Part shown: positions 1-64,000 of the stretch, one piece after another | Numbering within the stretch: position 1 is the stretch's first letter | Layout: every line of letters begins with the position of its first letter | From: Cloeon dipterum | Taxonomy: Eukaryota; Arthropoda; Insecta; Ephemeroptera; Baetidae | Reading direction: 5' to 3' | DNA length: 64,000 nt | NCBI RefSeq assembly: GCF_949628265.1 | Contig: NC_088789.1 | Location: 28,699,883-28,763,882 of the forward strand | Notes under the pieces: model-generated | The model's database searches: none | The model's input: the letters and a program-made list of their open reading frames with translations, nothing else | What the model was told of the DNA's origin: nothing | Translations under genes and position numbers: made by a program

Positions 1-135
1 AGTGCAGCCGATGGGGCGCGAGTGTGCCGCTGCTGCTAAAGCTGCCTGAGTGCCTGCTGGCCTGCTGCATCGCTGGAGGGAAAAGCCGTTTTCCGTCTGT
101 TCTCGCCGCTCTACAGCTAACTCGTCAGCCATCAT
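1..135 (-). other. possible 5' coding exon running off the left edge
   Basis: On the minus strand an ATG-ATG pair at 135 and 132 opens a frame with no stop for about 45 codons to the window edge. It begins M-M-A-D-E-L-A-V-E-R-R-E and becomes alanine-rich. The stretch is richer in G+C than the AT-rich DNA after it. The plus strand is also open in one frame here and ends near a GT (after position 149), so the strand is uncertain. I recognise no family. It may be the first exon of an eighth gene or plain GC-rich non-coding DNA. Confidence 0.25.
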
Positions 136-568
136 TTTGTCCGAAAGGTATTATTAGGCAAAGGCAGTCGACAATAATTATTACTGTTAAATTTTTTTAA
201 TAAGAGAAATATAAAAAATAATCAAACCTTTGTGGTAAAATAAACCGTATCTTCAAACCAAAAGCAAGCTAAAAGTCATTTAACTGAAGAATTTGAATAT
301 ATTTGTGTGCAATGCAACAGTTTGAAAATTTAATATCGTTATGTAAGACAATTGCAATCAAAAATTATCCCGTAATTCATTGAAATATCAATATTTTATT
401 TATTTGAATAAGATTCATTCATGAGAACAATAATTAAGCGTTTTCAATGCATAAGATTAGAGAAATTAACATTAAGCATTATTATTTTTTAAAGTAGTAC
501 ATCAATTTGAAGTTTATCAAGTCAAATATTTTTATAAAGGTGAGTGATGAAGAAAATAAAACCTTTAC
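136..568. other. AT-rich intergenic DNA
   Basis: No coding region, RNA gene or clear repeat seen. It lies downstream of ANK1. Confidence 0.6.
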
Positions 569-576
569 ATAAAAAT

Positions 577-786
577 CAGGGTTCGCCGATTCAACAATTT
601 GCAAAAATGTTCCACAGTATAAACAGCTGGAAAAACACAATTTTTGGATTTTTCCTTTTGTGCAAATCGCTAATTTTGGTCATCCATCGTGAGAATTTTT
701 TACCTTCAATAAAAATGCTATGTTTCAGAAAAATGCAGAAAAAACAGTGGTCCTTTCCAGAAAAATGTGTGTTTTGGCGTACCCTG
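577..786. mobile_element. hAT-type MITE (210 bp) with 8-bp target duplication
   Basis: The ends are CAGGGTTCGCC and, read from the other side, CAGGGTACGCC, so 10 of 11 bases match as terminal inverted repeats. Exact 8-bp copies of ATAAAAAT flank it at 569-576 and 787-794. Terminal CAGGG with an 8-bp duplication is the hallmark of hAT elements. It is too short to encode a transposase. The right-hand target copy touches the ANK1 stop codon, so the insertion sits immediately 3' of the coding sequence. A longer element with similar ends lies at 5598-5989. Confidence 0.8.
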
Positions 787-794
787 ATAAAAAT

Positions 795-2669
795 TCAGTG
801 CAAGCGGATTAATCTGCGTAGCAGTCCTCGCCTCTTTTTCACATTGAGCGTCTTGAAGTAGAGTTTCATGTCATAGCAGCACCTTTTTGAAGCAATGTCC
901 ATGACGGATTTGCCTTTGGAGGTCAGCGCCATAGGGTCGACGCCCTGCTTCACCAGCCACTTGCACATTTCTACGTCGGCGTACTCCGCTGCGAGGTGCA
1001 GCACGCTTTTCTCTTGAAGCCCGAGTTCGTTAATCAGCTCCGGATTCAGTGAGTGCACATACTTGGCACCTTCCAAGCAATTATGCCGAACGCAGAAGTG
1101 CATCAGATTGATTTTTTCTCCGAGAAGGCGGACGTCCGCTTTGGCACCGAGGTTGACCAATTCGCGAGCCGTGTCCAAGTTCCTGTTGAGCAGGGCGAAG
1201 TGCAGCGGGCTCAGCTCGAATTCGTTCCCGCTGTTGAGGGGCACTTTTAGTTTAATGAGGTACTGCACGATCTCAACTCCGTGCTTCTTGTTCTTCGCCG
1301 CCATGTGGAGTGGGCTGGCGCCTGTCTTCATGTAAAATTTGAACACGTCTTCGTCCAGCAGGAACAGCCACTGGCACATGTCCACATCGGCGTACTCGGC
1401 TGCTATGTGAGCCGCATTCCTGCCTTTCGAATCTCGAGCTTTGATCTGCTTGGGTTTGTGCTTGAACACCAGCTTGGCACCCTCGAGGTAGTTCTCCTTG
1501 ATGCAGAACTGGAGCAGGTTCAACCCTTGGAACTCGACCGTCAGGTCTACCTCCTGCTTGATCAACTCGTCCGCCACGACCAGGTTTCTCAGCCTCAGGG
1601 CGAAGTGGATGGGCGCCTGTCCGTCTCCAGTCACCTTGTTCCGGTCCATGTCTAAGCCGATCAGGTACCGGACCATCTGCCTCCTCTCCGTCTCGTTGTC
1701 TGCGTTCGTCGTATTGTAGGCGATGAAGTGCAGGGCGTTGGCCCTGTAGAGGTCGTCGTCCACGGCGTACTTGTTGACGTCCCTCTTGGCCAGCCACTGC
1801 AGCATCTCGAGGTCGGCGTGCATGGCGGCGTGGTGGAAGGCCGTGGTGCCGCTCTTGTTGGATTCGTGCACCATCTTCTTGTCCTTCCTGTGCACCAGTT
1901 TCGCGCCTTCGAGGTCGTTGTTTTTGACGCAGAAGTGCAGCACGTTGGCCACGGTTCCCATCTTGATGCGCGTTTCGGCGCCGAGCCTGAACAGCTCCAT
2001 GGCCATTTCGTGCTTGCCCTGCTGCAGGGCGTAGTGCAGCGGCGTCATCTTGCCCTTGGCCTTTTCGCTGACGTAGAGGTCTGCATGCTCGACTAAGTAG
2101 CAGACGAAGATTTTGTGGTCTGACGCTCTGAAGGCTACGTAGTGCAGTGCCGTGGCGCCGAGCTTCTCGTCGAAGGCGCCGATTTCGACGCCATTCTCCA
2201 CCAGCCAGTGGCAACCTTTTAGGTCTGCGTGCTGCGCTGCCAGGTGGAGGGCTGTTTTTCCGTATTCCCCCCTCTCCTTGATCATATTTTTGTGATGGTC
2301 GTGCACTATTTTTGCGAGGATGAAATTGTTTTCTTTGACGAAGACGTGAAGAAGGTTATTTCTCTGCTCCTCCTCGTCCTCCACTCTTCGCAGTTTGAGC
2401 AGTTGCTCGGCCACTTTGAAATTCTTCACCTCGGTGGCATAATGGATCGGCTCCTTGCCCTTGGAGTCTTTCTTCGCCACGTCGAGTTCTTCAGAGGCGA
2501 GGAATTTGACGATTTCGCAACCATGATTGATGTTTCTTGCTGCATAATGCATCAGCGTCTCGCAACATGGGCCTAAGATGGTGCTGACGTTGATGTCCTT
2601 CTCCTTCAAGTAATTTTGACACTCCTCCAAGCTGCAATCTTGGAGAAACTCTAGCAGATCATCGGCCAT
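795..2669 (-). CDS. ankyrin-repeat protein ANK1 (624 aa)
   Basis: Almost wholly ankyrin repeats; no signal peptide, membrane segment or enzyme domain is visible, so an intracellular binding or scaffold role is inferred. I start at 2669 (M-A-D-D-L-L-E-F) because the frame upstream crosses a good minus-strand splice acceptor (polypyrimidine then CAG, AG at 2690-2691), so the sequence beyond is intron. The four-repeat module of the cluster is seen as B-C-D, then three full A-B-C-D modules, then a last A repeat and a cap. A repeats read like ALHLAAxxADLxxCxWL, D repeats like NLLxFCxxxNxLEGAKxVH. It is the most diverged member: it lacks the N-terminal TPLMLAARDE-type repeat of ANK3-ANK7, and its C-terminus ends in a basic tail (KKRRGLLRRLIRLH) instead of the usual FRSLGIKK-like end. 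A hAT MITE abuts the stop codon. Confidence 0.9.
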   Translation of the reverse strand: MADDLLEFLQDCSLEECQNYLKEKDINVSTILGPCCETLMHYAARNINHGCEIVKFLASEELDVAKKDSKGKEPIHYATEVKNFKVAEQLLKLRRVEDEEEQRNNLLHVFVKENNFILAKIVHDHHKNMIKERGEYGKTALHLAAQHADLKGCHWLVENGVEIGAFDEKLGATALHYVAFRASDHKIFVCYLVEHADLYVSEKAKGKMTPLHYALQQGKHEMAMELFRLGAETRIKMGTVANVLHFCVKNNDLEGAKLVHRKDKKMVHESNKSGTTAFHHAAMHADLEMLQWLAKRDVNKYAVDDDLYRANALHFIAYNTTNADNETERRQMVRYLIGLDMDRNKVTGDGQAPIHFALRLRNLVVADELIKQEVDLTVEFQGLNLLQFCIKENYLEGAKLVFKHKPKQIKARDSKGRNAAHIAAEYADVDMCQWLFLLDEDVFKFYMKTGASPLHMAAKNKKHGVEIVQYLIKLKVPLNSGNEFELSPLHFALLNRNLDTARELVNLGAKADVRLLGEKINLMHFCVRHNCLEGAKYVHSLNPELINELGLQEKSVLHLAAEYADVEMCKWLVKQGVDPMALTSKGKSVMDIASKRCCYDMKLYFKTLNVKKRRGLLRRLIRLH

Positions 2670-2769
2670 TTTCTGTGATTTATTTCTTTCTGAAATTGAA
2701 AAAAGGCAGATTTTAAATTTGAGGGAATAATTAATTTTTAAACCAGGAACCAACCTTTTTTCAGGCAAT

Positions 2770-5597
2770 TTTCCTTAAATTTCTTCCTTATTGTGGACTT
2801 GGTCCTCTAAAAAATGATCTGTGAACATTTAAATTTTAAATTAGATAAAATTTTAATTAATTGATTGATAAAATAAATTATATTGTTCTAATTATCTTAT
2901 TATGAAGCTGGAAATATTAATTTGGTTCGTTCGTGCCGGAAATTTGATCGGTCGCTCGCTCCGTCCACTTTTCTATTCCTTCTCCATCGCGCGCGCGAGT
3001 CAGTTGACCGGAGTGAAGTTGGCTCTGGTCAATAGTACTCAGAGAGGTCTACCGCGTGGAGCGAACTTCTCTCCGATCAGCTGACTCGTGCGCGCTTATT
3101 GTTAGAGTGCACGCGCGACACAGAGGGGTAAAAAATAATGCGGGGTGAGCGACCCATCAAGGTTCCGCGGCACGAACGCGATTGTCCTATATGTTTTCTG
3201 AGGGAGCAGGTTTCTCTTTTGAAATCTCGCAGCCAGCAGCTTCACGGCGAGCGATTTTTATTCTTTATTATTTGTTGTTCTAAAAACCTCACGCACATTC
3301 ACGATTCCCACACGCAACTTAAATTTGTCGTAAATTTGTGTAAGGCTGATATTTTATAATTTGTGACGAAATACTTGAACATCAAAGAAGATTTCCTCTT
3401 AATTCTCACCCTTGAAAATTATGAAACATGGGCAATGCTTGCAATTAAGTGCGCAATGTGCCTTATTATTGTGGGCGCCAGACCGAACTGAGATGACAAA
3501 TTGAATTTCCTTCCGCTTTTTCTTGCTTTAGAGCCAGTCACTTATTTTAATTACGAAAATGTTTGGTAATAAACATAAATATTTTCCTAGAAAACATATA
3601 TATTATGCATTTGTGTCGAAAACATTCTTACTTAACGGCTGATGAAATACTCTTGTAAAAAATATTTTAAATTATTAATATTAGACAGAATTCAATTCTG
3701 GTTGCTGATTTTTATTTAATCGGTTGATTTGCTGTCCAATTTTTTTGCCCCTGCTGAAGTTTATAATAAATATAGTGGAATAAAATCGAAGCAACCCCAA
3801 TAATAAATGAAATCGGTAAAAAATTAATAATGATAAATTATTCTTGGCGACCGCTGGGTTAAAAAACACACTTTGACCGCTAAAAGATTTCCATTTTTCA
3901 TGGTTTATCGTGAGAAGCACGGTTCCTCTTTGCATGATGCCCAGATGTGCTTCCCTTAAGGAGATTTATTATTTATTTTTTATGACCCAAGGCAAGACCG
4001 ATTGGACATTCACGTGTGCGCGCAGTGCTTAGAAAATAACAATACAAAAAAAACTTCAGGGTAGATTTATGACCAAAAGTGAGGCGCTCGAGACCTTTTT
4101 ACAAGACGTTGTGGGCGGTAGAGATCAGAGTGCGTGAGCTGTTATTCGCACTTGCATTACATCTGGCGGCCCGCGGACACCTTTAAATTTTTACAGGTAT
4201 ACAAGCGCTCATCTCATGTTAGAAAATTATTTGAAAGGGTATTTCCAATTACCTGTTTCAAAATAAAAATTTTAAAGAAATACCAGCGTGCGTCAACGGG
4301 AAAAATTCAATGCTGCGAACGGTATACGATTGATTAAAAAATCATGTTAGTGGCGTGTTACACACCATCCTCAAAACAGAAGCGCAATACCCCAATACAG
4401 CCCCGAGGCAGGCAAGTTCGAACTGTCTACTCAATTACATTTTTTCTAACGGTTCAGGCAGGAAAATAAATAGACTACCTGGGAGACGAGAGTGACACAT
4501 CGCGCCGCTTGGTAATTTTAGTCTGTTCGTTGCATCAATATTTTACCTGCTCTCTTGACCCGAAGGCTGGCTTCTTTTGTTGCTTTTAAAGGAATTCGAA
4601 CGCACGCAATGTGACAAATATGGGAAAATATTTTTATTGACTGCCTTTGACAATGAGATGCACTTGAATATAAATCTGACGCAAGGAGTAAATTAAATAA
4701 ATATCCCTTTGCCCCATTCAGTTTGAACTAGTCGACATGAAAATCATTTTAAAATAAGGACGTGACACACACAGTCAGAAATAAATTTAAAAATGAGTTT
4801 TTCTTAAATAATGTAAGGAATATAATTTAAAATAACCTACTTTAAAAATTATTGCCCCGCCAGTAAGGGGAAATTTTTTAATATTTTGAATATCCCCTAT
4901 TTCTGTTTGTAAACAGAGAGCTGGTTTTTTATTTAAATTTTGAAGAGCGTGAGCAAAAACAATATCGGAAATAACACAAAATTATGTAGAATATGCATAG
5001 TAAATAGACGATGAAAGTAAATAAAAACTCACAATTTTTCCGGCTGATCGCTGGCCAAGACGCGTCTGTCTCCTTTTGAGCGTAACTGCAGTGTAAAGCC
5101 TAAAAGCCTGCGACTCACAGAGCCGCTGGCTGCTGCTTGTCGGAGGAGACACAAGAAAGTAGCAGCGCCGCGTCCTGGCAGCGCCGCGCGATGCGAACAA
5201 AAGGGAGTTTTCTTCCCTCTGTTTCTGTTTGTGTGCGGGCGATTTCTCAACAGTGCATTGAGACAAATACTGGCGCAGAATTTCGTAATGAAGAACTGTT
5301 ATGGATTTGTTAAATATTATTACGAAATTTGGCGCCTCTGTTGCAACACATCAATAAAAAATAATCAATTCAAACTAAAGTTTAAAAAAATATTAAAATT
5401 TAAAAATAATCGCGTCGTGCGCGAGGGCGCACAGGTTTCTAATAAAATTTACAATTTTAAATAATTTTAAAGTAAATAAAACAATAGCTGATTCGAAAGG
5501 GCTCACAAAAAGGCCTTTTTTGATAGTAAACGGTGCGGGCGTCCGACACGATGTAGAATTTTTTTATCAATTGTTTCTGACTCGTGACACTCCTCGG
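2770..5597. other. intergenic DNA upstream of ANK1
   Basis: No convincing coding region. It should hold the ANK1 promoter and leader exon, but I could not place them. A small GC-rich palindrome lies at 2989-3095. Short open frames here have no recognisable family and are treated as chance. Confidence 0.5.
2989..3095. repeat. imperfect palindrome, about 107 bp
   Basis: Left arm GCGCGCGAGTCAGTTGACCG pairs with the reverse complement of the right arm (CGATCAGCTGACTCGTGCGCG), and pairing continues inward through the GAAGTT segment. It is much more GC-rich than its surroundings. It could be a small foldback element or a promoter-associated structure of ANK1. Confidence 0.55.
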
Positions 5598-5989
5598 CAG
5601 GGTTCGCAAAAACCCGCATTTTTCCGGAAAAACCCAGTGCATTGCAAAAAACTGTTTTTTGCGGGTTTTTCTGCAATTTTGCGCATTTTTCCAAAACACA
5701 TGCATTCTTATGGAAAATAAAAAATTCTCAAGATGCGGATGATTAAAAATAGGATTTTTCAAAATCCCCAAAATCGGTATTAGAGCCACGGGTTCCTTCA
5801 AGAGACAGAAAATTTTAACTCTCAGCGTAATTTTATGAAATTTCAGACTGATTTGGAGCGAAAATTGACTACTTTTGGGATAAATTCGGAAAAATGCGGA
5901 AAACCCCAAAACTTGTGGGTTTTTCCAGCCGGTTTTTTGCGCAAAAAACCAGTGGTGCATTTTTGCGCAGTGCAAAATTGGCGAACCTG
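5598..5989. mobile_element. hAT-like MITE (392 bp)
   Basis: The ends are CAGGGTTCGC and, from the other side, CAGGTTCGCC, like the 210-bp element at 577-786. Inside, short inverted stretches such as AAAACCC...GGGTTTTT recur. No 8-bp target duplication is seen (CTCCTCGG versus AAGGAGGG), so it is either old or its edges are rearranged. It has no coding capacity of its own. Confidence 0.6.
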
Positions 5990-6861
5990 AAGGAGGGAGA
6001 TTACGATGGCAATAGGAACGCGTTTTTATTCCATCAGAAAATAATATTGGGGATCAATTCACGCATTCCGACATCCCAGTGAAAAATCGCGAGCCAAATT
6101 GAGACAATATATTTTTGTGCTCCGCTCGCTCGATTTGCTCCTCTATTGCTTTACGTGCCAGCGAGTCGTCACAAATAAGGCCCGCGCGCTCAACCTACGT
6201 ACGCGGGCGAGACTGCAACATCCCTCATCCCTCGAATGCGTCTTCAGGAATGGATGACCTACTGGCCCCAATTCCTTTTTAGAAATTCACTAACGAGAAA
6301 AAGAAAATTTTTATGATCCAGTGACTTTCAAACACATCATGCAAAAGGAGAAGAAAAATTTCCGTGAAGGCTGTGGACTGTGGGAGCGAGGCGACGGGAG
6401 AAAATTGTGCGCACAATGCCCGTCTCAAGGTTGCTTGTCACGTAATTTATCTTCCAGTGAAAAAATGTAAACATGCCATCTCGGCGCGCCACCCCCAACC
6501 AGCCCTTTGTCACACGACACAATTATTTCTCAACTATTGATGGGAGACAAATGCTCTGAATGTATACATATTTTTTGTTTACTTGCTTCTGTCATTTTCA
6601 ATTGTTCCCGGTCAATTCTTTTAATAATAAAAGGGAAGCGTAACAGAATTATATTCGGATGAGATGTTTCTAAGAATATGCATACAACAAAAGATGCATT
6701 CATAGCATCGTGCTCCAGAAATAATTTTAAAAAGGGAGAGTGGCCGATATATGAGAGGAACATAAATCTAGAAAATTCCTTTTTAAGAAAAATAGCCAAA
6801 GTTTCTTTTCTGGATTTAAGCATTATTCTTTTTATTTTGTTTGTTGGAATGCCAAAGTGGT
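5990..6861. other. intergenic DNA
   Basis: Nothing convincing seen; ordinary AT-rich sequence between two miniature elements. Confidence 0.5.
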
Positions 6862-6865
6862 TTTA

Positions 6866-7239
6866 AGACCGTCTTTGAAAAAGTTTCTGAGCACACCAAT
6901 CGATTCTTGAGGGTCGAATTAGGCAAAGTGGATATTTTTTCCGACCAGAAAGTCCAGCACGAAGTGCGAACTTTTTTTTCCCGCCAAAACAATATGAATG
7001 CGAGAAGTGCGCATGCGTGAGAGCTGGTTTTAGCACTTGCAGAGAGACCGCCTGTACGAATTACTTCTTTTTCAGACCCAGCCAGCTCTGACGCATGCGC
7101 AGTTCTCGCAAATATTGTTTTGGCGGGAAAAAAGTTCGCACGTTGCGCTGCACTTTTTGGTCGAAAAAAACATCCACTTTACCTAATTCGACCCTCAGGA
7201 ATCGATTGGAGTGCTCAGAAACTACGTCAAAGATGGTCT
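6866..7239. mobile_element. foldback MITE (374 bp) with TTTA target duplication
   Basis: The left half (AGACCGTCTTTG...) pairs with the reverse complement of the right half (...CAAAGATGGTCT) along almost its whole length, so it is a long-armed foldback. The two copies of TTTTGGCGGGAAAA-like sequence are the inner arms. TTTA occurs at both flanks (6862-6865 and 7240-7243). It is non-coding. It lies just beyond the 3' end of ANK2. Confidence 0.75.
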
Positions 7240-7377
7240 TTTACTGAAACACGTTCTTGCATATTATTTTCATTCCAGGTGTGGTTGCAATTATGATTGA
7301 AAGAATAGACCGCTCATCGATTAGTTGGTTTTACTTGAATAAAGCATATTGATGGGTCAAAAGTCAATATATATAGA

Positions 7378-7383
7378 TTTATT
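7378..7383 (-). terminator. poly(A) signal of ANK2
   Basis: AATAAA on the minus strand, about 130 nt beyond the ANK2 stop codon. Confidence 0.55.
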
Positions 7384-7510
7384 GAAAAGCCTTTCCTCTC
7401 AAACTAACATATTATGGGAAAACAGTTGATTTACAAAGTTCTTAGAACTGAAATCAAAAAGTTTCATTAATTTTGAAACTGCAAGAGAGCGGAAAATCTC
7501 CCTTTGATCT

Positions 7511-8804
7511 TCACGCATTTGCTGGCCATGGCAGCAGCGGGCGATAATCTCTTCTTTTTGAACGGAATATACGAAGCAAAATCTTTGCAGCTTCAATATC
7601 TTCCTGCTTGTCGTCAAACGAAATCAAATTCTGGCACAATTTCAGCATGATTTCCTTTCCATTTTGTTTGTTTCGCACAGCACAGTGGACAAAGCCGGCA
7701 AACGAATTCTTGTTCACCTTGGCCTGGCCTTGCTCTAGCAGCCATTGGCACATTTCGAGACTTCCAAATTGCACTGCGAGGTGGAGGACGGTCACTCCGT
7801 TGACCCCGACCTCTTTGATCAAATTTCTGTCTTTTTCGTGCACGAATTTGGCCGCGTCCAAGTTATTTTTGCAGACGTAATACTGCAACAAATTTTTTCC
7901 TCGCACTTTTAATTTGGTGGCCCCACCGCCATGCTTCAAAAGCTCCTCTGCCACTCCGAATTTTCCCGAATCTATTGTGTGAATAATGAGGGAAGATATT
8001 AAATTCGCTCCGCGTTCGTGATTGTAATTGAATTTTGAGAGCAGGAATGGAATGATCTGAGTGGCGTGCTTTTCGTTGTTGACAGCGAGTTTCAGAAACG
8101 ACGATTCTTCCTCAAAATTGCCAACTTTGAGAGGAGAAACCTGGAGGAACCATTTGCACATGGCCAAATCTGCGAATTTCACCGCGAGCTCGAAGTAATT
8201 CCGTTTGCAACTAGCGTCACCGATCAAATACTCTTCCTCCTCGAGCACGAATTTGGCAAAGTCCAGTTTATTCGTCTTGATGCAAAAGTGCAAGAGATTT
8301 TCCCCAGATGGTGAGATTTTCTCGTGCAGTTTGGCTGCGAGCTCAAAATTTCTGGCTCGGAGCGCGTACACGAGCGGAACGTCGCCGTTTTTGTCCGTGC
8401 TCGCGGCGCTGCATCCATTGGCCACGAAGAACTCGGCCAGTTGCATGCCGTGGACGACGTTGACGGCGGCGTAGTGCAGAGCCGAGGCGCCGAGGATGCT
8501 GCACTTGGCGCCGACGTCGGCGCCCTGCTCCACTAGGCGTCGGCAAACGGCGGCATCCGTCATCTTCGCCGCGAAATGCAGGGCGGGCAGCTCACCCTTG
8601 TACGCCTCGATGAACGCTAGTTTGTATTCGAAATTTGTGTTTCTTCGAAATTTTTGCTGCAATGTCTCCAAATCTGCGTGTCGTTTTCCTAAAACTGGAA
8701 ATAAAAATAAATGAAAAAATATTTTGCCAAATGAAAACAGAAAACTCACTGTTGCTTTTAGGGGTGTAATTAATTAGCACAGATCCTTCGTTGCAGATCA
8801 TCAT
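7511..8804 (-). CDS. ankyrin-repeat protein ANK2 (412 aa, two coding exons)
   Basis: Spliced as 8804-8750 and 8694-7511. The 55-nt intron has a GTGAGT donor and a TTTATTTCCAG acceptor and joins N-A-to-TT as Ile (S-N-I-L-G-K-R-H). An ATG-ATG pair in context CCAATGATG starts the protein; a further acceptor just upstream (near 8820) shows another leader exon. The body is shorter than its neighbours: about two and a half four-repeat modules, then A and a partial B repeat, ending in a basic tail (R-S-K-R-R-D). The repeats are more divergent, with some losing the TPLH core. The intron is exactly as long as the first coding exon, so an unspliced reading gives a protein of equal length; the splice signals and ATG context favour the spliced form. 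The role is presumably protein binding, like the others. Confidence 0.82.
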
Positions 8805-8820
8805 TGGAAAATTGCGAGCT

Positions 8821-10581
8821 GGAACGAAAAGGAGAATTTATGAAATTTCCATAGATAAGAAATTAACCTTAAATTTTAATTGATGTAGTTTGGCTTTTTG
8901 ATTTAACTCCTCACAAGGAAACTATTTAGGAAAGGAAAATAGGAGTGCCCGAAAGAATGCGGACACGTTGGTCTTTGAAAGTTTTCTTTAAATTAAATGA
9001 AAACAGGAAAATTTTAGTCCATGGTCCTATAAAGATAAAAAATGCGGAGTTAACGGAACACAACAAAAACCACAAAAACATTTTCCCCTAAGCTTTTAGA
9101 TTTTCAAGGTTCAAAGGACTGTTCTATAAAATGGTTAAGTTACAATTATTTGAAATATTATAGAGGTTGGGAACTCAATACCATAATAGTCAGCAACAGG
9201 AGATGAATATCTTGAGCGGCTGCACAACATGTTCCCCTTCGGAGGTTTGAAGGTGTTTTCTTTTTTTATTCGGCGCCAGCGCTCCTCTCAGAAAAAATAT
9301 GAAATAAAAATTTGGAGGGAAGATATCGCCCAAAATGCTGGTAAAAAATTCCTGAAGAAAAAAGAACCTGAAAAAAAACCAGAAGAGGAGAATTTTTTCC
9401 TTTCGCTTATTTATAGTTTTGAACAGCTGTAGAAGCACCTTTAAATTTTAAGTAATAAATTCCTTTGAATGTGCTCGCTCATTTTTACATTTTCCTGCAT
9501 ATTTTTTTCCTGTTTCCTGCTCGCTCAATAATTTATCATTTTTATTAATTTCTTCCATTTTCCTGAATATTTTTGCATTGTTCTGCAACGCTCTTAGTAC
9601 ACGCGCAATGAGAAGACGAAAATAAATTTTCGCTCTTTTTGTTCTAATTTATTTTCCATTTTCATTCACGGGATTCATTCATACCTTAGGCCAAATGAAT
9701 GGGGGAAAACGATATGCGCGGCGTTGGAATGAAGAAATAAAGAATAAATGAATGGCATTATTTCTTCAGTGTCACTCGATATTAACATTTAAACTGCTGC
9801 TTTTGACGATTTAATCAACACCACGTGACTGGGAACATGATGAATGAGTATATTTATATTTTGCTTCTTTCGTTTGGATTTTTTCCTCAGGGTAGCGCTG
9901 CGTACGTTCAACCCACTTTAAGTCCCTGAGAAAGGTGAGGCTGCCGGCCATGATGTTTCCACATAGGGAGAACGACGTCACTCTAACCACCCTTAAAAAT
10001 GCGAAAAATACACATCTCCTCTCGCCAGCAAGGGAGGAGCTTGTAATCATCGTGGCGGCCGGCGCGGCCGCGATCATCCCCCTGTTCATACGAGTTAAAA
10101 CAGGTGTTTTTGTGTTTATCCCTGCAGCAGCACGCACGAGACTCTTTGGAATTATTTTGTTGCTCATTTCAGTCTCAATAGGGCAGATATTAAGGTGAGA
10201 AAACTGTCGTTTTAGTTGTCAAGCATGCATGTTAATATTCTTAAACATTTTTGAGTCTTTTAGGCGCCAAATTTTGAGGCAGGCTGGACATTTTAACCGG
10301 CTCGCAGTTTCAGGATAAAATTTAAAAGAGTGTTCGCGTGAGTAATTATTTTGCAATGTAAATAACTGTATCATTTCAGTTCACTGACCTTGCCAAAAGG
10401 GTACAATTGTGATTGACCGACCCATATATTGGGGGTGAAATTTAAATTAGCAATTTATATTTTATATTTAATTATTTATTCTGTGATGTTTATTACCGTG
10501 TTGACTGTTGGAAGTTGCATATTTAAAATGCCTGTCAAACAAAAAGATAAAATCCAAAAATATTTTTCATAAGTATAAATA
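8821..10581. other. intergenic DNA between ANK2 and ANK3
   Basis: AT-rich with a GC-richer patch around 9930-10150 that is open on both strands for 80-120 codons. Neither frame resembles a known family, so I do not call a gene. The ANK2 leader exon and promoter should lie in the 8.8-9.5 kb part. Confidence 0.45.
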
Positions 10582-10587
10582 TTTATT
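10582..10587 (-). terminator. poly(A) signal of ANK3
   Basis: AATAAA on the minus strand, 23 nt beyond the ANK3 stop codon. Confidence 0.6.
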
Positions 10588-10609
10588 AATTGCCATTTAA
10601 TTCTAATAA

Positions 10610-12463
10610 CTAAGAGTTCTTCAATCCCAATTTGTGAAAGTACCTTTTCAGTTTAAAATTGGTCGCTGGGACATAGGCCAGCGCCGCATTGCCAAAAGCG
10701 TCCTTCGCGCAGGAATCGATGCCTTGCTCCACCAAAAACTTGCAAAACTCAAAGTTTGCCCACTTGGCAGCGACGTGCAACGCGGTCATTCCCGAGCAGT
10801 TAACACTGTTGATCAAGTTTATGTTCTTCTGGAGCACAAACCTGGCACTGCCAAGCTTGTTTCGGTAGGCGCAAAAGTGCAGGAGACTTCCCCTGTCGGC
10901 GTTCTTTAAATTAATGTCGGCGCCAAGCTTGAGCAGCGCCTCGGCAATGATCAGATTTTCTTTTTTCAGAGCAAAGTGCAGCGGCGTCTCGAAAAATCTG
11001 TTGGTTTGGTGCACATTTGCTTGCTTCTCGGTGGCAAAGTATTCGATTAGCTCTGCTCCGTGGTATTTATTCATCACGGAGAAGTGCAAAACGCCGTTGG
11101 CGTCTCGCCCGCAGGAGGCGTGCACGTCGATGCCGGCCTCATCGCAGAGAAACCTGCACATCTCTTTGTCGGCGTGCTTGGCCGCAAAATGCAGAGCATT
11201 ATTCTCGTATTTCCCGAGCTGCCTGGTCAGTCCTGGATCTTTCGAGTGCAAAAATTGAACGTTTTTGTGAAAATTGCTGATGACAGATTTGTGGAGCAGA
11301 TTATACGGTCCATTTTTCGCTCTGAGATCAGCACCGTACTTGATCATTTCCTCGGCGACCTCGATATTTTGGTCCGTCAGGGCGAAGTGAAGGGGACTGT
11401 CCAAATAACCGTCCAGGGAGTTCAAGTCCAACCCTAAGCCGACGAAGAAGGAGACGAGTTGCGTGCCGTACAGTTTGTTGTAGCCAACGTGGTGGATGGC
11501 CGAGGAATTCCACTCTCGGGTCAAAGCTTTGACGTCAAAGCCCTCATCTTCAACGAGCCATTGGCACATTTGCAGGTCTGCACACTCGGCCGCAATGTGA
11601 AGGGCATTCCGGCCGATGGTGTCCAGCTGCTTTATCTGCAATCCGTCCATTTCGTGCACAAACTTGGCGCTTTTCAGGTTGTTATTCTTCACGCAGTAAA
11701 GCAACATTTTCTCGGAACAATTGTAAAGTTTTGCTCCGAGGTTGAGCATCTGCTGCGCCACATGTATGTTTCCAGCTAAAAGGGCGAGGTGCATAGGCGT
11801 TTCATTTGATCTATTCTTGAAGTATAAATAATTCAGTTTCTTGCGATCAACGAAGTACGTAACTAACTCTTCTCCATGCTCTTTGTTCAGCGCGGCGCGG
11901 TGCAGTGCGGTCGATTGGTCGGAGCTCAGAGCCTCTGTAACGCCGTGCTCCACAATCCACTCGCACATTTTCAGGTCTGCAAATTCGGCCGCTAAGTGGA
12001 GGGCGTTTCTGCCATTCAAGTCTAATTTATTGATCAACTCTTTGTCTTCATCGTGGACCAATTGGACCATTTCCATATTGTTTCTGATCACAAAGTAATG
12101 TAGTAGGTTTGTTTCCCCGCTCTGCAGCTGCAAAATATTCTTGGCCAAATTCCAGTCTCCGACCCTGATGGCGTAAAGGACTGGTTCCTCGCCGTCAACG
12201 TCCTTTGAAGCCGCCAAATCGGGTCCTTTTTCCAGGAAGTGCCAAATTATTTCCATTCCGTGATGCTTGTTCAAGGCGGCGAAGTGAAGCAGAGTGACGC
12301 CAAAGTGTGTAATCGCTTTTGGGTCTTCGCCTTCTTCCTCCACGAGCGCCAGGCAGCTTTGCAGGTCATCGTACCTGGCTGCCAGCATCAGCGGCGTGGC
12401 ACCTGACGCCGTCTTCTCGCTGAAGCGGTCGATGTCTCTTATGCTCATGAACGGATTCATCAT
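10610..12463 (-). CDS. ankyrin-repeat protein ANK3 (617 aa)
   Basis: One coding exon. The start is an ATG-ATG placed directly after a splice acceptor (CTCCTTTCAG at 12464), so translation begins at the first base of the exon. The protein opens M-M-N-P-F-M-S-I-R-D-I-D-R-F and then GATPLMLAARYDDL, the shared N-terminal repeat. Four complete A-B-C-D modules follow, then a final A repeat and the cap RYFHKLGLKNS. In each module, A is ALHxAAExADLxMCxWL, B is ALHxxxxNKxHGxELVxFF, C is TPLHxALxxxNIxVAEEML, D is NLLHxxVxxNxxxxxxFVH. No other domain is seen. About 17 full repeats predict a long superhelix. Cellular role unknown. Confidence 0.92.
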   Translation of the reverse strand: MMNPFMSIRDIDRFSEKTASGATPLMLAARYDDLQSCLALVEEEGEDPKAITHFGVTLLHFAALNKHHGMEIIWHFLEKGPDLAASKDVDGEEPVLYAIRVGDWNLAKNILQLQSGETNLLHYFVIRNNMEMVQLVHDEDKELINKLDLNGRNALHLAAEFADLKMCEWIVEHGVTEALSSDQSTALHRAALNKEHGEELVTYFVDRKKLNYLYFKNRSNETPMHLALLAGNIHVAQQMLNLGAKLYNCSEKMLLYCVKNNNLKSAKFVHEMDGLQIKQLDTIGRNALHIAAECADLQMCQWLVEDEGFDVKALTREWNSSAIHHVGYNKLYGTQLVSFFVGLGLDLNSLDGYLDSPLHFALTDQNIEVAEEMIKYGADLRAKNGPYNLLHKSVISNFHKNVQFLHSKDPGLTRQLGKYENNALHFAAKHADKEMCRFLCDEAGIDVHASCGRDANGVLHFSVMNKYHGAELIEYFATEKQANVHQTNRFFETPLHFALKKENLIIAEALLKLGADINLKNADRGSLLHFCAYRNKLGSARFVLQKNINLINSVNCSGMTALHVAAKWANFEFCKFLVEQGIDSCAKDAFGNAALAYVPATNFKLKRYFHKLGLKNS

Positions 12464-12511
12464 CTGAAAGGAGATGATTTATAATTGTGTGATGATAGTA
12501 AAGTCACTTAC

Positions 12512-12536
12512 TCTTGTGTTCTTCCGCAAAGTAAAT
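12512..12536 (-). other. 25-nt non-coding leader exon of ANK3
   Basis: On the minus strand an acceptor (AATTTTTCAG) and a donor (GTAAGT) bracket 25 nt. The donor leads into the intron that ends at the ANK3 start codon. Microexons of this size occur in 5' leaders. This is inferred from signals only. Confidence 0.5.
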
Positions 12537-12539
12537 CTG

Positions 12540-13344
12540 AAAAATTACGTCATGATTATATTTTCAGTGCTAAAAATTAAACCTTATTTACATTTATGAT
12601 TTTTCGCAGAAAATAACTTGTTTTTCAGGCAGTTAACTTCTAACAACTATAGTTTCCCAGTCCAAATAAAGAAAAGAGCTGTGCCGCAGTGAGGACAGAG
12701 CAAACAATATTTAGTGGCTCTGATAAATATTTATGACACAAACAATTCAGTCTTTGTCACAAATATATAAGAATTGTAAAAGAAACACTCCCTTTTCTCA
12801 TTATTTTTCTAGTTTTAAGTTGTCAATATGTAACAGATATAACTTACACTTTCAATAAATTGGTGATTTGTTAATTTTGAAAGTAAAAACTCAGCACCTC
12901 TCTGATATTCAAGAACTATGGCGCTAGGCGAGTTGCTCCTTTCCATTTTCAGCATGAGTGACGAATGTCTATTATAGCGTTTCAAAAAGATCCTTGGTGC
13001 GGAGGCGAGTGGGCCTGGTGTGCGCCCGTGATATCCGTTCGCGGTGTTTTTGGGACCCATCAGAGTTTCAGCACAGTGCGTGTCTTTCCCGGTCCTCGCA
13101 CACCAGGGATAGAAACGAGAAAAAAAGAATTTAAATAAACGTTGAACTTTGGTATCAACACAGAGTCAGTGATGTATTTTTAACGTCCGTTGATATGACG
13201 AAAACTTTTGGTTTTATTCATTTTTTTATTTTTTTGATAAAAATCCGGGCGTTGAGATGAAATAAAAACCAGTTTTATAGAAACAAAAATTTAAAATATA
13301 TAATATTCAAAACAACAACTGAATCAATTTAAGTACACACAAAA
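12540..13344. other. intergenic DNA between ANK3 and ANK4
   Basis: Holds the ANK3 leader and probably its promoter; no separate gene seen. A minus-strand open frame around 12815-13060 has no family resemblance. Confidence 0.45.
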
Positions 13345-13345
13345 T

Positions 13346-15193
13346 TTATTTCTTAATTCCCAAAGAGCGGAAGTATTTCTTCTTGTCCTTTCTGTCTCGC
13401 GGAACCATGGCCAAAACCGACTGATTGAATTCGTTCATGACGAGGAAGTTGGCTCCGTTCTCAACCAAAAATTTACAGAACTCCAGGCTTGCCGCCTGCG
13501 CCGCCAGGTGAAGCGCGCTCATATCTGACAGGGTCATTTCCCTGACCAGCTCCTTCTCCACTCCTACCACGAATTTGGCGCTCAAAAGTTTATTCCTGCG
13601 AGCGCAGTAGTGCAAAACATTGTCGTGATCGAGGCTGATATTAATATTCGCGCCGGAGCTCAACAAAGCTTCGGCAATATTGATATTTTCCGTTGATAAA
13701 GCGAGGTGAAACGCGGTTTTTGAGAAGATATTCCTCCCGTTCACGTTGACCCCTTTGGTAACGAAAAAATCAACAAGATCCACTCCATGTTCCAAATTAT
13801 AAACAGCATAATGCAAAACAGAGTTTTCCATTTCGCCGCTGAGAGCACATAAGTCGACGCTGCTTTCCCTGCACAGCCACTCGCACATTCGCAGGTCCGC
13901 GTGTGCCGCTGCGATGTGAAGGGCGTTCATCCCTTCTTCACCGCCTTCTTGCACCAGACTTTGACTCTTCGAGTGAACAAATATGGCACCCTCCAGATTG
14001 TTATCCGCAATGCAGAAGTGCAAGATGTTCATGCCGTCGATCGTCACGTCCAAAGTGGCGCCGTGGTCCAGCAACTCCTGGGCCACGGCAAAGTTTCCGG
14101 CCCTCAGCGCCAGCATGAGGGGCGTGTTGTTTTTTTTGTCCTGGCAGTTCATGTCCAAGCCCAGGTTGAAAGAGAAATGAACAAGCTGGGCACCAAAATC
14201 TTTATTCTTTGCGACGTGGTGTAAAATTGAGCCTCTGCCACTCGGGGTTAAATAATCGATTCCGATTTTATTCTCCAGAAGCCACTGGCACATATGTTCG
14301 TCCGCCTCCTCCGCTGCCAGGTGCAGGGCTGTCCGGCCGCCAGGGTAAATTTCCCTAATCAGGCTGTTGTCCATTTCGTGAACGAATTTGGCGCTCTTGA
14401 GTTGGTTTATTAAGACGCAGAAGAAGAGCATGTTATTAATTCCTCCCTTTTTGTTATTCAAAACAGCGTCATGTTTCAGAAGTTCTGCAGCAACTTCGAG
14501 GTTTCCCAGGCAAAGAGCCCCTTGCAGAGGCGTCACTCCTGTGAGTTTAATTCCTGCGTTTACGTCCAGTCCTTCGGAGACAAAATACTCGACCATTTCA
14601 CGTCCATGAAGCGTGTTGAGCGGTGCGCGATGCAAGGCCGTTCCCATGAATGGGCTCGCCGACGCGACCTCGATGCCTTCTTTGACCAGCCATTGGCAGA
14701 AATTCAGGTCGGCGTATTCGGCGGCCAGGTGAAGGGCGTTCCTCTTCACCGAGTCGACCTCATTAATTAAATTCGGATTCCACGCGTGGACCAGCGGCGC
14801 GACGTCTGATCGCTGCTGAGTTATCACGAAATGCAGCAAATTATCCGTCTCGGCCCTCCACATCTCCAGCAGCATCTGGGCGATCCTGAAGTTGCATTTC
14901 TTGATTGCGTAGAAAATGGCCTCCTCGCCGTCCTGATCTTTCTTCTTAAAGTCGAGCTTCTTCTCGTTAACAAAGTACCAGATTATTTCGATTCCGTGAT
15001 CCTCGTTTAGCGCCGCGAAATGGAGAAGAGTCGCTCCGAAAATTGTCTCGGCTTCGGCGTTTTCGCCCTTTTCTAGAAGGTTGAGGCAGTTTTTCAGGTC
15101 CTCGTCCCTGGCTACCAGCATTAATGGGGTCAGACCCACATTAATTTTGTTGGTGAAATAAGTCATGTCACACACTTTCTTTAGCGAGCTCAT
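13346..15193 (-). CDS. ankyrin-repeat protein ANK4 (615 aa)
   Basis: One coding exon, starting M-S-S-L-K-K-V-C-D-M-T-Y-F; the leader joins 15 nt upstream at an acceptor (CCTCTTGTAG). The shared N-terminal repeat (GLTPLMLVARDEDL) is followed by four A-B-C-D modules, a last A repeat and the family cap KKYFRSLGIKK. It is closest to ANK5, ANK6 and ANK7, which share phrases such as HAWNPxLI in the first D repeat and GEEAIFYA in the first C repeat. The AATAAA hexamer overlaps the TAA stop codon, as in ANK5. No catalytic or membrane domain. A transposon-like repeat lies 240 bp upstream and recurs upstream of ANK5, so these two genes probably arose by duplication of one gene plus its flank. Confidence 0.92.
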   Translation of the reverse strand: MSSLKKVCDMTYFTNKINVGLTPLMLVARDEDLKNCLNLLEKGENAEAETIFGATLLHFAALNEDHGIEIIWYFVNEKKLDFKKKDQDGEEAIFYAIKKCNFRIAQMLLEMWRAETDNLLHFVITQQRSDVAPLVHAWNPNLINEVDSVKRNALHLAAEYADLNFCQWLVKEGIEVASASPFMGTALHRAPLNTLHGREMVEYFVSEGLDVNAGIKLTGVTPLQGALCLGNLEVAAELLKHDAVLNNKKGGINNMLFFCVLINQLKSAKFVHEMDNSLIREIYPGGRTALHLAAEEADEHMCQWLLENKIGIDYLTPSGRGSILHHVAKNKDFGAQLVHFSFNLGLDMNCQDKKNNTPLMLALRAGNFAVAQELLDHGATLDVTIDGMNILHFCIADNNLEGAIFVHSKSQSLVQEGGEEGMNALHIAAAHADLRMCEWLCRESSVDLCALSGEMENSVLHYAVYNLEHGVDLVDFFVTKGVNVNGRNIFSKTAFHLALSTENINIAEALLSSGANINISLDHDNVLHYCARRNKLLSAKFVVGVEKELVREMTLSDMSALHLAAQAASLEFCKFLVENGANFLVMNEFNQSVLAMVPRDRKDKKKYFRSLGIKK

Positions 15194-15431
15194 TTTCCGG
15201 CGCTACAAGAGGATAGATTTATTTCGGCGGTTAGTAGCCAACTGAATGGATGATGGAGTGCGTTTTTAATCTTTTAACAGTATTTATTTGTTATTTAAAT
15301 TCTTCATAATTTGCATTCTACAAATATTTTTAGAGAAAATAGATGACATATTTATGGGCGGAAAATAAAAATATTTCTAAGTATGCAAAGTACAAAGGTT
15401 GTTTGTTTTTGTTGAAGGTTATTATTTTAGC
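15194..15431. other. ANK4 upstream region
   Basis: Short AT-rich spacer holding the ANK4 leader intron; no gene. Confidence 0.4.
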
Positions 15432-15705
15432 GGGGGCCAGATATGCTTTAAAATTGTTTCGCACTGCGCAGATCCAAGATGGCGTCTGAATGTGGGAAGC
15501 AAAAAGCTCTCTTTGGATTGCCGTACGAGTGTCAAGAGTTTGTTTTTACGATCAAAAAGACACAATTAGTTAAGAGTAATGCAAATTATGCGTCACAATA
15601 TTGACCAAAACTTGGTTCTTTTCGCGCATTTTCACGTGACCATTTTTTCGCGCCATACTCCACCGGACGCCATATCTGCGCGTCGCACCAATCTGGCCCC
15701 CGCAG
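15432..15705. mobile_element. inverted-repeat element with GCGGGGGCCAGAT ends
   Basis: Both ends read GCGGGGGCCAGAT inward, and pairing extends about 60 bp with mismatches (GCGCAGAT...ATGGCGTC in both arms). No coding capacity. Its left 150 bp recurs in direct orientation at 18050-18205, in the matching place upstream of ANK5. I could not define a target duplication. Confidence 0.65.
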
Positions 15706-15865
15706 GGTTTCTAAAGTTTTTAAAATCTCAATAGCTTCCATAATTTTGATTTATAAGAAAATTCTACTGGTTTATTTGATTTAAATAATTTTTCGATCTT
15801 GTCCAATTATCAGGGCATAAAACAAAAACTCAAATAATTTTTTTAACTTCTAATAAATCTCTATT

Positions 15866-17785
15866 TTATTCTCCCATAAAAATTTTAAAATATTTCCTCA
15901 CATCCTCCATACCTTCCGGAACCAAGTCCAACGCAGTGCGTTTGAGGTTGTCTCGTGCGTGAACATGTGCTCCATGCGACACCAAATATTTGCAGAGTTT
16001 CAGATTTGCGATCTTCGCCGCCAGGTGCAGAGGAGTTACTCCTCCCGCGGTTGTCTCCTTGATTAACTCTTTCTTCTCACCGACCAAAAATACGACACTC
16101 GAGCATTTATTTAAGTGGACGCAGAAGTGCAAGACATTGCCGGAATTCAGTTTGACATCAATGTCCGCGCCTGCCTCCAGCAACTCCTCAGCCACACTGA
16201 TATTCTCCTTCGAAAGGGCGGCGTGGAGCGGTGTCCATGCCGATCGGTTCCTCTCGTTTATATTCACCGCCTTCTCGACGAAAAAGGGCACGAGTTTGTT
16301 TCCGTAATGCACGTTGAGAGCGGCGTAGTGCAGAACGTTATTCTGCAAAACTCCACTCAGGGCCAGCACGTCGAGGTTCTCTTCACACAGCCACCGGCAC
16401 ATTCTCAGGTCTGCGTGATTTGCTGCGAGGTGAAGGGCATTCATGCCATCTTTCCCGAGTTTTCTCATCAAACTCTGGTCCTTGGAGTGCACAAATTTGG
16501 CTCCTTCCAAATTGTTGTCCGTCACGCAGACGTGGAAGAGATTCGTCTCGTTTTTCTGCCAGTGAAGATTAGCTCCGAGTTTAAGCATCTCTTCAGCTAC
16601 GACAAAGTTTTTGGCCCTTAAAGCGTAGATGAGAGGCGTGTATCCGGATTTGTCCAATCCGTTAATGTTCAATCGCAAGCGGAAAAACGAGTATCGCACG
16701 AGTTGAACTCCGTGCTCCTTGTTCAGGCCGACGAGGTGGAAAAAGGTCGAGTGCCGCTTCAAGCACAGAGAATGGGCAAGGATGCCCAAGTCGATGAGCC
16801 ACTCGCACATTTCTTTATCTGCAGCCTCGCCCGCGATGTGAAGGGCGTTTTTGCCATCTACATCGAGACCATGAATCAGGCTGTTCTTTCTGTTAAACAC
16901 AAACTGGGCGCTTTTTATTTTGTTGCAAAAGACGCTGAAGAGCAAAGGATTTTCGATGGTGGTAATAGGCAATTTGGCGCCGAGCCGCAGCAGTTCCTCG
17001 GCGACCGCGATATTTTCGAGGGCAAGAGCTGCGTGCACAGGCCTGAATCCGCTCTCTGATTTCTCGTTCAGGTCGAGATTTTGGGAAGCGAAATATATGA
17101 CCAGTTCCTGGCCGTGGATTTTGTTTAGCGAAGCCAGATGCAAAGCCGTTCCGAAATAGCTCTTTGACGCAACGTCGATGCCGTGACCGATCAGCCATTT
17201 GCATGTAATCAGGTCGGCGTATTCGGCTGCGAGGTGAAGGGCGTTTCTACTGACCAGGTCGGTTTCTTTGATCAGCTCAGGGTTCCACGCGTGCACTGAA
17301 GGTACGAATTCCGATCTCTGATGAATTATGACGAAATGCAGGAGGTTGTTGGTCTCGGCGTCTCGCATCTCGAGCAGCACCTTGGCCACCCTGAAGTTTC
17401 CCTTCCTGACGGCGTAGAAAATGGCCTCCTCCCCATCGACGTCGGTTTTCTTTATGTCCAGGCCCTCCGAGTGGATGAGGTGCCGCACGATCTCTACGCC
17501 GTGCTCCTCGTTCAACGCGGCGAAATGGAAAAGTGAGGCGCCGAAAGGCGACTCGGCGTCAACGCTTTCTTCTTTTATCAGGATTTCCAGGCAGCTCAGC
17601 AGGTCTTTGTCCCTGGCCGCGACCATCAACGGAGTCAAACCCTCAGTTGTCTTTTCAACAAAGCGGCTCATTTCCTGCTGCTCGCCAATCGAGAGCGAAT
17701 TCTTTTCCCCAACGGTATCTGATCTGAAAAATTTGTTGTTTAAAAAGAATAATTTAAAGGGTTGCTCTGCAAACCTGTCACTCAT
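15866..17785 (-). CDS. ankyrin-repeat protein ANK5 (about 640-656 aa)
   Basis: I start at 17785 (M-S-D-R). A GT at 17774 and a TTTTTCAG at 17724 bracket 51 nt, so the coding sequence is either 17785-17775 joined to 17723-15866 or read straight through; both keep frame. The spliced form joins M-S-D-R to S-D-T-V-G-E-K-N. The donor is weak (GTTTGC), so this stays open. An upstream frame of 34 codons starting at 17887 is less likely. A further ATG (M-S-R-F-V-E-K-T-T) lines up with the starts of its paralogs. Then comes the shared repeat GLTPLMVAARDKDL, four A-B-C-D modules, a final A repeat and the cap RKYFKIFMGE. AATAAA overlaps the stop codon. No other domain. Confidence 0.88.
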   Translation of the reverse strand: MSDRFAEQPFKLFFLNNKFFRSDTVGEKNSLSIGEQQEMSRFVEKTTEGLTPLMVAARDKDLLSCLEILIKEESVDAESPFGASLFHFAALNEEHGVEIVRHLIHSEGLDIKKTDVDGEEAIFYAVRKGNFRVAKVLLEMRDAETNNLLHFVIIHQRSEFVPSVHAWNPELIKETDLVSRNALHLAAEYADLITCKWLIGHGIDVASKSYFGTALHLASLNKIHGQELVIYFASQNLDLNEKSESGFRPVHAALALENIAVAEELLRLGAKLPITTIENPLLFSVFCNKIKSAQFVFNRKNSLIHGLDVDGKNALHIAGEAADKEMCEWLIDLGILAHSLCLKRHSTFFHLVGLNKEHGVQLVRYSFFRLRLNINGLDKSGYTPLIYALRAKNFVVAEEMLKLGANLHWQKNETNLFHVCVTDNNLEGAKFVHSKDQSLMRKLGKDGMNALHLAANHADLRMCRWLCEENLDVLALSGVLQNNVLHYAALNVHYGNKLVPFFVEKAVNINERNRSAWTPLHAALSKENISVAEELLEAGADIDVKLNSGNVLHFCVHLNKCSSVVFLVGEKKELIKETTAGGVTPLHLAAKIANLKLCKYLVSHGAHVHARDNLKRTALDLVPEGMEDVRKYFKIFMGE

Positions 17786-18049
17786 ATTGAAATAGATGCC
17801 TGCTGGATGTGTTGTGTCGAGATATTTCCTCCAGTACACTGAATGGGACAGTGGGAGGAATAACAAATAAATTGTGTATTCTGGCATGTTTACTCTTAAA
17901 ATAAATATTTGGATGGCACCAGAGTGTGGGTATATTGCTGGTAAACAAAACTAAAGAAAATAAGAACTATACTTTGCTGTTAATTTACGCCTAAAATTAG
18001 GCAAATTTTGTCTCTTTGACATACAATTCATAGTAATTTAATTTTCCCT

Positions 18050-18205
18050 AAAAATCAGCGGGGTCCAGATGTGCGATAAAATTGGTTCCCACTGCGCAGA
18101 TCCAAGATGGCGTCTGAATGAGGGAAACAAAAAGCTCTCTTTGGATTGCCATACGAGTGTCAAGAGTTTGTTTTTAACGATCCAAAAGACACAATTAGTA
18201 CATTT
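18050..18205. repeat. truncated copy of the 15432-15705 element
   Basis: About 155 bp, including GCGCAGATCCAAGATGGCGT, match 15430-15580 with a few substitutions. The right half with the second terminal repeat is missing. It sits about 265 bp upstream of ANK5, as the full element sits about 240 bp upstream of ANK4. Confidence 0.7.
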
Positions 18206-18357
18206 AGTATTTTTGTCTCAATAATTTAAAAAATAAATAAATTAAAAGAGTATGTGAGATCAATTTAAATTCACCCTCTCAAGTTGATTAAATTTATTTT
18301 TTGGAAACAAATTGATTTAAAGCATTTTTGTCTAAATAAACAATAAAACGAGAAATA

Positions 18358-20253
18358 TCATGGAAGGAGATTATTTATTGCAGCATTGAAAGTATAAGGA
18401 AATCTTACAAAATTAAACAGACACGACTTGTAATGTTTAAATTTCAACGATCGAAAATATTTCCCCTTGTCACTGCTGCCTCGCGGAACCATATCGGAAA
18501 CTGAGCGATTTTTCTGGTCCTTGGCTCGGAAGTTAGCGCCTTTCTTCACCAAGAATTTGCAAAAATCCACATCCGCCACTCGCGCTGCAAGGTGGAGCGC
18601 GGTCATTCCTCCGTTGGTCTCTTCCCTGAGCAGCTCCCTGTTGATTCTGACCACGAATTTGGCGCTCAAGAATTTCTCTCTTAGAATGCAGAAGTGCAGA
18701 ATATTGTCATTTTCTAGTTTTACAAAAATGTCAGCGCCAACCTTCAGGAGCTCTCCAACCACTTCGATATTTTCGTTTAAAAGGGCGGCGTGAAGAGGGG
18801 TTAGCGAGGATTTGTTCCTTTTGTTCACGTTCACCGCCTTTGATTCAAAAAAGGCGACGAGTGATTTTCCGTGCTCTTTGTTGCAAGCGACGAAATGCAG
18901 GACGTTGTTCCGTTGCTTCTCGCTTGAAGCCTGAACGTCAACGTTTTCTTCGTACAGCCACTCGCACATTTTCAGATCCGCGTGCGCTGCCGCGAAATGA
19001 AGGGCGTTCATCCCCTCCTTGCCGAGCTCCTTAATTAGTCCTGGATCCTTCGAGTGCACGAATTTGGCACCTTCCAGGTTGTTGCTCATTATGCAGTGGT
19101 GCAGAACGTTCACGCCTTTTTTCTCCCAACGCAAATCGGCGCCGAGGCTCAGCAGCTCTTCGGCGACCTCGAAATTTTTCGATCTCACAGCGTGGACGAT
19201 AGGGGTGTACATCACTTTGTCCTTTTTGTTCACGTTCAGCCCCGATTCGAAAAAGTATCGGACGAGACTCGGTCCGTGCCGTTTGTTGAACACGGCGTGA
19301 TGCATAGCCGAGCTTTTCCACCGCGAGCACGTGGAGTAAATCGGAATGCCGCTTTCGATGAGCCATTTGCACATCACTCGATCGGCCCTCTCGGCCGCGA
19401 CGTGAAGAGCCGTCCGACCATCCTTGTCTCGACTCGTGATCTGAGTGTTGTCCAGTCCGTTCACGAATTTGGCGCTGTTTAATTTGTTCCCCATGACGCA
19501 GTAGAATAAATAATTGTGTTTCTGCAGTGACGCCCCGAGTGATATCATTTCTTGAGCAACCTCGATGTTTTCCACGGCCAGGGCTGCGTGCAAGGGCGAG
19601 CATCCAACTTCCGAAGTTTCGTTCAGGTTCAATCCCTGGGCGTGGAAGAACGGAACCAGTTCTTCTCCGTGGCGTTTGTTGAGAGCAGCACGACTCAAGG
19701 CTGTTCCGTAAACGCACTTAGAGGCGACCTCGATGCCCTCGCCGATTAGCCATTTGCAGACATTCAGGTCCGAGTATTCGGCTGCTAGGTGGAGGGCGTT
19801 TCTCTTGTCTGAGTCGACCTGTTTTATCAAATCAGGGTTCCACGCGTGCACCGTCGGGGCTGCGTCCCCTCTATTTCGAGTTATCACGAAATGCAGCAGG
19901 TTTTTCGTCTCGACACCTTGCAGCTCAAGCAGAGCCTGGGCAACCTTGAAATTTGCCTTCCTGACTGCGTAGAAAATGGCTTCCTCGCCATCCACGTCTT
20001 CTTCCTTCAAGTCTAGTTTCTTCTGGTTGACGAGGTGCCGGATGATTTCGATTCCGTTCTCATCGTTCAAGGCCGCGAAGTGAAGAAGCGTCACGCCGAA
20101 TTTTGTCCTCGCCTCAGCACTTTCTCCTTTTTCCAAGAGGAAGAGGCAGCTTTCCAGGTTCTCATCCCTGGCTGCGAGCATCAGCAGGGTCAGGTCTTCA
20201 GTTGTCTTTTCTATAAAGCGGTCTGCATCCCGCACGCTCATGAATGAATCCAT
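18358..20253 (-). CDS. ankyrin-repeat protein ANK6 (631 aa) with extended C-terminus
   Basis: One coding exon after an acceptor (CTTCTTGGCAG). It starts M-D-S-F-M-S-V-R-D-A-D-R-F-I-E-K-T-T, nearly the same as ANK7. The shared N-terminal repeat is followed by four A-B-C-D modules and a last A repeat. The family cap KYFRSLKFKH is present, but the stop codon found there in ANK4 and ANK7 is lost, and the frame runs 24 codons further through former 3' untranslated DNA. That tail includes an in-frame AATAAA (coding N-N-L preceded by A-I), 8-14 nt from the new stop. So the poly(A) signal is inside the coding region. Whether the tail is used depends on where the message is cut. Otherwise the same as its neighbours; no enzyme domain. 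Confidence 0.9.
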   Translation of the reverse strand: MDSFMSVRDADRFIEKTTEDLTLLMLAARDENLESCLFLLEKGESAEARTKFGVTLLHFAALNDENGIEIIRHLVNQKKLDLKEEDVDGEEAIFYAVRKANFKVAQALLELQGVETKNLLHFVITRNRGDAAPTVHAWNPDLIKQVDSDKRNALHLAAEYSDLNVCKWLIGEGIEVASKCVYGTALSRAALNKRHGEELVPFFHAQGLNLNETSEVGCSPLHAALAVENIEVAQEMISLGASLQKHNYLFYCVMGNKLNSAKFVNGLDNTQITSRDKDGRTALHVAAERADRVMCKWLIESGIPIYSTCSRWKSSAMHHAVFNKRHGPSLVRYFFESGLNVNKKDKVMYTPIVHAVRSKNFEVAEELLSLGADLRWEKKGVNVLHHCIMSNNLEGAKFVHSKDPGLIKELGKEGMNALHFAAAHADLKMCEWLYEENVDVQASSEKQRNNVLHFVACNKEHGKSLVAFFESKAVNVNKRNKSSLTPLHAALLNENIEVVGELLKVGADIFVKLENDNILHFCILREKFLSAKFVVRINRELLREETNGGMTALHLAARVADVDFCKFLVKKGANFRAKDQKNRSVSDMVPRGSSDKGKYFRSLKFKHYKSCLFNFVRFPYTFNAAINNLLP

Positions 20254-20665
20254 TTTTCACAACCTGCCAAGAAGCAACCTTTTTTTTTTAAAAAAAAACC
20301 AAAGTATGAAAATAAATGCGTACTTCCCTTCAGGAAAATTAAAATTTCTTAAGCTGTTGCGTCTTCAACCGACAAAGATCTGGTTTCAACTAAACGCAAC
20401 CACTGTTAGAACAAAGCGTCAAACTGTGTGATTAGCCGATATTTACTTATCAATTTGAATGAAGATGTTTATTATGTTGTACATATAAATTTTTAAAATT
20501 AACATTGTTTAGTTCATTAAGGATCAGTCAATTCAAAATGATTTTAAATTGTTCACTTAAATATAATTGAAGGAAAAATTGATCAAATGAAAGATAAATT
20601 AAAGCCTAGACCAAACGTGTTTCCACTTACGAAATTTCTTCATGCGGTGAAATAATAGAATGGAG

Positions 20666-20672
20666 TTTTATA
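20666..20672 (-). promoter_or_regulatory. candidate TATA box of ANK6
   Basis: TATAAAA on the minus strand in a GC-richer setting, with a strong splice donor (TTTC then GTAAGT, exon end at 20631) about 40 nt downstream. This fits a very short first leader exon whose intron ends at the acceptor before the ANK6 start. Confidence 0.45.
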
Positions 20673-21647
20673 CTACCCGCGTCGCAAAGCTGCTTGGCGG
20701 CACGGTTTTCATCTTTCTGCAAGGCGTACGTGTGATGATATGAATTGATTTATATGCACTTCTGCTCTCACTGCTCTTAAATAACTTTTGTCTACAAGCA
20801 ACACGTCTCCCGTCTAATCTGTTCAAAAAATTGAGTGAATAAACAATTAATTTGTAAATGCATTATTGATGCGTACTCCTCTTTAGCTTGTAAATTTTCA
20901 AATATCAGCGTCTGACTAACGAGGCTTATTTAAGAAGCATAAGCCATGACCAGTAACTTATCAGCTGAAAATTGCTATACAAGGCCTTATTATTGTATTG
21001 TATTATTATTGTACTTTTTATCAGGCATTTTTATTAGTGTCATGATTGTTATATTATGCATGCAATGTGCGTGTTATTTGGAATTCTTTTTCATAACAAT
21101 GCAGGATATTTAAAAGAAATACTTTCAGCATAAAACGTTTAGCCATTGACAAAGGCTATTGACTTCAAACAAAGCAGAGATCACGGTCTCTTACTTTGCG
21201 ATGCAATTAATGACTTCCATTAGGAATTTTATACAAACTCTCTGAACACAACCAGAGTCACGTGTTTGTTTCGATATTAATTGAGGCGAACTGTCTGCCT
21301 TGGAACAGAGTGACCGATTGAACGACTTATAGAGCTATAATTATGTCGGATGGAATAATTTCTTCCTGTCTGAGCCAATTAGTTATAAGATTAATTTCGC
21401 GGCATGCAGCGCTCACATCTCTCCTCGGCTCGCCGCACGCGCAACACAGCTGAAAGGGACGAAGAGAAAGAGAGTTTGCGCTGTCCTGTTGCTATTATTG
21501 CGCGCGCATCGAGTGTATGGAGAAATTGTTCAGAGAGGCATGGGGTTGAATTACAAGCCAAAGTTAACAATACTCGCTGCTGCTTGTTTCAACAACTCGA
21601 TATTTTAAGAAGGAGTAAAGTAAAAACACATTATTTTTTTAAATGCA
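20673..21647. other. intergenic DNA between ANK6 and ANK7
   Basis: No gene called. A GC-richer patch near 21395-21540 is open for 87 codons on the plus strand without family resemblance. Confidence 0.45.
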
Positions 21648-21653
21648 TTTATT
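21648..21653 (-). terminator. poly(A) signal of ANK7
   Basis: AATAAA on the minus strand, about 43 nt beyond the ANK7 stop codon. Confidence 0.5.
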
Positions 21654-21695
21654 GTCAAAAGCAATGAGAAAACAAAAAAGCATGCAGCTTCTTAA

Positions 21696-23955
21696 TTAAT
21701 TTCTAACTCCCAAGGACAGGAAGTATTTCCTCTTTTCTCTGTTGTTATCCGGAACATAAACCAAAACCGAACGATTCAGAAAGTCTTTGGCATGAATATC
21801 GGCACCTTTTTTAACCAAAAATTTGCAAAACTCCAAATCCGCCGTTTGCGCGGCCATGTGAAGGACAGTAATTCCTCCAAAGCCCGATTCCCTGACCAGC
21901 CCTTCATTTAATCCAACCACGAATTTGGCACTCAGCAGTTTATTATTACGAGCGCAGGAGTGCAGGAAATTGTCGCCGTTCTCCTGTTTCGTATTCAGGT
22001 CTGCGCCAGCCTTCAGCAGTTCCTCAGCCACGGCGATTTTTTCCATTTTAAGAGCAACGAACAAGGTTGAGAGCGAGAAAAAGTTTTTCTCATTCACATC
22101 CACCCCCTTGGAAACGAAAAAAGGGACGAGTGATTTTCCAAATTTTTTGTTCATTGCGGCAAAGTGAAGAACCGCGTGTTTCCCCAGTCCTCACTCAGGG
22201 ACAGCACGACCAAGCTCTTTCTGCACAGCCAGTGGCACATTTCTAAATCTGCGAAAGCCGCTGCGATGTGAAGAGCATTCGTCCCTTCACTCCCCAGAGA
22301 ATTTATTATTTCTGGCACCTTCGAGAGCACGAATTGGACGCCTTCTAAATTATTTTGTATTATACAGATGTGTAAAGTGTTCGTGCCATCATTTTTCGCT
22401 TAGAAATTTCAGCATTTCCTCTGCCACGACAAAATTTTTGTCTTCTAAAGCGTAACTTAAAGGCGTGAAGCTGTAGCGGTTCCCGCTTATTGGCGTTAAC
22501 TTAGTTTGTAACCTTTAGATGTCACTTGTAACTGTATGATAAGCTTTTCTCATTTACCCTGTATAATTTACCTTCACTGACCGCTCACCTACGCACGCAT
22601 ACGGTCATGTCGCATTTACCTCTCCGGCCGGGAGTATAATGTCGTGCGCATATATGATGCTTGTAATAACTTATAGACCCGAAGATAATACCGGGGTAAG
22701 CATTGTATTTAACTGTGATAATAATTATTGTTATTCTCGACTCGCATATTGATGCGTATATTTATTGTTTATATATTGACTTTCCTTTGAGATTTTATTG
22801 TGATTATTTATTATGTAATATTTACAGTCTTAATTATGGATTAAATCTACGACTACTAAGGAACTAGATGCATTTCCTTTTGGCTCGAACCGAGTAACCC
22901 ACAAAGCCAAAGTAGTCCTTCTCGTTGATGTCAAGCCCCAAATTGAAAAAATAGCCCACGAGTTGAGTTCCGTGATTCGAATTGAGACCGACGAGATGCA
23001 AAACTGAGGTTTGACGATCTCCATTCAAAGAATCGACTGGGACGCCGGTTTCCACGAGCCAGCGGCACATTTCTAGATCAGCAAATTCCGCCGCTAAGTG
23101 AAGTGCATCTCGCTCGCTCGCGTCTTTGCATCTGATCAGGGTTTTATCTAATTCGTGAATGAACCTGGCGCTTATAAGCTTGTTGAGAAATACGCAATAA
23201 TGCAAAAAATTGTGGTCCTTTATGTTCAAAGAGGCGCCGAGAGTCAGCAACTCGCGAGCAATGTCAATATTTTCCGCTGCAAGAGCTGCGTCCAAAGGCA
23301 CGAATCCGAACTTTGATTTTTCGTTCAAGTCTAGGTTATTTGAGACGAAAAAATGAACTAATTCCATTCCATGGTTTTTATTAAACGGCGCGCGGTGCAA
23401 GGCCGTCCCGAAACAGCTCTTGGACGCTACATCGATGCCCTGAGCGATGAGCCACTTGCAGACTCTCAGGTCGGCGTACTGGGCTGCCAGGTGGAGGGCA
23501 TTTCTCCTATCTGAGTCGACCTCTTTAATTAAATTCGGGTTCCACTCGTGAATTATCTTAGCGACGTCAAATCTGTTTTGATTAATAAAGAAATGCAAGA
23601 GATTGTTGTTAATCTTTTCTCGCAGCTCTAGCAGGGTCCGCGCCATCCTGAAGTTTCCCTTCCTGACCGCGTAGAAAATAGCTTCCTCGCCGTCCTCGTC
23701 CTTTTCCTTCACGTCTAGTTTCTCTTGGTTTGCGAGGTGCCACGCGATTTCGATTCCGTTTTCTATGTTCAAGGCCGCGAAGTGAAGTGGCGTCACGCCG
23801 AATTTTGTCCTCGCCTCAGCACTTTCTCCGCTTTTCAAAAGGATGAGGCAGTTTTCCAGGTTCTCATCTCTGGCGGCGAGCATCAGCGGGGTCAGACCTG
23901 TCGTCGTCTTTTCGATGAAGCGGCTTGTGTCCCGCACGCTCATGAACGAGTTCAT
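21696..23955 (-). pseudogene. ANK7, disrupted ankyrin-repeat gene
   Basis: The start (M-N-S-F-M-S-V-R-D-T-S-R-F-I-E-K) and the first 340 residues are intact and very like ANK6, covering the N-terminal repeat and nearly two and a half modules (to about 22900). Then a stretch of about 360 bp unlike any ankyrin gene interrupts a C-type repeat. Beyond it, homology resumes at about 22498 (S-Y-A-L-E-D-K-N-F-V-V-A-E-E-M-L) but meets a stop at 22389-22391. A shift of frame restores it (N-T-L-H-I-C...E-M-C-H-W-L-C-R), and a second shift near 22165-22190 leads to the intact last 152 residues ending YFLSLGVRN. So there are at least three disabling lesions. A 363-residue truncated product ending in R-A-K-R-K-C-I could still be made. 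Confidence 0.85.
22500..22863. other. insertion in ANK7, perhaps a solo LTR
   Basis: AT-rich sequence of about 360 bp with a GC-rich patch (TCTCCGGCCGGGAG) and TATA-like strings, foreign to all the other ankyrin genes. An inner segment begins TGTAAC (22507) and ends TTTACA (22830), as LTRs do, but I found no target duplication. A DNA element or deletion filler is equally possible. Confidence 0.35.
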
Positions 23956-23991
23956 TTTCTTCTACATTATAAAATCTATACATTAACTCTC

Positions 23992-24254
23992 TTTTAAAAT
24001 AAAATAATCTGAAGGTTACCTTCTGCTTTAATAAGTTTCCTCTTATTTTGCGTCTATCTTCTAAGAGACTTCTCTGCAAAAGGATGGTGCGAGTGGAAAC
24101 TAATATTATATTTAAGAGGAGACAGATCTTTGTTGACGTTCTTGAAAATATTGTTTAAACACATAATATTTGTCTGATTTGCTCTTTGGACTGTAAACAT
24201 GTTTGTGTATGAAATAGGTGTAAATATTTTCAAATTAAACTATAGAAACGGTGC
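23992..24254 (-). promoter_or_regulatory. ANK7 leader and promoter region (parent of the copies at 46.4 and 53.1 kb)
   Basis: It contains a 54-nt leader exon at 24073-24020, with acceptor CCTTTTGCAG and donor GTAACC, and the AT-rich DNA upstream of it. A second acceptor (AATGTAG) lies just before the start codon. The whole 263 bp recurs on the plus strand at the junctions of the 6.7-kb tandem units, with the leader exon and both splice signals kept. It also lies between ANK7 and the divergent 100-residue gene, so it may be part of a shared control region. Confidence 0.7.
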
Positions 24255-24373
24255 ATATATAAAGAAAAATTCAAGAAATTTGAATATAAATATATGCGAT
24301 AATAGGCTACTTTTAATAATAAGCGTATCACAGACAAAACAACATATGTGGCGCTGTCTTTTATTACAAAGAT

Positions 24374-24380
24374 TATAAAA
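24374..24380 (+). promoter_or_regulatory. candidate TATA box of the 100-aa gene
   Basis: TATAAAA about 67 bp upstream of the ATG at 24441, with a likely initiation site some 30 bp downstream near 24405. Confidence 0.5.
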
Positions 24381-24440
24381 CTGGAAGTGTCAGATAGGCT
24401 TTATTAGCAGAGCTGTCCGAAAGTTCAACGCGTCGTCAAT

Positions 24441-24743
24441 ATGAGTAAAGTGGATTTTTTTTGGTCGAGGGATACTCTCGCCTACGTCGCCGACCTGATC
24501 GAAGGCGCATTTGAGGTTTCTGGAAGGATGGAGATGTCACACGAGGAAATCACCGACCATGTCAGGACGAATTACTCGGGAGCTTGGCCTGAGTTTCAAC
24601 GGTTATCACAAGCCCAATGGAGTAGATTAGTAGTAAACGCCCTCACATTTCATCCGAGGCGGTTTGAACTTAATTTCTCGACAAACGGCTGGTACGTAAT
24701 TCATCCACGACCGCCTCATCAAGGACACTATTATAAGCACTGA
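24441..24743 (+). CDS. small orphan protein (100 aa)
   Basis: Complete single-exon frame beginning M-S-K-V-D-F-F-W-S-R-D-T-L-A and ending H-P-R-P-P-H-Q-G-H-Y-Y-K-H. It is soluble, without signal peptide or membrane segment, and rich in Trp, His and Arg. The pattern of short predicted helices (LAYVADLIEGAF; EEITDHVRTNYSG; SQAQWSRLVVNAL) followed by a Trp-Tyr-containing beta-like end could be a small winged-helix fold, but that is only an impression. TATA upstream and AATAAA about 300 nt downstream support transcription. Divergent from ANK7. No family recognised. Confidence 0.6.
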   Translation: MSKVDFFWSRDTLAYVADLIEGAFEVSGRMEMSHEEITDHVRTNYSGAWPEFQRLSQAQWSRLVVNALTFHPRRFELNFSTNGWYVIHPRPPHQGHYYKH

Positions 24744-25042
24744 GAGTGAGTTTGCTATATCATTTCTATAGCCTCTGGTCCAACGATTAATCCAACAGAC
24801 AGTGAGTTAAATCGTGCGCCTCGTCTTCAGCATCCGAAGTGTTTAATCGAGTGTTACCATAGATTGTTTAATTCTCATCCTGAAAACCAGAACTTACTTC
24901 ACAAATTGTGCCAGTTAAATCTTTCGCAGTTAGGAAGTGTATTTTTTTGCAACGCAAAAGGATTTCCTTACAAATTGTTTCAATATTTGTACCTTTAATT
25001 AAATGAAAACACTGTAATTGTATAAATTTTTTGTTACAACAA

Positions 25043-25048
25043 AATAAA
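25043..25048 (+). terminator. possible poly(A) signal of the 100-aa gene
   Basis: AATAAA about 300 nt after the stop codon; an AT-rich setting makes chance occurrence possible. Confidence 0.3.
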
Positions 25049-27840
25049 TGCAGTACATTAATTTTAAATAACAAATCACGCATGTCGTTTTATTTAAGCT
25101 TCATTTAATGATCATGTTTTTGACCTTAAAAAGTTACATATAAGAATTTATATTAATTATATTTCATGCCTTTTCTACTATATGAATGGAGCCACATCAA
25201 ACTACTATCAAAGACTAATAATTATTATGAAAACATGTTTTTAGAGAGTAAGATATTAACAATATGATATCAATATTGAGAAGAGAGGAAAGAGTTAAAT
25301 CTCTCTCACGATCTCCAACAATTCCACATTTCTTCCGTTAAATCAAGGTGTTATAATGATAATTATACATTAAAGACAAATTTCGTGGCGCTGAAATTAT
25401 AAAATGGTGCTAGATTATATGTATAGAGAAATTATTTCCTGTGCTTTAAGAAAATTAAATTATAAATTTTATTTGTGGATTTTTACAGATTTCAAGTATT
25501 AAGACTTCTTAATATTCTAACTTTAAAATTAAATTAACTCTGCTGATTGAATATAAAGATAGAAGAAATTAAGAGTAGACCAAACCAACTTTTCATTTTT
25601 GTTAAAGGAACAGAGATTAATCAAAAGGTGATTTTCATTTAAGTAATAGCATATTCAAACCAATAACAAAAGAATTTGAAAAGTGCATTTCATATCTATA
25701 CACCGTTGAATACTTCAGTACTATTAATAAAAAATTTAGTGGAAAATTTCAGTCATTTTCATTCTAGATTTAATTGCATTGATTCAGATTATAAATTCTT
25801 GAAAAATTTATCAATCCGTTCACTGAATTGTGCAGTTAATTGTTCCACTGAATGCGTCTACGTACCGATTACATTATGCTATCATCTTGATACAGAGATT
25901 GCTGAGTGTCCGGCGATGAAGATGTGTTTAACGGACAAAAATGTCATCTGTTACCAAGAATGGATGTGAAAGTGTAAAGAAAACTCGAATTATCCATCCT
26001 ATAATTCAAATTTATTTCAACACAAGAATGAAAAACATGCAGATCACCCAAAAGCCTATATTCAGAGGCTGGTTTAACAATCAGAGCTAAAAATAAAGAG
26101 AAAAAAAATATGAATAGTGGCGTGCAAGTAACAATAATATTTACTGTTATGGATTTTGTTTTACAAAACTAAACCGTCTATACAAGATAGCAGTAACAAG
26201 CATACATTCTGGTAACAATTTTTCAAAACAAATCATTTCCTTCATAAAAATCCAAACTGCCGGTTAAAAATTGAGGGAGTTAAAAAGTTTTCAGGCCCTT
26301 TGGGACGTTAAGCACTATCAAACGTCATATTTAATATGTTGTCTACAAGCCGCTAGGCAAAATTTCACCAATGCCTTAAATAAACCACACAGCTTAGAAA
26401 GCCGGCAGACTAGTCTACCCAGTGATGACCAACTAACACACAAAACCATGGTTTTTAAAATCCGTTTAACAGGCAGCTATGATTAATGTTTTTGAAAAGA
26501 ACGGCCTTATCGAACACTCGAGTTTTGATTACAACCAATATAGACATTGTCTTATTTGTTTTAGAATCTCATAGTTCAACGTGTAAAGCTAATACACTAA
26601 AAATTGACAAATACACGCCAAACAAGTATGTTAGTGGTGTACATGAACAATATTTATTGCATTGGCATGTAATTTTATAATAGAAATATCTCTCCTTCAT
26701 ATTAAAAGCAAAAATTAATTCTTAAACACATCAAGTTTTGATGAAGATAAAAAATTAACACAGATTTAACCAGCTGCCGGAGAAAAAAAGGGTAGCACCA
26801 GAGAAAACCAGAGCTGAGTCGTGAACTGACCAGCTACTCCGGCAATAATTGCGGATGGAGTCCGCTTGGCCTAGGCAGCCCTGGCACTGACGACGCAAGA
26901 CTGTAGAGCACATGCCATCGCCAGCCAGTGAGGATGTCAGCGAGATTATACCTTCTTCAGGGCTAGAATAAGCACAATCCACCACCGACTCTGATATTTT
27001 TCTAGGAAAGGCGTAGAATCAAACCTCTCAGGGACGCAGACGGAGATAGCACTGCATTGACTTGCGGAGTGGAATGCAGGTGAGTGTTGCCCTCACCTTG
27101 CCAAGTGACCAGAGGGTTGATCAGCACTGCGACTTGTGCACACAGGTTCACGGTAAACTTGGAACTTGAAGCTGGACCGAGCAAGCCGGTCTGTCAAGGA
27201 AAGACGTCGTGCGGAGTGTGTGTCTCGCAGTGCACTGTCGTCCAGCCTACAACCAACAATTCTGTACTGAGAGAATTAAAGATCCTGAAACGAGCTACCT
27301 GAAATCTCTGCGTTTCCTTACTTGGCCCTTCTCATCAGGATTGAGACTCAGAAATAGCTTGAAGAGCACAGTTATCAGATGAGCGTGCGACGGCTTGAGT
27401 CTCGTACTAGGCAAGCAGGACACAACATTCTATAACACAAAACATGTCAATTATTAATGCAATCTCACTTGGAATTAAAACTTATTGGACAGAACTAACA
27501 ATAAGAGACTTCCAAAAATTTAGAGACCATCGGTTCGCATCAAAGTAGAGTTTTAATAAAAATCAGTAGCCGGGGTTCATTATTTTTTCCCTCGCTAACC
27601 AAGTTTACAGGCAAAGTTGAACTTTAGGCAAGGAGGACAGCAAAAGCCACCTCGCAGCTATTAAATTATTCGAGCTGAATAAAAAGGCAGTCATTTTTTT
27701 TTTTTAAAAATAACTAAACCTCTCATCTCACATTTTAATATTCAATCGTAATTGTCATCGGAAAGATGAATTTTTGGCGCCTTTTGGAAACAAATGAGCG
27801 CGAGCGACCTGAGTGGCCCTCTACCTGAACAACCTTTAAC
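25049..27840. other. intergenic DNA between the 100-aa gene and CMTR1
   Basis: Mostly AT-rich with no firm gene. An open frame at 25676-25969 (+) ends in a cysteine-rich run (N-C-A-V-N-C-S-T-E-C, then C-Y, E-C, M-C, I-C). A GC-richer island at 26755-27300 is partly open on both strands with several cysteines and splice-like signals. Either could hold exons of an unrecognised gene, but neither shows a family. Confidence 0.35.
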
Positions 27841-27897
27841 CTTCCAGTGGTGGGTGTTTATTTCGGTCTTGGTCTCACCCACCCAAAGCGCGACGAG

Positions 27898-27930
27898 GTA
27901 AGTGTGATTTTAACGTGTTTTTTGCCACAG
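27898..27930 (+). other. 33-nt intron-like segment in the CMTR1 leader
   Basis: It starts GTAAGT and ends TTTTTTGCCACAG, 22 nt before the CMTR1 ATG. Both signals are good, but 33 nt is below the usual minimum for a spliceosomal intron. Perhaps the donor or the acceptor is used with another partner. Confidence 0.35.
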
Positions 27931-27952
27931 GCGGACAATTCTCCTAGCGACA

Positions 27953-30900
27953 ATGGATTCTAAAAAACCAGTGACCACGCCGACCAGGAAACGGCTGATT
28001 GGTACGTACATATTTCCATATTATCTAGGTTCAAAGTTTACACTCGCGGCCACGCTGAAGGTGGCCATTTTTGTTTGCTCCCCACATACACGTGCCATCA
28101 GGCGCACAATTGTTTAGGTCCATATATATATATTTCCTATTTGGAACCAGGTTCCACACAATTCTACCGCATTTTTACTCTCTCGCCTCTTTAAACGCGC
28201 TTTGTGATCAATTTTATGTTGCTTTTGTAATATTATACGCAAATTGAGCTTTAAATTAGTTCAGGGTAGTAATATACAAGCGCGCCATCTATGTGCGTTA
28301 ATCAAAACTAACAGAGTCAACCTTTAGTCAGGCGGGAAAGAGTTCCTTTACATTTTATTCATGAATTTGCTGACTAGTGGTTGTAACATCTATCAAGATT
28401 TTGATTAATTCGTATTATTTGTTAAATAACTATCCAGAAGCCAATCAATTTGTGCACAATCTGCCAGCCGACATTTTGCTGATGACCATTAGCGAGGTGG
28501 GGCACGGAAGAGACTTCAGTCACAGAAAATTTTTCACTGCGAGGACCAAAATGCGGCAATCAAATTGATCCTCCCAGTGAAAATTTGTTCTGTGAGTGTG
28601 TATACAAATAACTGCGAATAACCGGCCGGGCCTGCGCCTCCGGCTGGCTCAACATCTGTTCACTCCGGCAACTATGGGCACTGTAATTTCGATTTAATTA
28701 CACACTTATCCTAATGTTTATCAAATCTTCTGAAAAAATCTATGCAAGGGCTTCAATCTGAACATTGCTTAAAATTGCTTTCCGTTTAACTCACACACAC
28801 TGCCGTTCATGCTGCAATTTAATGGCTTGAAAACGTTGTTAATTATTTTTTTACTGGCTTTTTAAGTTTGGGAACATTTGCATCAATCTGATTAAGGTTT
28901 ACTCAATTTATAGATAGCAAAAAAATGTTAGGGATAATAAATTTTAGGCAAAATTAGGCAAATTACTAATTATTCCGATTTCCAGATGTTGGTAATGACG
29001 ACTCGGATACCATAGACATTCCTACATCAATGGCCGTTTCTTCAAAGGCGAAAAAAATGATGATCAACATGGGCTTCATCCCAGGACAAGGACTTGGTCT
29101 TAAAGGCCAAGGAAGCCGTTTCCCAGTGGCCTTGAGCTCACAGCTCGGTCGCCAGGGACTTGGTTACCAACCCTCTCGCTTCGACCCGTTAGCAGACGAG
29201 GTGGTTCGAGTTGTTGAACAAAAAGTGTGGCTCACGAAGTGCGCGAGTGCCACTAATCTCCGTGTCGGCGATTGGATTGAGTTAGGACAAAGAAAGCTCT
29301 CCATGGAGAACGAACACACTTTCTGCAACCCTGAAGTCCTCAAGGGTGTTTTGGACTCAAAAAGTGCGCTTGACAATCTGGACAAAAACTTGATGCGTCG
29401 GGCCCGCGACAGGTGCAACCCCTTCGAGACAATTGGAAAGGCCTTCTTCCAAAATCGGGCAGCGCTAAAGATGGCCAACATTGATGCGGCGTGCGACTTC
29501 ATGTTTACGTGCCCGAAAGACCGACAAGGTGTAGTGCGCGAGTCCGACCCTCTGTTTTTCGCTGACATATGCGCAGGGCCTGGAGGATTTAGCGAATACG
29601 TTTTGTGGAGAAAGGGCTGGCTCGCCAAAGGGTTCGGCTTCACCCTGCGCGGAAAAGACGATTTCAAAATTGACAACTTCTTCGCGGCCAGTGTCGAGAG
29701 TTTCGAACCGTGTTACGGACAGGCAGGTGACGGTGACGTTTACAAGGGTGAAAACATCCTGCATTTCCGCGATTATGTGAAGGCGAACACAGGAGGGAAA
29801 GGCGTGCACTTCACGATGGCAGACGGAGGATTTTCGGTGGAGGGAAGAGAGAATATCCAAGAAATACTCTCCCATCGCCTCTATTTGTGCCAGTGCTTAG
29901 TGGCATTGACCATCACCCGGCCGGGCGGCCACTTCGTTGTTAAGCTTTTCGACATCTACACCCAATTCAGCGCCGGCCTGGTTTGGCTAATGAGGCAAGT
30001 TTTCCAGCAAATATGCATCTTCAAGCCAAATTCAAGCCGCCCAGCCAACTCGGAACGGTATCTCGTATGCAGATCGCGACTGGAAGATGTCAGTAAGGTG
30101 CGTGAATTGCTCTGGGCCGCGAATGAGAAGTTTTCGACACTAGCTCCCGACTTCACCATCTGTTCCATTGTGCCTCAATCGGTGCTTTTTGCGGACAAAC
30201 AGTTCATGGACTATGTGTTCCGGTCGAACAACACTCTCGGTCGACGCCAAACCGATTCCCTCAATAAAATCAGAGCCTTCTGCATGGACGAGGCGCTGAA
30301 AGAAACAAGACAAGAGGAGGTGAAGATTGGCTGCTTGAGTTTGTGGAAAATACCCTATTCCACGCGCACCGCACCAAGATTAAGACAGCCAGAAGAGATT
30401 TTCAGCGACTTGGGAGCTGACCTTGGGAGCCAAAACTCGAAAGAATTGACACCGGAAGTATTAAAGAGCCAAATCAACTGTCTCGACTGGCGTTGTTTCG
30501 CAGTTAGCTCATCGCGCCAGGTTCAAAACTGCACTCTCTTTCTCAGCGCCGGCCGAGGGAATGTCTATATCATGCATCGAGGAGAGTGGAAAAATGCCAG
30601 TGCGCACAAAATGAAGCTCGACCTTCCGGCAAAAACATTGCTTTACGGCGAAATCGTCTACGAATACCGTGGCGCAGGAAGTGCGCAAATTAGCCAATTG
30701 GTTTTGCATGTGATAGACGCTCACCAACTCGGCGACATTTCCATCGGTCATCTGAGCTTCAAAGAGCGATACGAGTATTGCATCAAATTCGTTCGCGCCG
30801 TCAATAAAGCAACAAGACCGGACTTAATGAAGTTAAGGATGAAGACAGCTTTCAGCTTGACTGGACTTGAAGAACTGTATGAAAACCTTACTATGAGGAA

Positions 30901-31243
30901 CATCAAGAGATTGGGCGAAGCAAAAAGATTGTGCCTCACCCTAAATGAAAGAGTGTTTGTTGAAGTGAATGCAGTGTATCTCCTTAGAGTAGTGCGAATG
31001 CCATGGTCAATCGAGTTTAGTTGTGCGGATAAGCGAAAATATTGGTGCAATTCAGATTTGCGAGTGAGAGTGGACAAGCCACCAACCGAGTCAATTGCCG
31101 ATTTTAGCACGTGTGTGTGTAACCGTGTCAATTGGTGGTGGGACCAGCGAGTGAACCTGTCCGTAAACGCAGAAGAGAACTGCTTGGATCCGAGTGTCGT
31201 GCATCGAGTTAGTGTGACCAAAAGGATTAACGCGAAACTGTGA
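27953..31243 (+). CDS. CMTR1: cap-specific mRNA (nucleoside-2'-O-)methyltransferase 1 (768 aa)
   Basis: Two coding exons: 27953-28001 and 28986-31243, joined by GTACGT...TTTCCAG so that G plus AT codes Asp (R-L-I-D-V-G-N-D-D). CMTR1 uses S-adenosylmethionine to methylate the ribose 2'-O of the first transcribed nucleotide in the nucleus. Order of domains: a G-patch at about residues 32-78 (NMGFIPGQGLGLKGQG), the FtsJ/RrmJ-type methyltransferase at about 170-380, and a guanylyltransferase-like C-terminal domain from about 500. The SAM-binding loop is ADICAGPGGFSEY near residue 211. The K-D-K-E tetrad is visible: Lys178 (ALKMAN), Asp296 (TMADGGF), Lys336 (VVKLFD), Glu373 (ANSERY). No canonical C-terminal WW domain is evident. 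Length is a little under the vertebrate enzyme. A leader exon probably ends at 27897. Confidence 0.95.
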
Positions 31244-31469
31244 GTGTGCGGAAAACTCTTCTCAAGCATGTGGATTTGGATTTTGTTTTAAAGTTCTTTC
31301 CTAGTTCTTAATTTAGTGTAAATTTGCCAACTATTTCGAGTATAAGCAAATGCGTGTGCGCGCCCCAGAAGTAAGAAAAATGTAATCTGATCTGTATGTT
31401 TAGCTTTTATCTTTTTGCAAATGGTGTAAATGTTAATTTTCTTGTAAATTCAATGCACGCAATTTTCAC

Positions 31470-31681
31470 AAGCTGGTTTTAGCCGGGCATATAAACTTGC
31501 TTTCTCAAATTTAAAGTGAAATAGATTTTTTCACTGCCAAGATTTTATTATAGATGTTAAATTCATTATTTCTTTTCAAAATTTAAGTCTTAAAATTTTA
31601 TAATTCAAAATTGACATCTGTTTAATACTCATTATTTCATTTCCCTAATATAAAGCAAATTTAGCCTGCTAAAACTGGCTT
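31470..31681. mobile_element. MITE in the CMTR1 3' untranslated region
   Basis: Ends AAGCTGGTTTTAGCCGGGCA and, from the other side, AAGCCAGTTTTAGCAGGCTA; the pairing continues to about 34 bp. It is AT-rich and non-coding inside. It precedes the poly(A) signal, so it should be transcribed. Sequences with similar GCCGGCTAAAA ends occur near 40612-40833 and in units B and C. Confidence 0.5.
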
Positions 31682-31996
31682 GGTCGCTACAGCCGGAATT
31701 TGTTCAAAACCTCTGTTTGTCATTTGACTTGATTTTTGTGATTTTGTGTGTTTCTTCATTCAATTAATTTGTAGCTTTAAACTTAATGTATTAGAAAAAA
31801 ATGTAAAGCAGGAAATTTAAATGATTTTACCCGCTCACTTTGAGCTAAGCTCCAAATCATACTTTTGCTTTTGCGAGGTTTTTCCCGGTTGTGCTTGCTT
31901 TGATGCAGATTATTCCTCAAGGCAAGCATACACCGTTTTCCTTGCCTGTAGTATAAAATTCGTAACTTTAGTTTCTTTCTTTTCCTCTTATGATTA

Positions 31997-32002
31997 AATA
32001 AA
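31997..32002 (+). terminator. poly(A) signal of CMTR1
   Basis: AATAAA about 750 nt after the stop codon, in an AT-rich setting followed by T-rich sequence. Confidence 0.5.
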
Positions 32003-32009
32003 TTTAATT

Positions 32010-34740
32010 TTAGTTTGCCCCGTACACAAAAATTTTTATTTTAGCAACACCTTTTGACCATTACAAAAAAATAATAATAGGCTGAGAAATATTATTAATA
32101 AATGATTCAGAGAAAACTAAATTAAATACAACTGAAATTTTACGAAGAATCACAGAACTAGTGGAAAATTAAAGAAAATTTACGGAGTTTGTTATAATTT
32201 AAGAATTAAAAAGAGGTTTTCAGAGCTAAGTGGCCTTTTAGGTATTTAATTCTCGTGTTAATTTCTCGATCGGCATGAGTCTCACCATAATAATATATAA
32301 TCATTACAGAGACCTACTCTTAATTATATCGAATCATGAAAGTTAGGAAATACTTTTACCAACCGATGTTTTGGCAGAGGGGCTTGTGTCTGATTCGTCT
32401 AGAAGAATTATCTATCCGGGCGTGAGAGCTGTCTGTGGATATACAACTCAGCAACCAGAGCAGAGCAGAGAAGAGATAAGCGCCCAACAGCGATTGGAGA
32501 TTCAAACCACTTCACATGTATGTGCTCCTGAAAAATGAAATTTGAATCAATGTTTGCAAAAAATAACTGCAAAATTTCATTTGTGGAAGAACTTATATCA
32601 TTTTGCCTGACAGAGACAACGTCCTTGGAGCAAAATGCAGATGTCATTTGATAATTAAAAGGAAAAAACCGTTACTGAGATTTCAAATCAAATAATGTTT
32701 GCCACCGAATTAATATGGAAAATCTGATCAAAAATATTCTTCCATAATAAAAATTTAATGTCTCAACAATTAATAGCGAATTTCCTTGATGCAACAAAAG
32801 ATGGAGAGTAATTTTTCAACAATGGGGTATTTTGGATGTAGTTTAGCAATTTTTGCTTCTCCGCTAACAGACAGCATCATTTATTAAATCTTCCAGAAAA
32901 AACTGGTCCTTAAAAATAATTAAATATTTTATCCAAATAAATCATTCTATTATTATTTTTATTACTAATTAAAATTAAACGTCCGCAAATGTTTCCAGAA
33001 AATTCGCTTTTTCAAGGTGACGGCCCTTAAATGTTTCTAAAAATAGGTTCAGGACGAAAATGTAGACTCTGAGCAAGGACTCCCAAGTTTCATTGTGCAA
33101 TTTACAGATGATTTGGCTTTAAAAGATGGACCATAATATCAGGTCAATTAAAACCTTTAGGGTCCGACCCCAAGTGTCAAAACACAAAAAACATTGGTTG
33201 AAGACCAGAGCTCAAATGTAATATTGGAAATGGAAACAAATGGAAAATGGAAATCCTCGTTCTTAGTAGCTTCGACCGGCTAGATTTTGGCGTGGCCGTT
33301 CACCGCAGCAGCTGCAGCATTCACGGTCACTGTGGCATTAGCTGCATCAAGTTTCATGTGTATGATGCGTGGCCACGTTTGAGTTGTCATCAGCGCAGAT
33401 GTTGAGCACAAGAATGTCCTTCCTGATTTCGACCTCGCAGATCGAGCCTTACCACCATGCAGAGCGAGTTGTCGACCACAGGCGAAGTAGAATTTACTTT
33501 GCTGCCCTGAGAATAATATTTTAATTGATTTTTGTTTTTTCTCTTGAACCATCTTACGAAACAACATGCTACTCCACCTCCCTATTGATCACCAAGCATG
33601 GAACCTCTGTTTCATCTTCTGAAGCACACGTGCATGGGATTTATTTCACTCGAGTCAAACCTTTGACCTGAAAACAATTCTGTTTATTTATTCAACAAAG
33701 TTTTAATTAATTCCAATCTCACCGCAAAGTAATATCCATACTTCTAATTATTGTAAAACGATCTCCACTACAAGGCAAGATTTGCAGGATTCTAAAGTTG
33801 CCGACTGATCTCGTCCATAGGAGCCTGAGTAAGGAGTAGAGATACCATCCACAAGCCTGAGAGCAGATTTGTTTCGTTACACATAATAGATACATAAATT
33901 TCTGGAGTTTGTCCACTCACATCTTTTTTTTTGTCTGAGGTTGCGAGCTCTATTTGAAGAATCCCACCGCTGTTTGGCTGATTGACCTGGTGGAAATAAT
34001 AAACAAATTTAAATTCAGTTCTTATAAAATTACTGTGCTTTAAATTACATTATTTAATAATATAATTTAGTTTAATTCATGTGGGGGGCACAACTGTTAC
34101 TAATAATTGTAAGAGTGACTCGCAGTATGTAGTGATCGCTTTGACTTTTGCTAATGAAGGTTTTGTATGTATGACACATATTATATAATGTTGAACGACT
34201 TATTAGCGGCAAGCGCCTACACACCAATAATTAATGTCTGCTCTCTTCTTGGCAACGAACAGATTTTTGGCACATAGCGATTTTTATAGTCTTTTTACGA
34301 TTTCCGTGCGTGCAAAAGCGAATTTTAGTGAAGAATTTCTCGTGCATTCCCCAACTGCATACAATCACCACTAGCTTCAATTATTTTCAGATAATTACCA
34401 TGCATTCCTTTGTTACAGGCCATATCCTTGGGGTCTTCATAAAAACGCGTTGATTTTAAAGCAAGTTTTAGCAACAACAATTAGCAAGAGTCTTGACTTT
34501 TCTGTGTCAAAATTCGAGAGTTCAGGAGAGCAACAGCGATTACGTACATAATGTGTAATGCCATTTTGACTTAGAGAGTTGAGAGGCCGCAAGAGTATGA
34601 GGCAGCCTCGACGAGGCAGCGCGAGCACGAGCAAGGTGCAGGTGCATGCTACATGGTGACAGGTAAGGAGAGTAAAGGTACCTTTACCCTCCTTATTGTT
34701 AGTGACAGGCTCAGGCTGTGAAATTGATGGAGTTATTATT
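32010..34740. other. mostly non-coding DNA between CMTR1 and the palindrome
   Basis: AT-rich. The only coding-like signal is the eroded minus-strand stretch at 33280-33990, listed separately. Confidence 0.4.
33280..33990 (-). pseudogene. eroded minus-strand coding sequence, family unknown
   Basis: Short protein-like strings appear in shifting frames with splice-like signals. After an acceptor (TTTCCACCAG) comes VNQPNSGGILQIELATSDKK, with GTGAGT after K-D. Next comes L-V-D-G-I-S-T-P-Y-S-G-S-Y-G-R-D-Q-S-A-T and C-K-S-C. Further on, N-S-T-S-P-V-V-D-N-S-L-C is followed, one frame away, by E-V-E-I-R-K-D-I-L-V-L-N-I-C-A-D-D-N. Stops and frame changes separate them. It looks like a decayed gene or a set of small exons; I cannot name the family. 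Confidence 0.3.
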
Positions 34741-34747
34741 TCACAGA

Positions 34748-35167
34748 CGGTACGGGAATTTTTCCCCTCTCTCATTGTCAGTGGCGACTGGCGACACAGA
34801 CACCAGCCCCTGCTCACTCATATGGCGCGTAAATGAGCCAGCTAAGAAGTTCAGCATCCACTGGCAGGTGGCAGGTCGATAGCTTTTTCAGCCAATCAGA
34901 TGGCGAGTTGGAGTTTGTTGCCTGTTACGCCCACGAAAAACTCTGACACACGCCCCTCTTCGCCTCCCTCTGCACGTGGGCGTAACAGGCAACAAACTTC
35001 AAGACGCCATCTGATTGGCTGAAAAAGCTATCGACCTGCCACCTGCCAGTGGATGCTGAACTTCTTAGCTGGCTCATTTACGCGCCATATGAGTGAGCAG
35101 GGGCTGACAGACACTGACAGACCGCGAGCAACTGAGAGAAGTGAGAGAAGGGGAAATTTCCCGTCTT
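34748..35167. repeat. palindrome with arms of about 190 bp
   Basis: The left arm (34748-34936) and right arm (34972-35167) are reverse complements with few mismatches around a spacer of about 35 bp. The inner 130 bp match best, including CCAGTGGATGCTGAACTTCT, with three mismatches near TTGGCTGAAAAAGC. The outer parts (GAGAGGGGAAA...TTCCCGT) are looser. The right arm runs into GC-richer DNA that probably holds the first leader exon of the 704-aa gene, so the palindrome may be a duplicated, back-to-back promoter. Confidence 0.8.
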
Positions 35168-35169
35168 TA

Positions 35170-36051
35170 AAAATTCAGTGCCTGTGCCTGCCTGTGTCTG
35201 CGTCCGCTCAGCTAGGCCGCCACCGCCACTGCCGCCAGCGCCAGTAAATTGTTCACGCGATTCCCGCGCTCTCAGTTCTTACGTCATTCGCGTCTTTCAT
35301 CCTTCATCCTTCGTCTTAACCACAGGACAGGAAGTGAAAGCGTGTGTCCGGTCCTGATCTGGATTTTATTGGTATGGAGTTACATTATAATACGCAATCT
35401 GGCAATTTTGGCGCAGTTATTATGCATGTTTATGTATTCGCATACATACATAATACAAATACTATGTATGTATGTACATATTTAACAATACATTATTATG
35501 CATTTTATGTATGTATGCATGTAGATATTGTACCTATGTATGTATGTATGTATAATTTATGCACATTATGTACATACATGCATCGACATTACACCCTTAA
35601 TTAATAGCAACGTAATTTATGTAATTTTTTAATGCAATGCATGGTAAAGTTAAAGTGTCTGCTGCCGGGTTATGTAAATACATACATACACATCTCGCCA
35701 CGAGTTCTTATGAGAATCCCATGACATGTATGTAAGGGTGGCGAAAACTGTAATTTTTCCATAATTTTGACATGATCTGACAGTTTCTTACATCATTTGG
35801 TGTAATATACATAATATAATATGCATGATCGACATTCTAGAGTCATATGTATGTATGGTTAATATTTAAAATCAAATTAAAAAATAGATTGCGTACCACA
35901 AGGTAAAATAAATGATTTTGAGAATGCAGAACTTGGTTTGTGCATGTATTTAAAATGCAGTGCATCTGCACTTCTCATGCTTTGTGTTTTAAACTATATT
36001 GCGTGTCCAATTTTAATCACTAATGCACACTTCTTTGGTGCTTCACTGCAG
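35170..36051 (+). promoter_or_regulatory. promoter, leader exon and first intron region of the 704-aa gene
   Basis: GC-richer DNA at 35170-35340 lies in front of the first coding exon and has no open frame that continues into it. An ATGT-rich microsatellite follows. I could not pick a unique donor. Exact start of transcription unknown. Confidence 0.35.
35421..35583. repeat. ATGT/TACA-type microsatellite region
   Basis: Several runs of TATGTATGTATG and TACATACAT in both orientations, in the presumed first intron. Similar short runs recur to about 35850 and near 36305. Confidence 0.7.
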
Positions 36052-36088
36052 GAATCGCATCAGTAAAAGCTTGAGGCGCCTCTTGGAC

Positions 36089-39000
36089 ATGGATGCCGCC
36101 GATTTGATGAATGTGTATGGCATCCCCGCCAGCAACAGCCACCAGCCAATGCAGAGGGAAGTTGGGCGACAGTTGAAAGAGAGTGGAGCTGCAGCTATGG
36201 CTCACGTAAGACACATTGCACATATTATTATAATGTATACATAATTCCACATTTTCTTGAGGATTACGCTAAATACTGACACAAACCCTTCTAGTTCCAT
36301 GAAGTATGTACATACATAGCTCTCGTATTAGAAATGAAAAAGTAAATTCAGACAATATTGAAGCTGCAAATCTTCAAGCCAAATTAATATTAAAATTTAT
36401 GCCCCACATCAATCAAAACTATTGTAAACAGACGGAAATTATTGCAAAATTAATTACATTTTAAATAATTATTGTCAATTGTGCGGATAATCATGATTAT
36501 TTAAAATAATCACGTTTTTTACATCCAACTGTTTTATTTTTTTCAGAACATGATGGGAAATGTCGAGGCTCGTCCTCCTCAAAATATTTTCCAGTCTCCT
36601 GTCAAGGAAGAAGTGGTGCTGAATCTGAAACTTGCTCTCCAGGAGAGAGAAATGAAGCTGCAAAGCGCCGAGACCCAGATTACTGCCTTGTCCAGCCGAG
36701 TGGCAAACCAGGAACGGATGTTGGTCGTCTACGAGGACTTGCACAAGCTGGACATGGAGTTGCATAAATCAAACGCTTCTCTCGTGCAGGCCAGGGATGA
36801 GAAAATCAAAGATCTAAGTATTAAGAAATTTAAATTTTTAATGGCGTCTCTAGAATTCTTTTGGCGACCCACAGAGAACCAGCTCTCAGCACCACCAAGT
36901 GCTGGCAATCAGAAAACCAAGGGATCTGAGAAGTCGATGCTACGATCGCTCGTGACATTGGCCGAAAAGCTCAAACAGCATGGTATATTATTTTATCTGT
37001 AGAAGAATGCTAGGATTATTTGATGTTTTAGTTTCAGCGAATTTATGAGATTTTATTGTATTCGATGTTTTGAAGGTGGGGAAAAATATTGAGCTGACGT
37101 ACTATGTGATTAAGTGTTTATAAAAGCGATTGCAAATTACCTTATTTATCAGAACAAATTGATTGGTGGGGCAATTTAACAATTAGGAGCTATTGTATTC
37201 TAAATTTCTGAGCCTATAGCCAATTTAACGTCTAAAGAAATAATTATTCTACATTTTGAAAATTTGTAAATTATAAATTTATGCCAAGAAGTTGAAAAAT
37301 CGGAAATAATCATCATCTTTGGGAATTAGAATGAGATCAACGATTTAACCATTGAGAACTCTAGAGCTTTGAATTATTTCGTTAGCTATAAGTATTTAAT
37401 ATTTTCCAGAACGGCTCATTTAAACCAAATTTCAGCCAAAACTTTTCAATTAAATTTAATTAAATTGTCACTTTATTGAAATCCTAATCAAATTGCTGAT
37501 ATTCCTCTATATATATATGTTGTTCACATCCAGAATTATGATAAAAAATGACAGATTAATTAACCACTTTTCATAGGATATTAATTTATTATTTGTGCTT
37601 GACCAGGTCTCCTTACCATTCACTACCAGAAAAAACTGACTGGTTGGAAGGCGGGAATGGCTTATGACGGTAAAATGAACCAATTAAAGTAAATTATATT
37701 AAAAACCTCATGCAAATCTCATTTTTTCTGGCAGAGGAAAATTCTGCCAACGACGAACAAGCTGCTGTGGTGGAAGCCACTTCAGAGGACTGCTCAAATA
37801 GCGACACCCTTGTCATTGATTTCAACAGAGATGATGCTGAAGACCCAATTGTGCCTGAGAAAATTCCAGAAATTGCACCTGAGAAAGAGTTAGATGATGA
37901 CAGCAAGCTTCAGGTTGTGCTCCCTTCTGCCCCTGATGTCAAAGAAGACTCGCCTGCGTCTCCTGAGCGTGAGGCCTGCGAAGAGCAGGGTTTGGCTGCA
38001 TCCTTGCCCAAGGAGGTCGCTTGCGCCCTGCCAGAAGCAACTAAAGATGTGGACATGCTGGAGGTGGAGGCTGATGCCGGCACCAACGTCAAGGAGAAAA
38101 AGGATGGCGGAGAGTTTAAAGAGGCCACGGAGGTAGCAAAGCAGTCCACTTCAGGCCAGGAAGGAGGACTGGCAAACCTGTACCCTGAAAATGCAGACAG
38201 CAAGGACAGCGACTTGGATGATCGCATGGAGACCCTCTTGGACGACTCAGAGGGGTCGGAAGATTTGCGTGTTGTGGGCAATGATAGCCTGATCTTCCAT
38301 AGTAGGTCTGGTTCAGATGGATGTATGGCATTTGTTTTAAACATTAATATACGTTTAGAGTAAAATTGTAATTAACATTTTAGTCAATGAATCTGGAATG
38401 CAGATTATGGTTGACTTGGAACCTGAGAAGAGTCCTGACAGTGTTGAGGCAGGAGCAAGACACGATTCTGAAACCAAGCACGAGGAACCAAAGTTGCCTG
38501 TCCCTGCAGAGCCGTTGGAAACAGCACAAGTTCAGCAAACTCCGAACTTGGCAGTTGAGGAACCAGTTCAAGCCATGTCCCCAGCTGCTGAAAATGAGGA
38601 AGAGCCAGTTGGGTGAATAATATTTCTATTGGAAAAAATGCAGTAATAATTGGTGTTCAATTTTAGTGAAACAGAACAATCCTCAACTGTGAAAGAGCAA
38701 GAAGCTGTCTCTGCTGGGCCCATAAAAGGACTGGCTAAGAAGAAGCGTAGGAAGATGAAGAGAAGTGCCTTCAGCAAGAAGCGCAAGTCTCCAAGTGGAA
38801 AGCCCAGCACTCCAAAGGTACAAACTAACGCTTAACGCCAAATCCACCCCGGAGTTAACAATAAGAGATCAACCATTTGGAATTAAAAAAATGTTGCAGT
38901 CCTATAATGTACTCTTAAATATTTATTACTGACTTTTGGAGCGAGGTTTTGATTTAATTTAACGACAATAAATGAAAAATTTAACAAGTTCTTAAACAAA

Positions 39001-39692
39001 AATTAATAACTTGAAATTTCTAAATGTTTCCATGCGAGTAATTTTGTTAATCATTACTAAATAAATTTAACTCTGTTGTAGGAGTCTATGTCTGAAAAAC
39101 CTGTCTCATCCAAAGACAAGGAACCTGTTGCTGAAGAAAGTCAGGTCCAATTGGCAGAGCAGTTGGTGCCTGAACCAGAGGTTGAAGAAGACAAAACCTC
39201 TGAAGACGAGCCAACGAAGAATAGCAGGAAGCGTAGAAGTACTCGAGGATCAAAGCAGGAGACTCTACCTGGTGTGCGTGGCACCCTGGTTGGCACATGG
39301 ATGTACTCTCCAGGCAAGGAAGACCGGCCCCTCTCTCTGATCAAAGCCAATCTTCCAACCAAGAGTTGTCACCTGAAGATCTACGGAACCCCTTGTGACG
39401 ATGATGATTCTGCAGTCAACAATGACCCTCAGGCGCAGCTGAAAAGCGTCAAGTGGGCAGGAGTGGCCACTGAACCTGCTCCTCAGGATGATGTGCCCGA
39501 CATTCCTGAGAAGAAGATGGTTGGTTGAGCGTTTTAAAATGAAAGAATGCTTAGTTAGTTTTTCTTTTGATTTGGCAGGTTGTGTCTACCGTCACAAAGC
39601 CAGCCAATGGTAGGAAAAAGATGTCCAGAATGGCGAAGCTGAAAGGGCAGCTGGCGAAGACTTGCCCTTATTTGCATCCTAAGCTTCAATAG
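36089..39692 (+). CDS. acidic, nuclear-type coiled-coil protein (704 aa, eight coding exons), family not recognised
   Basis: Exons 36089-36205, 36547-36982, 37607-37669, 37735-38301, 38384-38612, 38667-38817, 39082-39519 and 39579-39692. Every junction has GT-AG ends and keeps frame. I start at ATG 36089 (gacATGg); the exon begins at 36052 and is open upstream (N-R-I-S-K-S-L-R-R-L), so more N-terminal residues are possible. Residues of about 56-130 predict a coiled coil (ALQEREMKLQSAETQITALS). Residues 206-470 are very rich in Glu, Asp, Pro and Ser. At about 494-520 is a strong basic nuclear-localisation type run (KKKRRKMKRSAFSKKRK). A compact region around 570-640 (GTLVGTWMYSPGKEDRP) may be folded. 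The end is basic. A chromatin or nuclear adaptor role is guessed from composition only. Confidence 0.8.
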
Positions 39693-39834
39693 CTTCGAGG
39701 TAGGAATTTTCAGTTTTTTTGGTTTATCTGAGAAGTTCCTAACAGGCCCTGTATAAGAATGTTTTGATTTTTGCTACTAATATTTCTCACTATCTGTAAA
39801 TGCTTTGAACAAAGCAAGTTTTGTGACTTAATTA

Positions 39835-39840
39835 AATAAA
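39835..39840 (+). terminator. poly(A) signal of the 704-aa gene
   Basis: AATAAA about 145 nt after the stop codon. Confidence 0.6.
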
Positions 39841-40611
39841 TCTATTCAATTTAATTGCATGTATTTCAGTCTTCATGAACTCCTTTTCATGGTTACTTGA
39901 ATTTTTAGGCAGGATTTCTACGGAACAAATGCGATGAAAAACTGATAATCACGGGTCACTAGACTGATTTGGAAATTTCATGTCGCAAGACATCTGTTGA
40001 AACGTCCAAAGCGCCTAACCCATTCAAAAAGGATTACTTCTCTCTACCTTAATTGTTCAAAACGGGAGTATCAATTTTCAAATTTATCAGGGAAGTAAAA
40101 TGGGCTGTAAGAGTTGAGGATTGAGGGGGCATAGCACCTCAAAAGCCATTCTGCTAGCCAGGAGAAGTTAAGCGAAGTGCAGTTCTTGCATTTCTAGCTC
40201 TTATAAACCTAAGTATTTATTTTCGTAATCCAAAATTGAATTTCTTGCAAACAAAGCTGAAACCCCCCCTTTTCATTTTCTTTTAAGTTCACATGGACCC
40301 TTGAGACCACTTTTGAGTGGCGTTTTGGATTTTTCTGGTTTACTAAATCCCAAAATTTTATATAAAAAGCCTTGACGACTTCAAATTTGGTGTTTATTTG
40401 ATCTGGCTTGACGAGAGGAGTTAAATGTAAATGTTTTCTTTATAAAATGAGTTTTTGCATTCTCAAAATTCGTCAAGAATGCCCCGGATTACCCACAAAA
40501 ATGAATTTGATACCTCCAAAACGTCTTGCAACTTGTGATTTATTTCGTTCTATGTTTCACGTTTACAGTGATTCAATTTAGTTCCCTCGAGTTAGTTGGC
40601 GCCAAAAATTT

Positions 40612-40833
40612 TAAGCCGGAGGTTAAAACTGATTAATGCCCGGCATAAATTTGCTTTTTTAAAAAATTTGTTTCAATTTCAGGCTAAAATAGATTGTTTA
40701 CTAATACTAAAACACTTAAGATTTTATTTTTGATGTAAAATTTATAAATTTAAAATTCAAGATGTGTTTTATACTTGAAAATTTGTGTTCCAAAATTTTA
40801 GCCAATTTAGCCGGCTAAAATTGGCTTTTCGTC
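40612..40833. mobile_element. MITE-like segment, repeated in units B and C
   Basis: The ends resemble each other inward (AAGCCGGAGGTTAAAACTG and AAGCCAATTTTAGCCGGCTA), like the CMTR1 3' UTR element. Copies lie at about 47310-47535 in B and 54035-54214 plus 58941-58985 in C, where a 4.7-kb element splits it. The pairing is weak, so the call is tentative. Confidence 0.4.
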
Positions 40834-41029
40834 CTAATTATTTAAGAAGAGCTGGTGTTTTTTTTTAAACTGCTGTATTCTTGTCACTTTAAGAGCTAGA
40901 TTTAGCTCTGCATCGACTTGATTTCTTCCACTTGGTCCAGCAGCCCAGCGTTGCCTTGATATTTCTTCCATGTGTTAGAGAAAAGAAACCTTTTATAAGA
41001 GATTGCGAGCACTCTTAGAAAATCAGGCT

Positions 41030-41440
41030 ATCCACTTTTTACCAAGAGTTCCAAGTCTGTGTGAGGGGCGATGAGCATGACGACGATGTCATGACCCATT
41101 AATTTTCTTCCTCTGTAGAGGTCTTGAGTTAGACACGAGCCAGTGGCAAATTTAATGCTCCTCCGTGGAAGAAAACAATCACAGGAAAATTGGCCGCAGT
41201 TTAATCCAAACTGGGATTTTAAGATTAGCACATGTTTATAATTACATTTGGCGAGTAAACTTGAAGATAGAGACAATCCTCTCCGGAATCATCGTCTGCC
41301 CTGCTTCCCAACACAAAAATGTCGACCTTGGTGTGCCTAGAGTCAAACCCAGCAATAATTCCAACCTGAGGGCACTGATGTAGAAAAAATACCAGACCAA
41401 GGTGGAACCAGTAGGGGAGATCGCGTGTTTAGTATTAAAA
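41030..41440 (-). pseudogene. type-B carboxylesterase relic (unit A)
   Basis: On the minus strand, strings typical of the carboxylesterase family appear in different frames: G-I-I-A-G-F-D-S-R-H-T, then S-G-E-D-C-L-Y-L-Q-V-Y-S-P-N (the family's EDCLYLNVY motif), then V-I-V-F-F-H-G-G-A (the oxyanion-hole motif), then L-M-G-H-D-I-V-V-M-L-I. A stop follows the HGGA segment, and about 50 nt unlike the family separate the motifs. Only the N-terminal part of the enzyme is represented; the catalytic Ser region is absent. The same relic occurs in units B and C. Confidence 0.75.
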
Positions 41441-41649
41441 TTTCTGGGATTCAACGGAATTGGCTTTATTGAAAATTGACTTTTAAAAACTAATGTGAGC
41501 TAAATAATATAGCAAAAGGTTTAAAAGTGCCATTTTTGCTATAAGGTATACTAAATTTATTCATTTTCAAATTAAACAGATAAAAGCGAGAGTAATGAAA
41601 ATATCTTCTAAACCTAAGTACTGCTGACAAAGTTATCACTTAATATTAG

Positions 41650-42256
41650 AATTTTTCATTTTCCCGTCACATTGATTTGTTTTCCGTCCACCGTGCCAAA
41701 GCGAAATCACCTGTCGAGCACGGTGATTCAAAGGGAAAACGGCCACTTTGGGGCTCTGGAGGAATATGGCGACGGCAGGGTTGGCCACGATCGAGTTGAA
41801 CCCTGGAGGGCAGTGCCAGGGTAGAGGGGTGGAAGGGCCGGCTGAACCACACAGTGAGTATCTGCGTGCTGCTGTCACGGCTGCTGCTTGCCGAAAGCGT
41901 ATTTTGTGTTGACAGTGGTAGGGTCGGGCGTCAGGTCGACTAGACGCCGTGGCCAAACAAATTGTCGCTTTCGCTGTGGCCCACGTCAAAACCCTCGGCC
42001 GCGATCTGCCTGGCTGGCGGCCGGCGAGCCGTGCAGCAGCCTCTCGCACGTCCCCTCGGCCCCCAGCTCAGCCGCCCAAAGTCCAAAACGCGCCTCCAGT
42101 TCAACATTCTTGATTTTGTGCACGCGCTGCACTCTTGTATTTGCCGAAAATCGAATGCCAGCAAATGCAGCCAGTCGCTCATGGCCAAGAACTCGGGCTC
42201 CCACTTCTCCGGCGCGATAGAATCCGTTTCTGCGGCTGAAAATGAGACAAAATTTT
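41650..42256 (-). pseudogene. inverted PARP relic a (unit A)
   Basis: Read on the minus strand it follows the intact PARP gene from its intron acceptor (TTTGTCTCATTTTCAG) through the coding region to the 3' flank. The start codon is ACG (42227) instead of ATG. Frameshifts follow soon after the first 30 codons, a stop lies after F-G-H-G-V, and the zinc-motif segment is destroyed. Recognisable pieces include E-G-F-D-V-G-H-S-E-S-D-N-L-F-G. It also keeps about 350 bp of the parental intron and upstream DNA (42257-42640). Confidence 0.85.
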
Positions 42257-42636
42257 AATGATTTGCAATACTAAAAATTATCAAGAGCCAAATATTTTTC
42301 AAAAAAGACAAATTTTCATCGTTTTAAAAAAATTTCAGCGATCCTGTTGATTACAAAGGGTTTTCGCCCTTGTTTATCTCGTAAATGAAAAGCAGATACG
42401 TCGAAATTTCCAATTTCCGCGTCTTGATTACACAACCAAGCGGTGAAGCGAAATTTGGTGAATTTCAGTCGATTTTCGAATTGCCTCTCGATCAAAACAC
42501 GACACGTTGTGTTTCTCGCCAGCTGTTTGACTACCCTGGCGGCACCTGGGGGACTCAGGTTGCTACGCTGTGTGTTACTCTCGATGCCCGTTAGAGGGCA
42601 TCATGAAATCTCAGGACTGGCGTTCACAGACATTTT

Positions 42637-42930
42637 TTTGCGAGCCGTGCAGCAGCCTGCTCTCGCACGCCGCCTCGGCCCCCAGCGCCGCCGCCGGAAG
42701 TCCAAAAATCGCCTCCAGCTCTTCGTTCTTGATTTTGTGCACGCGCCGCTGCACTCTTGTATTTGCTGCTGCAAAGGGAATAATAATTTTAATGTCGCAG
42801 CAGCCCGAAGCCCAAATCGAATGCCGGCAAACGCTGCAGCCTGTCGCTCACGCGGCAAAGACCTCGGGCGCCCCCGCCTTCTCCAGGTCGATAGCTAGAA
42901 TCCGTTTCTGCGGCTGAAAATGAGAAAAAA
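42637..42930 (-). pseudogene. inverted PARP relic b (unit A), truncated
   Basis: A second, shorter minus-strand copy of the same gene, again with the TTTTCAG acceptor and a mutated start. It covers only about the first 75 codons, with indels (extra bases in the CAGCAG region), and ends inside the L-L-H-G motif area at GCTCGCAAAAAAATG. About 400 bp of parental upstream DNA follow at 42931-43360. Confidence 0.8.
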
Positions 42931-43427
42931 TTTAATGATTTGCAATGTTATAAATTATCAAATGCCAAAATTTTTCAAAAAAGATCTCAATTTTCATCGT
43001 TTTTTTTACAAAAATTTCAGCGATCCTGTTGAACGTGTTGATTACAAAGGGTTTGCGCCCCTGTCTAGATGGAAAATGAAAAGCAGATTAGTCGAAATTT
43101 CCAATTTCCGCGTCTAGATTACACAACTATGCGCGGTGAAGCGAAATTAGGTGATTTTCAGTCGATTTTCGAATAATTGCCATGCCTTATCACAAGAGAA
43201 ACACGACACGTTGTGTGTTTCTCGCCAGCTGTTTGACTACCCTGGCGGCACCTGGGGGACACCAGGTCTCAGGTTGCTGTGCTGTGTGTTACACTCCATG
43301 CCCGTGAGAGGGCATCATGAAATCTTCCAAGTAGGACTGGCGTTCACCGATATTTTTTGAGATGAACTTATTAAGCTCCTCCTCCAATGCCGTCTCATAC
43401 AGCGGCCCGGTTTTTGCTGGCAGTCTG

Positions 43428-43458
43428 TGACGTCATTATTGAAGGAGGTGCTTATATA
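43428..43458 (+). promoter_or_regulatory. CRE-like site and TATA box of PARP copy 1
   Basis: A perfect TGACGTCA palindrome (43428-43435) lies 17 bp before TATATA (43453-43458). A leader exon would run to the donor at 43658 (AACA then GTAAGA). The same arrangement is kept in unit B. TGACGTCA is the consensus of CREB/ATF factors, so inducible control is possible. Confidence 0.55.
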
Positions 43459-43916
43459 TCTGCCGGAGTTCACCAGTTCTATACTTAAACCATCTTACCA
43501 TTACCATCCTGAAGCTCAGCCAGGTGGCGCCAGGGTAGCCAAACCAAAGTAAACAAACATCAAACATCTGGTGAGAGAGTGGCGAGTAACACACACGTGT
43601 CTTGAGAGGCAACTCGCGGACTGAAATTCACCAAATTTCGCTTCATCGCACCAAACAGTAAGAAAAGCAGTGTTGAATTTTTAATTTGGCAAAACAATTG
43701 TGTAGTCACGACTTAGGAAATTGGAATTTCGAAGAATCTGCCCCACTTCCGAGCAAAACAAGGCCGCAAAAACTTGCTACTTATAGGCAATTCAACAGAG
43801 TGTCGCTTACATTATTGTTAAAAAGATTAAGATTGGCCTTTTTTGAAAAATTTCGGCACTGAATAATTTTAAGCATTGCAAGTCACTACAATTTTGTCTC
43901 ATTTTCAGCCGCACAA

Positions 43917-44651
43917 ATGGATTCTATCGAGTTGCAGAAGTGGGAGCCCGACTTCTTGGCCGTGAGCGACAGGCTACGTTTGCCGGACTTCGATTTGGGC
44001 GTCGGGCTGTTGCGACACTTCCCACTGCGGCAAATAAAAGTGCAGCGCGTGCACAAAATCAAGAACGAGAAGCTGGAGGCGCGTTTTGGACATCGGGCGG
44101 CTGAGCTGGGGGCCGAGGGGGTGTGCGAGAGGCTGCTGCACGGCTCGCCGGCCGCCTGGAAAATCGCGGACGAAGGTTTCGATGTGGGCCGCAGCGAAAG
44201 CGACAATTTGTTCGGCCGCGGCGTGTACCTGACGCCCGACCCTGCCACCGCCAACAAATACGCGTTCGGCAAGCTACAGCCGTGTCCACAGCACTCGGAC
44301 GCCCACTGCGTCCGCTGCGTGCGGCGGCTGCTGGTGTCCGACTGTCTGCTCGGCCGGCCCTTCCTCCCCTCGCTCCCCGCTTCCACCCCTCTGCCCTGGC
44401 CGTGCCCTCCAGGGTTCGACTCGATCGTGGCCGATCCCGCCACCAACCCCGCCGTGGGCCAATTCCTCCAGAGCCCCGAAGTGGTCGTCTTCCGCAACGA
44501 CCAGCTGATGCCTAGATACGTCGTTGAGTACACCATCTCCGTCTACTCGCGTGACGAGTTTGCCAAAATTGTGGGCCAGCAAATGCGGCAAAAAATGCAG
44601 CCGGTCCTTTGGAATCTCCGCCCGACAGGTGTTTTCTCTTCGGCATCGTGA
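43917..44651 (+). CDS. tankyrase-like PARP catalytic-domain protein, copy 1 (244 aa)
   Basis: One coding exon behind a non-coding leader; the intron (43658-43908) ends TCTCATTTTCAG eight bases before the ATG. It is a lone PARP catalytic domain that would move ADP-ribose from NAD+ to a target. Seen: the NAD-binding His75 in L-L-H-G-S-P, Tyr104 in G-R-G-V-Y-L, and a zinc motif CPQHSDAHCVRC (Cys123, His126, Cys131, Cys134). The C-x2-H-x4-C-x2-C spacing is that of tankyrase, and G-F-D-S-I-V and the final R-Y-V-V-E-Y also align with it. The third triad residue, Glu in tankyrase (P-E-Y-L-I-T-Y), is Arg200 here (M-P-R-Y-V-V-E-Y). So poly-ADP-ribose synthesis is unlikely; a mono-transferase or a binding-only role is inferred. 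No ankyrin, SAM or WWE part. Poly(A) signal at 44823. Confidence 0.85.
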   Translation: MDSIELQKWEPDFLAVSDRLRLPDFDLGVGLLRHFPLRQIKVQRVHKIKNEKLEARFGHRAAELGAEGVCERLLHGSPAAWKIADEGFDVGRSESDNLFGRGVYLTPDPATANKYAFGKLQPCPQHSDAHCVRCVRRLLVSDCLLGRPFLPSLPASTPLPWPCPPGFDSIVADPATNPAVGQFLQSPEVVVFRNDQLMPRYVVEYTISVYSRDEFAKIVGQQMRQKMQPVLWNLRPTGVFSSAS

Positions 44652-46407
44652 TGCCCGCTTTCAAATCCAAAAGAGACTGTGTCTAGAACCTTTAAATGGA
44701 CGAAAAACAAATCGGACTGATTTGTAGACGAAACATTCCAATATAAAATGAAAACTTTGTCAGTAGCACTTTGATTTTAAGGCTATTTCTTAACTCGCTT
44801 TTATCTGTGTAGTTTGAAAATGAATAAATTTTGTATATACTTTAAAAACTGAATATTTTGTTTTTAAAAATAAAATTTGATGGCTCTGGATACTGTGACT
44901 TTCAACATTGTGCTGTATTATTCAGTTCACATTAGTAGTGTTTCCACTGAAAATGGCATCATTGTAAATTATTTATTCATTTTTTGTTTCTAGTCCATGC
45001 TGAGACTATTACCCAGCTCACAATCAGACTAAGCGAATTGTTACTAATGGCAGCATCAATTGGTATTGTATATCAAATTTAAATTATTACCCTTATTACC
45101 ATAGCTTTTGCTGAAATTTATCAAGCCTATTAAATATACAGCACCAGCATTTGTAAAACAACTAAGCACTGCCTTGGCACGCACCCCAGACTGCACTCTT
45201 GGCTATGGCCGTACCAGTAGACACACTACAAAGAAGAAGAAGCTAGAATTTTGGCCATCAACGCACTCTGAACATGCACAGCGGCGCACTCATCGTGAAT
45301 TGAACCTTCTGATTAAATTTGAATCCAATCTTGATCTTGAATTTGATAGTTGGGTCTTACAAAGGTACGGCTATACATGAAAACCAAGCTTAAAAAATGT
45401 TGCCTTCGAATTTGTTCAATTTTTGACGGTTTTCTCACTCCTTCAAAGTCACGCAAGGGCCAAAAATGATCATTTTATTAAAAGATTTCCAAAATTTAAA
45501 CATTAACTCCATGATGAAGAATGCCTTGCTCATTAAATTTTAAATTTTTTAGTTCGAAATAAAATGTTCATTTGATTCATATTTGGTTATTAATAGTGGT
45601 AAAATATCGGGGTAGTGCCGTAAAATAACAAAAGGAAACACCGTTTCATTGTCATCTTGAGAAACATATTAATTTACATGATGAGCGCAAAGTGCAGTAT
45701 ATAGTTGCTCATTTTGATTTAATTTATCTTGGCTATGGAGGTCCATGTAAAACTCACAAGCAGGGGAAGCTCTTTATTTTCAGAGATTTCTTTATTTTGT
45801 GGTTCTGCAGGGCTATTTAAGCATATACGTGTTTTAGTTAATAGTGGCAGTGTATAGAAAATTGGATTTCAATTAATTTGAATTCTTTGCACTACTGCGC
45901 ACCGCCACCTCAATCTTCGTTTTGTGCTCTCTGCGCAACAGTTAATTAAACCGATAAAATAACTTCTATAAACACGGCCGCTCCTAGTGTCTTTCTGAAT
46001 AACTGGCAAAGAAGCTAAATATTAAACTCGAATATATTTCATTGTCTTAAGATAGGGCGTCGGTGTAATTTTGAGTATTGGGGGATAGCGATACGCAAAA
46101 ATATGGTGCATGGATGGTAGTTAAGATCAGAGCAAACTTTTTAATTGGTCGGAGTTTGCTTACTAAATGATTTTGTCGCTTTTAGTTTTGGTTCAATAAT
46201 ATTCATTTGTCGAAAGTTAATTTTAGTTGACGAGCGTTAAATCAATGGGATGACATTTTTAGAGAAAAATCGTTACTGGCTCATTAAAATCTCCGATAAA
46301 CAAAGTTATGTCATATTTGGTATGGGCACAAAAGGGAATTAAACCTTGGAAATAATCGCAGATATCCCAGAATAACTTTTACTATTATTCAAATTTATTT
46401 AATTTAG
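44652..46407. other. non-coding part of unit A
   Basis: PARP 3' flank with AATAAA at 44823-44828, then AT-rich DNA. An open frame of 90 codons at 45108-45380 is not kept in unit B, where indels break it, so it is not called a gene. Confidence 0.6.
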
Positions 46408-46670
46408 GCACCGTTCCTATGTATAATTGAATATGAAAATATTTACACGTTTCTTATACACTAACATGTTTACAGTCCAAAGAGCAAATCTAGATAAATA
46501 ATATATTTAAACAATATTTTCAAGAATGACAGAAAAGATCTGCCTCCTCTAAAATGCATTAGTTTCCACTCGCTCCATCCTTTTTGCAGAGGAGTCCGTT
46601 AGTGGCTGGACGCAGAATAAGAGGAAACTTGTTAAGGCAGAAGGTAACTTGAGATTGTTTTATTTTAAAA
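46408..46670 (+). repeat. copy of the ANK7 leader/promoter at the A/B junction
   Basis: 263 bp match 23992-24254 (reverse complement), starting GCACCGTTCCTATG and ending TTATTTTAAAA, where the unit changes to CGTCCAAAGC. The 54-nt leader exon is present with acceptor CCTTTTTGCAG and donor GTAACT. No ankyrin coding sequence follows. Confidence 0.85.
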
Positions 46671-47699
46671 CGTCCAAAGCTTCTAACCCATTCAAAAAGG
46701 ATTACTTCTCTCTACCTTAATTGTTCAAAACGGGAGTATCAATTTTCAAATTTGTCAAAGAATTAAATATGGGCAATAAGAGTTGAGGATTGAGGGGGCA
46801 TAGCACCTCAAAAGCCATTCTGCTAACCAGGGGTAGCGAAGCCAAGTGCAGGTTTTGCATTTCTAGCTCATATATACCTAAGATTTTTACGCTCAAATCA
46901 TTTGCAAAAATTGAAAATTATTTATTTTCGAAATGCAAAATTTATTTTTTTGAAAACAAAGCTGAAAACCGCTTTTTTATTTTCATTGAAGTTAACACGG
47001 TCCCTTTGAGACCACTTTTGAGTGTCGTTTAGTATTTTTCTGGTTTGCTACATCCCAAAATTTAAAAAAAAGTCTTGATGACCTCAAATTTGGTGTTCAT
47101 TTGATCTGGCTTGACGAGAGGAGTTAAATTCACATGTTTTCTTTATAAAATGAGTTTGCATTCTCAAAATTCTCCCAAGAATGTCCCGTATTACCCACAA
47201 AAATGAATTTAATACCTTAAAACGTGTTTGACTCGTGATTTATTTCATCCTACTTTTTTTCGTTTACAGTGATTCAATTCAGTTCCCTCGAGTTTGTTAG
47301 CGCCAAAAATTTTAAGCCGGAGGTTTAAACTGGTTTATGCTCGGCATAAATTTGCTTTTTTAAAAAATTGGTTTCAATTTCAGGCTAAAATAGGTTGTTT
47401 ACTTATACTGAAACACTTAAGATTTTATTTTTGATGTAAAATTTATAAATTTAAAATTCAAGATATATTTTATACTTGAAAATTTGTGTTAGTTCCCTAA
47501 TTTTAGCCAATTTAGCCGGCTAAAATTGGCTTTTCGTCCTAATTGTTTAAGAAGAGCTGGTGTTTTTTTAAAACTGCTGTATTCTTGTCACCTTAAGAGC
47601 TAGATTTAACTCTGCACCCACTTGATTGCTTCCACTTGGTCAAGCAGGCCAGCGTTGCCTTTTCATATTTCTTCCATGTGTTAGAGAAAAGAGATTGCG

Positions 47700-48130
47700 A
47701 ACTCTCTCTCAAAATCATGCTTTCCACTTTTTACCAAGAGTTCCAAGTCTGTGTGAGGGGCGATGAGCACGACGTCATGTCCCATAAATTTTCTTTCTCA
47801 GTAGAGGTCTTGAGTTGGACGAGCCAGCGGCAAATTTAATGCTCCTCCGTGGAAGAAAACCATCACAAACAAATTAGCTGCAGTTGAACCCAAACTGGGA
47901 TTTTAAGATTAGCACATGTTTATAATTACATTTGGCGAGTTAACTTGAAGATAGAGACAATACTCTCCGGAATCATTGTCTGCCCTGCTTCTAAAAACAC
48001 AAAAATGTCGACCTTGGTGTGCCTAGAGTCAAACCCAGCAATAATTCCAACCTGAGGGCACTGATGTAGAAAAAATACGAGACCAAGGTGGAACCAGTAG
48101 GGGAGATCGCGTGTTTAGTATTAAAATTTC
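47700..48130 (-). pseudogene. type-B carboxylesterase relic (unit B)
   Basis: Same broken fragment as in unit A, with the HGGA region again kept on the minus strand (the ATG in V-M-V-F-F-H-G-G-A differs) and a 6-bp loss in the GACGACGATGTC stretch. Not functional. Confidence 0.75.
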
Positions 48131-48364
48131 AGGGATTCAAGGTAATTGGCTTTATTGAAAATTGACCTAGAATCTCTGATACTACTATATACTTTTAAAA
48201 ACTCGAAATGTGAGCTAAATAATAAAGCAAAAGGTTTAAAAGTGCCATTTTTGCTATAAGGTATACTAAATTTATTCATTTTCAAATTAAACAGGTAAAA
48301 GCGAGAGTAAAGAGAACATCTTCAAAACCTAAGTGCTACTGACAAAGTTTTCACTTAATATTAC

Positions 48365-48960
48365 AATTTTTCATTTTCACGTCACATTGATTTGTTTTTC
48401 GTCCACCGTGCCAAAGCGAAATCGCCTGTCGGGCACGGTGATTCCATGGGAAAACTGCCACTTGGAAGAATTGGGCGACGGCAGGGTTGACCACGATCGA
48501 GTTGAACCCTGGAGGGCAGTGCCAGGGTAGAGGGGTGGAAGGGCCGGCTGAACAGTCAGCCAGCAGCCGCACACAGTGAGTATCTGCTTGCTGCTGACAC
48601 GGCTACTGCTTGCCGAAAGCGTATTTTGTGTTGACAGTGGTAGGGTTGGGCGTCAGGTCGACTAGACGCCGTGGCCAAACATATTGTCGCTTTCGCTGCG
48701 GCCCACGTCATAACCCTCGGCCGCGATCTGCCAGGCTGGCGGCCGGCGAGCCGTGCAGCACGTCCCCTCGGCCCCCAGCGCCGCCGCCTGAAGTCCAAAA
48801 CGCGCCTCCAGCTCAACATTCTTGATTTTGTGCACGCGCTGCGCTCTTGTATTTGCCGAAAATCGAATGCCAGCAAATGCAGCCAGTCGCTCATGGCCAA
48901 GAACTCGGGCTCCCACTTCTTCAGCGCGATAGAATCCGTTTCTGCGGCTGAAAATGAGAC
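48365..48960 (-). pseudogene. inverted PARP relic a (unit B)
   Basis: Counterpart of 41650-42256, with the same ACG start codon and further small deletions (the CTCGCACGTC stretch is shorter). It shows that the relic existed before the units were duplicated. Confidence 0.82.
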
Positions 48961-49375
48961 AAAATTTTAATGATTTGCAATACTAAAAATTATCAAGTGC
49001 CAAAATTTTTCAAAAAACAAATTTTTTCGTTTTAGCAAAAATTTCAGCGATCCTGTTGATTTCAAAGGGGTTTCGCCCTTGTTTATCTCGTAAATGAAAA
49101 GCAGATTCGACGAAATTTCGGAAATTTCCAAAAATTTCCGCGTCTTGATTACACAACTACTGCTTTTCATTCTGTTTGATGCAGTGAAGCGAAATTTGGT
49201 GGATTTCTGTCGATTTTCGAATTGCCTCTCGATCAAAACACGACACGTTGTGTGTTTCTCGCCAGCTGTTTGACTACCCTGGCGGCACCTGGGGGACTCA
49301 GGTTGCTACGCTGTGTGTTACTCTCGATGCCCGTTAGAGGGCATCATAAAATCTCAGGACTGGCGTTCACAGACA

Positions 49376-49660
49376 TTTTTTTGCGAGCCGTGCAGCAGCC
49401 TGCTCTCGCACGCCGCCTCGGCCCCCAGCGCCGCCACCTGAAGTCCAAAACTTGCCTCCAGCTCTTCGTTCTTGATTTAGTGCACGCGCCGCTGCACTCT
49501 TGTATTTGCTGCTGCAAAGGGAATATAAATTTTAATGTCGCAGCAGCCCGAAGCCCAAATCGAATGCCGGCAAACGCTGCCTGTCGCTCACGCGGCAAAG
49601 ACCTCGGGCGCCCCCGCCTTCTCCAGGTCGATTGAATCCGTTTCTGCGGCTGAAAATGAG
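49376..49660 (-). pseudogene. inverted PARP relic b (unit B)
   Basis: Counterpart of 42637-42930, lacking a few of its bases (AATCGCC versus AACTTGCC; one fewer GCA). It has the same truncated end. Confidence 0.78.
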
Positions 49661-50157
49661 AAAATTTTAATTATTTGTAATGTTAAAAATTATCAAGTGC
49701 CAAAATTTTTCAAAAAAGATCAATTTTCATCGTTTTTACAAAAATTTCAGCGATCCTGTTCAACGTGTTGATTACAAAGGGTTTGCGCCCCTGTCTAGCT
49801 TGGAAATGAAACGCAGAATAGTCGAAATTTCCAATTTCCGCGTCTATCGATTACACAACTATGCGCGGTGAAGCGAAATAAGGTGAATTTCAGTCGATTT
49901 TCGAATAATTGCCTTATTACAAGAGAAATACGACACGTTGTGTGTGTATTTCTCGCCAGCTGTTTGACTACCCTGGCGGCACCTGGGGGACTCAGGTCTC
50001 AGGTTGCTGTGCTGTGTGTTACACTCCATGCCCGTGAGAGGGCATCATGAAATCTTCCTAGTAGGACTGGCGTTCACCGACATTTTTAGAGATGAAATTA
50101 TTAAGCTCCTCCTCCAATGCCGTCTCATACAGCGGCCCGGTTTTTGCTGGCAGTCTG

Positions 50158-50188
50158 TGACGTCATTATTGAAGGAGGTGCTTATATA
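50158..50188 (+). promoter_or_regulatory. CRE-like site and TATA box of PARP copy 2
   Basis: TGACGTCA at 50158-50165 and TATATA at 50183-50188, with spacing identical to copy 1. Confidence 0.55.
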
Positions 50189-50646
50189 TCTGCCGGAGTT
50201 CACCAGTTCTATACTTAAACCATCTTACCATTACCATCCTGAAGCTCAGCCAGGTGGCGCCAGGGTAGCCAAACCAAAGTAAACAAACATCAAACATCTG
50301 GTGAGAGAGTGGCGAGTAACACACACGTGTCTTGAGAGGCAACTCGCGGACTGAAATTCACCAAATTTCGCTTCATCGCACCAAACAGTAAGAAAAGCAG
50401 TGTTGAATTTTTAATTTGGCAAAACAATTGTGTAGTCACGACTTAGGAAATTGGAATTTCGAAGAATCTGCCCCACTTCCGAGCAAAACAAGGCCGCAAA
50501 AACTTGCTACTTATAGGCAATTCAACAGAGTGTCGCTTACATTATTGTTAAAAAGATTAAGATTGGCCTTTTTTGAAAAATTTCGGCACTGAATAATTTT
50601 AAGCATTGCAAGTCACTACAATTTTGTCTCATTTTCAGCCGCACAA

Positions 50647-51381
50647 ATGGATTCTATCGAGTTGCAGAAGTGGGAGCCCGACTTCTTGGCCGTGAGCGAC
50701 AGGCTGCGTTTGCCGGACTTTGATTTGGGCGTCGGGCTCTTGCGACACTTCCCATTGCGGCAAATACAAGTGCAGCGCGTGCACAAAATCAAGAACGAGA
50801 AGCTGGAGGCGCGTTTTGGACATCGGGCGGCTGAGCTGGGGGCCGAGGGGGTGTGCGAGAGGCTGCTGCACGGCTCGCCGGCCGCCTGGAAAATCGCGGA
50901 CGAAGGTTTCGATGTGGGCCGCAGCGAAAGCGACAATTTGTTCGGCCGCGGCGTGTACCTGACGCCCGACCCTGCCACCGCCAACAAATACGCATTCGGC
51001 AAGCAGCAGCCGTGTCCACAGCACTCGGACGCCCACTGCGTCTGCTGCGTGCGGCGGCTGCTGGTGTCCGACTGTCTGCTCGGCCGGCCCTTCCTCCCCT
51101 CGCTCCCCGCTTCCACTCCTCTGCCCTGGCCGTGCCCTCCAGGGTTCGACTCGATCGTGGCCGATCCCGCCACCAACCCCGCCGTGGGCCAATTCCTCCA
51201 GAGCCCCGAAGTGGTCGTCTTCCGCAACGACCAGCTGATGCCGAGATACGTCGTCGAGTACACCATCTCCGTCTACTCGCGTGACGAGTTCGCCAAAATT
51301 GTGGGCCAGCAAATGCTGCAAAAAATGCATCCGGTCCCTTGGAGTCACAGCCCGACAGGTGTTTTCTCTTCGGCATCGTGA
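50647..51381 (+). CDS. tankyrase-like PARP catalytic-domain protein, copy 2 (244 aa)
   Basis: Differs from copy 1 at nine residues: Lys41Gln, Leu120Gln, Arg133Cys, then six in the last 25 residues (Arg224Leu, Gln228His, Leu231Pro, Asn233Ser, Leu234His, Arg236Ser, read from copy 1 to copy 2). His75, Tyr104, the zinc motif and Arg200 are unchanged; Arg133Cys adds a cysteine inside the zinc motif (HCVCC). Leader intron, acceptor and promoter are as in copy 1. Both frames being open, with silent changes elsewhere, suggests both are under selection. Poly(A) signal at 51555-51560. Confidence 0.85.
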   Translation: MDSIELQKWEPDFLAVSDRLRLPDFDLGVGLLRHFPLRQIQVQRVHKIKNEKLEARFGHRAAELGAEGVCERLLHGSPAAWKIADEGFDVGRSESDNLFGRGVYLTPDPATANKYAFGKQQPCPQHSDAHCVCCVRRLLVSDCLLGRPFLPSLPASTPLPWPCPPGFDSIVADPATNPAVGQFLQSPEVVVFRNDQLMPRYVVEYTISVYSRDEFAKIVGQQMLQKMHPVPWSHSPTGVFSSAS

Positions 51382-52521
51382 TGCCCGCTTTCAAATCCAA
51401 AAGAGACTGTGTCTATAGAACTTAAATGGACGAAAAACAAATCGGACTGATTTGTAGACGAAACATTCCAATATAAAATGAAAACTTTGTCAGTATAGCA
51501 CTTAGATTTTGAGGCTATTTCTTAACTCGATTTTATCTGTGTAGTTTAAAAATGAATAAATGTTGTATATACCTTAAAAACTGAATATTTTGTTTTTAAA
51601 AATAAAAATTTGATGACTCTGGATACTGTGACTCAACATCGTGCTGTATTATTCAGTTCACATTGGTAGTGTTTCCCCTGAAAATGGCATAATTGTAAAT
51701 TATTTATTAATTTTTGTATTTCTAGTCCATGCTGACTGTTACCCAGCTCACACAAATCGAATTTTAACTAATGGCAGCATCAATTGGTATTGTATATCAA
51801 ATTTTGAATTATTACCATAGCTTTTGCTGAAATATATCAAGCCTATTAAATATGCAGCACCAGCATTTGTAAAACAACTAAGCACCGCCTTGGTACGCAC
51901 CTCGGACTGCACTCTTGGCTGTGTGGCCGTACCAGTAGACACACTTGAAGAAGAATTTTGGCCATCAACGCACTCTGAACATGCACATAAAGTTGCCTAG
52001 CGGCGCAGCCGTGAATCGTATCTAAATAAATTTGGATCCAAATCTTGATCTTGGATTTGATAGTTGGGTCCTACAAAGGTACGGCTATGTATGACAACCA
52101 AGCTTAAAAAATGTTGCCTTTAAATTTGTTCAATTTTTGACGGTTTTCTCACTCATTCAAAGTCACGCCCTTGCCAAAAATGCTCATTTCCAAAATTTAC
52201 ACATCAACTCCATGATAAAGAATTCCTTGCTCATTAAATTTTAAAGTTTTTGATTTCGAAATATGTTCTTTTGATTGATATTCGGTTATTAATAGTGGTA
52301 AAATATCGGGGCACTGCCGTAAAATAACAAAAGGACACACCGTTTCATTGTCAACTTGAGAAACATATTAATTTGCATGATGAGCGCAAAGTGCAGTATA
52401 TAGTTGCTCATTTTGATTTAATTTATCTTGGCTATGGAGGTCCATGCAAAACTCACAATCAGGGGAAGCTCATTATTTTCAGAGATTTCTTTATTTTGTG
52501 GTTCTGCAGGGCTATTTAAGC

Positions 52522-52553
<32 letters not shown>

Positions 52554-53131
52554 CGTGTTTTAGTTAATAGTGGCGGTGTATAGAAAATTGGATTTCAATT
52601 AATTTGAATTCTTTGCACTACTGCGCACCGCCCCCTCAATCTTCGTTTTGTGCTCTCTGCGCAACAGTTAATTAAACCGATAAAATAACTTCTATAAACA
52701 CGGCCGCTCCTAGTGTCTTTCTGAATAACTGGCAAAGAAGCTAAATATTAAACTCGAACATATTTCATTGTCTTAAGATAGGGCGTCGGTGTAATTTTGA
52801 GTATTGGGGGATAGCGATACGCAAAAATATGGTGTATGGATGGAAGTTAAGATCAGAGCAAACTTTTTAATTGGTCGGAGTTTGCTTACTAAATGATTTT
52901 GTCGCTTAGTTTTGATTCAATCATATTCATTTGTCGAAAGTTAATTTTAGTTGACGAGCGTTAAATCAATGGAATGACATTTTTAGAGAAAAATCGTTAC
53001 TGGCTCATTAAAATCTCCGATAAAGAAAGGTATGTCATATTTGGTATGGGCACAAAAGGGAATTAAGCCTTGGAAATAATCGCACGTATAACAGAAAAAC
53101 TTTTACTATTATTCAAATTTATTCAATTTCT
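51382..53131. other. non-coding part of unit B
   Basis: Matches 44652-46407 with indels; contains a TA-repeat expansion at 52522-52549 not present in unit A. No gene. Confidence 0.6.
52522..52549. repeat. (TA)n microsatellite
   Basis: About 13 TA units; unit A has only ATATA at the same place, so it expanded after duplication. Confidence 0.85.
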
Positions 53132-53398
53132 GCACCGTTCCTATATGTATAGTTGAATATGAAAATATTTACACGTTTCCTATACACTAACACGTTTACA
53201 GTCCAAAGAGCAAATCTAGATAAATAATATATTTGAACAATATTTTCAAGAACGACAGAAAAGATCTGCCTCCTCTAAAATGCATTAGTTTCCACTCGCT
53301 CCACATCCTTTTTGCAGAGAAGTCTGTTAGTGGATGGACGCAGAATAAGAGGAAACTTGTTAAGGCAGAAGGTAACTTGAGATTATTTTATTTTAAAA
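53132..53398 (+). repeat. copy of the ANK7 leader/promoter at the B/C junction
   Basis: Second plus-strand copy of 23992-24254, again with the leader exon between CTTTTTGCAG and GTAACT. It ends TTATTTTAAAA at the switch to unit C. Confidence 0.85.
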
Positions 53399-54293
53399 CG
53401 TCCAAAGCGTCTAAGCCATTCAAAAAGGATTACTTTCTCTCTACCTTAATTGTTCAAAACGGGAGTATCAATTTTCAAATTTATCAGGGAATTAAAATGG
53501 GCTGTAAGAGTTGAGGATTGAGGGGGCATAGCACCTCAAAAGCCACTCTGCTAACCAGGGGTAGCGAAGCCAAGTGCAGGTTTTGCATTTCTAGCTCATA
53601 TACCTAAGATTTTTACGCTCAAATGATTTGCAAAAATTGAAAATTATTTATTTTCGAAATGCAAAATTTATTTTTTTGAAAACAAAGCTGAAAACCGCTT
53701 TTTTATTTTCATTAAAGTTAACACGGTCCCTTTGAGACCACTTTTGAGTGTCGTTTAGTATTTTTCTGGTTTGCTACATCCAAAAATTTAAAAAAAAACT
53801 TGATGACCTCAAATTTGGTGTTCATTTGATCTGGCTTGACGAGAGGAGTTAAATTCACATGTTTTCTTTATAAAATGAGTTTGCATTCTCAAAATTCTCC
53901 CAAGAATGTCCCGTATTACCCACAAAAATGAATTTAATACCTTAAAACGTCTTTGACTCGTGATTTATTTCATCCTACTTTTTTTCGTTTACAGTGATTC
54001 AATTTAGTTCCCTCGAGTTTGTTAGCGCCAAAAATTTTAACCTGGAGGTTTAAACTGGTTTATGCCGGCATAAATTTGCTTTTTTAAAAAATTGGTTTCA
54101 ATTTCAGGCTAAAATAGGTTGTTTACTAATACTGAAACACTTAAGATTTTATTCTTGATGTAAAATTTATAATTTTAAAATTCAAGATGTGTTTTATACT
54201 TGAAAATTTGTGTTACCCAGCGAGCAGAGGGGTAACCGCGGTCACTTTTCGGTCACCTGACGAAAGTTGAGCAAAGTGTGGTTTTGTGTTTCA

Positions 54294-55130
54294 GGCATGA
54301 TCCTGATTCATGTTTCATTGGAATTTTTTTGAAATTTTGCTTGGATCATGCAAATTTTGAGTGCCCAGTCTTGGGCACCCGATGGGCACCTTTCGGTTAC
54401 CCGGAGCGGGCAGGGGGTCACTTGCGGTCACCTAACAAAATTAAAACTAAGGGTGATTTTGCATTTCAGGCATGATCCTGAATCATGATTCATTAAATTT
54501 TTGTCTAAATTTGGCTTGGATCACCGAAATTGCCACTGCCCAGTCTTGGGCACCCATCGGGCACCTTTCGGATACTCGGAGTGGGCAGGGGGTTACTTGC
54601 GGTCACCTAACAAAATTAAAACTAAGAGTGATTTTGCATTTCAGGCATGATCCTGATTCATGTTTCATTGGATTTTTTTTAAATTTGGCTTGGATCATGC
54701 AAATTTTGAGTGCCCAGTCTTGGGCACCCGATGGGCACCTTTCGGTTACCTGGAGCGGGCAGGGGGTTACTTGCGGTCACCTAACAAAATTAAAATTAAG
54801 GGTGATTTTGCATTTCAGGCATGATCCTGAATCATGTTTCATCGGATTTTTTTCGAAATTTGGCTCGGATCACCGAAATTGCCCGTGCCCAGTCTTGGGC
54901 ACCCATCGGGCACCTTTCGGATACTCGGAGTGGGCAGGCGGTTAACCATGGTCACTTGCGGTCACCAAAAAATTAAACTAAGAGTGGTTTTGCATTTCAG
55001 GCATGACCCTGAACCTGGCTTCGTTGGAATTTTTTATATTTGGCTGGGATCACCTAAAATTGCCAGTGCCCAGTCGTGGGCAACCATCGGGCAGCTTTCG
55101 GGTAGCTCGGATCGGATAACTGCGGTGTGA
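54294..55130. repeat. five tandem copies of a 175-bp repeat
   Basis: Copies begin GGCATGATCCTGA at 54294, 54469, 54644, 54818 and (diverged) 55000. Copies 1 and 3 resemble each other (CATGCAAATTTTGAGTGCCC) and copies 2 and 4 resemble each other (CACCGAAATTGCC), so the real unit is a dimer of about 350 bp. Each has a TTGGGCACCCATCGGGCACC-like palindromic core. Confidence 0.85.
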
Positions 55131-55738
55131 CCGGATCATGAACTGTGTTCGTAAAATTTTGGGCACAGAAAAAAAATATTGTTTTGGTTATTGTTAGGAA
55201 TGAAAAATAAATTTTTTATGCATTTTAATATATGATTGCTTAAAAGGGGCAACTTTTGGTTACCCAATGGTTAACCAATGCGCGGGCACTTTTTTCCTTT
55301 ACTTGCTTTTTTACCCTCAAATTTTGTCAGTTTTTCGTCACCACAAAAGTTTTAACTTATTTTGGAAAATATTTTTGTAAAAGTAGTAAAATTACACAAA
55401 TAAATAAAAAAACTTTGATAACCAAAATGGGTTAACCAATGGGCAACCAATGAGCAACCTAAAATAACCACCGTAAATTCTTGAGTTCATGTTTCGTAGA
55501 AATTATTTTTTAGAAATTTATTTGGTTATAACACTAATTAGCATTTCAAACTCTTTAAATTAACTCGTTTTGAGCACTTATTCATGCTCAGCATTATCGC
55601 GCGCGTTTCTATGTAACACTCGTCAACCGCGCGTGTGGCGCCACTGTCGGCAGCAGCACCAGCTGCTGCTGCCGGCTGCCTATGGCTGATCTGGCTGATC
55701 TGGCTCAGTTACTGACTGACTGTAAACAAGCATGACGG

Positions 55739-56300
55739 TTGAGACGCGCTGCGATTGCATCATCATTGTTAGCCGATTATTTCGCCCTGATTTCGGTTGC
55801 ATTTCGGCAAATCGACAACATCAACAGATACTTGGACGGATGGTCGATGTTCCTGATATTCCGAAAGGTAAGGGTATCATTGAATTTACTTAGGTTGGGG
55901 GCTACAAAAATACGCGAGCGGACACTGACTTCAAAATATTCATTTTAAATTGCTTTTTAATCAATCCTGTGTGTCAGCAGGCTTCTACCGCATCCCGCCC
56001 TGATGTCCTTGTTGGGAATAGCTGCCTGTACACGATGGCCATCCGGTTATAAGCCTGGAAAACTTAACTAAACATCGCCCGCATATTATCCAGGTATGTA
56101 GTTGAATACATGGCAAAATTAATGAGTAGAAAATTGTTACTTTTTATTTTATTTTGTAGAGTTGTGTGCTGTTGGTTCGATTTGCTTTTGCTACCGACGT
56201 GGAATGCGCTGGGACTATGAACTCCTGCAGAGATGAAAAGCAACGAACCCACATGTTTTGGCAGGAAGCGCGCTGGACGACATGGGTAGAGGGTTAATTT
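55739..56300 (+). other. exon-like strings inside the 4.7-kb element
   Basis: An open stretch ends I-S-V-A-F-R-Q-I-D-N-I-N-R-Y-L-D-G-W then GTAAGG (55868). Another segment lies between GTCAGCAG and CCAG-GTATGT. A third follows TTTTGTAG and reads S-C-V-L-L-V-R-F-A-F-A-T-D-V-E-C to a stop near 56300. Frames do not join cleanly through the middle one. They could be captured host exons or remains of the element's own gene. Confidence 0.3.
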
Positions 56301-57164
56301 GTGGTAATCTTTGTATGTTTAATGGCTATTTTTGATGATAAATTTTGTGTTTATACCTTGAAAATTAATTTTTACAAAGTTCAATTTGCTGCTTAAATAC
56401 TTCAATTTTCTATTGTTATGTTTGTAACAACTATAATATTATCCCATAACTATTTTTGTGTTTTGTGATTTAGTTTGGAATTGCGGCATATTTTTTAGTT
56501 CAAGTTGGCTTCCTCTTGAAGTAGATTTTAGTATAATTTCCAAGACAGTTAACTATTGTGGCAACTAAATTTTAAAATCAATTACTTATTGTCAGATAAT
56601 CATCGTGGGTTTAAAGTTAAAAATTGCAAAAGCCTTAAAGTTTTGAAATCAAAAACAACAGATGAGCCACCACATACTGATTTTAATTGCACTGTGGTTT
56701 TTTTAAATACTGTTACCGTGCCTTCTTGACTAAAAATCATTAATTTTAATGTGCTGAGAACCATAACCAGTTCAACCAATTACCCTAGAACCATCAGCAG
56801 ATTGAAAATATATATACAATCAGGTTTAGACGATGGACGGTTTTGGTTTCCAGCACATCAAATAGAATTATTTTAAGGGTTGAATGCGCAGCATCAGGAA
56901 TCTTATTAAAATCAAAAGTAACAGCTGGCAGCCAAGGGGAATTCACAACTTCTGGTGAACTCGTACAATTTATATAATCATCCAACATTATTTTTGCTTT
57001 GTTGCTGCATCACCTCATAAATTAATGTGTTATTATAGTTTAAATTATTAGGTTTTATTAACTTTTAAGTGTGCAGTTCTTCAAAGTCTATTGTACGCGA
57101 TTCTATGGGTTTGAAAAATTTTTGTTTACATTATTTATTATTTATTTGTTTTTGCTTATTGTGT

Positions 57165-58312
57165 TATTGAAAGGTGGAATGTAACTTAACTGTATTGAGG
57201 TATCACCTTGGAATTTTCGCTGCCAAACCCAGATTTCGATACTGAAAAACTTATTTTTCCATAAATTTGCAATTTGAAGGTCAAGGTCACCTTTCTCGAC
57301 CTTAAGGGATGGTGGCCTCCTTAGATTTTTTCAGGGTTCAAGCCTGAAATGTAGCCCGTGAAAATCTGAACAAGCACACCAAGTTTCAGAAGTGCAAAAA
57401 TAGTTTGCTATAATTTGTTAAAGAAAGTTTAATTTAGGCTTGATGCCGCTCGATCGAGCATGCTCGTTAGTCGGCGAGTTCGCCTATCATTTGTCGATAA
57501 TATTTTTACCCATTCCATTTGATTAGGCACAACAAGAGGACCAAGATTTGACATAGTAAGGTCAAAATCGACCTTCAGGGTCTGACCCTGACGAGACCCT
57601 GAGATAATAATTTAGAAAATGTCCAATTTCATCAAGAATGGTGTCTTTTAATAGGTTTTCGCCGCTGCACAGCTCAAATATAGAGCCTAAACTGCCGAAT
57701 GACAATCCTGAAACCGGTTCTTGAAATAATTGTGGAAGCCATTAATCCTGACGTGATGTTAAATGTTGTTAAAATTGAAAATCAGCAGTTTTGGCTTTAT
57801 ATTAGAGCTGCAGAGCCTATAGAAAGACACTAAGTTTGATGAAATTGAGTTTTTTTAAATTTTTATCTCAGGGTCTCGTCAGGTACAGACCCTGAAGGTC
57901 GATTTCAACCTTAATATGTCTACCCTGGGCCCTCTTGTTGTGTCTAATCTAATGGAAAATGTAAAAATAGTCTTGACGAATGATAGGCGAACTCGAAGAC
58001 TAAAGGCCGTACTCGATCGAGCGGCCTCGAGCTGGTTATTAAACTTCAATTAAAATTGCACCTTTGAAACTTGGTGAGCTTGAGCAGAATTTCAAGGGCT
58101 ACATTTCAGCCATGAACCCCAAAAAATCTAAGGGTTCTATCATCCCTTAATTTTGAATTTTCGAAAAAGGTCGCGAAAGGTGACCTTGACCTACAACCTG
58201 CAAATGTTTTGAAAACTGAAAATTTGTTCAGGATCGAAAACAAGGTTGGACAGTAAATATTTCAAGGTGATACCACAACGCAGTCAAGAGTTACACTTCG
58301 CCTTTCAATTTC
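57165..58312. repeat. foldback palindrome of about 1.15 kb
   Basis: Arms of about 540 bp pair imperfectly around 57738. Example: GGTCAAGGTCACCTTTCTCG on the left and CGCGAAAGGTGACCTTGACC on the right; the inner arms share CAGGGTCTCGTCAGG. It is nested in the 4.7-kb element and has no coding capacity. Confidence 0.75.
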
Positions 58313-59081
58313 TGAATTCATGTTCCGGGGATTTTTAAGAAATTGTAATATTAGGGAATGGATGGTCATTGATTTATAAAATGTTTAATTTTGTGATTTT
58401 TACTTTGCTGTATTGAAATAACAAATAAAAGTGCTGCCCATCTGGCTGCCCACTGAGGGTAACCCCAAGCGGGCACCCAATGGTTACCTTTTGGCTACCT
58501 CTTACCTCGGGCTGTCATTTTGCGCTATGCTGAAATTTATCTTTTTTAATGGACAAAGTCAAGTGACCTGCCACCAGTGCCACCTGACAGCCCTAGATAA
58601 AAGGTGGCCAAAAGGTAACCATTGGCTGCCCACTGGTGGTAACCTCAGCCGGGCACCCGATGGTTAGCTTTTGGTCAACGAACATTCTCGGCCTCTCATT
58701 TATTACGCTCCCTGAATTCAGGTATACTTTAAATGTAAATATAAGGAGATTCTATGAAAGGTCATTTAATGGGTGCCCATTTGGTGACCGAATTCTGGGC
58801 ATGACCACTCGCGGGTGCCCGAAGGGTTGGACATGCGGTATAACCAATGGGTGCCCATCTGGGTGCCCACGGGGGGTAGCCGGGTGACCGAACGCGGGCA
58901 CCCAATGGGCACCTTTTGGTTGACATTTTTCTCGGTGGGTAGTTCCCTAATTTTAGCCAATTAGCCGGTTAAATTGGCTTCCTCCTAATTATTTAAAAAG
59001 AGCTGGCATTTTTTGAATACTGCTGTATTCTTGTCACCTTAAGAGCTAGATTTAGTTCTGCACCCACTTGATTGCTTCCAC

Positions 59082-59570
59082 TTGGTCCAGCAGGCCAGCG
59101 TTGCCTTTTCATATTTCTTACATGTATTACAGAAAAGAGATTGCGAGCTCTCTCTCAAAATCATGCTTTCCACTTTTTACCAAGAGTTCCAAGTCTGTGT
59201 GAAGGGCGATGAGCAGGACGTCATGTCCCATAAATTTTCTTTCTCAGTAGAGGTCTTGAGTTGGACGAGCCAGTGGCAAATTTAATGCTCCTCCGTGGAA
59301 GAAAACAATCACAGGCGGCAGTTGAACCCAAACTGGGATTTTAAGATTAGCACATGTTCATAATTACACTTCGCGAGTGAACTTAAAGATAGAGACAATC
59401 CTCTCTGGTCTCTTTGTCTGCCCTGCTTCTAAAAACACAAAAATGTCGACCTCGGTGTGCCTAGAGTCAAATCCAGCAATAATTCCAACCTGAGGGCACT
59501 GATGTAGAAAATACCAGACCAAGGTTGAACCAGTAGGGGAGATCGCGTGTGTATTAAAATTTCAGGGATT
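59082..59570 (-). pseudogene. type-B carboxylesterase relic (unit C)
   Basis: Third copy of the esterase fragment, placed after the inserted element. HGGA is still readable on the minus strand, but the CAGGAAAATTGGCCGC stretch is shortened. Not functional. Confidence 0.7.
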
Positions 59571-59875
59571 CAAGGGAATTGGCTTTATTGAAAATTGACC
59601 TGGATCCTCAGACTTTTGACGGGCCTGGAATCATGGCCAGGGCCAAGCTTAGTATGGCCACAGAGTTCAAATTAAACACAGATAAAAGCGACAGTAGAAA
59701 AGAGCTTAAAAACTTAAGTGCTACACACTGACTAAGTTTTCATTTTCAATTGGAATTTTTCATTTTCATGTCACATTGATTTGTTTTTCCGTCTATCGTG
59801 CCGAAGTGAAATCGCCTGTCAGGCATGGTGATTCCAAGGGAAATTGACCAATTTTTTGGGCTCTGGAGACAAGGG

Positions 59876-60450
59876 TTCACAAGTATTTACCAGCCTGGTA
59901 TTTAATGGTAAATAACACCAAGTTTTTACCAGGTATTTGGTATTTTCCATAAAAGTGAAATTTATATCATAGTACTACAAGTTGTTGAAAGTGTGCCCCG
60001 CAGCAAAATACAGGGAGGGGCATAATTGAACGTTCAATAAGAACTGAACACCCCGTAGCGTGAGGTTGGGGTAGCATCAAAATTCCAACGGCGCGTGGTT
60101 TAGAAACTGTGAAAGTTTTTTTGGTGAAATTTTGAACCCTTTCGGCAGAGCGATTTCATCGCTGCACCCCAAAATCCAACTTTGAAAAAAGTTTCTTATG
60201 GGAATCCCATGTTAAACCACTTTGAAAAAAAGTTTCGAAAATTCAGCGTGCGAAAGTGTTTTTAAGACCAAAATTTTGCGCTGATTCCGATTTTGAGGTC
60301 CGTTTTTTGTTCCGGAGGCCGGGGGGGTTGTTTTGTTGGGTGGGAAGCTTGGCTCACAGGGGATGACGGTCAAAATCAAAGTCTGCAAAAAGTGTCGTGC
60401 CGCACATGTTTCCGGGTGGAAATTTTCCGCAAAAACCAAATTTGAGACTC
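59876..60450. other. junction DNA between unit C and the large palindrome
   Basis: Contains TACCAGCCTGGTATTTAATG-like imperfect repeats (59890-59955) and the outer edge of the palindrome family (GATGACGGTCAAAATCAAAG). No gene. Confidence 0.5.
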
Positions 60451-61617
60451 AAAATTCGAAATTTTTAAGATTTTGTAGAAAATTCGGCCAAAATCCGAAC
60501 ATTTTGTTACCCTCGGGGAACCGCATTTCCGAGGCGGTCGAATGTCATACATCTCGACAAAAAAACATGAAATTCGGTTTGTGGGCACAAAACAAAGTGC
60601 TGAGCAGGAAAAAGTGTGGTTTTTGAAAATCAGACCAAAATTGTCCATTTTCATAAGGGGTCCGAGTTTGGCCTTGCAGCTCGGCACCTATGGGTCCGAG
60701 AGCAAAAATAAGCACAGTTTCTGAAAGCTGATAAAATTTGCAATCTTCTTCATGTGGAAAAAAAATTTCCTCCACTTTCGGATTTTCCAGAAAATTCCTG
60801 TAAAAAATCTCTTAACCTTATGAGAAAAGGAAAAATACCGAGAAAATTTTTTCAAGATAGCCAAAATTTAGCAGAGATCTTCATTAACTTCTCGTGCAAA
60901 AATTAAAACATTCGTGCAAGCCGTTTTCGTGCTGCGCGCGATTTCCCAAGTGTCCACCTGGAAAAACCGAAAAAAATCGAAAGTGTCCGAAAATTGTCGA
61001 AATGCACATTTTTGAACTCGTCATGAAATGCTGATTCCAAAAATGTCTGGTTTTTAAAATTCCGAGCATTTTTCGAAAAGTTACGCTTTTTTTAAAAAGT
61101 TAAAATTTTCCGAAATGTCGTAAAAAGTTCAAAAATCCATAACTTTTTCAAAAACGCTCTAATTTTTGAAAATCAAACATTATTGGAATCAGCACTTCAT
61201 GACGAGTCCAAAAACGTGCAATTTGACAATTTTCGGTCACTTTCGATTTTTTTCGGTTTTTCCAGGTGGACACTTGGGAAATTGCACGCAGCACGAAAAC
61301 GGCTAGCACGAATGTTTTTATTTTTGCACGAGAAGTCAATGAAGACCTGTGCTAAATTTTGGCTATCTTGAAATTTTTTTATCGATATTTTTCCTTTTCC
61401 CATAAAGTTAAGAGATTTTTTAATTGAATTTTCCGGAAAATTCGAAGGCGGAGGAAAATTGTTTTCCACACAAGGAAGATTGGAAATTTCATCAGCTTTC
61501 AGAATCTGTTCTTATTTTTGCTCTCGGACCCATAGGTGCCGAGCTGCAAGGCCAAACTCGGACCCCTTATGAAAATGGACAACTTTGGTCTGATTTTCAA
61601 AAACTAAAATTTTTCCA
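60451..61617. repeat. left arm of a large inverted repeat
   Basis: Each base x pairs with base 124451 minus x on the right side: stretches at 60545-60775 and 61197-61469 match 63676-63906 and 62982-63254 without gaps. The arm is itself palindromic around about 61113 (GTGCTGCGCGCGATTTCCCA against TGGGAAATTGCACGCAGCAC). Homology ends at about 61617 (AAATTTTTCC). Short open frames in it are by-products and have no family. Confidence 0.9.
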
Positions 61618-62559
61618 GACCATCTTGCCATTTTCTAGCAGCATACCGAACTTCGACTTTATCCGACATGATTTGTCCCCTCAGTCTCCCCTCGAGCTGA
61701 GCTTCCCGACATGTGTTTGCCTGAGTTAGACATTTGCACCGATTTTCATGCAAAATCATAATTTTTTCGATTGTTTCACATCAACAATGGCTTCGCCGGA
61801 AAATTTCAGCCAGAATCCATGTTGTGCTTATCATTTTGTGAGAAAATTTGGTAAAAGCCGTAATTTTGTGTGACCTGAAACTCAAATTTTCGCTCCTTTG
61901 AAAAATTTAGCATTGTAAATTGAAAAAATAGCGCCAGATTCGGATTCCCCGTGAAATTTTACCCTGGAAAACCTGTTTGCACGATAGAAAAACGAAGGTT
62001 CGTGTTTTGGAAACGTTTGACCTGAGTTTTCCATATGACACCTTTTTCACCTGAGCGATTTTCATTGTACTGGCGCAACAATCGACCTGGGAGGGTAGAT
62101 ACCAATTATTGGTCTCTTCCTCCACAGCCAAAGTTTATGCCGACGTTGGAATTTTTCGGATCAGGCTGCACGGCGCCTCGAGATCTCGCGCTAGAACCCC
62201 GGTTACAAAGGTCATTGATTTCTGGGACAAAAAACTTTAGTCTGACTTTCAAAAAACCAGCGAACGATTTTGCAGAGCGTGGTGCGGCGGTGCGAGTTTT
62301 GGTCGCAAACGACACGATTTTGTGGTATACAAGATCGTTCGCTGCCGTCCCGCGATTATTGTTAGCCAAAAAGAGCGCCTCCGCCCCGCGCACCGCAACA
62401 CCACGCAAATGGCACCGCGCTGCCACCGAAAGTGAAAAAAGTAAGCGATGATGCCAGAAAAAACGCGTAGAAACAGTTATTAGGTTGCGCGACCTGCGGA
62501 AGATCAATTACAGTCCAGAGATTAAAATCATCGCGCAAAAGGGGTGTTTTTTTAGGGTG
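61618..62559. other. spacer of the large inverted repeat
   Basis: About 940 bp of sequence not shared by the arms. An open frame at 62035-62451 (+) of 138 codons and its antisense show no family resemblance. Nothing else seen. Confidence 0.45.
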
Positions 62560-62880
62560 TAGGGTTGCGTGGCTGACGGGATGACGGTCGACATCAGAGT
62601 CGGCAAAATGTGTCGTGCCGCACATGTTTTCAGGGTGAAATTTTCCGCAAAGACCAAATTTGAGGTTGAAAACTTGATTTTTTTCGAAATTTTTAAGATT
62701 TTGAAGAAAATTTGGCCAAACGCCAAACATTTTGTTACCCATCAAGGACTGCATTTCGTAGGCGGTCAATTGTCATAAATCTCGACACAAAAACGTGACA
62801 TTCGGTTTGTGGGCACAAAATAAAGTACTGGGCAGGAAAAATTTTAGTTTTTGAAAATCAGACCAAAGTTGTCCATTTTC
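62560..62880. repeat. direct copy of the outer edge of the left arm
   Basis: Matches 60355-60660 in the same orientation with substitutions and small indels (GTGTCGTGCCGCACATGTTT in both). So the right arm is bordered by a second, older copy of the element's end, which gives the block a repeat-within-repeat structure. Confidence 0.7.
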
Positions 62881-64000
62881 ATAAGGGGTCCGAGTTTGGC
62901 CTTGCAGCTCGGCACCTATGGGTCCGAAAGCAAAAATAAGAACAGATTCTGAAAGCTGATGAAATTTCCAATCTTCCTTGTGTGGAAAACAATTTTCCTC
63001 CGCCTTCGAATTTTCCGGAAAATTCAATTAAAAAATCTCTTAACTTTATGGGAAAAGGAAAAATATCGATAAAAAAATTTCAAGATAGCCAAAATTTAGC
63101 ACAGGTCTTCATTGACTTCTCGTGCAAAAATAAAAACATTCGTGCTAGCCGTTTTCGTGCTGCGTGCAATTTCCCAAGTGTCCACCTGGAAAAACCGAAA
63201 AAAATCGAAAGTGACCGAAAATTGTCAAATTGCACGTTTTTGGACTCGTCATGAAGTGCTGATTCCAATAATGTTTGATTTTCAAAAATTAGAGCGTTTT
63301 TGAAAAAGTTATGGATTTTTGAACTTTTTACGACATTTCGGAAAATTTTAACTTTTTAAAAAAAGCGTAACTTTTCGAAAAATGCTCGGAATTTTAAAAA
63401 CCAGACATTTTTGGAATCAGCATTTCATGACGAGTTCAAAAATGTGCATTTCGACAATTTTCGGACACTTTCGATTTTTTTCGGTTTTTCCAGGTGGACA
63501 CTTGGGAAATCGCGCGCAGCACGAAAACGGCTTGCACGAATGTTTTAATTTTTGCACGAGAAGTTAATGAAGATCTCTGCTAAATTTTGGCTATCTTGAA
63601 AAAATTTTCTCGGTATTTTTCCTTTTCTCATAAGGTTAAGAGATTTTTTACAGGAATTTTCTGGAAAATCCGAAAGTGGAGGAAATTTTTTTTCCACATG
63701 AAGAAGATTGCAAATTTTATCAGCTTTCAGAAACTGTGCTTATTTTTGCTCTCGGACCCATAGGTGCCGAGCTGCAAGGCCAAACTCGGACCCCTTATGA
63801 AAATGGACAATTTTGGTCTGATTTTCAAAAACCACACTTTTTCCTGCTCAGCACTTTGTTTTGTGCCCACAAACCGAATTTCATGTTTTTTTGTCGAGAT
63901 TTATGACATTCGACCGCCTCGGAAATGCGGTTCCCCGAGGGTAACAAAATGTTCGGATTTTGGCCGAATTTTCTACAAAATCTTAAAAATTTCGAATTTT
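62834..64000. repeat. right arm of the large inverted repeat, running off the window
   Basis: Near-exact reverse complement of 60451-61617, with the same internal palindrome (centre about 63338). The match is still intact at the last base, so the true length is unknown. Confidence 0.9.

Follow-up and report, generated by a model that had tools for sequence, protein, structure and literature searches.

Stand-alone tankyrase-type PARP genes of Cloeon dipterum carry arginine at the catalytic glutamate position and belong to a glutamate-less family

Introduction

What might a tankyrase-type PARP domain still do once arginine stands in the place of its catalytic glutamate? This question is raised by two genes in a 64,000-nucleotide stretch of the Cloeon dipterum genome (hereafter the window). 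In the part of the survey available to us, all clade-4 (tankyrase) proteins keep the H-Y-E triad (PMC2964712), of which the window genes have the His (H75) and the Tyr (Y104) and carry R200 for the Glu. The accessible sections of two further sources indicate that chain elongation needs this Glu, that E988 mutants of PARP1 mono-modify only and that an acidic acceptor may substitute for it (PMC10789625; PMC9189837), and that human mono-ARTs have Ile, Leu, Tyr or a kept Glu at this place (PMC9189837).

Results

Copy 1 (43917..44651, plus strand) and copy 2 (50647..51381, plus strand) are single-exon coding regions in which an ORF check found no internal stop. Each encodes a 244-aa protein with a stand-alone tankyrase-type PARP domain and the triad H75-Y104-R200; the two proteins are 96% identical, and a third intact copy (95% identity) lies 2.6 kb outside the window. 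His75, Tyr104, the tankyrase-type zinc motif C123-x2-H126-x4-C131-x2-C134 and Arg200 are invariant between copies 1 and 2, which bears out the two intact frames and the kept residues described in the initial annotation. The zinc-motif codons of copy 1 were read and aligned at 44283..44318 (plus strand), and Arg200 is encoded by AGA at 44514..44516 in copy 1 (plus strand), the tankyrase Glu position by alignment, and at 51244..51246 in copy 2 (plus strand), where the codon was read and the register comes from alignments of the copies and the family.

Both copies score above the curated PF00644 cut-off (30.2 and 31.5 versus 26.7 bits), in keeping with the PARP assignment that this search had been proposed to check. 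When copy 1 was compared with PDB sequences by phmmer, 29 matches were obtained at E <= 0.01, of which the first 27 were tankyrase-1/2 (best E 1.4e-21) and the other two PARP13 sequences (E 1.7e-8 and 1.4e-7). MPRYVVEYTI stands opposite YPEYLITYQI without a gap in the five phmmer alignments listed, and this pairing places Arg200 on the catalytic Glu of tankyrase, as first proposed. An eight-row profile built from the two window copies, five paralogues and the genome's own tankyrase again put tankyrases at the top (E about 1e-64), over PARP12, PARP15 and PARP14 (E 1.6e-15 or weaker), among the 60 of 96 matches listed, a ranking that is partly built in because the own tankyrase is one of the rows. 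Tankyrase, and not another PARP family, is thus the nearest domain, as the initial annotation held, judged among sequences of solved structures only. AlphaFold2 gave a mean pLDDT of 31 for the two window copies, too low for a structural alignment.

Arg200 is not the sole change in the active site, since the window genes also have other residues for the Ser at Tyr+8 and the Lys at Tyr+7 of the genome's tankyrase, namely Ala112 and Thr111, respectively. We take the Tyr+8 Ser to be a nicotinamide contact equivalent to Ser904 of PARP1, and Ala at Tyr+8 together with Thr at Tyr+7 would point to a weakened use of NAD.

The two copies lie in tandem units of about 6.7 kb (unit 1, 40038..46706, with repeat families D6, D7 and D9-D12; unit 2, 46707..53434; ends approximate in both) that are 92% identical across 5820 aligned columns. 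On the minus strand, unit 1 also holds a degenerate copy with stops and frame changes (41735..42224) and a second, shorter one (42641..42851), and unit 2 holds their like at 48462..48936 and 49384..49591. Motifs suggest a 5' intron at 43571..43908 of copy 1 (plus strand), with a GTGAGA donor and a TTTTCAG acceptor 8 nt before the ATG, and, by the same motifs, at 50301..50638 of copy 2 (plus strand). A stretch that resembles a TATA box lies upstream of the putative first exon (43451..43464, plus strand; 50181 in copy 2), and two AATAAA hexamers follow each coding region on the plus strand, at 44823 and 44869 in copy 1 (span 44823..44874) and at 51555 and 51601 in copy 2.

Within the 244-aa ORF, PARP is the only domain over the cut-off and no ankyrin or SAM match was found, so that the domain is free-standing, as had been suggested. 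This absence appears clear for the window genes, with the predicted 5' exon possibly coding; it is likely for several array genes, and for members beyond the window and the C3 array it is presumed. The nearest scanned ankyrin ORF ends at 20256 on the opposite strand, and the nearest listed ankyrin-like ORF ends at 23961. We considered nearby ankyrin genes as parts of a split tankyrase and rejected them: the three ORFs scanned listed ankyrin families only, and position alone was suggestive.

Besides a single tankyrase domain that retains Glu, the 190-Mb genome contains at least 26 other PARP loci of the tankyrase type, a lower bound that covers the best-scoring candidates only and includes copies 1 and 2 and the third copy. 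Glu is found at the catalytic place in none of the 26, which instead show ten different residues: Ser in nine, Arg in six, Gln in three, Tyr in two, and Phe, Met, Gly, Asp, Asn and Lys in one each. By comparison, the Tyr of the triad and the zinc ligands are kept in 26 of 26 and the His in 25, being missing in one relative (C4_12.108). One locus (C1_8.3215) is doubtful and may be broken, its model needing an intron of 35 nt, probably a bridge over a disrupted frame; without it, Glu is absent from 25 of 25 and Tyr stands at the Glu place once. The models of C1_8.318 and C4_13.17 were finished by eye. Outside the 26 are two more distant loci with stops and without the zinc motif (C4:18.516 Mb and C1:33.24 Mb, both reading Ser), the degenerate copies on the minus strand, a partial copy on C2 that is likewise degenerate, and other PF00644 loci, such as PARP1, taken together as not tankyrase-type. 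In viral contigs, a scan found three loci, the long frames of which read like phage polyvalent proteins, not tankyrases.

Because none of the at least 26 loci has Glu and ten residues occur there, Arg is not odd within its own family, nor a feature of the two window genes alone, a setting that the initial annotation lacked; the family as a whole, however, departs from the H-Y-E survey.

The register of the alignment is firm, since Pro at -1 and Tyr at +5 are each kept in 25 of 26 members, and on this ground we rejected a misalignment in which Arg200 would be Glu204. A related proposal is that Glu204, four residues further along the same strand, takes over, the enzyme then being an ordinary transferase whose acid has shifted. 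We regard this as very improbable: 18 of the 26 do carry Glu at +4, where both aligned tankyrases have Thr, but it is absent in eight, including an Arg gene (C3_8.230, with Thr), and the register is set by the Pro and Tyr on either side. On an extended strand, +4 lies about 13 angstroms away.

Intron positions tell of the family's origin. A phase-1 intron immediately ahead of G(I/V)Y is present in 18 of 25 spliced models and a phase-0 intron after Gln before the last exon in 20 of 25, two positions that the genome's own tankyrase shares and the three window-type genes lack. Sequence, zinc motif and, in most members but not in the window genes, intron positions support a derivation of the family from tankyrase; "tankyrase" would nonetheless be the wrong name for these genes.

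On the tree, Arg appears on three separate branches and Lys on one; Arg requires at least three changes. A single old lineage of Arg copies was rejected (AU test, p 1.3e-7 against one clade, the group having been named after the tree was seen). The stand-alone loci do not form one clade in the free tree, and one clade is not rejected (p 0.086).

All 18 pairs computed gave dN/dS below 1. For the three window-type copies, NG86 estimates were 0.09, 0.31 and 0.26 over residues 1-223 and 0.28, 0.47 and 0.35 over the whole protein, values that rest on just 17-20 nucleotide differences per pair, with YN00 giving no estimate for one of the three pairs. Among the six genes of the C3 array, compared over the domain part, dN/dS was 0.11-0.35 in 15 of 15 pairs, and 0.24 between its two Arg members. 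The E-values and the surplus of silent changes exclude a chance origin, and the genes still look selected for a working protein, which suggests that Arg at the Glu place is compatible with gene retention. The same data bear on a reading of decay, in which dispensable genes were recently amplified in tandem. Both tandem units do hold degenerate minus-strand copies and the window-type copies are young (dS about 0.05-0.06); however, stops occur in the minus-strand copies, all three plus-strand copies are open and their dN/dS is below 1, and the C3 relatives are older, most pairs having dS near 1, and show the low ratios given above. We therefore consider decay unlikely.

Discussion

We read the window genes and the third copy as young tandem duplicates of a single member of a family of small PARP domains. 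In the course of events that we propose, the PARP domain would first have been freed from the ankyrin and SAM parts of tankyrase, after which the catalytic Glu would have been lost family-wide and the site have drifted, or been re-tuned, to many residues, Arg included. Through their retained His and Tyr the proteins would still bind NAD, most likely, and elongation of poly(ADP-ribose) would not take place; judged from sequence, the proteins are most likely incapable of making this polymer. They would act as mono-ADP-ribosyltransferases dependent on an acidic acceptor, a mechanism put forward for PARP10, or else serve as NAD-dependent binders. Against this stands that the cited literature, as far as it was accessible, names no active enzyme that is basic at the Glu place. 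To this reading as a whole, of tankyrase-derived small PARPs that have lost Glu and function in mono-ADP-ribosylation or NAD-dependent binding, we give about an even chance.

Ranking close behind it, although itself somewhat less probable than not, is a pseudoenzyme that transfers no ADP-ribose and serves, like PARP13, as a binding module or decoy, for example for tankyrase, its clients, NAD or ADP-ribose. The absence of Glu from all 26 members, with ten residues resembling a relaxed site, would fit such a role, as would the replaced Tyr+8 Ser and Tyr+7 Lys of the window genes and the additional loss of His in C4_12.108. However, in an unused pocket His and Tyr would be expected to drift as Glu did, and they are kept in 25 and 26 of 26 members, respectively; the inactive human PARP9 and PARP13, as described in the sections available to us, lack the His (PMC9189837).

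A bolder extension of the transferase reading is that Arg200 may hold a phosphate and thereby allow new acceptor chemistry, on a phosphorylated RNA end or other phosphate, perhaps in defence. TRPT1 and some mono-PARPs use such acceptors, and the idea stems from the loss of Glu together with the arrival of a basic residue on no fewer than three independent occasions, or four if Lys is counted. We regard this extension as a long shot. If it were true, the family would amount to a series of natural mutants in the active site of tankyrase. More broadly, tankyrases have been described as uniformly H-Y-E, in the part of the survey at hand (PMC2964712), and the at least 26 Glu-less tankyrase-type loci depart from this description, so that the question of what Glu-less PARPs do can be put to the test inside a single family and host.

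Among known systems, tankyrase 1/2 (PARP5a/b, ARTD5/6) shares with the window genes the best sequence match, the C-x2-H-x4-C-x2-C motif and the triad His and Tyr, and most family relatives share two intron positions with the genome's own tankyrase; the window genes differ by Arg for Glu, an intron-free coding region, the lack of an ankyrin or SAM match in the ORF, and the replaced Tyr+8 Ser and Tyr+7 Lys. The H-Y-hydrophobic mono-ARTs (PARP10, 12, 14, 15 and 16) are also PARP domains that have lost Glu and kept His and Tyr, and PARP12 and PARP15 come next after the tankyrases in the profile search, among the 60 of 96 matches listed. To our knowledge, these mono-ARTs are without the tankyrase zinc motif. 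Their third residue is Ile, Leu or Tyr, according to the sections we could consult (PMC9189837), whereas the window genes have the non-hydrophobic Arg. PARP13/ZAP, the sole non-tankyrase match of copy 1 against solved structures at E <= 0.01, is Y-Y-V with the His lost, in the same partial source (PMC9189837), and the window genes, which keep His75, therefore differ from the PARP9/PARP13 type. Finally, the excerpts available on the Gig2 family of fish, amphibians and other non-amniotes describe a vertebrate, PARP-related group with very weak PARP similarity (PARP11 serving as outgroup) and a unique C-terminal part (PMC3617106), which has expanded lineage by lineage and in this respect, by analogy of description, resembles the family to which the window genes belong.

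Two intact genes with arginine at the catalytic glutamate position

The initial annotation had proposed two intact open reading frames with a tankyrase-type PARP domain, and both were found, at window positions 43917-44651 (copy 1) and 50647-51381 (copy 2) on the plus strand. The window is G000:C4:28699883-28763882, within a 190-Mb genome of 10 contigs. The two proteins are 96% identical, and the His75, Tyr104, zinc motif and Arg200 described earlier are invariant between them. PF00644 (PARP) scored above its cut-off in both, while two non-PARP Pfam families matched only below their cut-offs. The tankyrase-type assignment was upheld by a comparison with the sequences of solved structures, where Tankyrase-1/-2 ranked top and made up 27 of the 29 sequences matched at E <= 0.01, the remaining two being PARP13. 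In addition, an eight-member family profile, whose rows include the genome's own tankyrase, matched tankyrases at E ~1e-64; for other PARPs the E-values were 1.6e-15 or weaker. As had been suggested, Arg200 stands opposite the catalytic Glu, ungapped, in the five alignments listed.

Each copy lies within one of two tandem units of ~6.7 kb, which are 92% identical (5820 aligned columns) and each carry one intact gene on the plus strand and two degenerate copies on the minus strand. A third intact copy is located at C4:28766528-28767256, ~2.6 kb beyond the window end. The coding regions of the window genes have no introns; judged by motif, each intact window gene has a putative acceptor (TTTTCAG) 8 nt 5' of the ATG, a putative donor (GTGAGA) 338 nt 5' of the exon, a TATA-like stretch 5' of this donor and an AATAAA 3' of the stop.

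Elsewhere in the window, an array of ankyrin-type ORFs occupies 795-23961 (minus strand), with ankyrin families the only ones listed in three scanned ORFs (795-2774, 15866-17950 and 18358-20256, minus) and the other ORFs judged by eye. At 28970-31243 (plus strand), an open frame of 757 residues combines a G-patch with an FtsJ methyltransferase domain and resembles the mRNA cap methyltransferase CMTR1. Four direct-repeat copies spaced by ~175 bp (54148-54955) are flanked by stretches that match the beginning of a further, third unit of the 6.7-kb type, and an inverted repeat (60451-61622/62829-64000; arms of 1172 nt, 100% complementary, spacer 1206 nt) touches the window end.

A tankyrase-type family without the catalytic glutamate

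Searching the genome with the window protein, PF00644 and two paralogues revealed one tankyrase catalytic domain that keeps Glu (C1:22.94 Mb, AYPEYLITYQI), identified from this domain alone. Further tankyrase-type loci form an array at C3:7.54-7.56 Mb and a cluster at C1:8.32 Mb, and lie at C1:24.79 Mb and elsewhere on C3, C4 and C5. Spliced models give 26 members, counting the three window-type copies (the window trio); two rows were finished by eye and one, C1_8.3215, may be broken. For four of the six C3 array genes, about 0.7-2.0 kb lies between the first PARP exon and the last exon of the gene before it, which is too short for the ankyrin and SAM parts of tankyrase. In one relative (C1:24.787 Mb), a frame upstream of the PARP exon encodes a run of hydrophobic residues and then lysines, which may be a membrane anchor at the N-terminus.

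None of the 26 members has Glu as third triad residue; we found Ser in nine, Arg in six, Gln in three, Tyr in two, and Phe, Met, Gly, Asp, Asn and Lys once each. The triad Tyr and all four zinc ligands are complete in 26/26 and the triad His is kept in 25/26, as are Pro directly before the site and Tyr at +5. The Lys belongs to a locus at C3:7.701 Mb; the Asn, at C4:12.108 Mb, accompanies a change of the triad His to Leu.

According to the portions available of two papers (PMC10789625; PMC9189837), His and Tyr hold NAD in PARPs, whereas Glu steadies the reaction and is required for chain growth; PARP1 Glu mutants perform mono-modification only, and an acidic acceptor may stand in for Glu. The pattern across the family, Glu lost with His and Tyr kept, fits proteins that can no longer extend chains and retain some NAD-linked role. 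That the window proteins are pseudoenzymes is a close rival, because they also differ from tankyrase at Tyr+8 (Ser to Ala) and Tyr+7 (Lys to Thr). A second candidate acid is the Glu at +4 from the site (window Glu204), present in 18/26 members where both aligned tankyrases have Thr, although it is probably too distant.

Origin and selection

A phase-1 intron directly 5' of G(I/V)Y occurs in 18 of 25 models and a phase-0 intron after the Gln preceding the last exon in 20 of 25; C4_13.17, which had been read by eye, is not among these 25. The genome's own tankyrase has both introns. In a 29-row tree built with the Glu-site column omitted (26 inner branches, eight of them starred and nine open), the window trio and the C1:8.32 Mb cluster group together with support of 84/84, and both fall within a clade of ten rows supported at 99/94. 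The 26 members do not form a single clade in the free tree, yet such a clade is not rejected (p 0.086). The minimum number of changes is three for Arg, four for Arg or Lys and thirteen for all states. A single clade of Arg rows, a grouping defined after the tree was seen, was rejected (p 1.3e-7).

We estimated dN/dS for the window trio and the C3 array. For the trio, the NG86 values for the complete protein were 0.28, 0.47 and 0.35, and those for residues 1-223 were 0.09, 0.31 and 0.26, based on 17-20 differences per pair, with YN00 yielding no estimate for one pair. In the array (domain part only) all 15 pairs fell at 0.11-0.35, with 0.24 for the Arg pair. At the site, two array genes have AGA (Arg) and the other four have AGC or AGT (Ser), each one base from AGA.

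Comparison with known PARPs

Among the literature matches listed, which cover few subscription journals or preprints and were available in part, none described an H-Y-R PARP or an expanded tankyrase-type family lacking Glu. In the sections available, H-Y-E is given for every clade-4 protein (Citarelli 2010; PMC2964712), animal tankyrases are described with ankyrin and SAM parts (Perina 2014; PMC4245714), and human PARPs without Glu have Ile, Leu, Thr, Val or Tyr (Otto 2005; PMC1266365). Moreover, Gig2 is described, in the text available, as a PARP-like family that is lineage-expanded (PMC3617106).
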